Of a stretch of DNA of 64,000 bases, positions 1 through 64,000 are shown piece by piece. A program made the position numbers and the translations under genes. The notes beneath the pieces are model-generated. The model was given only the letters and a program-made list of their open reading frames with translations. It made no database searches and was not told the origin of the DNA. Position 1 is the stretch's first letter. Every line of letters begins with the position of its first letter. This DNA is from Siphonodentalium dalli (taxonomy: Eukaryota > Mollusca > Scaphopoda > Gadilida > Siphonodentaliidae): assembly GCA_032622095.1 (NCBI GenBank), contig CP136065.1, positions 39,187,503 to 39,251,502 of the forward strand, in the 5' to 3' direction.

Positions 1-239
1 TTCTTGTTTATATTAATAACATCCATTGACTGTATTAAACACATGATATTATACCAAATCCAAATTTAGCAATAGTGTCAGTGTCATTGACACTTTCATT
101 TGGCTTAGAAATCATAATATTCAGGTTGTATAAATGCTAAATGGAGCAATCTTCAAAAGAATCTTTTGATATTTGGTTCACCTTTTAAATAAAAACATAC
201 AGGTCATCATTAAGTTGGAGTCAAATATTTATATAATTG

Positions 240-900
240 TGTTCAGTTCGTCCCAAAATGATGTCCATGAGTTTGATTGAACAATTATCCAGATTTTTTT
301 TTTTTATTACCGGTATTTGAGTTCACAAGGTGAATATTTGAAATGAGTTTGCAAACTAGGCTTGGATTGACATTTTCACTGGTTACGACCTTTTAATTTA
401 CATTTTTTGGCATTGAGCACCTTTGAAAAGTTGTCCGGGTGTTATTTTGAAAAATTATTTACAGATTTTTGATATTTGTCACAAGAGGAATATCTTAAAT
501 GAGCTTACAAACTAGGTCTGGCCAGACATTTTTGTCATAGTTATGGCCCTTTGAGTCATTTTTTGGTGTATAGCATCCAGGGAAAAATTGTGTGGGGTTT
601 ATGTTGAACAGTTATCAAAGAATTTGAAAGATTTTCGGTATTTTAGTTTACGAGCAAGACCAGATCTGGAGTTTGCAATCTAGGCCTGGCCAGACATTTT
701 CACAAGAGTTATGTTCCTTTGATCATCATTTTTCGACAAGCAGCACCAAGAAACAAGACCGTGAACCATCCCAGCCACACACTTTTCACTGGAGTTATTG
801 CCATTTGATTTTCATTTTGTTTTGGGAGAAGCAACTTGAAATGGATCTTAGGATATCTCAAACAAATATTAACTGATTTCAATTATTTTTCAGCATATTT
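240..900. repeat. Degenerate tandem repeat, about 155-172 bp period
   Basis: Three diverged units share a core 'AGTTTGCAAACTAGGC' followed by a 'GGCCAGACATTTT' stretch, with cores near 346, 499 and 671. The layout (short text-like units ending in 'GTTATGGCCCTTTGA') is the kind of non-autonomous repeat common in mollusc genomes. The inverted motif GTGTCATTGACACTTTCATT at about 80-100 matches, in reverse, the start of the elements at 33086 and 62082, so this may be an edge of a related element. No coding potential is visible; the 67-codon ORF inside is a chance reading of the repeat. Confidence 0.6.
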
Positions 901-959
901 TGAAAATGCTCTTCCTCAACCTTGCCCATCTAGGCTGGGGCCACCACTGTCGATGACTG

Positions 960-1560
960 CTTGTTTTATTTGGTGAAACAACCACAGCCTGTGCAGAATA
1001 ACAACACTTTAGCTAGATAGAGGGCCATGCATGCCAGAGAGCAGCTTTATTGGCCAGACATATGTGGTAGGTGATTTATCGTCTAACCTTGATATTTATT
1101 TACTTTCATCGACGAATCGAATCGCCAAAGCGCGGGACAGGTATGGTGTGTATGTAATCAGTACTATGCCCCGATGTCATGCCTATAAGTAACCACTAGT
1201 TAACAGTGTATGCAGTGCAATGTAGACCAATGGGTCATTGTAATCGTTTTAATTTGGATACAATTTTGCATTACTGGGTAGATTATTTATTACAAGCTTG
1301 TTCCCAGAAGTACAGTGTTATTGCTGTTCCATATTTACAGATACGTATGGAATGTATGTTCCATATGCATTATTGAACGTACGTTCCATATGCATCTCGT
1401 TGACGTAAAATAACGTACATGACATTCGCCTCAAACATGGAACCGGAACTATAAAATAAAAGCATCATCACACATGACAAAACATGCCCTCTATGTGCCT
1501 AAATAAACCTTTCTAAGTCTGTATGTTTACTGCACGGATTCTAGGACGCAAAGCATGTAA
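960..1560. other. Intergenic, no gene seen
   Basis: AT-rich sequence without an ORF of note. The stretch around 1340-1400 repeats 'GTTCCATATGCAT' twice. I see no exon, RNA gene or transposon end. Confidence 0.5.
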
Positions 1561-1563
1561 TAA

Positions 1564-1666
1564 ACACAGAATGACACGATGTGTAAATGGGTTTCTTGAT
1601 ACAGTGTCACAGAAGGATAGAACTCGAGGCGCTAGCTATCCTTCCGCGTATCGTGTCGTTCTGTGT
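1564..1666. mobile_element. Short foldback MITE or hairpin
   Basis: The left end ACACAGAATGACACGAT pairs with the right end ATCGTGTCGTTCTGTGT (one mismatch). An inner pair GAAGGATAG/CTATCCTTC extends the stem, leaving a small loop with 'GAGGCGCTAGC'. Compact, interrupted-stem palindromes of about 100 bp are typical of foldback MITEs. No target duplication was identified. Confidence 0.6.
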
Positions 1667-2219
1667 ATGTATAGTATTCCCTACTAATGCATGTTTTTTC
1701 ATTGTAAATTGGTTGCAAAAATTGGAAATTGCATCACAAATTGTGATGCGAATCTTGTTAAATTGAGCCCTGCCATCTGTCAGCCTGTTCTCTCATCAGA
1801 CGGTACTCTCCACTTCTGATGTGGCTTCCTTTGCCTTTGGTGTCATGCCGAGATTTGATTTACTTGATGCAATAAAATTTGAACACTAACTTTTCATCGA
1901 GAATATTATTGTACAATTTTCAGGAAAATGTATCGCATATAATAAATAAAATGCTACATTATATGCATACAGAAGTACTTGTCCCAGAAATTTGTAAATT
2001 TTATTGTAGTCACTTTCAGTGGGTGTCTTAAATTTGTATTCGGTCTGTGCAAAATGTTGTTAAATTGACTGTCCAATTAATTTGCATGATTACATCGTTA
2101 CAGGGCAATTCTAAACTTACATGTGTATTTTATGGAGTGATTCATAAACTATGGTAAATATAAGTTAAATTATAAAAATTAATTTTATGATAACCTGTTA
2201 AAGAGATGTGAAACACTCC

Positions 2220-2660
2220 AGTAGGGTGATCCAATAGAAATGGAGAATATTCTTACTCAAAGTTGTTCTTTTTACGAATATTAATCCAAATTGTCAACAC
2301 CTACCATCATTCTGATATATTAATTAAATGCACTGACTTTGGATGGCAAAATCATTTTTGTTTGTTTGTCGCCGATTGTTGCATCTCGAATCCAGATGTA
2401 AATACTACATTCTCCAGGTTGGCATAACACCTGAATACTAACTTTTCATAAACTCGAACAAATCCATAATATGTCTTTAACCTGAACATTTACAGTAAAC
2501 ATCTTCGACACAAATTCATTATTTTTCTATTTCTTGTCGAAAGTAGATCTGTGTTGTTATCTGTAATTTATTGAAATTGGCATACAGTCTCACTTTATAG
2601 TCCAGGCACATAAGACATGAAAGTGGAAAAGTAAGGAAATAAATCGGGGGGGGGGGGGGA
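2220..2660 (+). repeat. Fragments of dispersed repeats, including host repeat H, ending in a G tract
   Basis: 2220-2310 (core 'TAGGGTGATCCAATAGAAAT') matches 23625-23700. 2450-2610 ('CATCTTCGACACAAATTCATTA' region through 'TTATTGAAATTGGC') matches the H copies at 19447, 47565 and 63140. A 15-base G run at about 2645-2659 follows. Divergence is high, so this is an old fragment. Confidence 0.6.
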
Positions 2661-3087
2661 TCTGATTTTTTTTATATTTAGCCATAACATCACAGATGTG
2701 TCACGTAAAGTTCCCTAAAATCCGAGTTGAACTTTCTGAGTTATATAATGTTTTCACAACAGTTATATAGATATTTCACAATCATGGAAATAATTGAATG
2801 CTGTAACAATATTTCAGCCGAAACAAAATGCACTCAATATTGTTTGATTCACAATTCTCGAACCGAAGACACCAATTCAAAGGGAAACTTCAAATTAATT
2901 TTGCAGAAATGGATATGAAATAAAAGACTGAGCCAAAACAATGACGATTTTGAAGGCAAACTGTTGTATTCGATATCGGTTTTCTCGGGCTTCTCAAAAC
3001 ATGAACGCAAGCTTAGAGGTGCCACGATTAATCGTATAATTGACGAACCGTTGATAAAGCCGATACTTGATTACCATTTCCGTCGTC

Positions 3088-3343
3088 GATTAACCCTTTA
3101 CCCAACAAAACGGCCAAAACCGGCCAAATAAAGCTTCAACAGCCTAAAATATCTTCGGTCTGTCTCAATAGAACCATACAAATATGGATATCATTGGAAC
3201 CGGCTCCTTGACCACATTGTGGTAGTTACAGTTATGCCCTGTGCCAATGCATTCTCTTATATATGCGAGTCGACCATAGGTCAACTCGCATATATAAGAG
3301 AATGCATTGGCACAGGGCCGTTCTGTTGGGTAAAGGGTTAATC
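3088..3343. mobile_element. Foldback MITE with TTAACCCTTTACCC ends and an internal perfect hairpin
   Basis: The ends GATTAACCCTTTACCCAAC (3088) and GTTGGGTAAAGGGTTAATC (ending 3343) are exact inverted repeats. Nested inside, 3236-3270 and 3285-3318 form a second near-perfect stem of about 34 bp (GCCCTGTGCCAATGCATTC and so on) with a short loop. Related but diverged elements lie at 5993-6174 and near 41020-41090. Very similar arms imply either recent arrival or gene-conversion-like hairpin repair. No coding capacity. Confidence 0.8.
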
Positions 3344-3594
3344 TCCTTTATTTATTTTGGATGTAGGAAATTGCCAGGTATTATTGAATACCGTGTTTTT
3401 TTTACACAGTTTAATCGACAACCAAAGGTTAAACAACCTTTGATTGTGCATCATAGAGATTCTGACAACATGAGTATACTTAGATGTTACTAGTACAGGC
3501 TATCACTTATCGTGTGGTGACTGCAGAATGAAACTCACTATTACTATTACAATTATTTAATTTGTTCTGAGTCCTGAAATTTCTGGGTGGGGGG

Positions 3595-4937
3595 TAGAGA
3601 TGGGCGGTATTGAAATTTCAATCTCGGTATCAGTAAATTTTCGTTGATTTACCTCTGTATCGGTACAGTAATCGGTATTGCTATTAAATAATAAGATCAA
3701 AGCAGATATTCCCAGTAAATTATTGTAATTCAAGTTTTTAGCTGAACAAAATACATGTATATATGACCACGGTCCACGGATCTACTACATTCATGACAAT
3801 ACCTAAATTAGGCAACAAAATTACCTACGTAATTAAGTAATATTCACAAATCTCTTTGATGATTTACACGCATGTCGTCGCACTGATTTGAAAAGAGTAA
3901 GAGCATGACTACAATATTTTTTCGTGTCAATTGATTTTCGTAACATTTCCATGAGTGAATAGAATTGTGAGTAGTAATCAGTGATCACAATTCACAAATT
4001 TATGAACGTTGGCGCGATGTCATGAAATAGGCAAACCGGCCATGACAATTTCCGAACTGCAGATGCCCAAACCCGCGGGTTCATATTCTCCTCCTTGCAG
4101 CGTGATATACCATTCATGTATACAATTTAAGAGTCCCTCTTATTTGCAGCAGGCAAGCTACCTGTTACACACGATGCCCAAGTGTTAATTTAAAGTTATC
4201 ACGCGATCTTTTTTGTCTGATATAGGCACATATGTATAATAAACCGGTAAGTATATATATGTTTAATAAAGTAATTTATAGTAGGATATAAACATATTTG
4301 TGCACAACTTTCCAAGATATGCTATTTGCAATTGGCAAGATCAGGTTGTATAAAAAATCTGCAATGCGTATATCAATCGCTATTGCATCACCGTCTAATT
4401 ATAAAGTAACCTGTGGGGTTTTCAATTTGTTGTGAACGGGGACCCCCCCCCCCCCCCCCCCCCATAACACGTGCTTCGATTCCACATGCTTCGATCCAAC
4501 TTGGGACACAGATACCGAGTTGCCCACGCATTTTCCATTTGGACGGATACCGAAATTGACACATAATGCTCCAGCTGTGAGTAGTCATATCTCATGATGT
4601 TAGTTACATTGTCATTAATATGTTGTAAAGATCAAAGATGCCGTCGGGCAGCTGTGCCCTTGATGTAACAATGTTGAAATTATAGACTAACACATGCAGT
4701 ACCGACTTGTTACACCGAGTTATCATAATTATCCGATTCTTGTTGCTTACGTTTGAAATGGTCATACAATTCATGCATGTTACGACCGCGGTGACAAGGT
4801 GACGCACATATGTTGGCAACACATGAATAATTTCATTACCGAAAATACGGTATTTTTAGTTTTGATTCGGTACGGTAAAAATGGTATTACGCTGATACAG
4901 ATATCGCACGGTAAATACCGAGTACCGCCCATCTCTA
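3595..4937. mobile_element. hAT-like non-autonomous transposon with 8-bp target duplication
   Basis: The left end TAGAGATGGGCGGTA and right end TACCGCCCATCTCTA are imperfect inverted repeats of about 15 bp. Both are immediately flanked by the octamer GTGGGGGG (3587-3594 and 4938-4945). An 8-bp duplication with short TAG-type ends is characteristic of the hAT superfamily. The interior holds 'CGGTAT' repeats near both ends and a C run of about 20 at 4443-4463, but no transposase ORF. The target is a G-rich tract, so the octamer is partly low complexity and slippage is possible. Confidence 0.7.
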
Positions 4938-4945
4938 GTGGGGGG

Positions 4946-5600
4946 GGGGGCTAATTTTGTGATTGTTATCCACCCTCTGGATGTTTGCTGAAACTTAGTT
5001 TCTGTAACATTAGAATTCCTTCTTTTTAGGAACCGCCGGCGGTCCATCATGCATTCCTATTTTTATATTGTTTGTATGTTTGGCTATTCATAACACTGAA
5101 GTTAATGGCTACGTTCGTTCTAATGAACTCACAATTATTATAACCTTGACATCGCCGAGTGCTAATCGCCGATTCCGATTATCGGAAAATAACTATATCA
5201 CTATATATATTAGAGAGAATTTCGTAAATCCCCGATATAATGTTTCTCTTATACTTCACATCCATTGTTCCTCACACATTTTGAGCATGTTGTCACTCTT
5301 ATGGGACTAGCTATTCGATTTTTGACAAAATTTTATTTCCATTCTATTTTGGCCATTTTGGGACATACATTCTACTAATATGTTTCACGACTAAGCATTG
5401 TTTGTGTATATCTCAAGGTTGTAAGAATTTGGAACTATTTGATCTATATATGACTGCATTCGCATACGGCCTGATGGAAATGCTTCAGAATTTGAACCAC
5501 TCAGAAAAATCAAGATATTTCAAAAAAGCTCAATTTGGATTTTAGGGGACTTTCGCCATGTTGTCCATGAAAAACTTAGCTTTCCCCGATTTTCTTTTCC
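4946..5600. other. Intergenic, no gene seen
   Basis: The 80-codon reading at 5068-5310 has no recognisable domain and sits in AT-rich sequence. I see no exon signals or transposon ends. Confidence 0.4.
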
Positions 5601-5870
5601 CTAGTGAAACCTAAATTTGGCCTTATTATCAACACATAGCCTCTTGATTTTAGAGTTATCCATCTTCATCTGCCATTTGGTCCAATTCTGTCGCTCATCG
5701 ACTGTTTACTGGGCCACTGATAAGTCTCGATGGTAAAAATTAAAATAGTTTTCAAAAATTAATATCTAATAACTCTGAGCTATGATAGGTGGGTGGGTTC
5801 CTTGACTCGAATCAAATAGTTTTTACCCCAAATTCAAATAAATAGTAAACGAGGGGGCGCTTAATCAGAT
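5600..5870 (+). repeat. Fragment of the TTAA-target MITE family
   Basis: 'TTTTAGAGTTATCCATCTTCATC', 'GGGCCACTGATAAG' and 'GGTGGGTTCCTTGACTCGAAT' match interior parts of the MITEs at 28802 and 32340, but both terminal repeats are missing. An old, truncated copy. Confidence 0.55.
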
Positions 5871-5992
5871 TATGCATCTTTAAAATGCACAGAAAAGTTC
5901 AAAACAGACATGGAAAGAGCCATTAGCAGTCATACCAGCCTAAAGTCAAATACATTAAAAACAATCATGGTTTCTAGTTCTTTACTTCCCAC

Positions 5993-6174
5993 TTAACCCT
6001 TTCATGACTGGAGTTTCTTGAAATTTTGTGAAAACCCTGTGCGAGTGCATTCTTTTATACATGTACATAACTTGAGCCAATAAATTATATGATATATGCG
6101 AGGCTCCCCATGAAACTGCACTGGCACAGGGTTATTCATACCGTTCCAGCGCAGCTCCTGTCATGAAAGGGTTA
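5993..6174. mobile_element. MITE with TTAACCCTTTCATGA ends
   Basis: TTAACCCTTTCATGACTGGAG (left) pairs with the inverted CTCCTGTCATGAAAGGGTTA (right). The interior has 'CCCTGTGCGAGTGCATTC' and 'CTGCACTGGCACAGGG', a diverged version of the inner hairpin of the MITE at 3088-3343, so the two belong to one family. Confidence 0.65.
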
Positions 6175-6737
6175 TTCATTATGATAGCATGTATTCTTAT
6201 CGATCAAGGCATATAACAAATTTAATTTTTTTTAGTCATGACATCAGTATTAAATACCTTTGATTCACACTTGATCAAGTAGAGATGATTTCACAAGTTG
6301 TTTAGCATCTGGTAGGTCCCCCCCCCCCCAGCGAAAAAAAACTAAAGAAATAATTTAATAAAAGTATCACCGCCTCTCCTCTGTTTTTTGCCTATCATTG
6401 CCTTAAACACAGGTATATATTTTGTGGTCGTGTTAGATTTTGGTGTTGGTTAACCAATTTTACAAAAATGTATTTTGTGCACCCATACTGGCCTTTTGTG
6501 AGTTATAGAATTTATCCCATTTCTTTGAATTATGTTGCCAATAAACACGCATTTATGATAACGAGGCAGGAATAATAGTTTTAAAGATCATGCACCATGT
6601 GGTCAGTTGAAAGATTTTGTTATCAAATGTGTGCTGAATACACAGAGAAGGTAAGGTGGGTACCCAAAACACTTGTAAGCTGGGTACCCATCGCACCAAA
6701 ATGTAGTGACAATTAATGACACCTTCAGCTTTATTAA

Positions 6738-7115
6738 AGGTACTCAATCCATTTCGATGGTCCCCATATTCGACAACAACATTTTTTGAAATGCCACTTC
6801 AGTTATCAGAATTGATTAAATGCCCAAAAATAATGCTGACCATTTTGTTCAACAAAATTTGGCCAGTTTGTCAAATATCTGACACACAAAAGCCACTTGG
6901 ATGTTAGAGTTATCCATCTTCATCCGCAGTTTGGTTCGGGGCCGTCTTCTCATCGACTTTTTACCAGGCCACTAAAAAGTACTGATGGTGAAATATAATA
7001 GATTTCAAATATTGATATCTGATCACTCTGACTCTGGGTTGGTTCCTGGACTCGAATAAAATATTTTTTACCCTGAAGCCTAAGAAATATTAATTTGCGA
7101 ACGTTTGTTCTGATT
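6738..7115 (+). mobile_element. TTAA-target MITE, 3'-truncated
   Basis: The left end is intact: TTAA at 6734-6737 followed by AGGTACTCAATCC. Interior blocks ('TTTTTTGAAATGCCACTTCAG', 'GGCCACTAAAAAGTACTGATGG') match the full-length copies, but the closing GGATTGAGTACCT is absent. Confidence 0.65.
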
Positions 7116-7639
7116 ATGCATCTTTTAATGTTATTATGAGAGCCAGCAATCCCATGGCAAATTGCCAGAAATTATAGCCAAAATTATGAGCAAGGTGTTT
7201 ATGGGACCAGTCAATGCATGGTAATTTCTTGTTTTCATAGTCAGGTTAGACTCCTGCAAATCACAATTATTTTGTTGAATCAAACCTTGAAAGCAAGCAG
7301 TTAAACACCCTCCCCCTCCCAGATGTAGGCCTACATGTAGCTTCCATCCATAGTTTAAAATATCATGGTACATATACATCATCAATAAATCGCTCCAATT
7401 GTCAATGTTTGCATATTTTCTTGAGTGATCATTTATTAATTTACAACACTATTTCGTTTCCCCACCCCCCCCTCCCCATCCATTGGAATTTTTTTTCTCT
7501 TTCATCTTATTGTTTGCATTTCTTTTCATTAAATTGTTTAATTTTGTTATAAAATTTATTTTCAAGTTATGAAACATGGATATATGGTTTTATAATGGGT
7601 AAAGAATATTGTACATATATTCATATAAAGAAGAAAAAA

Positions 7640-8470
7640 ATTATTTGGTAGTAAACTGAATACATCAACATGTACATTTATTTCCTTTTTAGGCTGACTT
7701 CGCCTGAAGGAATGGAGTTTGCTTCTAACGTGCCAGATATGTCTTGCAGCTGCTAACTGTCAAAGGTACTCAATCCGAATTAAAGCTCGCAAATTACTAT
7801 TTCCTTGGCTTCGGGTGTAAAAAATATTTGATTCGTGTCGAGGAACCCACACATCATAGCTAGGGGTGATCAGATATTGATGTTTGAAATCTATTATTTC
7901 AATTTTAAGTGGCCCAGTAATCTGTCGACGAGAAGAAATTATCTGACCAGATAGCGGATGGAGATCGATAACTCTAAAATCGAGTCGCTTTTTTGTGTCA
8001 GTTATTTGAGAACTGGCAAAAATCCGTTGAACAAAACGTTGATAAATAACAGGTTTTGGGTAATTTTATACTATACTTGACTCTGGTTAGGCTATAATAG
8101 CATTATTTTTGGGCAATTAATCGATTCTGATAACTGAAGTGGCATTTCAAAAAATGTTGTTGTTGGAATCTGATGATATGGGGACTGTCGATCGGATTGA
8201 GTACCTTTAACCTCAGGTATATTCCATTCTGCAACTGATGTATCAGAAAAGGCATTCTTAATAGTTAAAAAATAAGAAAACAATAATTTGGTAGTAAACT
8301 CAATACATCAACATGTACATTTATTTCATTTTTAGGCTGACTTTGCCTGAAGGAATGAAGGATTGGAGTTTGCTTCTTGAATGCCAGATATGGCTTGCTG
8401 CTGCTATCTGTTAACCTCAGGTATATTCCATTCTGCAACTGATGTATCAGAAAATGCATTCTTAATAGTT
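7640..8470 (+). repeat. Local tandem duplication of a ~200-bp segment
   Basis: 'AATTTGGTAGTAAACTSAATAC' through 'GGCTGACTTYGCCTGAAGG' occurs at about 7645-7759 and 8285-8413. 'CCTCAGGTATATTCCATTC' occurs at 8211 and 8415. The first copy is split by the MITE at 7764-8206, so the duplication and insertion order can be read directly. Confidence 0.75.
7764..8206. mobile_element. TTAA-target MITE, full length, with empty site next door
   Basis: The ends AGGTACTCAATCCGA and CGGATTGAGTACCT are flanked by TCAA (7760-7763, one change from TTAA) and TTAA (8207-8210). A duplicated flank at 8285-8470 reads across the same point without the element ('CTGTTAACCTCAGG'), giving an in-window empty site that contains TTAA. 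TTAA targets are known for piggyBac and Kolobok transposons; AGG ends fit Kolobok slightly better, but no transposase is present to decide. Confidence 0.8.
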
Positions 8471-10507
8471 ATACCCCCCACAACAAAGTTAGGGGGTGTA
8501 TACTGGAGTCAGCTCGTCATCCGTCCATCCGTCGTCTGTCCGTGGACACAAATTTGTCCGGAGTTTTTTTTATCAATTTCCGTGAAACTTGGCACAGGCA
8601 TCAACCACCATGGGAACCTGTGCACCTGCGATTATGACATCTGTCAGACTTTTTTTGGTGGAGTTATTCCCCCTGTTTCGACTTAGAAAATTTCTGCAAC
8701 ACGTATAATTTTGTCCAAGCTTTTATTCCTACATTTTTAGGTAAATTTTTAGCTCACCTGAGACAAAGTCTCCGGTGGAGCTATAGTCATCACTCCTTGT
8801 TCGTCGTCCATCCATCCGTCCATTCATCCGTCAACAATTCTTTGAACATCTTCTCCTCTGATTCCATTGGACGGAATGGGTTCATATTTGGTGTGGATGT
8901 TCCCTAGGTGACTCCCATTCAGATTTGTTCAAATGAGGTCACTGGGTCAATTAGTTGCGAAGCCAGGGCCATAACTCTTTCCCTCCATAGTACTTCTTAA
9001 AATGACTTCTTGTCTAGAATCATTGGTCCGATTTAGCTTATATTTGGTATGAAGGGTTCTTGATTGACTGGGGTTCAGATTTGTTCAAATGAGGTCACCA
9101 GGTTGATTAGTTGAGAAACCAGGGCCATAACTGTTCCTCCTTAGTAATGCTTAGAATGACATCTTATCAAGAAACAGTGGGCCGATTTAGCTTATATTTG
9201 GTACTGAGGGAACTTGGGTGACTGGGAATCAGATTTGTTCAAATTGGCTCACTGGGTCAAATAGGTGCAGAACCAGGGACATAACTCTAAAAACAAAAAA
9301 ATTACATTTTTGCATTTTGATCATTGATTTTTAGCTCACCTGAGACAAAGTCTCCGGTGGAGCTATAGTCATCACTGCTCGTCTGTCCGTCCATATTTGG
9401 TATGAAGGATTCTTGGGTGACTGGGGTTCAGATTTGTTCAAATCAGGTCACTGTGTCAAATGTGGGCGGGGCCAGGGACATAACTCCAAATTGTTTTTTT
9501 TTTAGATTTAACTCTTTAGATATCTACTTCTTTTAAAGTGATTATGAACAGTTCTGACTGTTGTGGTCTCCAGAGTCCCAGTCTTACATTTTTGCATTTT
9601 GATCATTGATTTTTAGCTCACCTGAGACAAAGTCTCCGGTGGAGCTATAGTCATCACTGCTCGTCTGTCCGTCCATCCGTCCGACAACAATTCTTTGAAC
9701 ATCTTCTCCTCTGATTCCATTGGACGAAATGGGTTCATATTTGGTGAGGATGTTCCCTAGGTGACTCACATTCAGATTTGTTCAAATGAGTTCACTTGGC
9801 GAAGCCAGGGCCATAACTCTTTCCCTCCATAGTATTCTTAAAATGACTTCTCAGGCTATATGGGTTCATATTTGGTATGAAGGATTCTTGGGTGACTGGG
9901 GTTCAGATTTGTTCAAATCAGGTCACTGTGTCAAATGTGGGCGGGGCCAGGGACATAACTCCAAATTGTTTTTTTTTTAGATTTAACTCTTTAGATATTT
10001 ACTTCTTTTAAAGTGATTATGAACAGTTCTGACTGTTGTGGTCTCCAGAGTCCCAGTCTTATCAGTCTTTGCAGTCTGGTGAGCGACCCCACAGTCATTG
10101 ACTGTCTCGTTTTTTTTAACTTGGCACAAATATTTAGTACCATGGGAACCTGTGCACCTGCGATTATGACGTCTGTCCGACATTTTTTGGTGGAGTTATC
10201 CCCATTTTCCGACTTAGAATTTGTTTTGCAACATGCCTAATTTTGTCCGAGCTTTTTATTTCTATATTTTTAGGTCAATATTTTTAAATCTTGGCACTGA
10301 TATTTAGTACCATGAGAATGTGGGGTTATTCCCCTTTTTCGACTTGCATAATTTTGTTGGAGCTTTTATTCCTACATTTTTCGGTCAATAGGTTTAAGAT
10401 TACGGTTAGGTTTGTGCACCTGCAATGGGAACTGTTATTTTATAATTTTAACTAAATGTTTACTCACATGTGAAACATCTTAGTATTTTAAAAACACAGG
10501 GGGGTAT
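8471..10507. mobile_element. ATACCCCCC-ended dispersed element with nested AGCTCACC-type units
   Basis: The ends are ATACCCCCCACAAC (8471) and AGGGGGGTAT (ending 10507). The inner ends read 'TGTATACTGGAGTC...CGTCCATCC' and 'TGGCACAAATATTTAGTACCATGGGAACCTG', the latter near both 8590 and 10125, so the interior is partly duplicated. Units beginning TTAGCTCACCTGAGACAAAG at about 8750, 9332 and 9614 are inserted or amplified within it, each followed by 'TCTCCGGTGGAGCTATAGTC' and CCGTCCATCCGTC microsatellite. No transposase is visible. I recall similar repeats from bivalves, but cannot name the family. Confidence 0.55.
9985..10112 (+). repeat. ~120-bp module also present inverted at 39305-39424
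   Basis: The stretch beginning 'TTAAAGTGATTATGAACAG' and running through 'CCCCACAGTCATTGACTG' is repeated in reverse complement at 39305-39424 with few changes, and in part at 9535-9587. It reads as a mobile or locally copied module with no coding content. Confidence 0.65.
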
Positions 10508-10509
10508 CC

Positions 10510-11160
10510 TTAGTCCCATTGGGACAGTCACACCTTTTGGACTTGTTTGAGTGCGACAAAGTTATAAGTTAGTTCATAGGCTATATGCCAACATGGGGAA
10601 TTTAGCATTCCACTAAAAAATCACCGAAAAATTCAAAGAAATTGATCGTACCACTCCATAGAAAACATCATTAGAACTATGCTCATTTCCCTGGCCGCTG
10701 TAGCTTCCTACTGTGCATGTCTTATAAGTCACAGCCGGCTACAGCTTTTTTGCTCAAATACACTCAACAATACGCCATATGGTATGGTATGAGTAAATTC
10801 CGCCGATGACTTGTCCGCGCACCCCCATCAGATGGGGTAGAATCCTACAATGTACTATATTATACAAACATGTTTTTATATCGTAAAGTCACCCTCTAAA
10901 TGCGAAGCCACAGTAGACCTGAAATCGGCCTTTGACCTGCGCACAGTGGACCTCAAACTTGGATGAGCCTTTGATCTGTGTTGCGGCACATGTAAGCGAA
11001 CCCGCCGACGTTGCTGAAACGTCCCATTACTGCGTCACACATCGAATGCTACAATGTACTATATATACACACAGTTATGTAGATTGAAGAGAGATAACTC
11101 TATTAAGCCATCACCTGGAATGTCAACTTTACACCCCCAAGGGAGGAATTTAGACAGGAA
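10510..11160. other. Intergenic, no gene seen
   Basis: No convincing ORF, RNA gene or transposon end. Ordinary AT-rich sequence. Confidence 0.4.
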
Positions 11161-11169
11161 TTTTGCCAT

Positions 11170-11486
11170 TAATCTGTGGATCGTATGGTTCTTTAACGTG
11201 CACACATGGTTGTATACGGGACAGGGACAGCCATTAACTTCCCCACCCGATAGAAGTTCATAGAACGGCGTGATCAAACCAGTGTCATCCCTGTACATGA
11301 CACCGTGCGGGAGAGGATTACCGCTTAACGACACCTCAGCGAAGCATACACGGTACTTTATATAGGCACACGCAAAACTCCCGATTTTTGTTTTGTCGAG
11401 GATCGAGGTAAATCGATCCGGGGTCCAAGCGAAAGTCTCTGGCCAATAGTCAAACACACTAACCACTCAGCCATCACACTCCCATG
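11170..11486 (-). mobile_element. SINE-like element with tRNA-type head
   Basis: On the minus strand from about 11486 the sequence has a tRNA A-box-like 'TGGCTGAGTGGTTAGTGTG' as in tRNA-Ser-derived SINEs. The GC-richer body ends near 11190 with 'GCACGTTAAAGAACC', a phrase I associate with conserved central domains of invertebrate SINEs. A clear B box is not visible. The 135-codon minus-strand reading across it is a by-product of the higher GC. Confidence 0.45.
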
Positions 11487-11489
11487 AAC

Positions 11490-12640
11490 ACACTCCCATA
11501 TCAACACAAACACGTGCTTCCGGTCAGCGAAGAGGTACGATAACTCGTGATCTTCCAGTCGTAATTTGACTTACCGTTTGAAGAGTGGCGATGTGGCTTT
11601 GCGAAAAATATATAAATATATCAAAGATATCATTTATCTCGCGAGGTGAATCAGATAAAATGGAACCATGCGTACATAGTTTTGTTAACAGTGCGGTCGG
11701 TTGGTTTATAGATTGATTTTTTTAATTTAAAACCAATAAAATGAACTTGGGTCGGGGTGTTTTGAAGACGGTCGGGAAACACGCATTCATTTTGTTTTGG
11801 CCTTATTTCTAGTATTTGGAAGTTAACTGTTATTTGTTGACCTCCTTTTAAATGACATGTGAATGCACAAAAAATTGTGCTTTATAAAACAAACAGATAT
11901 CAATATAATGAGAAATTATTCCAGTGATAATACAATGGCACTGATTATTATGATTTCCAATGGTATTTTTGCTTGTTTTTCCAAATATAGGTATAGATGT
12001 ACAAAACATGACAAACTCTGAATATTACTGTTTGGTTATAATTAATTTGGGGCACCCAAACTTCAGCCCCCAAACCTATTGTAACAGGTCGGGTGGCCTA
12101 GATATGTGTGTGATATATGAATCTAATTAACCGTGGGTGGTACATGTATACACTGGAAATTTTCAACTTTCCCCTTTATCATTCCATTAACTTCTGTAAG
12201 AATTATGCCTCGTGTCCAAGCTGAGCTACAATATCATTAACACTTTTATTAATGTATATTATCTCTTTTGTCCATTATTTGCAGGTAGGAACGTGTTTGG
12301 AATTCATTGGAACTACAGAGAAGAAGTTCAACACGAACACCTAATATTGCGATTCCGGGCTCTGAGCTTGAGATGGCACAGTTTGATGATCTTACTAAGA
12401 ATTAAAGGTTCAACATCGTACCAACAGGTTAACCAGATCACCAGCATATATTGGTCAAAGTTGTATCAAAGTGGATGTCTAGCTGGAAAGTCTCTAACAT
12501 GGTGACAAGGATGATCATCATCCAATCCAAGACAACTGTTTTATAGTCTCGTGTTGGCCTCCCTTTTCATGATGTAATTTACATTGAACAACGTTATGGA
12601 GAGATCGATAGGAGATTTCTGACATTTTCTGCTGATCATT
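11490..12640. other. Intergenic; one unassigned open stretch
   Basis: 12212-12505 is open for 97 codons and contains 'TCCATTATTTGCAG|G' at about 12285, a fair splice acceptor followed by a 73-codon open tail. The peptide resembles nothing I know and there is no matching upstream exon, so I do not call a gene. Confidence 0.3.
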
Positions 12641-12683
12641 CTTCAGAATAAGTTTAAATTTCTGTGAATGACCAGGACCGTTA

Positions 12684-12828
12684 TGTTATTTTGGTGGATT
12701 GATGATAACATGGTGACATTGACAGCTTCCTGCCTATGTTCGACCTCGTTGCTTCGCAACTCAGTTGAACATAACCACCCCAAGCCATCAGGGTCATACC
12801 ATGTTATTGTCAGTCCACCAAAATAACT
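12684..12828. mobile_element. Foldback MITE
   Basis: GTTATTTTGGTGGATTGATG (left) and TCAGTCCACCAAAATAAC (right, inverted) form a stem of about 30 bp, followed inward by ATAACATGGT/ACCATGTTAT. The loop holds a second partial palindrome (CTATGTTCGAC / GTTGAACATAA). No target duplication was identified. Confidence 0.6.
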
Positions 12829-13454
12829 TATAATAATACAGAACATATGTATATCTTTCAATTTTTGTACCATTTAATTAAATAAGCTGATATTGGCATC
12901 ACAGGGATAATTGAAGCTGAAATTAAAGGTTGAAAATCTGTGATAACGGATGAAATTGCCTTTTTTCAGTGCAATGTTTTCCTCGTCAGAAACCAGACCT
13001 GTTGATATAATGTTATAAAAAAACATTTACCAGGTAAATATTGAAACTGGGAGCCCTAATTTGGTTAGTTTAAACCTGATCATATTTGTATATTAATTTT
13101 GTCTTTAAAGCGAAAAATGTCACGACTTATCTCCCCATATTTTTTTACATCACTGATTGAGGTTAAAGCATTCGCAGTTGATTTCTCCTAACACATATCG
13201 TAGAATATTTCTGCAAAATGATAAGTCTAAGTCGACTGATACATATATGTTTTCTTTTTCAAAGTGTATCTTATAATCTTCTTTGAACAGAGAGCAAATG
13301 GTAGAATTTGTTAAGAGAAAGAAGTCTCAAAATTGTTTTCAAAATCTGATATGATCAAATAGACAATTTTGGGGCTATCTGGGCTATAACAGGCCTATTG
13401 TGCCATCAATGCGAATATTACTCTTGTGAAATAGTATTCCTTGAACTATCATTA

Positions 13455-16400
13455 TATATAGGATGGATTCTCACCTAACTGAAAAGAGAGTAAGTTACAC
13501 AAACTTTGCTTTTCCACGTCATAGAATCATGGCATATTAATATGTAGGGGCTTAGAACACTCTAAACTGTTGCATGTCACCTTTAAGAGTTTCTTTCTAT
13601 TATTTCATGTATTAATTTCACTATCATCGAGATGTACAAAGCTTGTGTATTATACAATGTACACCAGTTCTAATTGAAATTACACTCTTGAACAAGCTAT
13701 GCATTACAGAGTCTAAAGAAAATATCTGGAAATTCCATTACCGCCAAGAATCTTTATGTTAGTGTCAGTCAATCACAACACTTAAAGTGATGAAGCCAAT
13801 CAGTTGATTGATGATATTCAGGGAACTCCCAGAGTTTCTCGACACATAGCTAAAATAGCATAATAAATCTCTTGTCATATCTGGTCACATTGATAATTTC
13901 ACAGTTAGCACCCGTTTTCTTATCCGCCAAAACGAAAGTGACAGGAGATAACATTCATAAAACATTCATAAAACTGTGCGCTTTGATGTCATATGGCAAG
14001 AATTTCATGCTTGAGGTAAGAATAATATTTTCCATCATGACCTGGCATGTGCGATGGAAAGATCTCAACCCGAGGGGTCAGATATTGCGGCCAAACACAA
14101 GGCGTCCAGACCAAATATCTGACCCTGAAGATGACTTTTTTCTATGCCCATATCCCGACCCAAGTCATGATGGATTATTTTTCTCCCAAATCAAGAGCCT
14201 CATACAAGCTAGGTTAATAGGTTTGAGTGAAATATACATGTCTCATGCAAACGACATGGCTATGTTATCATTGGTCTAGACATGAATTCTGAGAAACCTG
14301 GTATGAATTTCTGAGAAATGCGTGTATTGATATGAACTGAGTTTGCCAAGAGAAATGTCCTTACCATGGAAAGTTGAACATGATTCTGGTTATTTGACAG
14401 AAAAAAGTAATGTTTTGAAGTGTTTGACAATTTGTTGCTACAATAACATTTTTCAAAAGTCTACCCACTTCGTTAATTAGGTGATTGACATTTTCTTTGA
14501 CTGCATATAAGACATCAGTCCTTCCCACGAGGAAAACACAGCGAGAGCATTTATTTGCTCCCGTAATTCAGAAGATGGGTGTAATATTGCACCCATACTA
14601 TAATTGTAAGTTGGGTTTTTCTAAAACAAAAAGTCATTGTGGAATAGACCTATGTCTAGTTACACTTTAATATGCCATTGTTGAACTGAGTTGGTAAAGG
14701 ATCTAATTAAACTTTCAAACAGTTCACTATTGACCCAACAATTACAGTCTCCATTAGTATTTTGAGATGAGGGATGGTGTGAATTTTAGCACCCGTCATT
14801 TGAAAATTATGAGTGCGTATAGGTGCGAGTGCAATCACTCCCATCTCCTGGGAAGGACTGAGACATGAGGTGTTTTTTGCTTCAAGTGGACTACATATTG
14901 TCAAAATTATATAAAACAATTTTTTTTTTGCTTAGCCACGTGCATGAGCCGAGGCAATTCTGCTCGACTGAAATGGTATGAAATAGACAATAATACTATT
15001 TCTGATGCCATGCACTTGGTGTCTCGAAGCTCTTAATAAGTAATATGGGAGAGTGGCTCCGCCCAGTTGTGACGAGGGATACTAATATTACCATGCCCGC
15101 AATGTTTACTGGGTTGAAGACAGAAATGTCTGAAGGGTGCTTCCATCTGTTTTTTATTGGTTAAAACTTTATAATATTTCGGACATGTCTATATTCTTTG
15201 GAATTATTTATAGAGTGCTGTGTAGTCCACAAGCTAAAACACACAAACAAATATATTATTATTATAGTTCTAACAGAAGGGCATGGAACAAATTATATAT
15301 AGGATGGATTCTCACCTAACTGAAAAGAGAGTAAGTTACACAAACTTCGCATTTCCACGTCGTAGGATCATGGCATATTAATATGTAGGGGCATAGAACA
15401 ATCTAAACTGTTGCATGTCACCTTTAAGAGTTTCTTTCTATTATTTCATGTATTAATTTCACTATCATCGAGATGTACAAAGCTTGTGTATTATACAATG
15501 TACACCAGTTCTAATTGAAATTACACTCTTTGAACAAGCTTTGCATTACAGAGTCTAAAGAAAATATCTGGAAATTCCATTACCGCCAAGAATCTTTATG
15601 TTAGTGTCAGTCAATCACAACACTTAAAGTGATGAAGCCAATCAGTCGATTGATGATATTCAGGGAACTCCCAGAGTTTCTCGACACATAGCTAAAATAG
15701 CATAATAAATCTCTTGTCATATCTGGTCACATTGATAATTTCACAGTTAGCACCCGTTTTCTTATCCGCCAAAACGAAAGTGACAGGAGATAACATTCAT
15801 AAAACATTCATAAAACTGTGCGCTTTGATGTCATATGGCAGGAATTTAATGCTTGAGGTAAGAATAATATTTCCCATCATGACCTGGCATGTGTGATGGA
15901 AAGATCTCAACCCGAGGGGTCAGATATTGCGGCCAAACACAAGGCGTCCAGACCAAATATCTGACCCTGAAGATGACTTTTTTCTATGCCCATATCCCGA
16001 CCCAAGTCATGATGGATTATTTTTCTCCCAAATCAAGAGCCTCATACAAGCTAGGTTAATAGGTTTGAGTGAAATATACATGTCTCATGCAAACGACATG
16101 GCTATGTTATCATTGGTCTAGACATGAATTCTGAGAAACCTGGTATGAATTTCTGAGAAATGCGTGTATTAATATGAACTGGGTTTGCCAAGAGAAATAT
16201 CCTTACCATGGAAAGTTGAACATGTTTCTGGTTATTTGACAGAAAAAATTAATGTTTTGAAGTGTTTGACAATTTGTTGCTACAATAACATTTTTCAAAA
16301 GTCTACCCACTTCGTTAATTAGGTGATTGACATTTTCTTTGACTGCATATAAGACATCAGTCCTTCCCACGAGGAAAACACAGCGAGAGCATTTATTTGC

Positions 16401-17138
16401 TCCCGTAATTCAGAAGATGGGTGTAATATTGCACCCATACTATAATTGTAAGTTGGGTTTTTCTAAAACAAAAAGTCATTGTGGAATAGACCTATGTCTA
16501 GTTACACTTTAATATGCCATTGTTGAACTGAGTTGGTAAAGGATCTAATTAAACTTTCAAACAGTTCACTATTGACCCAACAATTACAGTCTCCATTAGT
16601 ATTTTGAGATGAGGGATGGGTGTGAATTTTAGCACCCGTCATTTGAAAATTATGAGTGTGTATAGGTGTGAGTGCAATCACTCCCATCTCCTGGGAAGGA
16701 CTGAGACATGAGGTGTTTTTTGCTTCAAGTGGACTACATATTGTCAAAATTATATAAAACAATTTTTTTTTGCTTAGCCACGTGCATGAGCCGAGGCAAT
16801 TCTGCTCGACTGAAATGGTATGAAATAGACAATAATACTATTTCTGATGCCATGCACTTGGTGTCTCGAAGCTCTTAATAAGTAATATGGGAGAGTGGCT
16901 CCGCCCAGTTGTGACGAGGGATACTAATATTACCATGCCCGCAATGTTTACTGGGTTGAAGACAGAAATGTCTGAAGGGTGCTTCCATCTGTTTTTTATT
17001 GGTTAAAACTTTATAATATTTCGGACATGTCTATATTCTTTGGAATTATTTATAGAGTGCTGTGTAGTCCACAAGCTAAAACACACAAACAAATATATTA
17101 TTATTATAGTTCTAACAGAAGGGCATGGAACAAATTTC
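13455..17138 (+). repeat. Recent direct tandem duplication, unit 1842 bp
   Basis: Unit 1 is about 13455-15296 and unit 2 about 15297-17138. Matching landmarks are exactly 1842 bp apart (13872/15714, 14485/16327, 15137/16979), with only scattered substitutions and one-base indels. The junction lies at 'ATTATATATAGG', which is also present at the left edge of unit 1, suggesting microhomology or unequal exchange. Several short ORFs are shared by both units, one of 135 codons at 13872 that is split by a stop in unit 2. None has a recognisable domain. Confidence 0.9.
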
Positions 17139-17139
17139 A

Positions 17140-17450
17140 TATAAATGATAGACCCATTAGTGCAAGCTCCCATTAGTACAGTGTTATATGGAATGAACAT
17201 ACATAGATGCATACATAATTTTATTGCAAAATCTAGTGAACATTTCTGAGAACATTAAAGACCTTCATTTCTCTTATTATTCATGGTAAGAAACATGGTG
17301 TTGTAATTAAATCAAGCTGAAACCATAAATGCTCTGAACTATATTTTTATTATTTTTGGATTTTTTAAATAAATAATTAAATTGTTATCTCCATTGTTAT
17401 TTGATCCACATGTGCAAATCAATCTATACATTTAAAGGTTCTTTTTGGCT
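17140..17450. other. Intergenic, nothing seen
   Basis: AT-rich single-copy-looking sequence between the 1842-bp duplication and the imperfect repeat at 17.5 kb. Confidence 0.4.
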
Positions 17451-17458
17451 TAGAATGG

Positions 17459-18115
17459 GCTCAACCATCCTTTCTTCTCCATGGAGGTAACATCTTTGTG
17501 CTCTGTCACTCTTGGAGGGTACTTTGTGCACCAAGAGTGCCATCACCCGAGATTGTTCATGTTACCTCTCTTGAGTGATAGGTTGCCTCCCCGGGGAGGG
17601 AACATCCTAATGCTCAACTGATGCAACTGGGTGCGTAAATTTGCACGCCAAGAGTGTCAGAGTGGCTCTCCAAAAACTGCAAGGGTGCCTCTCCTGGGAG
17701 GTAAAATATGAACTCTCCTTGTGGGGGTTGGCTAAAGTGCATCCCGGAGTGGCTCTCCAAAAACTGCAAGGTTGCCTCTCCGGGAGGTAAAATATGAACC
17801 CTCCTTCGGGGGGTGCCTAAACTACCTCCCGGAGTGGCACTATTTCACCATCTCCCCAAAAGGGGTAGATTATAACCTCTCCATGGGGGGTAGTCTTTGC
17901 CCCTCCTGAGTGATTACGTATATCTCCCACTGAGTGACAAATTGTGCTTCGACGGGGATGAACTTGGGTCACATGAGGGACAAATTGTTCCTCGGCTCCT
18001 ATCACCCCCAATGGAGAAGCAAGTTAGCCTTTTGGATAGTAGGTGAAATAGTGCACCTCAAGAGATGCAAATATTGCCCCTCCGAGGAGCAATATTGCCT
18101 CCCCATTATTTAGAG
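17459..18115 (+). repeat. Imperfect repeat rich in CTCCCCGGGGAGG-type palindromes
   Basis: Short modules such as 'GGCTCTCCAAAAACTGCAAGG' and 'GGGAGGTAAAATATGAAC' recur about 80 bp apart (around 17670 and 17757). They are mixed with variants of 'GCCTCCCCGGGGAGG'. All are interrupted by stops in every frame. It looks like a degenerate minisatellite. Confidence 0.55.
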
Positions 18116-20123
18116 TGTATAACATCGGGTGCGTTCGGAAGTTTGGATGTGGACATCCTCCCCTAAAATGAAAAAGTACCCTTATAAAAAACACTCTGGT
18201 AAACCACGGTGAAAAACACTCTGCTATTTACTCTGGTGATTGGAACAGGCAAACTTATATAATTTTACCAGGGTGTTACTCTGGCAAAATTTGTCAAGTC
18301 CAACGTCACCATATTACACGCACACATGTTGACCCACCCATGTAGTTTTACTTTAATGAATGGTCCCATTTCACCAAGGTACTATAGTATATTACCGGGA
18401 TTTAAGTGTGTATGTGATGGTTCTACTATAGTAAGTATACTAGGTTAATTTACCTCGATATTAATGTAATCTACCACGGTAGTACTTGGGTACTTTTTTG
18501 GTAGCATTAAAATTTGAGACAAAAGATTGGAAATCACACGAATGACACATGCGATTACATAAGGTGTTAGACTCTTCTTGATTTAGATGACTTATTTATA
18601 AGAATATTTTGTCCCATTCGTTTTAGTATGACACCGGGTACACTTTTTTCCACTGATTAATGAACAAATACGATTTTATTCTCACAAAAAAGACAGAACA
18701 CACCTCAGCTGCGAAATAGGCTATTGTAATGTAGAGTTATCGCTCATGTCCGTGTGACAATACTCTGGTAAAAGCCAGGTAAACCATGCTTTACATGGCT
18801 CTACTCTGGTAACATTTCGGCAGTCGGATAAACAATGATATGCTCTGGTAAAAGCCATGTAAAGTCCATGTAAAATGACATAACTTTGTAAATTCCAAGT
18901 AATGGCATGGTGTACCCCACTTACATTATACTCTGGTAAACCATGGTGTATTACCATTACATACACACCATTAACAACATGTACCATAAATGTTTTAATT
19001 GATTGGAATCCACCTTCAGGGTTGTTTCTATTGTGGACTTAACCCTACCCATCTAAATTATTGTCGCTGCATTGTTGAAATACATTTCACAGTATCAGTG
19101 TAGACTTGAATCAAGTCTGAACTGCACCAAAGACAACATACCAGACTTTAGTCTAGAAATAAAACAAACATTCATACTATCATTTCCCTGGTATTACTTG
19201 TATATTATTGTATGATATTACCTCAACTCATTTGAAATCACAGGATGTATTACTAGCTGCCATATAACATTAATACTTGGGGATGTACACGTAGAACTGA
19301 TTTATTCACAAAATCCACCTCTAACTGCAAACCAACCCATATAATAAGCACCATGGTTGTAGTGCCATTTTTATTGATTTTGCGAACAGCATAACATATT
19401 AAACACTTAAATTTAAATTAAATTATTATATTTGATTTTAAGATAACCTGTTAACCTGAACGTTGGTTTACGGAAGACATCTTCGACTCAAATGAATTAT
19501 TTCCCTTTATATATTATCGATATTAGATCGTTATTGTTACTGGGGAGTTATTGAAATTGGCGTACACTGTCGCTTTAAAGTCTGAAGATCGGAATAACAT
19601 CTCTGTACCGGTATGTTAAATTAACTCTTATCCATCGATCCTTCCAATTATTAAACTTTATACGAGCATTGTCCATTAAGATAGTGAATATTTCAACTGA
19701 CACAAAACGTGTCACCTAAACGAATAACCATAAAATATATATACCATAAAAATATGGCAGTGACAAGAGTCAGAAATCAGTCATACCTAAATATAGAGTC
19801 GCACGATGACGAAACGAAACCGAAACAGATTGGGGAACAGCTTGTCGGGGAATTACCCAGAATCTATTGTGTACTTCCGTAAATACGTTTCATATTCTTC
19901 GCGGTCATGTCCATACATGTACGCCTGGTATCGCGGGTGGATAAAGTAAATGTACATGAATGGCAATCGACCGCCAAATTAACACAACAAACTCAATTCA
20001 TCGCCATCTCAAAGTCGTGCTGTTATATAAACATTAGTGAGATTATGCATTAATGTTTACAAAGCGAAGTACAATATAGTCTGATAGTGTACGCTGACCT
20101 TATTTAGTACTCGACGGCCAATT

Positions 20124-20369
20124 GTGCAATATAATTTTCTCTCTAAACGACCGATGCACATCAAATACCTCGTAAACATACATTACAAGTATCCCCTGAT
20201 ACAGATGGAACTCTCTGAAATAGATCTTATTGCCAGATACTTACGTGTTTTAGTTTTATGCTTGAAAGTATTCACAGAAGGTTTGCGCTCAGTGGATCGT
20301 AGTATAATAGCTATGAGAGATAACTCTACCTGGAGTTTGGGTATGAGCATTCAGATAAAAATACTTTAA
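20124..20369 (+). other. Small ORF kept open in three H copies
   Basis: An 81-codon reading whose central part ('ARYLRVLVL..KVFTEGL') is also open at 58877-59068 and, more diverged, at 29629-29805. No domain or signal sequence is apparent and no splice or promoter signals were found. Most likely incidental to the repeat, but it is the only reading shared by all copies. Confidence 0.25.
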
Positions 20370-21185
20370 AACTTTATGGATCCGGGGATGGATCGCTCGT
20401 GCTATTTTCCGGTAAAATCAATCTTACTGACGCCATGTGCACTTTTGACCGGTTGAGTCCATATATTCCCGAGGGATGGCTAAGCTCTCCTCACCGTGCA
20501 CAAATTGTTGTCTGCTGAACTAAACAGATCAATTTCATAAAACAGATTTGTGTAAGGCCATGCAAAGTAAAAACCAATAGATTATCATCACATTTTATTG
20601 AAAAATTGGGGCGGAGAATTTTATGTTTTATTATTTATCTACTGCGCTCCATTCGGTGACAAAACCGTCCTGTATACACGAATGCATACATTGTGCTAAG
20701 TTGAAGAAACATATGCATCAGTCCAATGTAACATGTGCAAATACGCATTAATCAATTATATCACAAGTGTTTGTATCTTTGTCACCTGCATGGCCATATG
20801 GGTATATATGTATATAAAGAAAGTTATGGTCATGTTACACAGGTGAAGCTTGTTCATGTAAAACTACAATATTGTTATGTTTAAGAGCATAATTATTCCC
20901 AATCTCTCTATATTTGGTATTCGTGTGGCAATTTAAAAGTGTTTGAACAGACTTCAGTATTCCACACCCCATGCAGCCGTCACTGACATAGATAAACAGG
21001 GGTAGACTCACCTATGTGGTTCATTATACCTGTATAGCTACTTTTTTGGAATGACGATGAATTTGTTACAGTCCTTAGACACAATGTGATTGTTGTCTCC
21101 AACATGTTTGTGAGAATGGTGATATCTACATTCCAGTCTATTGTTTTGAAGTGGGTATGAGGGGATCCTATAGGGTGGCCCAAAA

Positions 21186-21740
21186 TATCGGGTTGGGGGT
21201 ATGATGATAATCTAGGCATAATGACAGGCCTCCCATTAATTTATGGTCAATTTATAAGTAAAGTAGTCATTCTAGACAAGTATTGACATCCGTTCCAATT
21301 TGTATTGTCTCGGTATTGACATGCATGCTGTTCAATCCCATAGACAAGAATAACGATACAGACAAAATGTAACGTATTTCCATTGAATTAGATGGAAGGT
21401 GTCTAATAAATGGTCGGGTCAGCGTACAACACCCCTTTAATATACTTCAGGATTGGTCAGGCCGGGGGGGGGGGGGGGGGTGATTATAATCTGGGCATGA
21501 CAGGCATACCATTAAATTATGGTCAATTATTTATAAATAAAGTAATCATCCTAGACAAGTATCGACAATCGTTCAAATTTATATTGTCTCGGTGTTGACA
21601 TGTTGTTCAATCCCATAGACAAGAATAAGACAGAGAAAATGAAACGTTTTCCCATTGAATTAAGTGGAAGCCTGGAAGGTGTGTAATAAATGGTCGGGTT
21701 ATCGTACAGCACCCCTTTAATATACTTCAGGATTGGTCAG
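21186..21740 (+). repeat. Direct duplication of ~280 bp with a G17 tract at the junction
   Basis: 21186-21460 and 21482-21740 share 'GGTCAATTTATAARTAAAGTA', 'AATCCCATAGACAAGAATAA' and 'ACCCCTTTAATATACTTCAGG'. A run of 17 G lies at 21464-21480 between them. The second copy has small deletions. Confidence 0.7.
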
Positions 21741-22035
21741 ACTGTTACCGTATTTGTGGAACTGACTTATTTGTGTGATAACTACTGATAGTAGTCGGTT
21801 ACGAAGTTCCCGTTTTTGGAACTAAATCTGATATTCGGGTCTTCGTCTTAATTATAATTACATATTAAGTGTTGGTATTATAAATGCATGTATGGTGTCC
21901 GGATCAAATGTTGATGTATGTGATTGTTTGATTACGGCACAATAAATAAAGCGACAAAATGCCTTCATATGGGTACATGTGAGCAATCATAAAAGCCTGA
22001 AGTCCACCATCACCAAGAAGAACGCGGGAGAATAG

Positions 22036-23112
22036 GCATTAGTCGTCTAGTCGAGCTTAAAATTGGCATCACAATTATATAGCTGTAACAGTAGATGCTA
22101 AGTCGAGCTTAAAATAGGTATCACAATTATATAGCTGTAACAATAGTCGTCCAGTCGAGCTTAAAATGGGCATCACAATTATATAGCTGTAACATTAGTC
22201 GTCCAGTCGAGCTTAAAGTGGGCATCATAATTATATAGCTGTAACATTAGTCAACCAGTTGAGCTTAAAGTGGGCATCATAATGGTATAGCTGTAACATT
22301 AGTCGTCCAGTCGAGCTTAAAATAGGCATCACAATTATATAGCTGTAACATTAGTCGTCCAGTCGAGCTTAAAGTGGGCATCGTAATTATATAGCTGTAA
22401 CATTAGTCGTCCAGTCGAGCTTAAAATAGGCATCACAATTATATAGCTTTAACATTAGTCGTCCAGTCGAGCTTAAGATAGGCATCACAATTATATAGCT
22501 GTAACATTAGTCGTCCAGTCGAGCTTAAAATAGGCAAAACAATTATATAGCTTCAACATTAGTCGTCAAGTCACAATTATATAGCTGTAACACTAGTCGT
22601 CAAATCGAGCTTAAAATAGCCATCACAATTATATAGCTGTAACATTAGTCATTCATTCGAGCTTAAAAGATGCATCACAATTATATAGCTGTAACATTAG
22701 TAGTCAAGTCGAGCTTAAAATAGGCAAAACAATTATATAGCTGTAGCATTAGACGTCGTCGAGTTTAAAATAGGCATCATAATTATATAGCTTTAACATT
22801 AGTCGTCAAGTCACAATTATATAGCTGTAACATTAGTCGTCAAATCGAGCTTAAAATAGCCATCACAATTATATAGCTGTAACATTAGTCATTCATTCGA
22901 GCTTAAAAGATGCATCACAATTATATAGCTGTAACATTAGTCAATCATTCGAGCTTAAAATAGGCAAAACAATTATATAGCTGTAGCATTAGACGTTGTC
23001 GAGTTTAAAATAGGCATCTTAATTATATAGCTGTGTCATTAGTCGTCCAGTCGAGACAAAATAGGCATCACATTTATATAGCTGTAACATTAGTCGTCAA
23101 GTTGAGCTTAAA
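22036..23112 (+). repeat. 52-bp satellite, about 20 units
   Basis: The unit reads CATTAGTCGTCCAGTCGAGC then TTAAAATAGGCATCACAATT then ATATAGCTGTAA. Most units differ by 1-6 bases, and three are shortened to about half (near 22560 and 22805). A higher-order repeat of several units is visible: 22560-22730 resembles 22800-22970. No coding capacity. Confidence 0.9.
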
Positions 23113-23115
23113 ACG

Positions 23116-25424
23116 TTAGATTGTTTCATGAACTCACCAGAATAAGAAGGCTGTAAACTGGACGAAGAAATTGCGATCGACAAACAATATAGTATGATCC
23201 GAAGAGTGAACAGGAATTTGTGAACTATTAATCATGCAGCTTGTGTCACCATCGATTTTAAATTGTTATCGCAGGACGACTGCTTCGTTGCGCACTCGAA
23301 ATATCTGTTCATGTACTTGTAGATATACGACAGAAACACCCGGTTAATATTTGTTCAGTGATAAGCGAGTGACGTATACATGCGGTCGCATTTATATGCG
23401 TACGAGGTCATTATACCCGAGATACACGTCTGCCCGTTAACGTATGTTATCCTCAAGTAGAACCAAAGAATAACCCGGGAGTATACAAATTATGTAGTTA
23501 CTGTAGAACTATAGCTTACACTGTCTTGGTGAACGGCATGCACCCAAGAAAACCGGGATATGGTTTACAGTAAACTCCGATCGTGTTTACAAAAAGCCAA
23601 GATGAACAGAAGAACCCCGGATCTCCGATAGGGTGATCAATAGAAATTGAGAATAATCTTGTTCAAAGAAGTTATTTTTTACGAATATTAATCCAAATTG
23701 ACAACCCACACCGTATCTCATAGATATAGTAATTGAATACAATGATTCTCGATGACGAAGTCACTTGAGTTAGTTAATCGCCGATAGTTGCGTCGCGAAT
23801 AAAAATGTAAATGGTTACAGTTGAGCTTAAAGTTCTAACGATATTTTCTTTGGCGTGGTATAATATGTCTTTAAATGTCAACCAATAAGTCAATTCCAAT
23901 TTGATAGAAGTCGTTCGAAATAAAAAACGCTAAGGTATCAATACACAATATAGACCAAACTGGAGGAGGGTACGGCACAGTTTCCGTCGAGTATTCTTTT
24001 ACTTTAGACAGAAATGTCTGTACTTTAGCTTCTTCTTTTCTTCTTCTTCCTCTTCTCCTTCTTTTTCTTCTTCTACATCTCAGCTATGCCCCTTGGTTTA
24101 CACATACGTTTAATTTATACACAGGTTTCTGTTTAATAAAATGTTCAACTCAATAGTAGACCATGCCAGAGCGAATGTCAGTAAACCTTCGCTGAATATG
24201 AAAATCTTGTTACGTATCCCAATTTTTTACGTTTTTGTGAATTCTCCCTTTTTTTAAATAAGTTAACCTTCTAACCAGTAATGTCACATTTAACATAAGC
24301 TACACTGGCAGATACTTATTTTTCTATTTTTAAGACACTGCCCCAACAACCCTCTAAATCGTGTACAGCTATACCCAAATGAAAATTGATAGGTGTCAAC
24401 AAATAACCAGTCAAAGGGATAGAACTCTATCGTATACATTTATTTATTTAAATGTATTTATAGAGCGCACATTCCTCAGACATGTTCACATGCGCAACAA
24501 CATCATACATAACAAATACTACAAAATAGTGTTATACATTGCCCTTGTGAGCACAGCTTGCACAAGTTGGTGATAGCCACCTGGTAATGTATATGACTAT
24601 AATCGTAAAATGTACAGTCGACTGCTGAACTGCTTTTTAACTTTGATTGCAAAATTATATTATATTGGCTACCATAATTCGTCTAGCGATAATATAAACT
24701 AGCTGTAAAGGTTCATAATATGATGCTGATTGATGGCATTCGATAATTTAGAGTTCCAATTAACAAAGCTAATTATCTTAGTTCACCCATAACGATAACG
24801 GCATTCAGATGGAAATGGAATATCACATTCATCCAATCATGGATGGAAACGCCGTTGCGTCTGGCGAGAATTAAATTGTCTCGCAACACACGCGCATGGC
24901 GTCATATTTAAAAACCGGATATCGATTTCCGGCGCCTCGTTTGAAATGAAAGTGAACTCTAACTTATAATTAATGTGGCTGAATTAAAAAAAAATCATAT
25001 TCTACCGTACATACAAAATATAAGAGCACAACCGAACACTTGCCCTTCTAAGAGGAACCATTTTTATCAGAAATATATTGGAAGTTACCATCTGTTCCAA
25101 TTTCGCTTCGATATTTTTGATAAATTTGGTGACCATCTTCTTGGATTAGGAGTTCCAAGTGCTCTTGGAAAAAACCAAGCGCCTTGTTATAAATAAGAAA
25201 TATATTAACAATTATCCATCTTATATGGTGTAACAAACCGATCAAACTAACCAGTTGCATATTTAAAAAACGACCACCATATTGGGCACCATCTTGTCCA
25301 GACGTGTCTCGGCATCCATATTTTGTATAGTATGATCATGTAATCTGGACATTCTGATTACACGTGCTGCACACTGATGACGTGTCCGTCTTGATAGAAT
25401 CGTACCTACAAACTGGAATGTTCT
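23116..25424. other. 3' intergenic region of the B-box/NHL gene; no second gene seen
   Basis: It contains a fragment matching 2220-2310 (at 23625-23700), a pyrimidine-rich CTT stretch at 24028-24075, and otherwise AT-rich sequence. I found no clean AATAAA close to the stop codon at 25425 on the minus strand. Confidence 0.4.
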
Positions 25425-26918
25425 CTAGACATTTTGCAGCTGAACAATATATGATGTGATACAGTTATAGTTACTGCTATTGTTTCCATTTGAAACCACG
25501 AAGCACATCCTGGTAGGGTTGACACATATTCCGACGGGATTGGTTACTGATATTACTGAGCGACTACGTTGTCCGTCACGGCTCAGTTCCACCACGTCGT
25601 GACTGCGGTTGTTGCAGACGTAAATGTTGGTTCCAAACACACATACGTCCATCGGATTAGACCCGCCACAAGGTATCGTTCTGAGATGTGTCGCGAGATC
25701 CGATGACAACGCTATCACTTGATGTGCTCTATAATCCGTAACAAACACGACGTCACCCTTCGGAGATACAGCCACGCCCCATGGATACTTGAAGGCGTGC
25801 GACGACATAGCAATGACGTAACCACTCATTGTTAGCTTACGCACGCGACGTCCATTGTTACATGCAACGACTAATATGTCCCCAACAGATCCGATACCTG
25901 CACATCCTCCGGATACAGGAAACGATGTTTGGTGATTGAGATCCGAGGTTAGATACACCGATATCTGACTTCGTGCTTGGTGTGTTACGTAGATGCGGTC
26001 ATTAAGATGACATATACCAGTCGGTTGATCATTGATCGCGAGGGTGACAGACTTTGTGGTTTCACCCCTTTGTGTTACTACACTGAGAGTGTTCGGATTA
26101 GATGACGCAATAACCATATCAGACGTCGGAGTTTTGTGGATGAACGCCATGACCGACCCAGATCTTCCGCAGGAAAAGTCGAATTCCTTTACAATTTGAC
26201 TGATATGATTCTGACAAATACCGATATTACAAGAATATTTCACAATCTTCTTTATAGAATCCAGAACTCCTGTTTTGATGACGGCCTCGTAATCTATAGA
26301 CCATAATTCTTCGAAATCTCTGAGCAGACTTTTTGAATTGGATATAGTTTGATGGAGTTTGATTGAGCGCTCGTTCAGAGTTTTAACCCTTTGTGCTGCA
26401 GATGCTTCTGAAGTAGCTTGTGAGTCGACAGGAACGTTCTCTCCTCCCGGGTTTATTGCCGCCCCTTCACATGAACGTGATTCCGCATCTTGTTCTGGTG
26501 AAAGTTCTCCTTGTCTCTCTTTCTTCAGTTCGGACAGAACGTTTACTATCTTATCCATACTCCGTCCTGACAACTTGTGATTTGACATAGTCTCCCTAAC
26601 ACCATTGAGCGTTTTCTGCTCGCATTCATCAACGACTCGGCGAATCTCAGAAAATAAAGTCTGTATCTCCGTTAGCATATCCTTCTCTCGTCCGTCCTGT
26701 TTGGTTATCCAACCATTTGCTTCTAAGATTAGTTTTTCAAGACCTGATTCGCATTCTTTGATATCCGCTTCCATTTTTGCTGTCGCATTCGATAATTCTT
26801 CGAGTTGACATTTTGGATATGCAACTGAATGACACGTCGCACAACACAGTATGGCGTGTGTGCCGCAGAATGATTTGATATGCTGTGAGTGCAGCGAACA
26901 GAAATCGACGGTCGACAT
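25425..26918 (-). CDS. B-box/coiled-coil/NHL-like beta-propeller protein (TRIM-related, no RING)
   Basis: 497 aa, intact. Residues 7-37 carry a B-box type 2-like zinc pattern: C7-x2-H10, C18-x2-H21, C26-x2-C29, with C37 where a His is usual. Residues about 40-130 and 172-205 are heptad-rich and likely coiled coil, separated by a Ser/Glu/Gly-rich linker. Residues about 245-490 hold repeated blades of the form 'GVAVSP..DVVFVTD', 'DVCVFGTNIYVCN' and 'GICVNPTRMCFVVSN', as in NHL propellers. There is no RING, so if it works in ubiquitin signalling it would need a partner; bivalves have many such RING-less TRIM-like genes. The ATG lies 7 bases after a good acceptor ('TTTTTCAG', AG at 26926-26927), so there is a non-coding 5' exon upstream. 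A broken paralogue lies at 36572-38064. Confidence 0.9.
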   Translation of the reverse strand: MSTVDFCSLHSQHIKSFCGTHAILCCATCHSVAYPKCQLEELSNATAKMEADIKECESGLEKLILEANGWITKQDGREKDMLTEIQTLFSEIRRVVDECEQKTLNGVRETMSNHKLSGRSMDKIVNVLSELKKERQGELSPEQDAESRSCEGAAINPGGENVPVDSQATSEASAAQRVKTLNERSIKLHQTISNSKSLLRDFEELWSIDYEAVIKTGVLDSIKKIVKYSCNIGICQNHISQIVKEFDFSCGRSGSVMAFIHKTPTSDMVIASSNPNTLSVVTQRGETTKSVTLAINDQPTGICHLNDRIYVTHQARSQISVYLTSDLNHQTSFPVSGGCAGIGSVGDILVVACNNGRRVRKLTMSGYVIAMSSHAFKYPWGVAVSPKGDVVFVTDYRAHQVIALSSDLATHLRTIPCGGSNPMDVCVFGTNIYVCNNRSHDVVELSRDGQRSRSVISVTNPVGICVNPTRMCFVVSNGNNSSNYNCITSYIVQLQNV

Positions 26919-28790
26919 GGCTTACCTGAAAAATAAAATCGTTCTATCATTATGTTCTTGTCAAGTTACCATTTCACACCGACATGGACAAATACGATCT
27001 ACCAGAAACGCCGTATTGCGCACCGAAAATATATAACGACGCTATCTTGTGGAATGTAGCTACAACGGGGCAATACATGCCGAATATATTTCGGAATCTG
27101 CAACCAGGCTTATTTGTGAGTTCAAAGATAATTAAATGCCATGGTATGACATGTGCATTTTATAAATATATAACTACATATTGTTTATGTTAGTCGACAT
27201 TAGTTATTTTAGCGGGGTATAGTTATTCTCTATATATAGAATGTATGAATGTGGCAGTTCCACGTGTCAATAAAATTACAGTGCACTGCAGTTACATCCT
27301 TACATCACAGCGTGCTATACATATGGCGGTATATTAATTCTCGATGACAAGTGAAGGGGGTGTTAGAAATTTTATTTAATTTCACAAACTGCAAGGCAGA
27401 GCTCATAGTCCGGGGGGGGGGGGCTTATATGGGTACCCTTGCATCCCCTGGGACTTAACCCAACTCATTTTGTTCCTTATTATGTCCTTCAGTGTTTAAG
27501 CTATGTTGACCAAACAAATAGTGGCCGTGTAGACTCCAGACAAGATGGCGGCCATCATGGACGCCGTTTTCAGACTAGGGCCTAAGACAATTCGATGCAA
27601 ATTATAACGGGAAACTCTTGTAAAATGTATACAAATGTATATATTTTCGTGAAGCTAAGACATAATGACACTTTTATAGTGCAAAATTGAAACTTCCCAT
27701 TCAAGATGGCAGCCAAAATGGACTCCGGAAGTTGAAAATATTACGTTTTTTCACTTATAAGTCGGAATTTTATATATACGAAATTAATTAACCGAGAGCA
27801 CTAGTTAAATGGGCTCTTTCGTATTCACCATAACTAGCTCCATGAACTTATTTGAACTAATATCTAGACAATATCTTTATCTTTCATGCGACCAGACTTT
27901 TCATAGTCAGGTGAATGTATGTCAGTTATTAGACGCATCACATGAAATTTAACATTAGTTCTTGATATAATACTTCAATCAAAAACATCTATACAGTGTC
28001 AGGTACTATTCTCTTTCGGAAATAGCAAAACATGAAGCAGAGACAGTTCAGTTCTGTCCCAAGAGGTGTCTGTCGTATTTAATGGTGTCGAACATAAATT
28101 TCTCACGAAGCTGTACAGTTGGAAATAAATGCCCACCGCGATTGTTAATCATCACCATAATACGGAAAAAAGTGTTGCAACTTTTCTATCATTATTTGCA
28201 ATATTTGTTTACAAATATATGTATTGTGATTCGATATTTTCTTATGAGTCACTTAAAAATATAACTTGTCGTCGAACTCGTATTTCATATCATAGAAGAT
28301 TGTTGCAGTACATTGCGCAACATTGTCCTGGCATTTTCTTTATTTATTTGCAGATAGCTAGATATTAAGAATAATCAGGCGTGATATATCTGCGGAAGTG
28401 AATAGGCATTGACTTAACAGGAAATTGATAGTCTGTTGAAGCGGCACGTAGCGGCGGCTGGTGTTAAGGGAAATAACCGCAAAAAGATAATCCATTCGAT
28501 TCGAGCCGAGCTTTATTAACATAATAGGATTGATCGTTATCATTGCGCTAATGTCTTACGTCACTGTGCGTGTCCATAATAGACGTGCGTCTTACAGGCA
28601 TCCTAAATATAGGTCTGTGTACACTTAAGTTAATTATGATTTGATGTTTACGAAGTATTTTATTATTTTATTTTCGGATTGCGCTATACGATTGTTATAT
28701 CGAATAACAAATTTGAATTTAATTTGAATATGTGTCGGGCTGACACCATATTCTTACTTGACGTGTATTTTCTTGTGGTTGAACCTCATA
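26919..28790. other. Upstream region of the B-box gene; intron/5'UTR and dispersed fragments
   Basis: A splice acceptor at 26926-26927 (minus strand) implies an intron here; I could not fix the upstream exon. A G tract at about 27411-27422 is followed by 'CAAGATGGCGGCCATCATGG' (27541) and 'CAAGATGGCAGCC' (27704), diverged relatives of the units at 33.2-35.3 kb. No other gene is seen. Confidence 0.4.
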
Positions 28791-28801
28791 CCAAGTTTTG
28801 A

Positions 28802-29232
28802 AGGTACTAAATCCGATCAGACGGTCCTCATGTATAACATCAAGATACAACAACATTTCTTCAAAATAAGCTTTAGTTATCAGAATCGATTTATTGCAAC
28901 AAAATAATTCTAACCACTGTCAACTATGGTAAGAAATTTCACAAAAAGTGTTATTTATCAACATTTTGTTCAACATAATATGGCCGTATTATCAAAAGAA
29001 ATTTGACCGTATTACCTCTTGAATTTAGGGTTATCCATCTTCATCCGCTGTTTTGTCCGAGACCCTCCGTTCTGGGCCACATGTTATTACACATCTCGAA
29101 AATGAACTTCAAAAATCGATATCTGATCACTCTGAGCTTTAATGGGTGGGTTCCTCGACTAGAATCAAATATATTTTACACCCGATGCCCAGGAAATAGT
29201 AATCTTGGAGCGTCTGATCGGATTGAGTACCT
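28802..29232. mobile_element. TTAA-target MITE, full length
   Basis: AGGTACTAAATCCGATCAG begins after TTGA (mutated TTAA, 28798-28801). The other end is GATCGGATTGAGTACCT followed by TTAA (29233-29236). At 431 bp it is almost the same length as the 32340-32769 copy. No ORF of significance. Confidence 0.8.
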
Positions 29233-29249
29233 TTAACAACACGGGCTAG

Positions 29250-29400
29250 AACGCAAGCAAATTTGGCTGACCGACACTATATTCGAACTTGGCCTGTGTT
29301 TTCTAGTATTTAAACAACATATATCAAGTTTTGAGTCGATCGAAAAGCGAATACTAAAGTTATTATCAGCCTAAAACCAAACGGTTGACGAACGAACAGG
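29250..29400 (+). repeat. Dispersed fragment also at 42600-42725
   Basis: 'AACTTGGCCTGTGYTTTCTAGTA' and 'GTTTTGAGTCGATCGAAAA' are shared with 42605-42725, with moderate divergence. Unknown family. Confidence 0.5.
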
Positions 29401-29419
29401 CTGGTTAAATAATACGACC

Positions 29420-30720
29420 AGTTGCACGAATGAGAAGTATATGTCATATCTAAATATAGAATCACTCGATGACGAAACGAAACAGATTTGGGTGCAGCAA
29501 GTCACCGCCGCCAAATATATACATGACACAATGACCCAATTCATCGTCGCAAAGCGTGCTATTAAACCTAACGTTAACAAATCGTCGAACAATACACGCT
29601 AACCTTATTTCTCGATCGACGGCCAACTGTGCAATTGAATTTCCTCTCTAAACTACCAGTGCACATGAAATACCATGTACACACGTATTTCAATTATACC
29701 CTGGTAGGTATGGTACTCTCTGAAATAGATATTATTGTCGGATACTTACGTGTTTTAGGTTTATACTTTAATGTATTCATAGAAGTAACGAGAATGCAGA
29801 TAAAAAGACTTTATAACTTTTTGGATCCGGAGATGGACCGCTCGTGCTATTTTCCGGTAAACTCAATCGCATTGACGCGGTGGGCATTAAAAAAGTATTT
29901 GAACAGACTTTAGCATTTCACCACCGTCACTTACAAGTTTACTAAATAGGGCTAGCCCCATCCATGTGGTTCGTTATCTATATATAGGTGCTTAGTTCGA
30001 ATAACGGTAACTTGTTACTCTCCTTAGTCACAATTCATGTGGACCATTTTTTTTCTGAGAATGGTTCTATCCACGATCCATTATTTTGAAATGGATATGA
30101 GGGAATCATATGGTGGACTAAGTTCCGACTAACCCATCGGGTAGGGGATTAATGATAATCTAGGCATTTATATGTAAGACGTAATAACAGGCCAACCATT
30201 ACATTTTAGTAAATTTATAATTTCGAATTCAAGTAGTCATTTTAGACTATGTACTTATATCAGTTCCACTTTATCATCCTGGGGATCTTGGGACTAGTGA
30301 TGTCTCTAATGGTGCTCAAGGATGCTATAATCTACATGCATGTGGTATAATAGTAATATACAACACATATTAATGTAGTATGAACTTTAATATACCCCTA
30401 AGTTATAATGTTATAAGTGTACCAGAGGACCGACCCGAGTATCGAGGCGACAATGATCGTTGATGCTTGAATATTATTGCTGGCCAGACAGGCTGGAAGG
30501 TATAGAAGTGATCATCCTATAGGTCGGGGAATATGGTTTCTGATATAGGATTTGCCTGACTATTATGTTGGATTTTGTTACTAACCTTCATAATTGATCA
30601 GGCCGTCACCATATTTGGGGAACTGACTTATTTGGGTGATATATACTGTCCCCAGTCGGTTACGAGGTTGAAGATCTCGTTAGGTCTGCGTCTAGTTAAC
30701 TCTAATTACTATACATGTTC
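29420..30720 (+). repeat. Host repeat H, copy F (diverged)
   Basis: Blocks 'CTAAATATAGAATC.CTCGATGACGAAACG' (29450), 'CTCGATCGACGGCCAA' (29612), 'ATACTTACGTGTTTTAGG' (29740) and 'GGGGAACTGACTTATTTGGGTG' (30617) appear in the same order as in copy A. Internal deletions are large. Like copy A it lies on the 3' side of a B-box/NHL gene, here the broken one. Confidence 0.65.
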
Positions 30721-30732
30721 ATATTTCAAGTT

Positions 30733-30866
30733 ACAGAGTCTGCAGTTGTCTGGTATAGCGTGGTATCAGGCGGTGGACACTTACCACGCGACACGAGGCG
30801 GATGGTGGCATTGGTCACACCGAGCCTGGTAGCATACACGCTATACCAGACAACTGGAGACACTGT
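30733..30866. mobile_element. Foldback MITE
   Basis: CAGTTGTCTGGTATAGCGTG (30743) pairs with CACGCTATACCAGACAACTG (ending 30856), and the stem continues outward with ACAGAGTCTG/GAGACACTGT. The loop is about 75 bp. No ORF is credible. Confidence 0.75.
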
Positions 30867-31189
30867 AAGGTATTTATTTACCACGTCGATATTTTCATCT
30901 GACATTAGAAATATTGAACCACGCACGAGTTTCAATGCAGGCTGTAAAACACCAAACAAAAAACATACCGAACACTTTGTCCGACGTGAAATCTGATAAA
31001 ACATTCGGTTTAATTTAGGGGATGTGACTGTGAGGTATATACAAAAGTACTTATATACTCGAAAACTAACAATCACAACTAAAAAATACCAACAAGTTTC
31101 TGCAAGTGAAACGCAAAATGAAATTCGTGAATAGTTTGCGACCAATGGTTCTATCAGGTCACATACACTCAAAGTAGTGTTCATTTAAA

Positions 31190-31706
31190 GGCCCACTTAA
31201 TTTTCGAACCCCCAGATCACATTATATAAAATATATGCCATATTATATACCATGAACCCTCAGATTACATTATGTAAAATATATGCCATATTATATACCA
31301 TTTGAAAGAGGAAGCTCCAAAACATTGCGTTATCAACTTATCCGGTGTAATAAAATGTGGATATGTTTTTGTTGAGTTGCCAACGCGTTTTGTCATCTTG
31401 ATTGCAGTAAAAATCAGTATTATTTTTAAAGCAGGGGGAATAACTCTATATATTAAAGATAGAGCTCTTCCCCTTCCATTGAAAAAGTTTGAATTATGTT
31501 GCATGCTGTGAGCCAAAGGGGGGGGGGGTAAGTCATTCTATGATTTCAGCAGTTTTCTATTTCTCTGTGGGCATCTTCTGAGACAGATGTTTCAAATAGT
31601 GATGAATTATAGTATTTTAATCATATTTTATGGCATAGATTGTTATTAAGCCGTATATCAAGTCACTATAAACAAATTAATCGGCGACTCGAAAATTAAG
31701 TGGGCC
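31190..31706. mobile_element. Non-autonomous DNA element with GGCCCACTTAATTTTCGA inverted ends
   Basis: An exact 18-bp terminal inverted repeat at 31190-31207 and 31689-31706. It contains a local tandem repeat ('CATTATRTAAAATATATGCC' twice), an internal imperfect palindrome and a G run near 31520. A reverse-oriented partial copy lacking intact ends lies at 40590-40840. No clear target duplication. Confidence 0.65.
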
Positions 31707-31709
31707 ATG

Positions 31710-32330
31710 AAGCCGGATGTGTTTCCCCAATTACCCCATTCAAGTTTTCAGTGCAGATAAAGTTGATGTCAAAATATGATCTTTGGCCTCGTACTCCAAT
31801 GATGGATATTGACACGGCGCCCATGCAGTTTTGTCATAAGAAAACTGTCTGCAAGAGTCTAACAGCAAATTCTCTGTCAATGGAATTCGGTTTATTTATC
31901 ATGAAGAAGCTATAGCCACAATCATCAGTCTCTTATACAAAGGATACACCAGCTGACTTGACATGCCAAGTAAAGAGGTCTCATAGGACCATTAGCGAGT
32001 AACCTTGGTCAGCATGGGTTTCCAGACTATACCAGGTGAAAGCTAACGCCAGACATCAATCAAATGTCAAGTCATGTACATATGTTTGATAAATATATTT
32101 TTATTTTATCATAAAATACCAACAACAAAAAATGATAATAATATAATTACGTCTGGTTATATAATAATATAATTTCCCCTGGTTATATAATTATATAATT
32201 ACCCCTGGTTAATATTTTGACATTATTCGTTTTTCATATCTACATTTAATTGGAACATTTTACCATCATGAGTATTAAATACTTTACAATGATTATTTTG
32301 GCGGCTTCAAAATCTTAGCCTCATTGATTA
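31710..32330. other. Intergenic with a small AT-rich duplication
   Basis: 32140-32215 has three tandem versions of 'CCCTGGTTATATAATWATATAATT'. Nothing else is recognised. Confidence 0.45.
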
Positions 32331-32339
32331 ATGTTTTAA

Positions 32340-32769
32340 AGGTACTCAATTCGATCAGACGATCTTAAGTTACTACTTCTTTGGCTTCAGGGGTAAAAAA
32401 TGTGTGATTCGAGTCGACTAAGCCACCCATCAAAGAGTGATCAGATATAGATTTTTGAACCTTGTTATTTCTCGATGTGTATGTGTATATTTGGCCCAGA
32501 AACACGTGGTCAAACGGAGGGTCTTGATCAAAATTGTGGATGAAGATGGATAACTCTAAAATCACGTTGTAATTCGGTCAAATATCGTGATACTTTAGTG
32601 ATAGTACGGCCATATTTTGTTGAACAAAATGTTGGGAAATTTGATACCATAGTTGACAGTGGTTAGCATTATTTTGTTGCAATACATTCTGATAACTAAA
32701 GCATATTTTGAATAGATGTTGTTGTTGTATCTTGATGGTATGGGGACCGTCTGATCGGATTGAGTACCT
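32340..32769. mobile_element. TTAA-target MITE, full length
   Basis: Flanked by perfect TTAA on both sides (32336-32339 and 32770-32773), with ends AGGTACTCAATTCGATCAG and GATCGGATTGAGTACCT. The interior matches 28802-29232 in inverse orientation. The best preserved copy for defining the family ends. Confidence 0.85.
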
Positions 32770-33085
32770 TTAAATATAATTTCAACCTGTTATTGGAATT
32801 TTATTTACCGATATAACAGTTATCCAGGCGCATTGTAATTCAAACCGTTCCAATAATTGTCCTACGTGCAGTGTTTCACTCAATATCGTTTAAACTCGAG
32901 CGGTTTGGACGGTAGGCCTATATATTTTTGCGCGAATTCGGATTGCTGCAGTTTTCGTAATGGCCAGCAATAATCTTTAGATATCTTAGAGTGTGTATTC
33001 ACATTTCCTATATTCACATCAATAATTTTATTATTCATTATATTCCACATTATTTGGTTCGAGGCGGAAGGGAAAGTGCATCATT

Positions 33086-35482
33086 TAATGAAAGTGTCAA
33101 TGACACTGTAGCTCAACTTGGAAAGGGAATAATTTAATGTATTACAGTCAATGGAGCGATTAGGAATGTGGAAAGTTGAATGTCTAATACTAGTTTATAG
33201 ACATGAAGAGAAAAGTAAAATCCAAGATGGCTGCTGGCGGCCATGTTTTCGGCCGAATGACCCCAAAATGATTGTATCCCATCTACATGTCATCGTTAAC
33301 ATCCATGACAAATTTTATGACGATCAGACTAAAGGTACGACCTGTAGCCTATGCTAAAGAATTTAGTCATACAAAGAGTAAAATCCAAGATGGCTGCTGG
33401 CGGCCATGTTTTCGGCCGAATGACCCCAAAATGATTGTATCCCATCTACATGTCATTATTAACATCTATGACAAATTTTATGACGATCAGACTAAAGGTA
33501 CGACCTGTAGCCCATGCTAAAGAATTTAGTCATACAAAGAGTAAAATCCAATATTAACAACCATGACAAATTTCATGATGATCAGACGAACAGTACGACC
33601 TGTGGCCCATGCTAATGGATTAAATTTTGAAATCCAAGATGGCCACTGGCGGCCATGTTTTTTGTCCGAATGACCCCAAAATGACTCGTTCCCATTTACA
33701 TTCCAATTTCAACAGCCATGACAAATTTTATGATGATCAGACTAAATGTACGACCTGTAGCCCGTGCTAAAGGATTTAGTCATACAAAGAGTAAAATCAA
33801 AGATGGCTGCTGGCGGCCATGTTTTTCTGCCGAATGACCCCAAAATGACTCGTTCCCATCTACATGTCATTATTAACATTCACGACAAATTTTATGATGA
33901 TCAGACTAAAGGTACAACCTGTAGCCCGTGCTAAAGGATTTAGTCATACAAAGAGTAAAATCCAAGATGGCTGCTGGCGACCATGTTTTTTTGGCCGAAT
34001 GACCCCAAAATTACTCGTTCCCATCTACATGTCATTGTTAACATCCATGACAAATTTTATGATGATCAGACGAACAGTACGACCTGTGGCCCGTGCTAAT
34101 GGATTAAATTTTGAAATCCGAGATGGCCACTGGCGGCCATGTTTATTGGCCGAATGACCCCAAAATTACTCGTTCCCATCAACATTCCAATTTCAACAGC
34201 CATGACAAATTTTATGATGATCAGACTAAAGGTACGGCCTGTAGCCCGTGCTAAAGGATTTAGTCATACAAAGAGTAAAATCCAATATGGCTGCTGGCGG
34301 CCATGTTTTTTGGCCGATTGACCCCAAAATGACTCGTTCCCATCTACATGTCATTATTAACATTCTTGACAAATTTTATGCTGATCAGACTAAAAGTAGG
34401 ACCTGTAGCCCATGTTAAAGGATTTAGTCATACAAAGAGTAAAATCCAAGATGGCTGCTGGCGGCCATGTTTTTTGGCCGAATGACCCCACAATTACTCG
34501 TTCCCATCTACATGTCAATATTAACATCTATGACAAATTTGATGATGATCAGACTAAAGGTACGACCTGTAGCCCGTGCTAAAGAATTTAGTCATACAAA
34601 GAGTAAAATCCAAGAAGGCTGCTGGCCGCCATGTTTTTTGGCCAAATGACCCCAAAATTACTCGTTCCCATCTACATGTCAATATTAACATCCATGACAA
34701 ATTTCATGATGATCAGACGAACAGTACGACCTGTGGCCCGTGCTAATGGATTGAATTTTGAAATCCAAAATGGCCGCTGGCGGCCATGTTTTTTGTCCGA
34801 ATGACCCCAAAATGACTCGTTCCCATCTACATTCCAATTTTATGATGATCGGACTAAAGGTACGACCTGTAGCCCGTGCTAAAGGATTTAGTCATACAAA
34901 GAGTGAAATCAAAGATGCCTGCTGGCGGCCATGTTTTTGGCCGAATGACCCCAAAATGACTCGTTCCCATCTACATGTCATTATTAACATTCTTGACAAA
35001 TTTTATGATGATCAGACTAAAAGTACGACCTGTAGCCCGTGCTAAAGAATTTAGTCATACAAAGAGTAAAATCCAAGATGGCTGCTGGCGGCCATGTTTT
35101 TGGGCCGAATGACCCCAAAATGACTCGTTCCCATCTACATGTCAATATTAACATCCATGACAAATTTCATGACGATCAGACAAACAGTACGCCCTGTGGC
35201 CCGTGCTAATGGATTGAATTTTGAAATGCAAGATGGCCACTGGCGGCCATGTTTTTTTTACCGAATGACCCCAAAATTAATCATTCTGGTCTAAATGTTG
35301 ATGTCAACAGCTATGACAAATTTCATAATGATCCGACCAAAGGTACGACCTGTAGACTGCATTGTTGACGCCTTACGTACACACGTACACACGCACACAC
35401 GCACACACGTACACACGGACGACGGACGACAAAGCCATGGCAATAGCTCAAACTTTACAAAGTAAAGTTGAGCTAAAAATGG
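33086..35482 (+). mobile_element. Array element: about a dozen ~170-bp units between AGCTCAACTT ends
   Basis: It begins with the palindromic AAAGTGTCAATGACACTG, then TAGCTCAACTT, and ends with a CACACG/CGGACGACGGACGAC microsatellite, CCATGGCAATAGCTCAAAC and AAGTTGAGCTA. Between them are repeated units containing 'AAGATGGCTGCTGGCGGCC', 'GAATGACCCCAAAATGACTC', 'TCATGAYGATCAGAC' and 'ACGACCTGTAGCCCGTGC'. Two unit types alternate ('TGGCTGCTGGCGG' after TAAAATCC, and 'TGGCCACTGGCGG' after TTTTGAAATCC). A shorter four-unit member lies at 62082-62987. Readings of 60-100 codons across the units are frame-by-chance. Confidence 0.8.
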
Positions 35483-36028
35483 TGGCTACTAACCTGATAT
35501 TAGGACAACCTCCGGTTTACTGACCTGGTCTAGTGACTATAGTCTCATTCCAAGTGAGTAATTCTGGTCGCTGATTGGTCGATTTGAATTGGAGAATGGT
35601 AATATACATGTATATGGTCCCCGCATTAAAGGATGATATATGTATCATTACGACACAATAATTAAAGGAACGAAAGGCCTTCACAGTGGGTGTATGTGAG
35701 AACTTATAAAAGCATGTAAATCCATCATGACCAAGAACACGGGGAAATATATGGACTATAATAATCCTCCATTAACGATATTTCGCATTTTGAATTAATT
35801 TTTATGTAAACAAAACCTTTACAGTGATTTGTCATGAATATCGCATATCGTGCAGTACAACAGATATTTAGTCTGACCTGTTCCAATGTTTACCGTCACG
35901 TGTTTATGTCATTTGGGTATTTTATTGGACTCCGACGATAATGTACATGTAGCTGTAACAGTAATGTTTACATAACAATGGTCTTGGCGAAATATCGTTA
36001 CTGGACAATTATATATGAACGCTTTCTA
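35483..36028. other. Intergenic; fragment related to 21.8-22.0 kb
   Basis: 35640-35750 ('ACGACACAATAATTAAAGG', 'CACAGTGGGTGTATGTGAG', 'CATCATGACCAAGAAC') is a diverged match to 21930-22030, extending the parallel between the regions 3' of the two B-box/NHL genes. Confidence 0.5.
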
Positions 36029-36029
36029 T

Positions 36030-36428
36030 ACTAAAGCATCATCGACGAGTAGTTATCCCATAGGAAATGTTCAGATAATAAGTTTACCCATTTCTAAACT
36101 AAAGCATCATCGACAAGTAGTTATCCCATAGGAAATGTTCAGATAATAAGTTTAACCATTTCTAAACTAAAGCATCATGGACAAGTAGTTATCCCATAGG
36201 AAATGTTCAGATAATAAGTTTAACCATTTCTAAACTAAAGCATCATCGACAAGTAGTTATGCCATAGGAAATGGTCAGATAATAAGTTTAACCATTTCTA
36301 AACTAAAGCATCATCGACGAGTAGTTATCTCATAGAAAATGTTCAGATACGTTTAACCTTTTCTAAACTAAAGCATCACCGACGAGTAGTTATCTCATAG
36401 GAAATGTTCAGATAATAAGCTCAACCCT
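36030..36428 (+). repeat. 68-bp minisatellite, about 6 units
   Basis: The unit is AACTAAAGCATCATCGACAA, GTAGTTATCCCATAGGAAAT, GTTCAGATAATAAGTTTAAC and CATTTCTA. Units start near 36031, 36099, 36167, 36235, 36303 and 36369; the fifth is a few bases shorter. It lies just beyond the 3' end of the broken B-box paralogue. Confidence 0.85.
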
Positions 36429-36475
36429 TTACTTTGTTGCATGGATCAGTTCTTGAAGTTCATAATGTTTCTTGC

Positions 36476-36537
36476 ATCCATCGGATTAGACCCACAACAC
36501 GGTAATGTTCTGATGTGTGTCGCGAGATCCGGGGACT
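36476..36537 (-). pseudogene. Orphan fragment of an NHL-like blade (third B-box/NHL copy)
   Basis: About 62 bp on the minus strand match the blade around 'DLATHLRTIPCGGSNPMD' of the 25425-26918 gene. This copy is closer to that gene ('GGSNPMD' type) than to the adjacent pseudogene ('GGSSPTG' type). It stands alone, outside the reading frame of the neighbour, and marks a lost third copy or a conversion scar. Confidence 0.65.
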
Positions 36538-36571
36538 TTTCATGTAATGTACGTGAAGTTCCCTCGATATT

Positions 36572-38064
36572 TTACACCTGGCCCACATATGATGTGATAG
36601 AGTAGTTCGACCCATTTGAAACCACGAAGCACATCCTGGTAGGGTTGACACATATTCCGATGGGATTGGTTACTGATATTACTGAGCGACTACGTTGTCC
36701 GTCACGGCTCAATTCCATCACTTGGTTACTGGTGTAGTTGCAGACGTAAATGTTGTCGCCGAACACACACACGCCAGTCGGACTAGACCCGCCACACGGT
36801 ATTGTGCTGAGATGAGTCGCGAGATCCGGGGACATCACTACCACGTGATGTGCGTTATGATCCGTCACAAAGACGGCGTCGATCTCAGGGGATACTGCCA
36901 CGCCACAAGGATTCTTGAAAGCGTATGTCGACTGACCAATGACGTCACCACTCGTTGTTAGAGCGCGCACGCAATGATCGCCGGGACATGCCACAACTAA
37001 TCTGTCGCCGACGGATCCGATACCTCTACAACCTCCAGATACAGGAAACGATGTTTGATGACTAAGACCTGATGTTTGATACACCGATATCTGACTTTGT
37101 TCCGGGTGTGATAGGTAGATGCGATCACTAAGATGATAGATACCAGACGGTTGAGAGTTGACCGTGAGGGTGACAGTCTTGGTGATTTTACCTGTATGTG
37201 TTACCAACATGAGCGTGTTCGGATTGTATGATGCAATAATTATATCCGATTGTGGACTTTTGTTGAGGAACGCCATTACCGACCAAGTTCCTCCGCAGGA
37301 AAAGTCGAATTCCTTTACTAATTGACTGATAGGCTTCTGACAAATAGCAATATCACACGAATCACTCAAAATCGTCTCTACCGAATCCAAAACTCCTCTA
37401 TTGATGACGGCCTCGTAATCTATCGGCGATAACTGTTCGAAATCTCTAAGCAGACTTTTTGAATTGGATACAGTTTGATGGAGCTTGATTGAGCGCTCGT
37501 TTAGAGATTTAACCCTTTGTGCAGCAGATACTTCTGAAGTAGCCTGTGCGTCGACAGGAACGTCCTCTCCTCCCGGGTTTATTTCCGCCCATTCACATGA
37601 ACGTGATTCCGCCTCTTTTTCTGGTAACAGTTCTACTTGTCTGTCTCTCTTAAGTTCGGACAGAACGTTTACTATCTTATCTACGCTCCGTGATGATAAC
37701 TTATGCTTTGACATTGTATCTCTAACGCGATTGAACATTTTCTTCTCGCAGTCATCGACGATACGTCGAATCTCAGAAAATAAATTCTGAACCTCCGCCA
37801 TCATATCCTTCTCTCTTCCGTCCTGTTTGGTCAGCCAACCGGGAATAGATTCCTGCTTATTGTTTGCTTCCGAGAATAATTGATCAAGATCTGATTCGAA
37901 TTGTTGGACATCCGCTTCCATCTTTGATATCGCTTTCGACAGATCTTCTAGTTGACATTTTGGATATGCTACCTCATGGCATGAGGCACAGCAAGGTTAA
38001 CGTGGGTACCACAGAATGAGTCTATAGGTTGTGGGTGCAGCTCACAAAATTCGGCGGCCGACAT
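36572..38064 (-). pseudogene. B-box/coiled-coil/NHL-like paralogue with frameshifted B-box
   Basis: The paralogue of the 25425-26918 gene, in the same orientation. The equivalent ATG is at 38064 and is followed by the first half of the B-box (C-x2-H, then C-x2-H). One base is missing at about 37994-37995, in the codon after 'HVN', so that frame stops 30 codons in; the correct B-box remainder (CC-A-S-C-H) continues in the next frame. From the internal Met at 37921, 449 codons of coiled coil and NHL-like propeller stay open and closely match the intact gene. Either the gene lost its B-box recently, it starts internally as a B-box-less propeller protein, or the assembly has a 1-base error. The ATG follows an acceptor (AG at 38072-38073). 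Confidence 0.8.
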
Positions 38065-38071
38065 GATTTAT

Positions 38072-38366
38072 CTGAAAATAAAATTGTTCTACCATTTCAC
38101 CCACATGTACATTGTAAGATATACAGAGGATATCCTAAGAACTATCTTGGGATATACGATTTATGAAACGAGTCACATAAATTCGATACACAGCGAGTCA
38201 TAGACGAGTTGTGAATCAAACTTTATCAAACCAGTTTTATGAAATCTCATATCGCAACATAACGAGTTGAAGATCGTTTATATCACATGTACAAAACTAG
38301 AGCTTCGTGCCTTTTAAACAAATCAACATCTTTAAAAGAAGCTGAAAATGCACGCAAAACACATAC
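38072..38366 (-). other. Predicted 5'UTR intron of the B-box paralogue
   Basis: On the minus strand GTGCAG|GTATGT (donor, exon ending at 38367) and TTTTCAG (acceptor ending at 38072) bound a 295-bp intron. Seven bases later comes the ATG at 38064. The acceptor layout is the same as in the intact gene at 26926. Confidence 0.6.
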
Positions 38367-39090
38367 CTGCACGGCATTGGCTGAGACGCTTCACAACCGT
38401 ATCCGTCAGTATTGCGCGCTCTGACTGGCGACGAAAAATATAGTCCACCAATTTGCCTCCTTGTTTTGTGCCTATTTTCGTTAGTGCAACGAAGTTGGAC
38501 AATCAATTAACTCTAATAAACAAAGCAATGTCCGGTATTGGTCTCCTGCGCGGCTTTTCAAAATAGTATTAATCCGCGCGTAATTTTCTTGGCGCGATGC
38601 CAAGTATCCCGCGAAGCACGCGCCTATTCACCAATATACGATATATAGAGGATATCCCAGTTATATTGGGATATAATATTTTATTAAACGAATTTGATAG
38701 ATTGATTCACAACGAGTCGTAGAAGATGAAGATCTTGTATATCACAAGAAGGTAATAGACGTTTAGGCCATTTTAACAAATCAAAATCTTTAAAAGAAGC
38801 TGAAAAATGCATGTAAAATACATAGTGCACGGCGTTGACTGAGAAGCTTCACAACCGTATACGACAGTATGGCGCGCTCTGCCTTACGACGAAACATATA
38901 GTCCCCAAGTTGCTTCTTTGTTGTTGTGCATATTTTCGTTAGTGCAACTAAGTTGGACAATAATTGAAATTTAATGAACAAAGCAATCATATTGCAATGT
39001 CTGCTATAGATGTCAAGGGCGGCTTTTCTAAATAGTATTAATCCGCGTGGTAATTTACTTGGCGTGATGCCTAGTATCCAGGGAAGCACG
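38150..39090. repeat. Tandem duplication (~450 bp) of the paralogue's 5' region
   Basis: 38282-38625 and 38740-39086 share 'TCTTTAAAAGAAGCTGAAAA', 'TATTTTCGTTAGTGCAAC', 'AACAAAGCAAT' and 'AGTATTAATCCGCG' in the same order. The distal copy reads 'ACATAGTGCAC' where the proximal one has the donor 'ACATACCTGCAC' (plus-strand view), so its splice donor is lost. Confidence 0.75.
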
Positions 39091-39304
39091 CCTCTTGAAG
39101 ACGATCGAAATTTCCAACACGACGAAATTATATTTCCAACCACTTGTAATTTTTGAACTGTTACTTTAACCTTTCTAACTGTTGGATAGTTCCAACAATA
39201 CCCCTGGCTGGAGTTATATCAACTGCAATTGCTATTTCAGTCTAAACAATTGCACAACCAGAACATGGCTTGATATAAATCATTTGCTCGGAATGAATGA
39301 CATA

Positions 39305-39424
39305 AACAACAAGACAGTCAATGACTGTGGGGTCGCTCACCAGACTGCAAAGACTGATAAGACTGGGACTCTGGAGACCACAACAGTCAGAACTTTTCAT
39401 AATCACTTTAAAATAAGTAGATCT
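39305..39424 (-). repeat. Inverted copy of the module at 9985-10112
   Basis: The reverse complement of the 'TCTGACTGTTGTGGTCTCC...CACAGTCATTGACTG' segment. Here it stands alone without the AGCTCACC units that surround it at 10 kb. Confidence 0.65.
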
Positions 39425-39779
39425 AAACAGGATATGTGGCCAAATTACCAACTGTACACTACTGATCACCCCCACCCCCCAACATGTCCCCTCCCGACTG
39501 GGCTCCAGACTCCCAAGTCTTAGGTTGGATTTACACAATTGACATCTCAAACTTTCCCAATTGTTGGAAATTTCCAATCTCACAAGCGCCTTTTTATAAA
39601 ACCATTTAGACGTGTTTAAAGGCCAATTATCCATGGACCCAAAACATACTAAATATAAAAAAATAGACCTGTAGGTCCTTGTGAAGGAAGCATATTAAGA
39701 GGGAAACTGTCCTTCGCTTGGCCCCTATTTTTCCAGGTTACCCCATTAAAAAAATCTGTATTGCAGTCAAACAAGAACA

Positions 39780-40520
39780 TTCCATGCTAAATAAGCCAAC
39801 TAGTTCTTGGCTCTTCCAAACATATTTTAAGAATTACTATGTTGTGAAATAGTTGTGTCTCTGGCAATGCACTTATTCGACTTTGTGATGCCATTTTCAC
39901 AAATCTGTCAACAAAGGTAATTTCATACCAAATATAAGCAAAATAGCCATTTCATTCTTGCATAGAAGACGTATCATGAATTACTATGGAGAGAAAAGGT
40001 AATGTAGCGGGCCTTGCACCTACTTGACCTGGTGACCATGATTAAACAAATCTGAATCACACATCACCAAAGGAGCCTCAATATTAAATGTGAGCTAAAT
40101 AGAGCTGGTGGTTCTTTCAAAGAACACTTTTCAAGTTTGCCAAATATGTTCTGGTGAAGTGGTGGATGTGGGAGAGTTAAATGTCCTGTTGAAAGATTTG
40201 AACAACACATACGATAGATTGATGTTGTAGTTGGGAATTAATGACCTCTAGCGGTTCTCCAGGAAATGTTTATAAAAATGTCAGATATCACTTGCAATTT
40301 TTAATATATTTTGGAGTTATGTCCCTGGCCCTGCCCACATTTGACCCAGTGACTTCATTTGAACAAATCTGAATGTGAGTCACCTAGGCAATATCCACAC
40401 CAAATATGAATCCATACAGTCTTATGGTTCCAGAGGAGAAGTTTAAAGAATTGTTGACGGACGGACGGATGAGGAGTGATGACTATAGCTCCACCGGACA
40501 CTTCGTCTCAGGTGAGCCAA
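39780..40520 (-). mobile_element. AGCTCACCTGAG-family element, reverse orientation
   Basis: Ends at about 40520 with GGTGAGCC preceded by CTCCACCGGACACTTCGTCT, the reverse of the unit starts at 8750/9332/9614. The upstream body has repeated 'TTTGAACAAATCTGAATGTG' and 'CACACCAAATATGAA' modules of about 130 bp. No coding content. Confidence 0.6.
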
Positions 40521-40539
40521 AAACTACTGAAATTATAGA

Positions 40540-41460
40540 ATGACCCCCCCCCCCCTTTGGATCCCAGAATGCAACAGAATTCAAACTTGTTTAATGGAAG
40601 GGGAAGAACTCTATCTTTAATATATAGAGTTATTCCCCCTGCATTGAAAATAATATTGCTTTTTACTGCAATCTAGATGACAAAACTCTTTGGCAACTCA
40701 ATAAAAACAACATGTCCACAGTTTATTATACTGGATAAGTTGATAATACAATGTTTTGGAGCTTCCTCTTTCAAATGGTATATAAAATGGCATATATTTT
40801 ATATAATGTAATCTGGGGGTTAAAAAATTAAGTAGTTTATTATTTTATATTCATTTTAGTCTAAATAATTAATTTTGAGAAAACAAATTACATCTCATTG
40901 AACAAATCTGCTAATTCCACCCCCTCAACCCATAGGGACATGCCTGCAAGAATAGGACATCTATGATTTATTTGGATGCTTGTCTACATTTGCCTAACAA
41001 TTTTTCCTTAACCTTGAAAGCCAGTGCATTCTCTTAGGTGAGGCTACCTATGGGACACTCACATATATAAGACAATGCACTGGCATCATACTAGTACCTT
41101 GTTATAAAATAATAAATATTGGACAAATATTAAAACTAGGAGCTCCTTTCTCTTGATCAATGGTCTATTATTTTATATTCATTTTATTTTAGTATATGTA
41201 ATTGGTTTTGGAAAATAAATTACATCTCAATGAACAAATCTGATAAATTTTCCCCTCCCCAAACATATGTGGGGACATCCCTGCGAGAATAGGACATGTG
41301 TGATTTATTTGGATGTCTGACTATATTGGCCTAACAATATTTCCTTGATCTTGGACCCCAGTGTATTCTATTATATACAGGAGAACACACTGGTGCAGTG
41401 TCTTTGTTGCTGTACCAGCATAGCTCTGGTAATGAAATGGTTAATACTAATACTAAAGGT
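40540..41460. repeat. Partial inverted copy of the 31190 element plus a ~320-bp duplication
   Basis: 40590-40830 is the reverse complement of 31200-31480 ('GAACTCTATCTTTAATATAT', 'AAAACATGTCCACAG'). Then 40850-41050 and 41168-41375 repeat 'AATTACATCTCAWTGAACAAAT', 'GAATAGGACAT', 'TGATTTATTTGGATG'. 41020-41090 holds a GCCAGTGCATTCTCTTA hairpin related to the 3088 MITE. Confidence 0.55.
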
Positions 41461-41759
41461 GTAAACTGTCAAACAGTTAGAGTTGTATTTGAGATTGCTG
41501 TAAACACATAGGATTAAATTTCATTCACACACATCTTTCTCTCTTAGCCAGGATAAAATAAAAGTTAATTACTTTATAATGACTGGACACACAGCTGTGA
41601 GAACTGTGAGAAGTAAGGCTGGCCAGTTCCTGGCGTGCCATAACTACAGTGTAAGGCTTTTAATGGGGTGAACCTTGCAGGGATCTGGTGTGGGGTGGCA
41701 GGGACATGTAGTGGTGGTGGTGGGGGAGGTGGGGTGGGGGCAAGGATTTAAAACAAGAA

Positions 41760-42340
41760 TTTAAATTAATTTTTGTTTGTTTGAAGAGTTATGTCCCTGG
41801 GCCCTGGCTCTGCCCCTATTTGACCCAGTGACCCCATTTGAACAAATCTGAACCCCAGTTATCCAAGGACTCTCCATATCAAATATAAGCTAAATTGGCC
41901 AAATGGTTCAAAAGAAGAAGTCATTCTAAGAATTACTATGGAGGAATAGAGTTATGGCCCTGGTTTCTCAACTAATCAACCTGGTGTCCTCATTTGAACA
42001 AATCTGAATGTGAGTCACCTGGGGAACATCCACACCAAATATGAACCCATTGGGCCTTATAGTTCTGGAAAAGAAGCCGTTCTAAGAATTACTATGAAGG
42101 AATAGAGTTGTGGCCCTGCTTTCTAAACTAATTGACCTGATGACCTCATTTGAACAAATCTGAATATATGAGTCACCTAGGGAACATCCACACCAAATAT
42201 GAACCCATTCCGTCCAATGGAATCAGAGGAGAAGATGTTCAAAGAATTGTTGACGGATTGACGGACGGACGGACGGACGACGGACGAGGAGTGATTGACT
42301 ATAGCTCCACCGGAGACTTCGTCTCAGGTGAGCTAAAAAC
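41760..42340 (-). mobile_element. AGCTCACCTGAG-family element, reverse orientation
   Basis: Contains three 'TTTGAACAAATCTGAA' modules (41840, 41995, 42150), a GGACGGACGGACGAC microsatellite, then GACTATAGCTCCACCGGAGA and the terminal CTCAGGTGAGCT. A 74-codon ORF at 42150 corresponds to a reading in the 9.6-kb unit and only reflects the shared repeat. Confidence 0.65.
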
Positions 42341-42379
42341 CATAAACAAGAAATGTTATCTGGGAACAATCTGAGTCCA

Positions 42380-45280
42380 AAATTAACTGTACAACAGTTC
42401 AAAACTCCAACAATGGCTATAACTCAGAAAATATATGTCGGACCGACCACATATTCGGACTGAACATGACTGTCTTTCTTGTTGTTAAACCACGTAGCAA
42501 GTTTCGAGTCGTTCAATAAACGAATGCTGTGGTTATCAATGCAGAAACCAAACAATCGACATATTCTGATACAAACAAGGCCTTTAACTCATGCTAACTT
42601 TCTCCGACCCCAAACTTGGCCTGTGCTTTCTAGTAATTAAATAACATATATCATGTTTTGAGTCGATCGAAAAACTTATAGTAAAGTTATCATCCTAAAT
42701 CCAAACTATTGAGGGATGGACGAACTAAAAACCCTAAACAACACGACTGTGTTTAGCGGGCTTATACAATTTGATCGGAAGTCTCGTTATGAAATATTTC
42801 ACGTTAATTACTGGTCGGAACACCAGACTTACGTTTGCCTGACATTTCTAATTAATGTTGCACCAAGAATGAATTTCAAACTTTTGAAACTTTAGGCCAC
42901 ATTTTGGAGGTGCATCACCGAATCCTCCATCCCCCAATGTATGGATTGTAAGAGTGTTTGCTACAATTAAAACTATATGGAATAACGTCACCAGATAATG
43001 TCCAGATTTCCATTATTTGTCTGTCGGCTGACTACGAAGAAATGTTACAGATGGCAGATAAGCCGGAATGGCAGATAAGCCGGAATGTAAAATAATAGAA
43101 CGCTTAATTGTCATCGATGTATTTTTGGACAGTTTTCAGGCATATGAATCAAATAAATGTTATTGCACTCAAAGTTGATACTAATCCTCCGACTTCTGAA
43201 ACTTGATTGTTAACGTACCAACCAAAAGCTTTTGAGGGATACGATTAACCAAAATTAGTAAACGTTAGCCCATAATTACATGCCAAGTTAATGATGGTTT
43301 TGTTGCTTATTCGATAATAATCATACCGAATTTCAACAAAACAGCCCAAACATATTTTATCAGGTGCCAAGGGTCCACTGTATGGCGATCAATAATCGAG
43401 GGATATCGTATCAATCAAAACAAAGCACAATGGAATGAAATGGAATTGGCGACGTATTGTGTATTTAAGTGTGTGTTGATGTGTAACTGAATGAAATTAA
43501 CAATTTAGAAATGATTTGGCCGACATATTTCAATAAATTTCAGGGGTGGATAGAAGAAAATAGTTCTGACTTTTATGGTCAAAGTGCTGCTTGGGGTTTG
43601 TTAGAGATGCTTGGTATATAGTGTGACCATCAATTCATTATATGGATGTTGTTTTGCATTGCACGTGCAGATTTATTTTTCGTTCGACATTTTGTTAATC
43701 CAAACAAAGCTTTTCCTTCATTTATTTAATTTAAAATGGCAATGTGATGTTATTGTAATTGTGTAGTTTCTATTGATATCACAATGGTAAGAGTAGTGAG
43801 GGCCTACATATGTTTCCAGGAAACCGTCTGGTACTTGCTTTGTATTGCCGGATACTGGGCGAGTTCTTGCCATGCAAATAATACCAGACGATGCATATAA
43901 ATCTGCACGTGCTATGCATTTTTCTTCGCAAATTATACGATGTTTTGTCTTGGTGCCATTATTGTTTACATGCATGTCCATCTCAAATGTTGTTATTTCG
44001 TTATTGCCGACTAGTTTTTTTCTACATTTCGTTGGTATAAAGTTTGTTTTTGTTGTTTAAAAAAAATCGTAAATGCACCTCATTGAAAGTTGAAGTTCAC
44101 TTGTTGACTGCTTTCTAAAAATAAGTCAATGGCATCTAAAGCGGACAACGCGCACTTTTATATTCGAGATTGTGAATTATCCATTTAATCTATAGACAGA
44201 CATTGTATGCTGGTGTAATGTGCTAGCATTATACACCTTACCAACTGAGCCACCATGGGTTCTAATCTGTCATTTATTCTATATTATTATGTTTTCATTC
44301 ATAACGTGGAAAACTTTGCCTTTATGTCACTCATCATACAAGCTCATACCTTGGTTCTGACTGTATTTTGAATGACAATTGCATGTGAGGGGGCTGATTT
44401 TCAGATCCCTTCAACCTCAACGATTGAGTACTGGCCTTATATCGAGTCACTTGGGGGATCTATTCAATTTACTACGTGTGTCATGTTAAACGAATATTAG
44501 TGTGAAATATGAGAGCGTCCTGGTTTTTAATGTGCCATGTCTTGTAAATTCTTGTTCCCCAATCAAGTCAAAAAGACTGCGCCGCATTACAGATGATATT
44601 GTTGACAATGTGCAAATTGAAAAAAAGAAACTCCTATGTGGGTTGCATAATTATGCTACATATTGTGTACAAACGAGATACGAATATTAATTAAGAATTT
44701 GAATTATCTTCGTGTTGGAATTATCCCAGATGAGTGAAGGGGCAAGGCAAACCTTTTTTTTTATTTTGGTACCCACCACCCCAGGAACGCAAGTTATTTC
44801 CTTTCAGATTTCAAACATCCCCCCCCCCGCCCAACACACGTTTTTTCCAAGGGCAATTTGATAAAAACGGTGAAAATAGTAGGATAAGGCAGACATAGGG
44901 TGTGAAATGTTTTAAATGATTACCCGGATGAAATGACAATCAGATATGTTTAATGAAAAGTAGCAAACATCTCAGTAAATCATAAAACACGTATTAACTA
45001 AACTTGTCAAAAAAGGTTCGGAATCCATACCCATAGGTTACCCGCAGTATATATATGTGACAGAGATGTGATGCACTAATGCGTGCTTTCTCACGTTGTG
45101 ACTAATCCCGGCTAGATTACTAAATTGTCGCCCAATCTCTGTATTAATGAGGAAATTTTCCATCTTCAGTCTGTTCCATTAAGCGTCCCAAAATATTAAT
45201 GATCTCACAATTAATTCACTGTTGCATATCAAAGTTTCTAAATATCTAGATTATGCTGAATTGGGAGCAAAAACCACTAG
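42380..45280. other. Long intergenic stretch, no supported gene
   Basis: It contains the dispersed fragment at 42600-42725, a doubled 'CAGATAAGCCGGAATG' at 43060-43085, and a tRNA A-box-like string on the minus strand near 44245. The 60-90-codon ORFs here have no recognisable domains. Confidence 0.4.
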
Positions 45281-45289
45281 CTGGAGCAC

Positions 45290-45640
45290 AACATTTCTTT
45301 TTGAATGTCCACACACTATTGATCGATGGAATTAGCATGGTTGTATGGTGATAAAATGTTCACTGTTATCAGTAGATGACTTTCATCCGTTAAGATAAAC
45401 AACGCATTTGGCGGATTGAATGTCATTGTCGTTGGTGACCTATTACAGTCACCTCCTGTTTAATCTAATTTTGTTTTTACAAATACTATTAATTGGCATT
45501 TATTCAAGCTATGATTTTCACAACAAATTTAAGGCAATGTGAAGATATTTTTGAGGCCAGTATTCTCAATAGAGAAGAATATGGCCTCTTGACTGGAAAA
45601 GATACCTCAGTTTTAAAGCCAATACTTTAGAACGCTCCAC
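45290..45640 (+). pseudogene. Decayed PIF1/Helitron-type helicase fragment
   Basis: At 45322 the translation reads 'IDGISMV', a damaged Walker-B-like DEISMV. At 45410 it reads 'GGLNVIVVGDLLQSPPV', the conserved GG-N-VI-VGD-Q-PPV motif of PIF1 helicases. Then at about 45520, in another frame, 'TTNLRQCEDIFEASILN..' follows, as in the T-T-N-x-RQ block of Helitron helicases. Frames shift at least twice and stops intervene. The rest of the helicase and any HUH Rep domain are missing, so Helitron and cellular PIF1 origins cannot be separated, though a transposon relic is more likely. Confidence 0.65.
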
Positions 45641-46333
45641 AAATGGTAAAATTACTAGTAATCTTATCAGTCCAAATTTCCAAATACATTATTACAAATC
45701 TTAAATGTCATCATTACAAACCATCACAGGCTACAACCCTCTTCAACCAAATGTTAAATGTAAAATACAGTGCCATTACAACTTTCATTATATTGATGGA
45801 ACATCGATATTACCAACAGTACCTATTCCCCAGTTGACTTGACTTGAAACATATTTTATTTGCATAATATACAAAAGGGATTGGGGCACAAGTTTTTACA
45901 ACTTATGAAGCCCCTCTCCCAACACAATATAGCAACACACATGAAATAAAGATGACGATACAAACGTATTTACATGGTGATAAGTTTTGATGTACGTAAT
46001 ATGTATTGCCTTCCAGAGATTATCGGGCTAGATCTAGGTTGGCTACTGGCCGTGGAAATTTGTGTTTAAGGACGATTTGAAGTATTTGGTACGATTGGCG
46101 CGAGTGTTAATATAATTAGCTATTGTTAGTATTTGTATTATGGCGGTAGAAACAATGAAACACTTGTATTCGATTTTTGGTTACTGTTGTGCGCAGGAAG
46201 GCAATACAGATAACTAATCAGAACGAAATGTTCGAATGTGAGGTTTGTCCATATGTGAGGTGACTGCCACGTAACAAATTTTAATTCCGGAAGCAATTTT
46301 AAGTGGATTCGGAAGTAAAACAAATAAGACCAT

Positions 46334-47165
46334 TTAGGGATCAAAACGCTCAGTCGCTGCAATATATTGCTGTGTGATGAGAAATAATTTCTTATTTTTT
46401 TGGGACGAGACATCGGGTATTCCACACATGAGTTCAGCAGTATCGGTTATTGCGATATTTTCGCGGGTCAGTTTCACTAGAAATTCGGAGCGCTCACTTT
46501 GGTACAATGGGCACATGAAGAAATGGTGATAGGCGTCCTCATATCGATTTCCACAGGGACATGCGGGGCTATCAGCGATGAAATTGTTGAACATATCAGA
46601 TCGGAGTTCACTACAGAAATTACGTATGCGACAATGAACAATGTTGTATTTTCTGCGTCCAGCGTAGAAATGTTGAGGGGGACTGAGCGTGGGATCTATC
46701 AGGTTCAAGTCGGTTTTAAAGGTAGAAAATTGGTCCGCGTCGGTGATTAATTTGGGAAGTTTATTCCATTCTAAGACTATCACTGGGAAAAATGATTGTT
46801 TGAAGTGTTCAGTGTTGCTATGGTATGAATAAAATTTACTGGGACGACGCCAATTATAATCTGCAACTTCATGTGATCTGGGTAGGAAGATAGGATCGAT
46901 AGGAAGGTGCTAAATTATTAACTATTTTATAGAGTGCCTGCAATTTATGTATTTGACGTCTTTTGTATAGTGAAGGCCAACCAACTTCCTGTAGTGCCAT
47001 ATTGTCCGAAGCAGAATGGGTGATACCACTGACTATACGCCCAGCGTCGATATGAAGCCGGTCAAGCATCTCTAACAGTAATCCGAAGGATTGTCCCACA
47101 CTGCATCCGAGTAATCAAATAGGGGTAATATATATGTTTTGTAAATAATTTCAATGGTTTTCTCC
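46334..47165 (-). pseudogene. 5'-truncated, frameshifted LINE ORF2 C-terminus
   Basis: Read from 47165 downward: 'LPLFDYSDAVWDN' (end of the RT domain), then in a shifted frame the thumb-like 'LDRLHIDAGRIVSGI' and 'LQEVGWPSLYKRRQIHKLQALYKIVN' (46869-47099). A further frame (46334-46783) carries 'WNKLP', 'RKYNIVHCRIRNFCSELRSD' and a C-x-C...H-x3-C knuckle ('CPCGNRYEDAYHHFFMCP'), as in the C-termini of invertebrate non-LTR retrotransposons. At least two frameshifts and no upstream RT or endonuclease: a dead copy. Confidence 0.85.
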
Positions 47166-47519
47166 AGTTAACATGGACCACATTAACAGACAATTATATC
47201 TATTGTCAATATATCACCCGTGTGGCCTTAGTAATGATTGTGGCAATGTTTTCTTTGCACAATATAACTTCAAATTAAATTTAACCAAAAAAATAAAATA
47301 TAGCTCAATACTTCTATTTCAAATACATGTAGTTCATGGGTGATCTGCTGTATACATCTTAGATTTCTTGTATTCTAATAATGCTGTAGTATATGCAGAA
47401 TAGTCCCACATAAACATTAATTGTATTATTTCACGTGTGGGTGGCTTGAGCTCACTCCCCGAACCAACATATTTTGTTTACACGATGTGTACCACACGTT
47501 ATTAATTTATGGCTGGAGC

Positions 47520-47787
47520 CATGAATTAAATTTATAACTTAATTTGATTTTAAGATAACATGTTAAACTGAACGTTTACAGAAGACATCTTCGACTCAAA
47601 TGAATTATTTATTTCCATTTATATGTTATCGATATTAGATCGTTATTATTACTGGGAATTTATTTATATTGGCGTACAGTGTCCCTTTAAAAAGGCTGTA
47701 GATCGATATATCATATCTGTACCGGTATGTTAAATTAGCTCTTATACATCCTTCCAATTATTTACAATAAACGAGCATTGTCCGTTA
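47520..47787 (+). repeat. Host repeat H, copy B, left half (interrupted)
   Basis: Matches 19440-19678 and 63115-63950. It stops at 'GCATTGTCCGTTA' (47787), exactly where the GGGCGCG transposon begins. The remainder resumes at 58403. Confidence 0.8.
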
Positions 47788-48111
47788 GGGCGCGTACACA
47801 TGGCGGGCAAGAAAATATCAGGTATGCCCCATGTGACTTACTTGACCAATCAAATAAATAATACCGGAAAATATCCGACGAAGGCAGCGCGCTGATATTT
47901 TATCGCCAGTTGGTGATATGTGTTCACCTTGATTGGTGGACATCGGTATCTGTTAACTAATCTCTATAAGGGACACGCTGGTATAACCGTTCACGCACTC
48001 GAGTTATGATCCATCAATATTATCGCCTGTTTCAACAATTGACTTCGTAATTCCATTTTGGATTGTTTGACATTATCGCTGAGCTATTATATGGATATGT
48101 GTGGGGACATA

Positions 48112-48117
48112 TATATC
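48112..48117. repeat. Target-site duplication TATATC, left
   Basis: The hexamer immediately before the AGAAGAATAGG terminus; its partner is at 57555-57560. The surrounding ATATAT context makes part of the match easy, but it is exact in length and position. Confidence 0.8.
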
Positions 48118-48256
48118 AGAAGAATAGGCGTCTCCTTACCGTCACATCTAAAAATAGAATCTTTGGGGGTCTAAAATTGGTTGTGGGTGTCTCGTTCGCG
48201 TCACATCTAAAAATAGAATCTTTGGGGTCTAAAATTGGTTGTACTAAAATATTCCC
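48118..48256 (+). repeat. Left terminus with duplicated end motif
   Basis: After the 24-bp tip, the block 'ACATCTAAAAATAGAATCTT' plus 'TCTAAAATTGGTTGT' occurs twice (48142-48184 and 48201-48242). The second continues into GTACTAAAATATTCCC. The same block reappears once at 52482-52534, always pointing to the palindrome centre. Candidate recognition sites for replication or integration proteins. Confidence 0.75.
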
Positions 48257-48539
48257 AAAATATCAAAAACCCAAAAATTATTTTTCCAAAAATTATTTTT
48301 TCCAAAACATTTCAAAATCCCAAAACTTCCAAAAAATTTTAAAACCCCAAAATTTCAAAAAAGAAAAAAATTCAAAACCCTCAAAATTATTTCTCCAAAA
48401 AAAGTTTAAATAAAAAATTTATAACGAGTTTTCGGTTTCTGATAATCTCGATATTAAAATGTCGAATGTTAAATTATTTGCGCGTAATATCTTTCGTTAT
48501 TTTTTTTTGTTCAAATATTTTTCATGAAATTATTAATCG

Positions 48540-48767
48540 ATGTTTAGAAATAGCTTTATTGGACATTGTGACCATCGATATGAATGCATACATTCCAGTG
48601 TTTTATCGGACGCAGTTCATATAATTGTCATACCTGAAAATAGACACCATTACTTTTACATAAATAATAAAGAGCGTTTATTCTTTACACTCTCTCTATC
48701 CCATATGACAGGTGTGTATTATCGTGAATTATTGGAAGTTTTGAGATGTACTATGTTCAATCCCTAA
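48540..48767 (+). CDS. Hypothetical 75-aa ORF, left arm
   Basis: A small ORF reading toward the centre, with its counterpart at 56905-57132 (minus) differing by one residue (T/R). His- and Tyr-rich, no known domain. Its last third reads over 'ATTATCGTGAATTATTGGAAG', which also occurs at 51885-51906 as the 5' part of the zinc-finger gene region, so the ORF may be a by-product of a duplicated regulatory segment. Confidence 0.3.
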   Translation: MFRNSFIGHCDHRYECIHSSVLSDAVHIIVIPENRHHYFYINNKERLFFTLSLSHMTGVYYRELLEVLRCTMFNP

Positions 48768-49023
48768 CGGTCGAAAATTGTAATGTGAAATTACAACCCT
48801 CCAGAATGAATTGTCATATTCGCTGTACACGCAATCACACGCGACATTGGTGGTAACAATGTGTCTTTCACACCTTTGCTTTACCAAATGAATTATATTA
48901 TTTCCCCGGTCACAGTTATATGCTATTCAGAAAACATATCGATTTAATGTCTGAACAAACGAGTTAGTATCAATTAAGGTTGATAAACTGTGTCATTCAC
49001 ACGATAATTAGTTAGCCAAAAAC

Positions 49024-49233
49024 ATGCATACGTCCAGGACACTCAATTATATAAATTGCTTTGATGACATTGTTATAACAACATTACGTAATAACCACTT
49101 ATCGCCCCACATTCATACTTACGCTTTGGACATTTTATCAGTTTATCACGTGATCACTAAATGTGGCAATCGGGTATCCACCGATGCCTGCAATATATTA
49201 TTTATAATAATTGGACTCATTGATCTCACGTGA
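49024..49233 (+). other. Unassigned 69-codon reading, partly duplicated within the arm
   Basis: The second half (35 codons, 'SVYHVITKCGN..STDACN') is repeated at about 50297-50401. The reading survives in the right-arm counterpart at 56439-56648. It has no domain and is not near a promoter-like motif, so it is probably not a gene. Confidence 0.2.
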
Positions 49234-51180
49234 ATAATACTCTTAGTTGTTCCAATAAAATAGTTATCAAATTCGATCACCAATAGATTTGACTGTGGAA
49301 TGTAATGACCTTTAACTTATTTATCGATCTAAAGGGACACTCATTATGAATGAATGTTAACAATACAAGCGCACGGATGAAGAGCGTTGAACATATACGA
49401 AATTACTACACGAATGAATTGAACCTTGAAATTTATATTTCACATCTTACCAACAACAGCTACAGACATAATCATAGTATTATACTGTCTTGCATGTACA
49501 CACGCTATGACATCATTAAAGGCGGACAATCCACTCATGGTGTGACAACAGATACAGACATAGGCATAGTGTTATACAGTCTTCTATGTACCCATGCGAT
49601 GACACCATTAAAGTACATTGGATGTTAGGTCTATGACTCTTGAGTATGCACCAATCAATGAGCAAATGAGCAATAAAAATGAGCAAATGAGCAAGAAAGT
49701 GAGCAAATGAGCAAGAAAATGAGCAAATGAGCAAGAAAATGAGCAAATGAGCAAGAAAATGAGCAAATGAGCAATAAAAATGAGCAAATGAGCATAAAAA
49801 TTAGCAAATGAGCAAGAAAATGAGCAAATGAGCAAGAAAATGAGCAAATGAGCAATAAAAATGAGCAAATGAGCAAAAAAATTAGCAAATGAGCAAGAAA
49901 ATGAGCAAATGAGCAATAAAAATGAGCAAATGAGCAAATAAATGAGCAAATGAGCAAAAAAATGAGCAATAAAATGAGCAAATGAGCAATAAAAATGAGC
50001 AAATGAGCAAAAAAATGGGCATACCTGTATGTAGGCCTACCAGTGGATGAATAGTCTGCCGGAGAAGTACTGTGTAGACAGGTCTTGTCGGTAAGAGAGT
50101 CAGACGATAAGTGAAGGCTCGGCTATTAAAACATAGTAATGCGATAGCGAACATCAAACGAGTCTGCGCACGCATATCTGTCAAAGGATACGATGGCAGT
50201 CATTGGTCAATTTATCCCCGGTGTCAGCTCAGTACCCAATCGGGACGAAGCCGAAGGTCAACTCATTTTTTTTTGCTCATTATAGTACGTCACTTGAACA
50301 TTTTATCAGTTTATCACGTGATCACTAAATGTGGCAATTGGGTATCCACCGATGCCTGCAATTTATTATTTATAATAATTGGACTCATTGATCTCACGTA
50401 AATAATACTCTTAGTTGTTCCAATAAAATAGTTATCAAATTCGATCACCAATAGATTTGACTGTGGAATATAATGACCTTTAACTTATTTATCGATCTAT
50501 GTTAGAACATGGTCTTAACAAAAAACTTGACCATAACAAAAATTACCTTACATTTATGCATGAATCTAATTAGACCATACGTAAATATTGTCAGCTTATC
50601 GTCTGATGAGCAAATCCGATGTTTATCAAAAATAGTACAACTTCCAGTTGGTAATTACTCTTACGAATGAAGAGCGTTGAACATATACGAAATTACTACA
50701 CGAATGAACTGAAATTTATATTTTCACATCTTACCAACAACAGATACAGACATAGTCATAGTGTTATACTATCTTACATGTACCCATGCTATGACATCAT
50801 TCGAAGGGACAATACACTCAATGAGTTAAAGTGACACGAAACAAGGGACGTGATGTAATATTGGTGTTTGAATCTTAAAGGAACACAAGACACTCTAAAG
50901 GGACACTCATTATGAATGAATGTTAACAATACAAGCGCACGAATGAAGAGCGTTGAACATATACGAAATTACTACACGAATGAATTGAACCTTGAAATTT
51001 ATATTTCACATCTTACCAACAACAGCTACATGCATTATCATAGGGTTATACTGTCTTGCATATACACACGCTATGACATCATTAAAGGCGGACAATCCAC
51101 TCACGGTGTGACAACAGATACAGACATAGGCATAGTGTTATACAGTCTTCTATGTACCAATGCTATGACATAATTAAAGG
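49115..51180 (+). repeat. Internal direct duplication within the left arm
   Basis: 49120-49320 matches 50290-50500 ('ATCACGTGATCACTAAATG' to 'TTTAACTTATTTATCGATCT'). 49330-49620 matches 50895-51175 ('AAAGGGACACTCATTATGAA' onward). A third partial version of the latter lies at 50667-50830. Within each, a 70-bp module ending 'GCTATGACATCATTAAAGG' is doubled. The right arm has the same arrangement inverted (54500-56560). Confidence 0.75.
49655..50017 (+). repeat. GAGCAAAT tandem array, left arm (~20-bp period)
   Basis: About 18 units of 'AATGAGCAAATGAGCAAGAA' or its AATAAAAATGAGC variant. The periodicity makes long leucine/serine/phenylalanine-rich readings on the complementary strand that are not genes. 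The mirrored array in the right arm has the same length, with only a few base differences. Confidence 0.9.
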
Positions 51181-51315
51181 GGGGATAATACACGCACGGT
51201 GTGGAATGTTAAAGTGACACGCGGTAAGGGACGTGATGTAATATTGGTGAAACCCCCCCCCCTTATAGATATATAACGAAGACGAGAATAACATGTTGAT
51301 GAAGTTTATTGAAAT

Positions 51316-51885
51316 TTAATCATTGTCTGAATCTTCGACCGTTAGATTTACTTCTAAGAGTTTCTTGAATTTTCTCATCGCTTCATCTGCAGCCCATTCA
51401 TTATTATATCCGTGTTTGGTCAGTTTGACCATTTTCTTCATGATCATGGTATGTATGCGTGATGTTTTCAATCGATACTGGTATTCTATTAATCGTCTAT
51501 AACTTTTGAGAAACAGAGCAAACTCTGTGTCGATGGTATCCTCTTTTCCCGACATGCTCTCATCTCCCGAAATGCTCTCTTCTTCTTTCACATCATTGGT
51601 GACACGTTTCATCATACTTTTGAATGTGTCCATCTCGTTGACACATCGCGCAGCTTTCTTAAGACCGAATACCGTTCTACTACCGACGCCATTACCATCT
51701 TCTGAATCTGATAGCGTTCCACGTTCATCTTCATCTGAATCTAGAACCGCTTCGTCAGATTCATCGGTATCTTCTCCGAAGAGAGTTGGTTTTGTCTCGG
51801 ACATAACTCCGTGTTTAATCTGTTTATGTCTTTGTAGATTGTAGTTCGTCGATAAAATAATGCCACATAAATCACACCCGTGCAT
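51316..51885 (-). CDS. C2H2 zinc-finger acidic protein, left arm (intact)
   Basis: 189 aa. Residues 4-25 form one classical C2H2 finger (C4-x2-C7-x12-H20-x4-H25). Residues 37-65 are strongly acidic and Ser-rich. The C-terminal 100 residues are Lys-rich and predicted helical ('IEYQYRLKTSRIHTMIMKK'). A single finger plus an acidic patch suggests a DNA-binding regulatory protein. Its ATG overlaps the end of the 64-aa ORF by 14 bases in another frame. TATAAGAG lies about 28 bases upstream, and AATAAA follows the stop within 6 bases (51305-51310, minus). The right-arm copy has a premature stop. Confidence 0.65.
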   Translation of the reverse strand: MHGCDLCGIILSTNYNLQRHKQIKHGVMSETKPTLFGEDTDESDEAVLDSDEDERGTLSDSEDGNGVGSRTVFGLKKAARCVNEMDTFKSMMKRVTNDVKEEESISGDESMSGKEDTIDTEFALFLKSYRRLIEYQYRLKTSRIHTMIMKKMVKLTKHGYNNEWAADEAMRKFKKLLEVNLTVEDSDND

Positions 51886-52066
51886 TATCGCGAATTATTG
51901 GAAGAACCATCACTCTTATAAGTAGCGATAAAAAGAGAGAATAAGGTGCGGTATACAACCGTCGCTCTAAGAGTACGTTCGTCCCGGGGCTAGGGTATAG
52001 ATATTTGACCGCCGGTGATTCAATTAATGCCAATTTATCAGTATGGTACTCTATGTATTCATTCAT
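51872..52066 (-). CDS. 64-aa ORF, left arm
   Basis: Between the 108-aa and zinc-finger ORFs, starting 7 bases after the former's stop and overlapping the latter by 14 bases. The translation is identical to the right-arm copy. Hydrophobic C-terminal half ('PYSLFLSLLIRVMVLPII') that could be a membrane segment, no known family. Compact, overlapping spacing is virus-like. Confidence 0.45.
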   Translation of the reverse strand: MNEYIEYHTDKLALIESPAVKYLYPSPGTNVLLERRLYTAPYSLFLSLLIRVMVLPIIRDNARV

Positions 52067-52073
52067 GATTTGG

Positions 52074-52400
52074 CTAATCGTATGACACTGCTCTTTTCAT
52101 TTTCTTCTTATTATTATTAGACAAACCTCCATCAGACACTCTCTTGTTGGTTTGTTTGGACGATTTACGTGTGTTTGTCAACTTATTTGCTGCAACTTCA
52201 GCCTTAGCCATTTCAATCGCTTGAGCGATGGGTGTCACCACGTTAATAAGTGGTTTTAAAACGTCTTCTTCACTATCACTATTTTTAGTTCTGTCAATAA
52301 AGTATCGACCCTGATTATCTGGTATTAACTTCCCATCAACCATATCTCTGAAATGTTTTCTCCACATTTCAAGATCTGCTGGAATATACGGGATCGACAT
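52074..52400 (-). CDS. 108-aa basic protein, left arm
   Basis: The N-terminal part has 'IPYIPADLEMWRKHFRDMV' and a short aromatic strand 'GRYFID'; an acidic spacer 'NSDSEEDV' follows. Then comes a helix 'VVTPIAQAIEMAKAEV' and a tail rich in Lys/Arg/Asn. From memory, small proteins with this plan (W..HF..M near the N-terminus, VTP..QA-E-AK helix, basic tail) occur in invertebrate Polinton-like elements; this is unverified. First gene of the outward cluster on this arm. A TATAAGAG box lies about 60 bases upstream of the ATG (mirrored at 53203). Confidence 0.6.
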   Translation of the reverse strand: MSIPYIPADLEMWRKHFRDMVDGKLIPDNQGRYFIDRTKNSDSEEDVLKPLINVVTPIAQAIEMAKAEVAANKLTNTRKSSKQTNKRVSDGGLSNNNKKKMKRAVSYD

Positions 52401-52481
52401 GTTTCTTCAAAATGTACAAGTCACTCTTTTTTCTGCATTTTATTTTAGAAAGTTTATCGCCTCTTATAAAAATCGATTATT

Positions 52482-52900
52482 GCATCTAAAAATAGAATCT
52501 TTGGGTCTAAAATTGGTTGTACTAAAATATTCCCAAAAAACCCAAAACTTCAAAAATTTCAAAAAACTTCAAAAATTTCAAAAAACTTCAAAAATTTCAA
52601 AAACTTCAAAAATTTCAAAAATTTCAAAAACTTCAAAAAACTTCAAAAATTTAAAAAAATTCAAAAATAAGACCCCGCCGGCGGCGGACCCCGGCGGCGG
52701 CGGCGGCGGCAACCGGCGGCGGCGGCAACCGGCGGCGGCATTGCGGTAATGACGGTATTTGCCGCCGGCGGCGGTGGCATTGCAGTATTTTACTGCGGGG
52801 TCCGTCGGTGGCGGACCCCGGCGGCGGCGGCGGCACCGCCGCCGCAGTAAAATACCGCAATGCCGCCGCCGCCGGCGGCAAATACCGGCATTACCGCAAT

Positions 52901-52936
<36 letters not shown>

Positions 52937-53189
52937 AAATACCGTCATTACCGCAATGCCGCCGCCGCCGCCGCCGCCGGGGTCCGCCGCCGGCGGGGTC
53001 TTATTTTTGAAGTTTTTGAATTTTTTGAAGTTTTTTGAAGTTTTTGAAATTTTTGAAATTTTTGAAGTTTTTGAAAATTTTGAAGTTTTTTGAAATTTTT
53101 GAAGTTTTTTGAAATTTTTGAAGTTTTGGGTTTTTTGGGAATATTTTAGTACAACCAATTTTAGACCCAAAGATTCTATTTTTAGATGC
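52482..53189. other. Central core: facing end motifs, TTCAAAAA tracts and CCG hairpin
   Basis: Inner copies of the end motif sit at 52482-52534 (forward) and 53137-53189 (reverse). Next inward are tracts of TTCAAAAA (52537-52670) and the mirrored TTTTTGAA (53010-53130). The middle 52671-53008 is almost pure CCG/GGC with 'GCAATGCCG' and 'AATACCG' spacers. Both arms carry GGCGGACCCCG modules; at 52797-52819 GGGGTCCG/CGGACCCC make an 8-bp stem of their own. It resembles a replication-origin or hairpin-end structure, and long readings here are compositional artefacts. Confidence 0.75.
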
Positions 53190-53202
53190 AATAATCGATT
53201 TT

Positions 53203-53210
53203 TATAAGAG
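53203..53210 (+). promoter_or_regulatory. TATAAGAG box upstream of the 108-aa ORF
   Basis: TATAAGAG, 60 bases before the ATG at 53271. The same octamer lies at 53751-53758, before the zinc-finger ORF, and both are mirrored in the left arm. TATA-like by sequence and position. Confidence 0.5.
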
Positions 53211-53270
53211 GCGATAAACTTTCTAAAATAAAATGCAGAAAAAAGAGTGACTTGTACATTTTGAAGAAAC

Positions 53271-53597
53271 ATGTGGATCCCGTATATTCCAGCAGATCTT
53301 GAAATGTGGAGAAAACATTTCAGAGATATGGTTGATGGGAAGTTAATACCAGATAATCAGGGTCGATACTTTATTGACAGAACTAAAAATAGTGATAGTG
53401 AAGAAGACGTTCTAAAACCACTTATTAACGTGGTGACACCCATCGCTCAAGCGATTGAAATGGCTAAGGCTGAAGTTGCAGCAAATAAGTTGACAAACAC
53501 ACGTAAATCGTCCAAACAAACCAACAAGAGAGTGTCTGATGGAGGTTTGTCTAATAATAATAAGAAGAAAATGAAAAGAGCAGTGTCATACGATTAG
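53271..53597 (+). CDS. 108-aa basic protein, right arm
   Basis: Identical to the left-arm copy except residue 2 (Trp instead of Ser, from TGG versus TCG). First gene of the rightward cluster (108 aa, 64 aa, zinc finger). See 52074-52400 for domain description. Confidence 0.6.
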   Translation: MWIPYIPADLEMWRKHFRDMVDGKLIPDNQGRYFIDRTKNSDSEEDVLKPLINVVTPIAQAIEMAKAEVAANKLTNTRKSSKQTNKRVSDGGLSNNNKKKMKRAVSYD

Positions 53598-53604
53598 CCA
53601 AATC

Positions 53605-53799
53605 ATGAATGAATACATAGAGTACCATACTGATAAATTGGCATTAATTGAATCACCGGCGGTCAAATATCTATACCCTAGCCCCGGGACGAACGTACTC
53701 TTAGAGCGACGGTTGTATACCGCACCTTATTCTCTCTTTTTATCGCTACTTATAAGAGTGATGGTTCTTCCAATAATTCGCGATAATGCACGGGTGTGA
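53605..53799 (+). CDS. 64-aa ORF, right arm
   Basis: The translation is identical to 51872-52066. Starts 7 bases after the 108-aa stop; its last 14 bases overlap the zinc-finger start. Confidence 0.45.
   Translation: MNEYIEYHTDKLALIESPAVKYLYPSPGTNVLLERRLYTAPYSLFLSLLIRVMVLPIIRDNARV
53751..53758 (+). promoter_or_regulatory. TATAAGAG box upstream of the zinc-finger ORF
   Basis: TATAAGAG 27 bases before the ATG at 53786, inside the 64-aa ORF. If used, the zinc-finger mRNA would have almost no leader; the 60-base spacing at 53203 fits better with a short 5'UTR. Confidence 0.45.
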
Positions 53800-54355
53800 T
53801 TTATGTGGCATTATTTTATCGACGAACTACAATCTACAAAGACATAAACAGATTAAACACGGAGTTATGTCCGAGACAAAACCAACTCTCTTCGGAGAAG
53901 ATACCGATGAATCTGACGAAGCGGTTCTAGATTCAGATGAAGATGAACGTGGAACGCTATCAGATTCAGAAGATGGTAATGGCGTCGGTAGTAGAACGGT
54001 ATTCGGTCTTAAGAAAGCTGCGTGATGTGTCAACGAGATGGACACATTCAAAAGTATGATGAAACGTGTCACCAATGATGTGAAAGAAGAAGAGAGCATT
54101 TCGGGAGATGAGAGCATGTCGGGAAAAGAGGATACCATCGACACAGAGTTTGCTCTGTTTCTCAAAAGTTATAGACGATTAATAGAATACCAGTATCGAT
54201 TGAAAACATCACGCATACATACCATGATCATGAAGAAAATGGTCAAACTGACCAAACACGGATATAATAATGAATGGGCTGCAGATGAAGCGATGAGAAA
54301 ATTCAAGAAACTCTTAGAAGTAAATCTAACGGTCGAAGATTCAGACAATGATTAA
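53786..54355 (+). pseudogene. C2H2 zinc-finger acidic protein, right arm (premature stop)
   Basis: The same reading frame as the intact left copy, but a CGA-to-TGA change at 54023-54025 stops it after 79 codons, just beyond the finger and acidic region. The frame then stays open to 54355, with a Met at 54038. A C-to-T change in a CpG is the likely cause. Truncated product: DNA-binding finger plus acidic patch without the helical tail. Confidence 0.7.
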
Positions 54356-54360
54356 ATTTC

Positions 54361-54366
54361 AATAAA
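54361..54366 (+). terminator. AATAAA polyadenylation signal of the right cluster
   Basis: AATAAA five bases past the zinc-finger stop; mirrored at 51305-51310 for the left cluster. It supports real transcription units reading outward from the core. Confidence 0.55.
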
Positions 54367-55654
54367 CTTCATCAACATGTTATTCTCGTCTTCGTTATAT
54401 ATCTATAAGGGGGGGGGGGTTTCACCAATATTACATCACGTCCCTTACCGCGTGTCACTTTAACATTCCACACCGTGCGTGTATTATCCCCCCTTTAATT
54501 ATGTCATAGCATTGGTACATGGAAGACTGTATAACACTATGCCTATGTCTGTATCTGTTGTCACACCGTGAGTGGATTGTCCGCCTTTAATGATGTCATA
54601 GCGTGTGTATATGCAAGACAGTATAACCCTATGATAATGCATGTAGCTGTTGTTGGTAAGATGTGAAATATAAATTTCAAGGTTCAATTCATTCGTGTAG
54701 TAATTTCGTATATGTTCAACGCTCTTCATTCGTGCGCTTGTATTGTTAACATTCATTCATAATGAGTGTCCCTTTAGAGTGTCTTGTGTTCCTTTAAGAT
54801 TCAAACACCAATATTACATCACGTCCCTTGTTTCGTGTCACTTTAACTCCTTGAGTGTATTGCCCCTTCGAATGATGTCATAGCATGGGTACATGTAAGA
54901 TAGTATAACACTATGACTATGTCTGTATCTGTTGTTGGTAAGATGTGAAAATATAAATTTCAGTTCATTCGTGTAGTAATTTCGTATATGTTCAACGCTC
55001 TTCATTCGTAAGAGTAATTACCAACTGGAAGTTGTACTATTTTTGATAAACATCGGATTTGCTCATCAGACGATAAGCGGACAATATTTACGTATGGTCT
55101 AATTAGATTCATGCATAAATGTAAGGTAATTTTTGTTATGGTCAAGTTTTTTGTTAAGACCATGTTCTAACATAGATCGATAAATAAGTTAAAGGTCATT
55201 ATATTCCACAGTCAAATCTATTGGTGATCGAATTTGATAACTATTTTATTGGAACAACTAAGAGTATTATTTACGTGAGATCAATGAGTCCAATTATTAT
55301 AAATAATAAATTGCAGGCATCGGTGGATACCCAATTGCCACATTTAGTGATCACGTGATAAACTGATAAAATGTTCAAGTGACGTACTATAATGAGCAAA
55401 AAAAAATGAGTTGACCTTCGGCTTCGTCCCGATTGGGTACTGAGCTGACACCGGGGATAAATTGACCAATGACTGCCATCGTATCCTTTGACAGATATGC
55501 GTGCGCAGACTCGTTTGATGTTCGCTATCGCATTACTATGTTTTAATAGCCGAGCCTTCACTTATCGTCTGACTCTCTTACCGACAAGACCTGTCTACAC
55601 AGTACTTCTCCGGCAGACTATTCATCCACTGGTAGGCCTACATACAGGTATGCC

Positions 55655-56014
55655 CATTTTTTTGCTCATTTGCTCATTTTTATTGCTCATTTGCTCATTT
55701 TATTGCTCATTTTTTTGCTCATTTGCTCATTTATTTGCTCATTTGCTCATTTTTATTGCTCATTTGCTCATTTTCTTGCTCATTTGCTAATTTTTTTGCT
55801 CATTTGCTCATTTTTATTGCTCATTTGCTCATTTTCTTGCTCATTTGCTCATTTTATTGCTCATTTGCTAATTTTTATGCTCATTTGCTCATTTTTATTG
55901 CTCATTTGCTCATTTTCTTGCTCATTTGCTCATTTTCTTGCTCATTTGCTCATTTTCTTGCTCATTTGCTCACTTTCTTGCTCATTTGCTCATTTTTATT
56001 GCTCATTTGCTCAT
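55655..56014 (-). repeat. GAGCAAAT tandem array, right arm
   Basis: Inverted counterpart of 49655-50017, seen here as repeated TTGCTCATTTGCTCATTTTC. Equal length in both arms argues that arm duplication, or conversion between arms, was recent, since such arrays change length quickly. Confidence 0.9.
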
Positions 56015-56904
56015 TGATTGGTGCATACTCAAGAGTCATAGACCTAACATCCAATGTACTTTAATGGTGTCATCGCATGGGTACATAGAAGACTGTATAA
56101 CACTATGCCTATGTCTGTATCTGTTGTCACACCATGAGTGGATTGTCCGCCTTTAATGATGTCATAGCGTGTGTACATGCAAGACAGTATAATACTATGA
56201 TTATGTCTGTAGCTGTTGTTGGTAAGATGTGAAATATAAATTTCAAGGTTCAATTCATTCGTGTAGTAATTTCGTATATGTTCAACGCTCTTCATCCGTG
56301 CGCTTGTATTGTTAACATTCATTCATAATGAGTGTCCCTTTAGATCGATAAATAAGTTAAAGGTCATTACATTCCACAGTCAAATCTATTGGTGATCGAA
56401 TTTGATAACTATTTTATTGGAACAACTAAGAGTATTATTCACGTGAGATCAATGAGTCCAATTATTATAAATAATATATTGCAGGCATCGGTGGATACCC
56501 GATTGCCACATTTAGTGATCACGTGATAAACTGATAAAATGTCCAAAGCGTAAGTATGAATGTGGGGCGATAAGTGGTTATTACGTAATGTTGTTATAAC
56601 AATGTCATCAAAGCAATTTATATAATTGAGTGTCCTGGACGTATGCATGTTTTTGGCTAACTAATTATCGTGTGAATGACACAGTTTATCAACCTTAATT
56701 GATACTAACTCGTTTGTTCAGACATTAAATCGATATGTTTTCTGAATAGCATATAACTGTGACCGGGGAAATAATATAATTCATTTGGTAAAGCAAAGGT
56801 GTGAAAGACACATTGTTACCACCAATGTCGCGTGTGATTGCGTGTACAGCGAATATGACAATTCATTCTGGAGGGTTGTAATTTCACATTACAATTTTCG
56901 ACCG

Positions 56905-57132
56905 TTAGGGATTGAACATAGTACATCTCAAAACTTCCAATAATTCACGATAATACACACCTGTCATATGGGATAGAGAGAGTCTAAAGAATAAACGCTC
57001 TTTATTATTTATGTAAAAGTAATGGTGTCTATTTTCAGGTATGACAATTATATGAACTGCGTCCGATAAAACACTGGAATGTATGCATTCATATCGATGG
57101 TCACAATGTCCAATAAAGCTATTTCTAAACAT
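56905..57132 (-). CDS. Hypothetical 75-aa ORF, right arm
   Basis: Inverted counterpart of 48540-48767, open over the full length. See the left-arm copy for the reasons for doubt. Confidence 0.3.
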   Translation of the reverse strand: MFRNSFIGHCDHRYECIHSSVLSDAVHIIVIPENRHHYFYINNKERLFFRLSLSHMTGVYYRELLEVLRCTMFNP

Positions 57133-57416
57133 CGATTAATAATTTCATGAAAAATATTTGAACAAAAAAAAATAACGAAAGATATTACGCGCAAATAATT
57201 TAACATTCGACATTTTAATATCGAGATTATCAGAAACCGAAAACTCGTTATAAATTTTTTATTTAAACTTTTTTTGGAGAAATAATTTTGAGGGTTTTGA
57301 ATTTTTTTCTTTTTTGAAATTTTGGGGTTTTAAAATTTTTTGGAAGTTTTGGGATTTTGAAATTTTTTGGAAAAAATAATTTTTGGAAAAATAATTTTTG
57401 GGTTTTTGATATTTTG

Positions 57417-57554
57417 GGAATATTTTAGTACAACCAATTTTAGACCCCAAAGATTCTATTTTTAGATGTGACGCGAACGAGACACCCACAACCAATTTTA
57501 GACCCCCAAAGATTCTATTTTTAGATGTGACGGTAAGGAGACGCCTATTCTTCT
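57417..57554 (-). repeat. Right terminus with duplicated end motif
   Basis: The inverted counterpart of 48118-48256, with both end-motif copies retained. I noted no difference in this stretch. Confidence 0.75.
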
Positions 57555-57560
57555 TATATC
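57555..57560. repeat. Target-site duplication TATATC, right
   Basis: The hexamer immediately after the terminal CCTATTCTTCT. Removing the palindrome and one hexamer rejoins 'GGGGACATATATATC' to 'TTTTGAGGGTTTCC' of the outer transposon. Confidence 0.8.
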
Positions 57561-58387
57561 TTTTGAGGGTTTCCGCTGACGGAGGATGTCCATGGACCAA
57601 AGACCAAAGACCCAAGATCACATAATTGAATTTGCACACCTCCCATCGTCTTTGAATTTCCCAAGTACCTCACATACCTTGAATTTTGACTCGACACCGG
57701 GGAGGGAGGGGCCTAGAAGAAATTCCAAACCAATAATTTGACCAAAGTAGGAAAAATGCAAATGTTGGTATAAAACCACGAATTCCATACACATTAATGG
57801 TTGAAAAATCAGACTACAAGAACAATTTCAAACCATTGTTGTGAAATTTCCAACTAATATTGTTTCCAAGATGGCGGGGGTCTCATGTCACCACATGCAC
57901 CCATGTAAGTTCGGTAACGTAATGTACACCACAGCCACATGCACCAAGCAACAATCTCCTGAAAACTTCATATGGGGTATCAATGGGGGTGGGGTCATCC
58001 GATTTGCCACAAAACCATAATAACATATGTCATCCCACATATACATGCACTATGAAATTATAACATTTCCAAATTTCCAAATAACGTGACCACTATCTCA
58101 TTATGCAGACGGTCTTTATGCATGAGATCAGCAACGTTGCTAATCCCACCCGACTTCGGTAATACATGTCAACAGTTGGAAATTTCAAAAAGCTATGAAT
58201 TGCCAAAATGGACTATAGGTTATTTACCGACGCAATTCACTTGAACCAGCATGACTAATACTGTTCTGATTGAGCTCAATCAACGCCGTCTAAACCGCCA
58301 CGTTCTCACGGGCGTAATCTTTGCAGCAAGAAAATATCAGTGTGCAATTTTACCTGATATTTTCTTGCAGATATTTTCTTGCAGCTT
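57561..58387. other. Right interior of the outer transposon
   Basis: No ORF. It carries repeated 'CCAAATTTCCAA'-like strings and, near its end, facing CAAGAAAATATC boxes. The matching left interior (47803-48111) is shorter and unrelated, as expected for a non-autonomous element with only terminal similarity. Confidence 0.55.
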
Positions 58388-58402
58388 CATGTGTACGCGC
58401 CC

Positions 58403-60000
58403 TTAAGATAGTGTATAGTTCAACAACCTGTTTTGAGACACAAACCGTTTCACCGAAACGAATAAACATAAAATATATATATGACAGTCACACGATTTAG
58501 AAATCTAAGTCATACCTAAATATAGAATCGCGCGATGACGAAACGAAACCGAAACAGATTGGGAAGCAGCTTGTCGGGGAATTACCCAGAATCTATTTTG
58601 CACTTCCGTAAATACGTTGCATATTCTACGCGGTCATGTCTATACATGTACGCCTGATGTCGCGGGTGAACACAGTGAATGTACATGAATAGTAATTGAC
58701 CGCCAAATATACACAACACACCAGTTCATCGACATCAAAATATTGCTGTTATATAAACCTTAGTGAGATCATGTATGAATGTACGCTGACCTTAGGCTTA
58801 TTTCGTGCTCGACGGCCAATTATTCAATATAATTGTCTCTCTAAATGACCGATGTACATCAAATACATCGTAAATCATGCATTCTAATTATCCCATAATA
58901 GGGATGGAACACTCTGCACATGATTGTATTGCCAGATACTTACGTGTTTTAGTGTTTCGCTTGAAAGTATTCACAGAAGGTTTGAGCTCAGTGGATCTAA
59001 GTATAATAGCTATGAGAGATAACTCTACCTGGTGTTTGGACATGAGTATTCAGATAACAATACTTTAAAACTGTATGGATTCGGGGATGGAACGCTTGTA
59101 CTATTTTCCAGTATACTCAATCGCATTGACGCCATGAGCAATTTTGACTGGTTAAGTCCATAAATTCCCGTGGGACGGCTAAGCTCTCATCACCACGCAC
59201 TACTCATTGTCTTCTGAACGACACAGATAACTTTAATAAAACAAATTTCTGTAAGGCTATACCAAATAAACATCAATAGATTATCATCACATTTTCTTAG
59301 AAAATTGGGGCGGCGAATTTTATGTTTTATCTTTAAATTACTGCGCCACATTCAGTGATAAAACAGTCCTATATTCACGAATGCATACATAGTGCTAAAC
59401 TATATACGCATCAGTAAAATGTAATATGTGTAAATAAACATTGATAAATTATAATACAACTATTTGTATTTTTATCGTCTACATTGATGTATGGGTTTAT
59501 ATTATGAAGAACGTAATGGATAAGTTACGCAAGTGAAACTGGTTCATACCAAACCACAATATTGTTATGTTTAAGAGAATAATTATTCACAGTATCTCTA
59601 TATTTGGTATGTGTGCAAACTGTAAACGTGCTTGAACAGACTTCAGCATTCCACACAACCCATGCAAGCATCAATGACATTTGTTAAATAGGGGTAGACT
59701 CATCCATGTGGATCGTTATACGTAGCTATACTTTTTTGTAATGACGATGAATGTATTACTGGCCTTCGACATAGTGTCATTATTATCATATATCGTCTAT
59801 ATCATCTTTGTGATAAAGGTATACCCACATTCCACAGTCTATTGTTTTACAGCGGGTATTAGGGGCCGTTCATAGGGTGGCCAAAACATCGGGGACCGAG
59901 GTGATAATTTAGGCATTTTTACAGGTCTACCATTAAATACTGGTCAATTTATAAATCATGTAGTAATTCTAGACAGGTATTGTCATCCGTTCCAATTTGT
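58403..60000 (+). repeat. Host repeat H, copy B, right half
   Basis: Continues from 47787 after the insertion ('TTAAGATAGTGTATAG') and matches 19683-21300 in order, including 'CGATGACGAAACGAAACCG' (58534), 'GGAATTACCCAGAATC' (58578) and 'TACTTACGTGTTTTAG' (58937). Confidence 0.8.
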
Positions 60001-60510
60001 GCACAACCCCCAACACCAGACAATAATAACAATGTAGCTATCGATATCTGTCTCAAATATTATCAACAATTATTTGATTACTGTTAGACAAGTATTGTAT
60101 TTATAATCAAATACACCAACTGGGAAACATATTTATATTGGTATTCGTAAGCATCACATTTAAAAGTATTTGAATCGCTCCTCCCTGCACATAGTCGAAA
60201 TAATAACAAAACATTCCACACAAATTACTGGCTGGAAAATACAAATACGTGAACAATTTCCGCATGACGGGGGACGTCCACTTTAGTATTTACTCAGATC
60301 TCATTAAGAATTGGAAAACGGTGGGGACTAACTCCATGCACACATGTTTTCTTTGTGACTACTCATACTTCTCAAGGGGTCGATATATTTCACCCCCACC
60401 CCTTGTGAACATTTTCAGCAAATGAAAATCTCATGCCGAGGGACCTGGTAATAGGGGTTGTGTCTCAGCCCCCTCCCCCCCACACACAATGTAGTCTCAT
60501 GCCAACTTTG
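60000..60510. other. Intergenic, nothing recognised
   Basis: AT-rich; C-rich run near 60470. No gene signals. Confidence 0.4.
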
Positions 60511-60722
60511 GTTGGCTAACATCGGTTAGAAATTAAACACCTGACCCAACGTCGGTTGAAAATTAAATGCCTGACACATCATCTGTTAGAAATTAAACGC
60601 CTGACACATCATCGGTTAGAAATTAAACACCTGACCCAGCGTTGGTTGGAAATCAAACGCCTGGCACAACATATGTTAGAAATTAAACGCCTGAGACAAC
60701 ATCTTTGGAAATTAAACGCTCC
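60511..60722 (+). repeat. 31-bp minisatellite, about 7 units
   Basis: Variants of GGTTAGAAATTAAACGCCTG ACACATCATC, diverged by several bases each. A 63-codon reading across it (60556) simply reflects the period not being a multiple of three plus AT richness. Confidence 0.8.
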
Positions 60723-61084
60723 GTTTTATGTTATCGAGGTCATGTAAATCTCTCACAAACGTCCCATCACCTGTGAGAAATCAACAGTAATCTATCGTTG
60801 TTCATTGTTAAATGATTAGTGATTGGTTAACTCATCATTTCATAGCACCGGCGATATTGTCGTTGTCACTAATCACAAAAAGAGAGCAAACTTTTCAATA
60901 TTAATTATGTGTCAACAATGTTAACTACGACGTGACGTCCTACTTTGAACTATGTTGTTTGATAACTAACAGTCATTCAAACAACACTGATAACGGATGA
61001 ATGGCGGCAGACGCTTGATCATTTTGTCAGGTATTTTTTTTGGTAGGTTTTACCCCACATCCCGTCTAATGTATAATACCCCCG
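60723..61084. other. Intergenic, nothing recognised
   Basis: No ORF, RNA or repeat end is seen before host repeat H resumes at 61085. Confidence 0.4.
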
Positions 61085-62080
61085 ACAATCGTGTAACATC
61101 GGGTGCACTTGGAAGTTTGGACGTGGACACCCTCCCCTAAAATGAAAAGGTACCTTTATAAAAACACTCAGGTAAACCATGGTGAAAAACACTCTGCTAT
61201 TTCATCTGGTGATTGGAAGAGGTAAAATTATATAATTTTATCAGGTTGTTACTCTGGCAAAATTTGTCAAGTGCATCGCCACCATATTATACGCACACAT
61301 GTAGACCCACCAATGTTTTTTTTTACTTTACTGAAGTGGACCCATTTCACGAATGTACTATAGTAGTATATTACTGGGATTTAAGCGTGTATGTGATTGT
61401 TCTATAGTAATTCTACTAGGTTAATTTACCTCGATATTAATTACCACGGTATAGCACTTGGGTACTTTTTTGGTAGCATTAAAATTTGCTATTGTGAAAT
61501 AGAGTTATCGCTCATGTCCGTGTGACAATACTCTGGTAAAAACCAGGTAAACCACGCTTTACATGGCTCTACTCTGGTAAAATTTCGGCTGTCGGATAAA
61601 CAATGGTATGCTCTGGCTTTAGCCATGTAAAGTCCATGTAAAATGACATAACTTTGTAAATTCCAAATAAAGGCATGGTGTATCCCACTTACATTATACT
61701 CTGGTAACTCATGGCGTATTACCATTACATACACAACATTAACAACATGGGAGACTATGTACCATCAGTTTTTAAATTGATTGGAATCCACCTATCAGGA
61801 TTATTTCTAGTGTGGACTTAAATATACAAAACAACAATAAACACAACCCTACCCATCTAAATTATTGTCGCTGCATTGTTGAAATACGTTTTTCAGTATC
61901 AGTGTGGACTTGAATCAAGTCTGAACTGCACCAAAGACAACATACCAGACTTTAGTCTAGAAATAACACAAACACTCATACTATCATTACCCTGGTATTA
62001 CTTGTATATTATTGTATGGTATTACCTCAACTCATTCGAAATCACAGGGTGTGTTATTAGCTGCCATATAACACTAATAT
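61085..62080 (+). repeat. Host repeat H, copy C, left half
   Basis: Matches 18121-19268 with moderate divergence, including ACTCTGGTAAA-rich repeats and the 'AGTCTGAACTGCACCAAAG' block (61916). Interrupted at about 62080 by the array element. Confidence 0.8.
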
Positions 62081-62081
62081 G

Positions 62082-62987
62082 AAAGTGTCAATGACACTGT
62101 AGCTCAACTTAGGTAGGGGAATAATTTAATGGTTGACAGTAAATGGAGGAATAGGAAAGGTGCTAATTGAAATGTCTAAGTAAGACTAGATGTACATGTC
62201 AATATCAACATTCATGACAGGTTTCATAATGATCGGATCAGGGAGGTGGAGATTATGGTGTGCCAAAGGATTTATTGATGCAAAGAGTAAATTCTAAAAT
62301 AGTCACCGGCAGCCATGTTTTTTTTCCGAATTACCCAAAATAACCTGTTCCCATCTACAGCCTTTACAAATCTTATAATGATCTGATCAATGGTACGACC
62401 TGTAGCCCATGCCAAAGGATTTAGTCATGCAAAGAGTAAAATCCAAGATGGCTGCTGGCGGCCATGTTTTTTGGTCGAACGACCCCAAAATTACTCGATC
62501 CCATCTACATGTCATTGTTAACATCCATGACAAATTTCATGAAGTTCTGACCAAAGCTACAACCTGTAGCCCGCGCCAAAGAATTTAGTCATGCAAAGAG
62601 TAAAATCCAAAATGGCTGCTGGCGGCCATGTTTTTTGGCTGAACGATCCCAAAATCACTCATTCCCATCTAAATGTCAATATTAACATCCATGACAAATT
62701 TCATGATGATCAGACGAACAGTACGACCTGTATCCCGCGCCAATGGATTGAATTTTGAAATCCAAGATGGCCACCAGTGGCCATGTTTTTTGACCGAATG
62801 ACCCCAAAATGACTCGTTCCCTCTACATGTCAATGTCAACATTCATGACAAATTTCATAAAGATCAGACCAAAGGTACGACCTGTAGCCCGCGCCAAAGG
62901 AAATTGTTGACGGACACACGGACACACGGACGACGGACGCCAAACCATGGCAATAGCTCAAACTTACAAAGTAAGTTGAGCTAACTA
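62082..62987 (+). mobile_element. Array element, short member (about 4 units)
   Basis: The same ends as 33086-35482 (AAAGTGTCAATGACACTG then TAGCTCAACTTA; CCATGGCAATAGCTCAAAC then AAGTTGAGCTA) but only about four ~170-bp units. Copy A of host repeat H at about 19268 gives the uninterrupted sequence, so the insertion limits can be drawn to within a few bases. The exact target duplication is unclear. Confidence 0.8.
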
Positions 62988-64000
62988 GGGGATGTAGAAT
63001 TCATTTATTCACAAAACTAGAAACCAACCCATATAGAAAGCACCATGGTTGTAGTGCCATTTTTATTCATTCTGCACACATCATAACATATTAAACAGTT
63101 AGATGTATATTAAATTATTAGATTTGATTTTAAGACAACATGTTAACCTGAACGTTTACAGAAGACATCGTCCACTCAAATGAATTATTCCCCTTTATAT
63201 ATTATCGATATTAGATCGTGATTATTACCGGGAATTTATTGAAATTGGCGTACAGTGTGACTTTAAAGGCTGTAGATCGGTATATCATCTATGTACCGGT
63301 ATCTTAAGGCTGTAGATCGGTATATCATCTCTGTATCGGTATCTTAATGCTGTAGATCGGTATATCATCTCTGTACCGGTATCTTAATGTTGTAGATCGG
63401 TATATCATCTCTGTACCGGTATCTTAAGGCTGCAGATCGGTATGTCATCTCTGTACCGGTATCTTAAGGCTGCAGATCGGTATATCATCTCTGTACCGGT
63501 ATCTTAAGGCTGTATGTCGGTATATCATCTCTGTACCGGTAACTTAAGGCTGTATGTCGGTATATCATCTCTTTACCGGTATCTTAAGGCTGTATATCGG
63601 TATATCACCTCTGTGCCGGTATCTTAAGGCTGTATATCGTTATATCATCTCTGTACCGGTATCTTAAGGCTGCAGTTCGGTATATCATCTCTGTACCGGT
63701 ATCTTAAGGCTGTATATCGGTATATCATCTCTGTACCGGTATCTTAAGGCTGTATATCGGTATATCATCTCTGTACCGGTATCTTAAGGCTGTATATCGT
63801 TATATCATATCTGTACCGGTATCTTAAGGCTGTATATCGTTATATCATCTCTGTACCGGTATCTTAAGGCTGTAGATCGGTATATCATCTCTGTACCGGT
63901 ATCTTATATTAGCTCTTATCCATCCTTCCAATAATTTAACCTTAAACGATCATTGACCATTAAGAAAGTATATATTTCAACAACATGTACAGCATGTTTG
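62988..64000 (+). repeat. Host repeat H, copy C, right half (runs off the window)
   Basis: Resumes at 'GGGGATGTAG' and matches 19275 onward, with an expanded minisatellite inside (63262-63905). 'CCATTAAGAAAGTATATATTTCAAC' near 63955 is the second uninterrupted version of the transposon target at 47785. Confidence 0.75.
63262..63905 (+). repeat. 40-bp minisatellite, about 16 units
   Basis: The unit is ATCTTAAGGCTGTATATCGG then TATATCATCTCTGTACCGGT. Copies A (19575-19615) and B (47693-47735) of host repeat H contain just one such unit, so the array grew here from a single-copy segment. Units differ at 1-4 positions. Confidence 0.9.

What the first reader, a model, noticed from the sequence alone, without database searches (positions are those of the whole stretch)
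48118..57554. 9.4-kb palindrome integrated as one unit: a snap-back, Polinton-like element
Seen: near-perfect inverted arms, ends AG...CT, a 6-bp target duplication TATATC, and different DNA outside both ends. Known: Polinton/Maverick elements make 6-bp duplications and have AG termini; linear protein-primed DNA genomes such as adenovirus yield defective molecules that are inverted duplications of one end. Inference: an element shaped like such a defective genome was integrated, presumably by an integrase supplied in trans. I know of no described palindromic Polinton of this kind.
Basis: partly seen in the sequence, partly recalled or inferred. Interest (0 to 1): 0.92.

Follow-up and report, generated by a model that had tools for sequence, protein, structure and literature searches.

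The report
Palindromic satellite elements of animal Polintons
The 9.4-kb palindrome is one copy of a large family of mirror-image mobile elements in this animal genome that carry their own small genes and share their ends with full-size virus-like Polinton transposons, which probably copy and insert them.

Summary
The palindrome (48118-57554, arms ~99.7% alike, TSD TATATC) lies at C5:39.2 Mb of a 2.23-Gb, 9-contig assembly and belongs to a multi-copy family. Of 18 related elements examined (24 in the ranked list), 11 are palindromes. Of 14 with both ends read, 12 have perfect 6-bp TSDs, 2 one mismatch, and all have end pairs identical over 38 nt. A 16.45-kb Polinton with pPolB, integrase-chromodomain, protease-like and ATPase-like ORFs shares ends and TIR at ~95%. 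The palindromes are not one-off defectives: they carry a zinc-finger gene not found in the Polinton pieces read (150 of 150 best-scoring copies open, 133 at 100% aa), a Polinton-related 108-aa gene, or a zinc-finger/packaging-ATPase fusion. Their GC-rich centre often ends in two abutting hairpins, like an AAV duplex-dimer axis. One sister pair differs 6% in the terminal repeat but 0.3% elsewhere, alike in both arms: ends were exchanged, then mirrored. Best explanation: non-autonomous, gene-bearing Polinton satellites replicating by snap-back and integrated in trans. Packaging hijack is plausible but untested.

The parts
48112..48117 (.). target-site duplication TATATC, left copy
57555..57560 (.). 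target-site duplication TATATC, right copy
48118..52710 (+). left arm of the palindrome
52961..57554 (-). right arm of the palindrome (inverted copy)
48118..49123 (+). terminal inverted repeat shared with full-size Polintons (94.5-95.6% over 48186-49123), left
56549..57554 (-). terminal inverted repeat shared with full-size Polintons, right
49657..50021 (+). tandem array of AATGAGCAAATGAGC-type units; absent from subfamily B (L013, L022) and from the Polinton pieces read (L023-L026, L028, L029)
55651..56015 (-). mirror copy of the tandem array
51316..51885 (-). 189-aa protein (zf189) with a C2H2 pattern (Pfam zf-C2H2 below cut-off) and acidic stretch; TATAAG 35 nt upstream of the ATG, AATAAA after the stop
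53786..54355 (+). right-arm copy of zf189, with a premature stop (difference at 54023)
52074..52400 (-). 108-aa protein (p108), 75% aa identity to a gene of the full-size Polinton
53271..53597 (+). right-arm copy of p108
52483..52669 (+). inner, diverged copy of the terminal sequence, pointing to the core (mirror copy 53002-53188)
52660..53011 (.). GC-rich palindromic core, one long stem
52795..52845 (.). tip of the core: two abutting 10-bp hairpins with 5-nt loops on a stem (T shape)

Best explanation
The palindrome is one copy of a family of non-autonomous, gene-bearing Polinton satellites whose commonest form, in the sample read, is a complete palindrome. Shown: ends, TIR and 6-bp TSD shared with full-size Polintons in the same genome; many copies; open own genes; a GC-rich centre that in most cores ends in two abutting hairpins; ends matched within an element but variable between elements; a terminal repeat exchanged and present on both arms. 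Inferred: the helper's protein-primed polymerase starts at the single end type; a displaced palindromic strand snaps back into a hairpin with one double-stranded end; copying through the hairpin turn regenerates the palindrome and re-mirrors any change; the helper's integrase inserts the product. More speculative: the zinc-finger, p108 and ATPase-fusion genes serve replication or packaging of the satellite in helper particles.
For: Palindrome and TSD. 11 of 18 related elements read are palindromes, window included. TSD 12 of 14 perfect, 2 with one mismatch; ends identical 38/38 in 14 of 14. Genome: 395 end motifs against 0 for the reversed control; among the 100 places listed, 43 inward-facing pairs, 40 with identical ends; 37 end types, chance identity 2.7%, at most 8 in 10,000 shuffles. 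Full-size relative: pPolB E 2.9e-51, rve 4.5e-15, chromodomain 8.6e-8, adenain 6e-4; TIR 94.5-95.6%. zf189: 150 scored matches, all open, 133 at 100% aa; 48 of 49 neighbour pairs within 10 kb are divergent mirror pairs. p108 dN/dS Polinton versus palindrome 0.28-0.37. In the TIR all 14 palindrome arms with a partner are closer to their own other arm than to any other element; in the gene block 12 of 14, with one tie and one exception. End exchange on both arms: TIR 5.9-6.3% versus 0.23-0.33% for the rest; L013's left end 97.9% to Polinton L028. Array copy number alike between arms, variable between elements, r = 0.96, 10 elements. Two-hairpin tip: 0 of 200 shuffles as stable, 1 of 2000 Markov 51-mers with the shape, 8 of 11 cores by local fold.
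Against: Arm-to-arm gene conversion after insertion could also equalise arms. Full-size Polintons with 1-kb TIRs have matched outer ends too, so end matching alone does not prove a hairpin intermediate; over the whole TIR 3 of 4 Polinton TIRs are closer to another Polinton than to their own partner. The tip shows no compensatory changes; in a wider 420-nt fold only 4 of 9 GC cores show both hairpins with stems of 10 bp or more; C6_1035, C1_0916 and C9_0572 lack the shape; L031 has lost the core. Among group-A copies pN/pS is 0.52 for zf189 and 1.00 for p108, so near-identity of copies mostly reflects recent spread. The 108-aa length alone is not unusual (99 of 2000 Markov sequences reach it). 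Intactness of a helper was not established: one element's p108 homologue has a stop (L026), and the pPolB region of L023 lies in more than one frame. No extrachromosomal form, expression, replication or particle was observed.
Confidence: 0.75

Rival explanations
1. Ordinary foldback-type DNA transposon with very long terminal inverted repeats, moved by cut-and-paste and kept symmetrical by gene conversion between arms in the chromosome.
For: Foldback-like Galileo elements also have long, internally repetitive TIRs and copies made of two TIRs only (PMC3573991 passages). Arms here contain tandem arrays.
Against: 6-bp TSD and AG...CT ends identical in kind to those of pPolB/integrase Polintons in the same genome; Galileo duplicates 7 bp (PMC4168063 passages). 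A terminal repeat exchanged and present on both arms at 0.3% divergence elsewhere, and end identity in 40 of 43 pairs, fit copying of one end from the other during replication better, without excluding conversion.
Confidence: 0.12
2. One-off defective Polinton genome: inverted duplication of one end after template switching, integrated once in trans.
For: Ends, TIR and p108 block are Polinton-related.
Against: Nine palindromes with their own TSDs, window included, recurrent core and own genes; zf189 not found in the Polinton pieces. It may still describe the origin of the first ancestor.
Confidence: 0.05
3. Parvovirus-like element: hairpin-ended linear DNA replicated by rolling hairpin, with the T-shaped core as its telomere and the genomic copy as a duplex dimer.
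For: Core tip has the stem-plus-two-hairpins layout of an AAV ITR; AAV makes duplex dimers with the ITR at the axis of symmetry when nicking fails (PMC1131931 passages).
Against: No ORF long enough for a Rep/NS1 protein; the outer end forms no unusual hairpin (z -0.02); the ends are those of Polintons.
Confidence: 0.05
4. Assembly artefact from inverted long-read chimaeras.
For: Inverted artefacts are known from long-read libraries (recalled, not searched).
Against: Different flanks with a TSD, collinear flank relative, arm-specific mutations, the same structure at other places with own TSDs.
Confidence: 0.02

Closest known systems
Polinton/Maverick elements (polintoviruses)
   Same: 6-bp TSD, AG...CT ends, long TIR, p108-type gene; full-size relatives with pPolB, rve-chromo integrase, protease-like and ATPase-like ORFs share the ends
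   Different: 9.4 kb instead of 15-20 kb, fully palindromic, no polymerase or integrase, own zinc-finger genes and a GC hairpin core
AAV duplex dimers and self-complementary AAV genomes
   Same: inverted-repeat dimer with a T-shaped hairpin at the axis of symmetry (PMC1131931 passages)
   Different: no Rep gene, outer ends are Polinton TIRs without hairpins, found integrated with a TSD
Foldback/Galileo transposons (P superfamily)
   Same: very long, internally repetitive inverted arms; many copies consisting only of arms (PMC3573991 passages)
   Different: TSD length, ends, gene content, hairpin core and sharing of ends with a protein-primed replicon
Bidnaviruses
   Same: a proposed chimera of Polinton-type replication with a parvovirus lineage (PMC4061559 passages)
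   Different: ssDNA viruses with their own PolB and capsid; their ITRs are reported not to form parvovirus-type hairpins
Virophages and other satellite viruses
   Same: small element that appears to depend on a larger related replicon; subfamily B carries a packaging-type ATPase
   Different: no capsid gene recognised here; dependence inferred from shared ends only
Kalilo plasmid deletion derivative forming hairpin and duplex DNA (Vierula and Bertrand 1992; title seen in a reference list only)
   Same: by its title, a deletion derivative of a senescence plasmid that takes a hairpin form
   Different: mitochondrial plasmid, not a chromosomal gene-bearing family

Membership tests
Polinton/Maverick (as non-autonomous member) | 6-bp target-site duplication (PMC10045372 and PMC12220804 passages) | tested here: met
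   window TATATC; of 14 elements with both ends read 12 perfect, 2 with one mismatch
Polinton/Maverick (as non-autonomous member) | AG...CT termini (recalled; the defining paper is not held) | tested here: met
   14 of 14 begin AGAAGAATAG; the ends were located by that motif
Polinton/Maverick (as non-autonomous member) | terminal repeats shared with a full-size Polinton | tested here: met
   94.5-95.6% over ~940 bp with L023-L026
[quoted passage not shown] 15-20 kb (PMC4028283 passages) | tested here: not met
   the window element is 9.4 kb and its longest frame is 192 residues; the relative C2:144267904-144284354 has them (pPolB, rve and chromo above cut-off, protease just under, ATPase weak Pfam matches)
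Foldback/Galileo (P superfamily) | 7-bp TSD and P-type transposase | tested here: not met
   6-bp TSD; no ORF of transposase length
IS3EU/GingerRoot | 6-bp TSD with TA...TA ends (PMC10045372 passages) | tested here: not met
   ends AG...CT
Parvovirus / AAV duplex dimer | T-shaped hairpin at the axis of symmetry | tested here: met
   window; family: 8 of 11 cores by local fold, 4 of 9 by wider fold
Parvovirus / AAV duplex dimer | hairpin ITRs at the outer ends and a Rep/NS1 gene | tested here: not met
   outer end z -0.02; no ORF of that length
Satellite virus of a Polinton | replication and packaging by a helper | not testable with these tools
   only shared ends, an exchanged TIR and a packaging-type gene are seen

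The most novel reading that the evidence does not exclude
These are self-complementary satellite viruses of an animal Polinton: hairpin-folded genomes with one usable end type, replicated by the helper's protein-primed polymerase through a T-shaped turn, and directed into helper capsids by zinc-finger factors (one fused to the packaging ATPase) that recognise the satellite's own DNA, perhaps its tandem arrays.
Probability: 0.35. Interest if true: 0.95.

Novelty: new variant of a known kind. Interest (0 to 1): 0.86.

Why it matters
Defective palindromic genomes are known from linear DNA viruses in culture (recalled). Here a palindromic form appears to be a stable, gene-bearing, genome-colonising state of a mobile element. 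If confirmed it adds satellites to the animal Polinton world, links protein-primed replication with AAV-like self-complementary genomes, and gives a natural system in which mirrored mutations in two arms record each replication cycle. It also offers sequence evidence that animal Polintons and these elements exchanged ends recently in this lineage, and a way to ask whether Polinton capsid and packaging genes are used.

Tried and rejected
The protein database search for zf189 and p108 could not be made. IMG/VR scans with zf189, p108, the 567-aa fusion, a subterminal 22-mer, a degenerate p108 pattern and a core pattern found no relative; the tool warns that records of this genome or near ones may be left out. 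One exact 22-mer in an Arcobacter MAG was taken as chance and not followed. zf189 had no match in phage records, PHROGs or PDB and only below-cut-off zinc-finger matches in Pfam; p108 had only weak Pfam and PHROG matches. Single-sequence structure models were too poor to use (mean pLDDT 43 and 65). Of 8 Polinton ORFs given to Pfam 4 had no match, among them the 421-aa ORF next to the p108 homologue, which also had none in PDB; calling it a capsid gene would rest on position and recall. Order of the two core hairpins (L022 reversed against the others) was rejected as evidence for hairpin transfer: a palindrome has no fixed orientation, so both orders are expected. Covariation in the tip: none. 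Census of pPolB and of the subfamily B protein could not be made because the genome search was unreachable.
Full report
What is there. The element spans 48118-57554 with TSD TATATC on both sides. Its arms are inverted copies differing by 14 substitutions and one indel over 48118-52690. From each end inward lie: a ~1-kb terminal repeat that begins with two copies of a motif 59 bp apart; a repeat-rich stretch including an array of AATGAGCAAATGAGC-type units; a 189-aa gene with a C2H2 pattern (zf189; Pfam zf-C2H2 E 0.003, below its cut-off) and a 108-aa gene (p108), both read outward from the centre, each with a TATAAG box 35 or 68 nt upstream; a diverged inner copy of the terminal sequence; and a GC-rich core. 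The 189-aa frame is not expected by chance (0 of 2000 Markov sequences of the gene block reach it); 108 aa alone would be (99 of 2000).

The core. Folded as DNA, 52640-53040 forms one long stem (-239 kcal/mol against a mean of -117 for 100 shuffles, z -22) whose tip is two abutting 10-bp hairpins with 5-nt loops. None of 200 shuffles of the 51-nt tip is as stable, and 1 of 2000 Markov 51-mers has two such hairpins. In a local fold of 11 related cores, window included, 8 show the two hairpins, C6_1035 and C1_0916 fold otherwise, and C9_0572 did not match the search expression. In a wider 420-nt fold only 4 of 9 GC cores show both hairpins with stems of 10 bp or more. A further element, L031, has lost this core and carries a GGGCGGGC-type tract instead. 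On eight aligned tips 98.7% of pair cells are standard pairs against 34-66% for slid versions, but no pair shows a change on both sides, so there is conservation but no covariation support.

The family. The genome search places the window at C5:39187503-39251502 of a 2.23-Gb assembly in 9 contigs. The outer 983 bp gave 40 scored matches of 1,910 candidates, many in inverted pairs. By my reading of that list they define 24 elements; I read stretches of 18, window included. Eleven are palindromes: the window, C6_1035, C1_0916, C3_2117, C9_0572, C9_0636, C8_0914, C9_0433, C1_2302, C8_1098 (partial stretch) and C7_0866 (L031). Three are shorter or asymmetric (C4_1518, C1_1491, C3_0723). Four are of the Polinton type, two of them read only in part (L028, L029). 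The sample is ranked by similarity to the window and is not a random draw. An end pattern occurs 202 + 193 times in the genome against 0 + 0 for the reversed control. Only the first 100 places (C1 to early C3) were listed; among them are 43 inward-facing pairs: 7 under 7.5 kb, 21 of 7.5-11 kb, 4 of 11-15.5 kb, 9 of 15.5-17 kb and 2 longer. Whether those pairs enclose palindromes was not checked beyond the loci read. zf189 has 150 scored matches of 3,300 candidates, all with an open 192-residue frame and 133 at 100% identity (these are the best-scoring copies, so damaged ones are under-represented). They fall into 49 neighbour pairs within 10 kb, 48 of them divergent mirror pairs, and 52 places whose partner is not among the 150.

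The helper. At C2:144267904-144284354 and C4:256505346-256521894 lie ~16.5-kb elements with the same ends and a ~1.06-kb TIR. Only the first was annotated: of 8 ORFs given to Pfam, one is a pPolB (PF03175, E 2.9e-51), one an integrase with chromodomain (PF00665 4.5e-15; PF00385 8.6e-8), one an adenain-like protease (PF00770 6e-4, just under the cut-off), one an ATPase with weak AAA/A32 matches, and 4 have no match. Whether it is intact is open: the pPolB region lies in more than one frame. Its TIRs are 95.2-95.6% identical to the window's over ~940 bp, and p108 has a 75% homologue there, with 81% DNA identity over 52008-52474. The homologues in L026 and L029 contain stops. dN/dS between the Polinton and palindrome p108 genes is 0.28-0.37. 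zf189 was not found in the Polinton pieces (tblastn, E 1e-3).

Two gene sets. Subfamily A carries zf189 plus p108; a relative (L014) carries an 82.6% zf189 without a detected p108. Subfamily B (L013, L022) carries instead a 567-aa protein: a zinc-finger pattern, an A32-type ATPase (PF04665 E 9.9e-6; 31% identity to the helper's ATPase, E 5e-30) and a C-terminal part similar to zf189 (23%, E 1e-7). L022 has it intact in both arms, L013 in one. The tandem array is present in the A-type loci and in L010, L014 and L030, and absent from L013, L022, L023-L026, L028 and L029. This suggests, without proving, that zf189 acts on the array and that these proteins concern handling or packaging of the satellite's DNA.

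Evidence on mechanism. Ends vary between elements (37 types among 100 places) but match within a pair in 40 of 43, against a chance identity of 2.7% and at most 8 in 10,000 shuffles. In all 14 elements with both ends read the outer 38 nt are identical. In the TIR, all 14 palindrome arms with a partner in the alignment are closer to their own other arm than to any other element; for the full-size Polintons this holds for 1 of 4; in the gene block it holds for 12 of 14 arms, with one tie and one exception. The copy number of the array is alike in the two arms and different between elements (r 0.96; 10 elements with an array in both arms). Most telling, L013 and L022 differ by 5.9-6.3% in the first 1,011 positions but by 0.23-0.33% over positions 1300-4300, in both arms alike, while arms within each element differ by 0.1-0.4%; the indel-rich junction between was left out. 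L013's left end is 97.9% identical to the Polinton L028, its right end 97.4%. A terminal repeat was therefore exchanged, and the change appears on both arms. A snap-back cycle, in which one arm templates the other, produces this in one step; cut-and-paste needs two exchanges or efficient later gene conversion. The AAV literature describes the same topology: when terminal nicking fails, copying runs through the hairpin and gives duplex dimers with the ITR at the axis (PMC1131931, passages). Bidnaviruses are proposed to have joined Polinton-type replication with a parvovirus lineage (PMC4061559, passages), though their ends are reported not to form such hairpins.

Selection and age. Within subfamily A the gene block differs by 0.2-1.0% between elements, with pN/pS 0.52 for zf189 and 1.00 for p108. 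Copies thus look young and mostly drifting after insertion; constraint shows over the deeper split of p108 from the Polinton, and weakly for zf189 against L014 (0.54-0.60).

Literature. I saw search listings and passages only, not whole papers. Searches bearing on palindromic Polintons, palindromic or foldback elements with Mavericks, and satellites of Polintons (20 of 21, 12 of 28 and 15 of 31 hits listed) showed nothing that, by title and start of abstract, describes palindromic Polinton satellites. One study of Polinton-like viruses in cryptophytes accepted TIRs of 100 bp to 8 kb (PMC12220804, passages), so long TIRs as such have been allowed for. The library holds open-licence papers only, so absence there is weak.

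Limits. Helper dependence, replication mode and any packaging are inferred from sequence.

Noticed in passing
window 47787-48117 and 57561-58403: The palindrome sits inside a ~1.17-kb insert with short inverted ends (GGGCGCGTACACATG...), which itself interrupts a local repeat copy.
   Followed up: partly
window 25425-26921 and 36572-37996: Two related NHL-repeat ORFs, about 82% identical at DNA level.
   Followed up: no
window 13451-15301 and 15292-17143: Direct repeat of 1.85 kb at 98.7% identity.
   Followed up: no
G000:C1:159746518-159783947: Six same-orientation element ends spaced about 5.4 kb, then one inverted end: a tandem array of this family's ends.
   Followed up: no
L014 (C3:211742480-211752040): A palindromic copy with TSD CGTATG whose flanks are themselves inverted repeats for about 50 bp, as if it had inserted at the centre of another inverted repeat.
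   Followed up: no
L031 4796-5080 and L023 about 8171-8320: A GGGCGGGC-type GC tract occurs both at the centre of one palindrome that lost the usual core and near the middle of the full-size Polinton.
   Followed up: partly
L013 2457-4153 and 5103-6806: The zinc-finger/ATPase fusion is intact in one arm and broken into two frames in the other.
   Followed up: no
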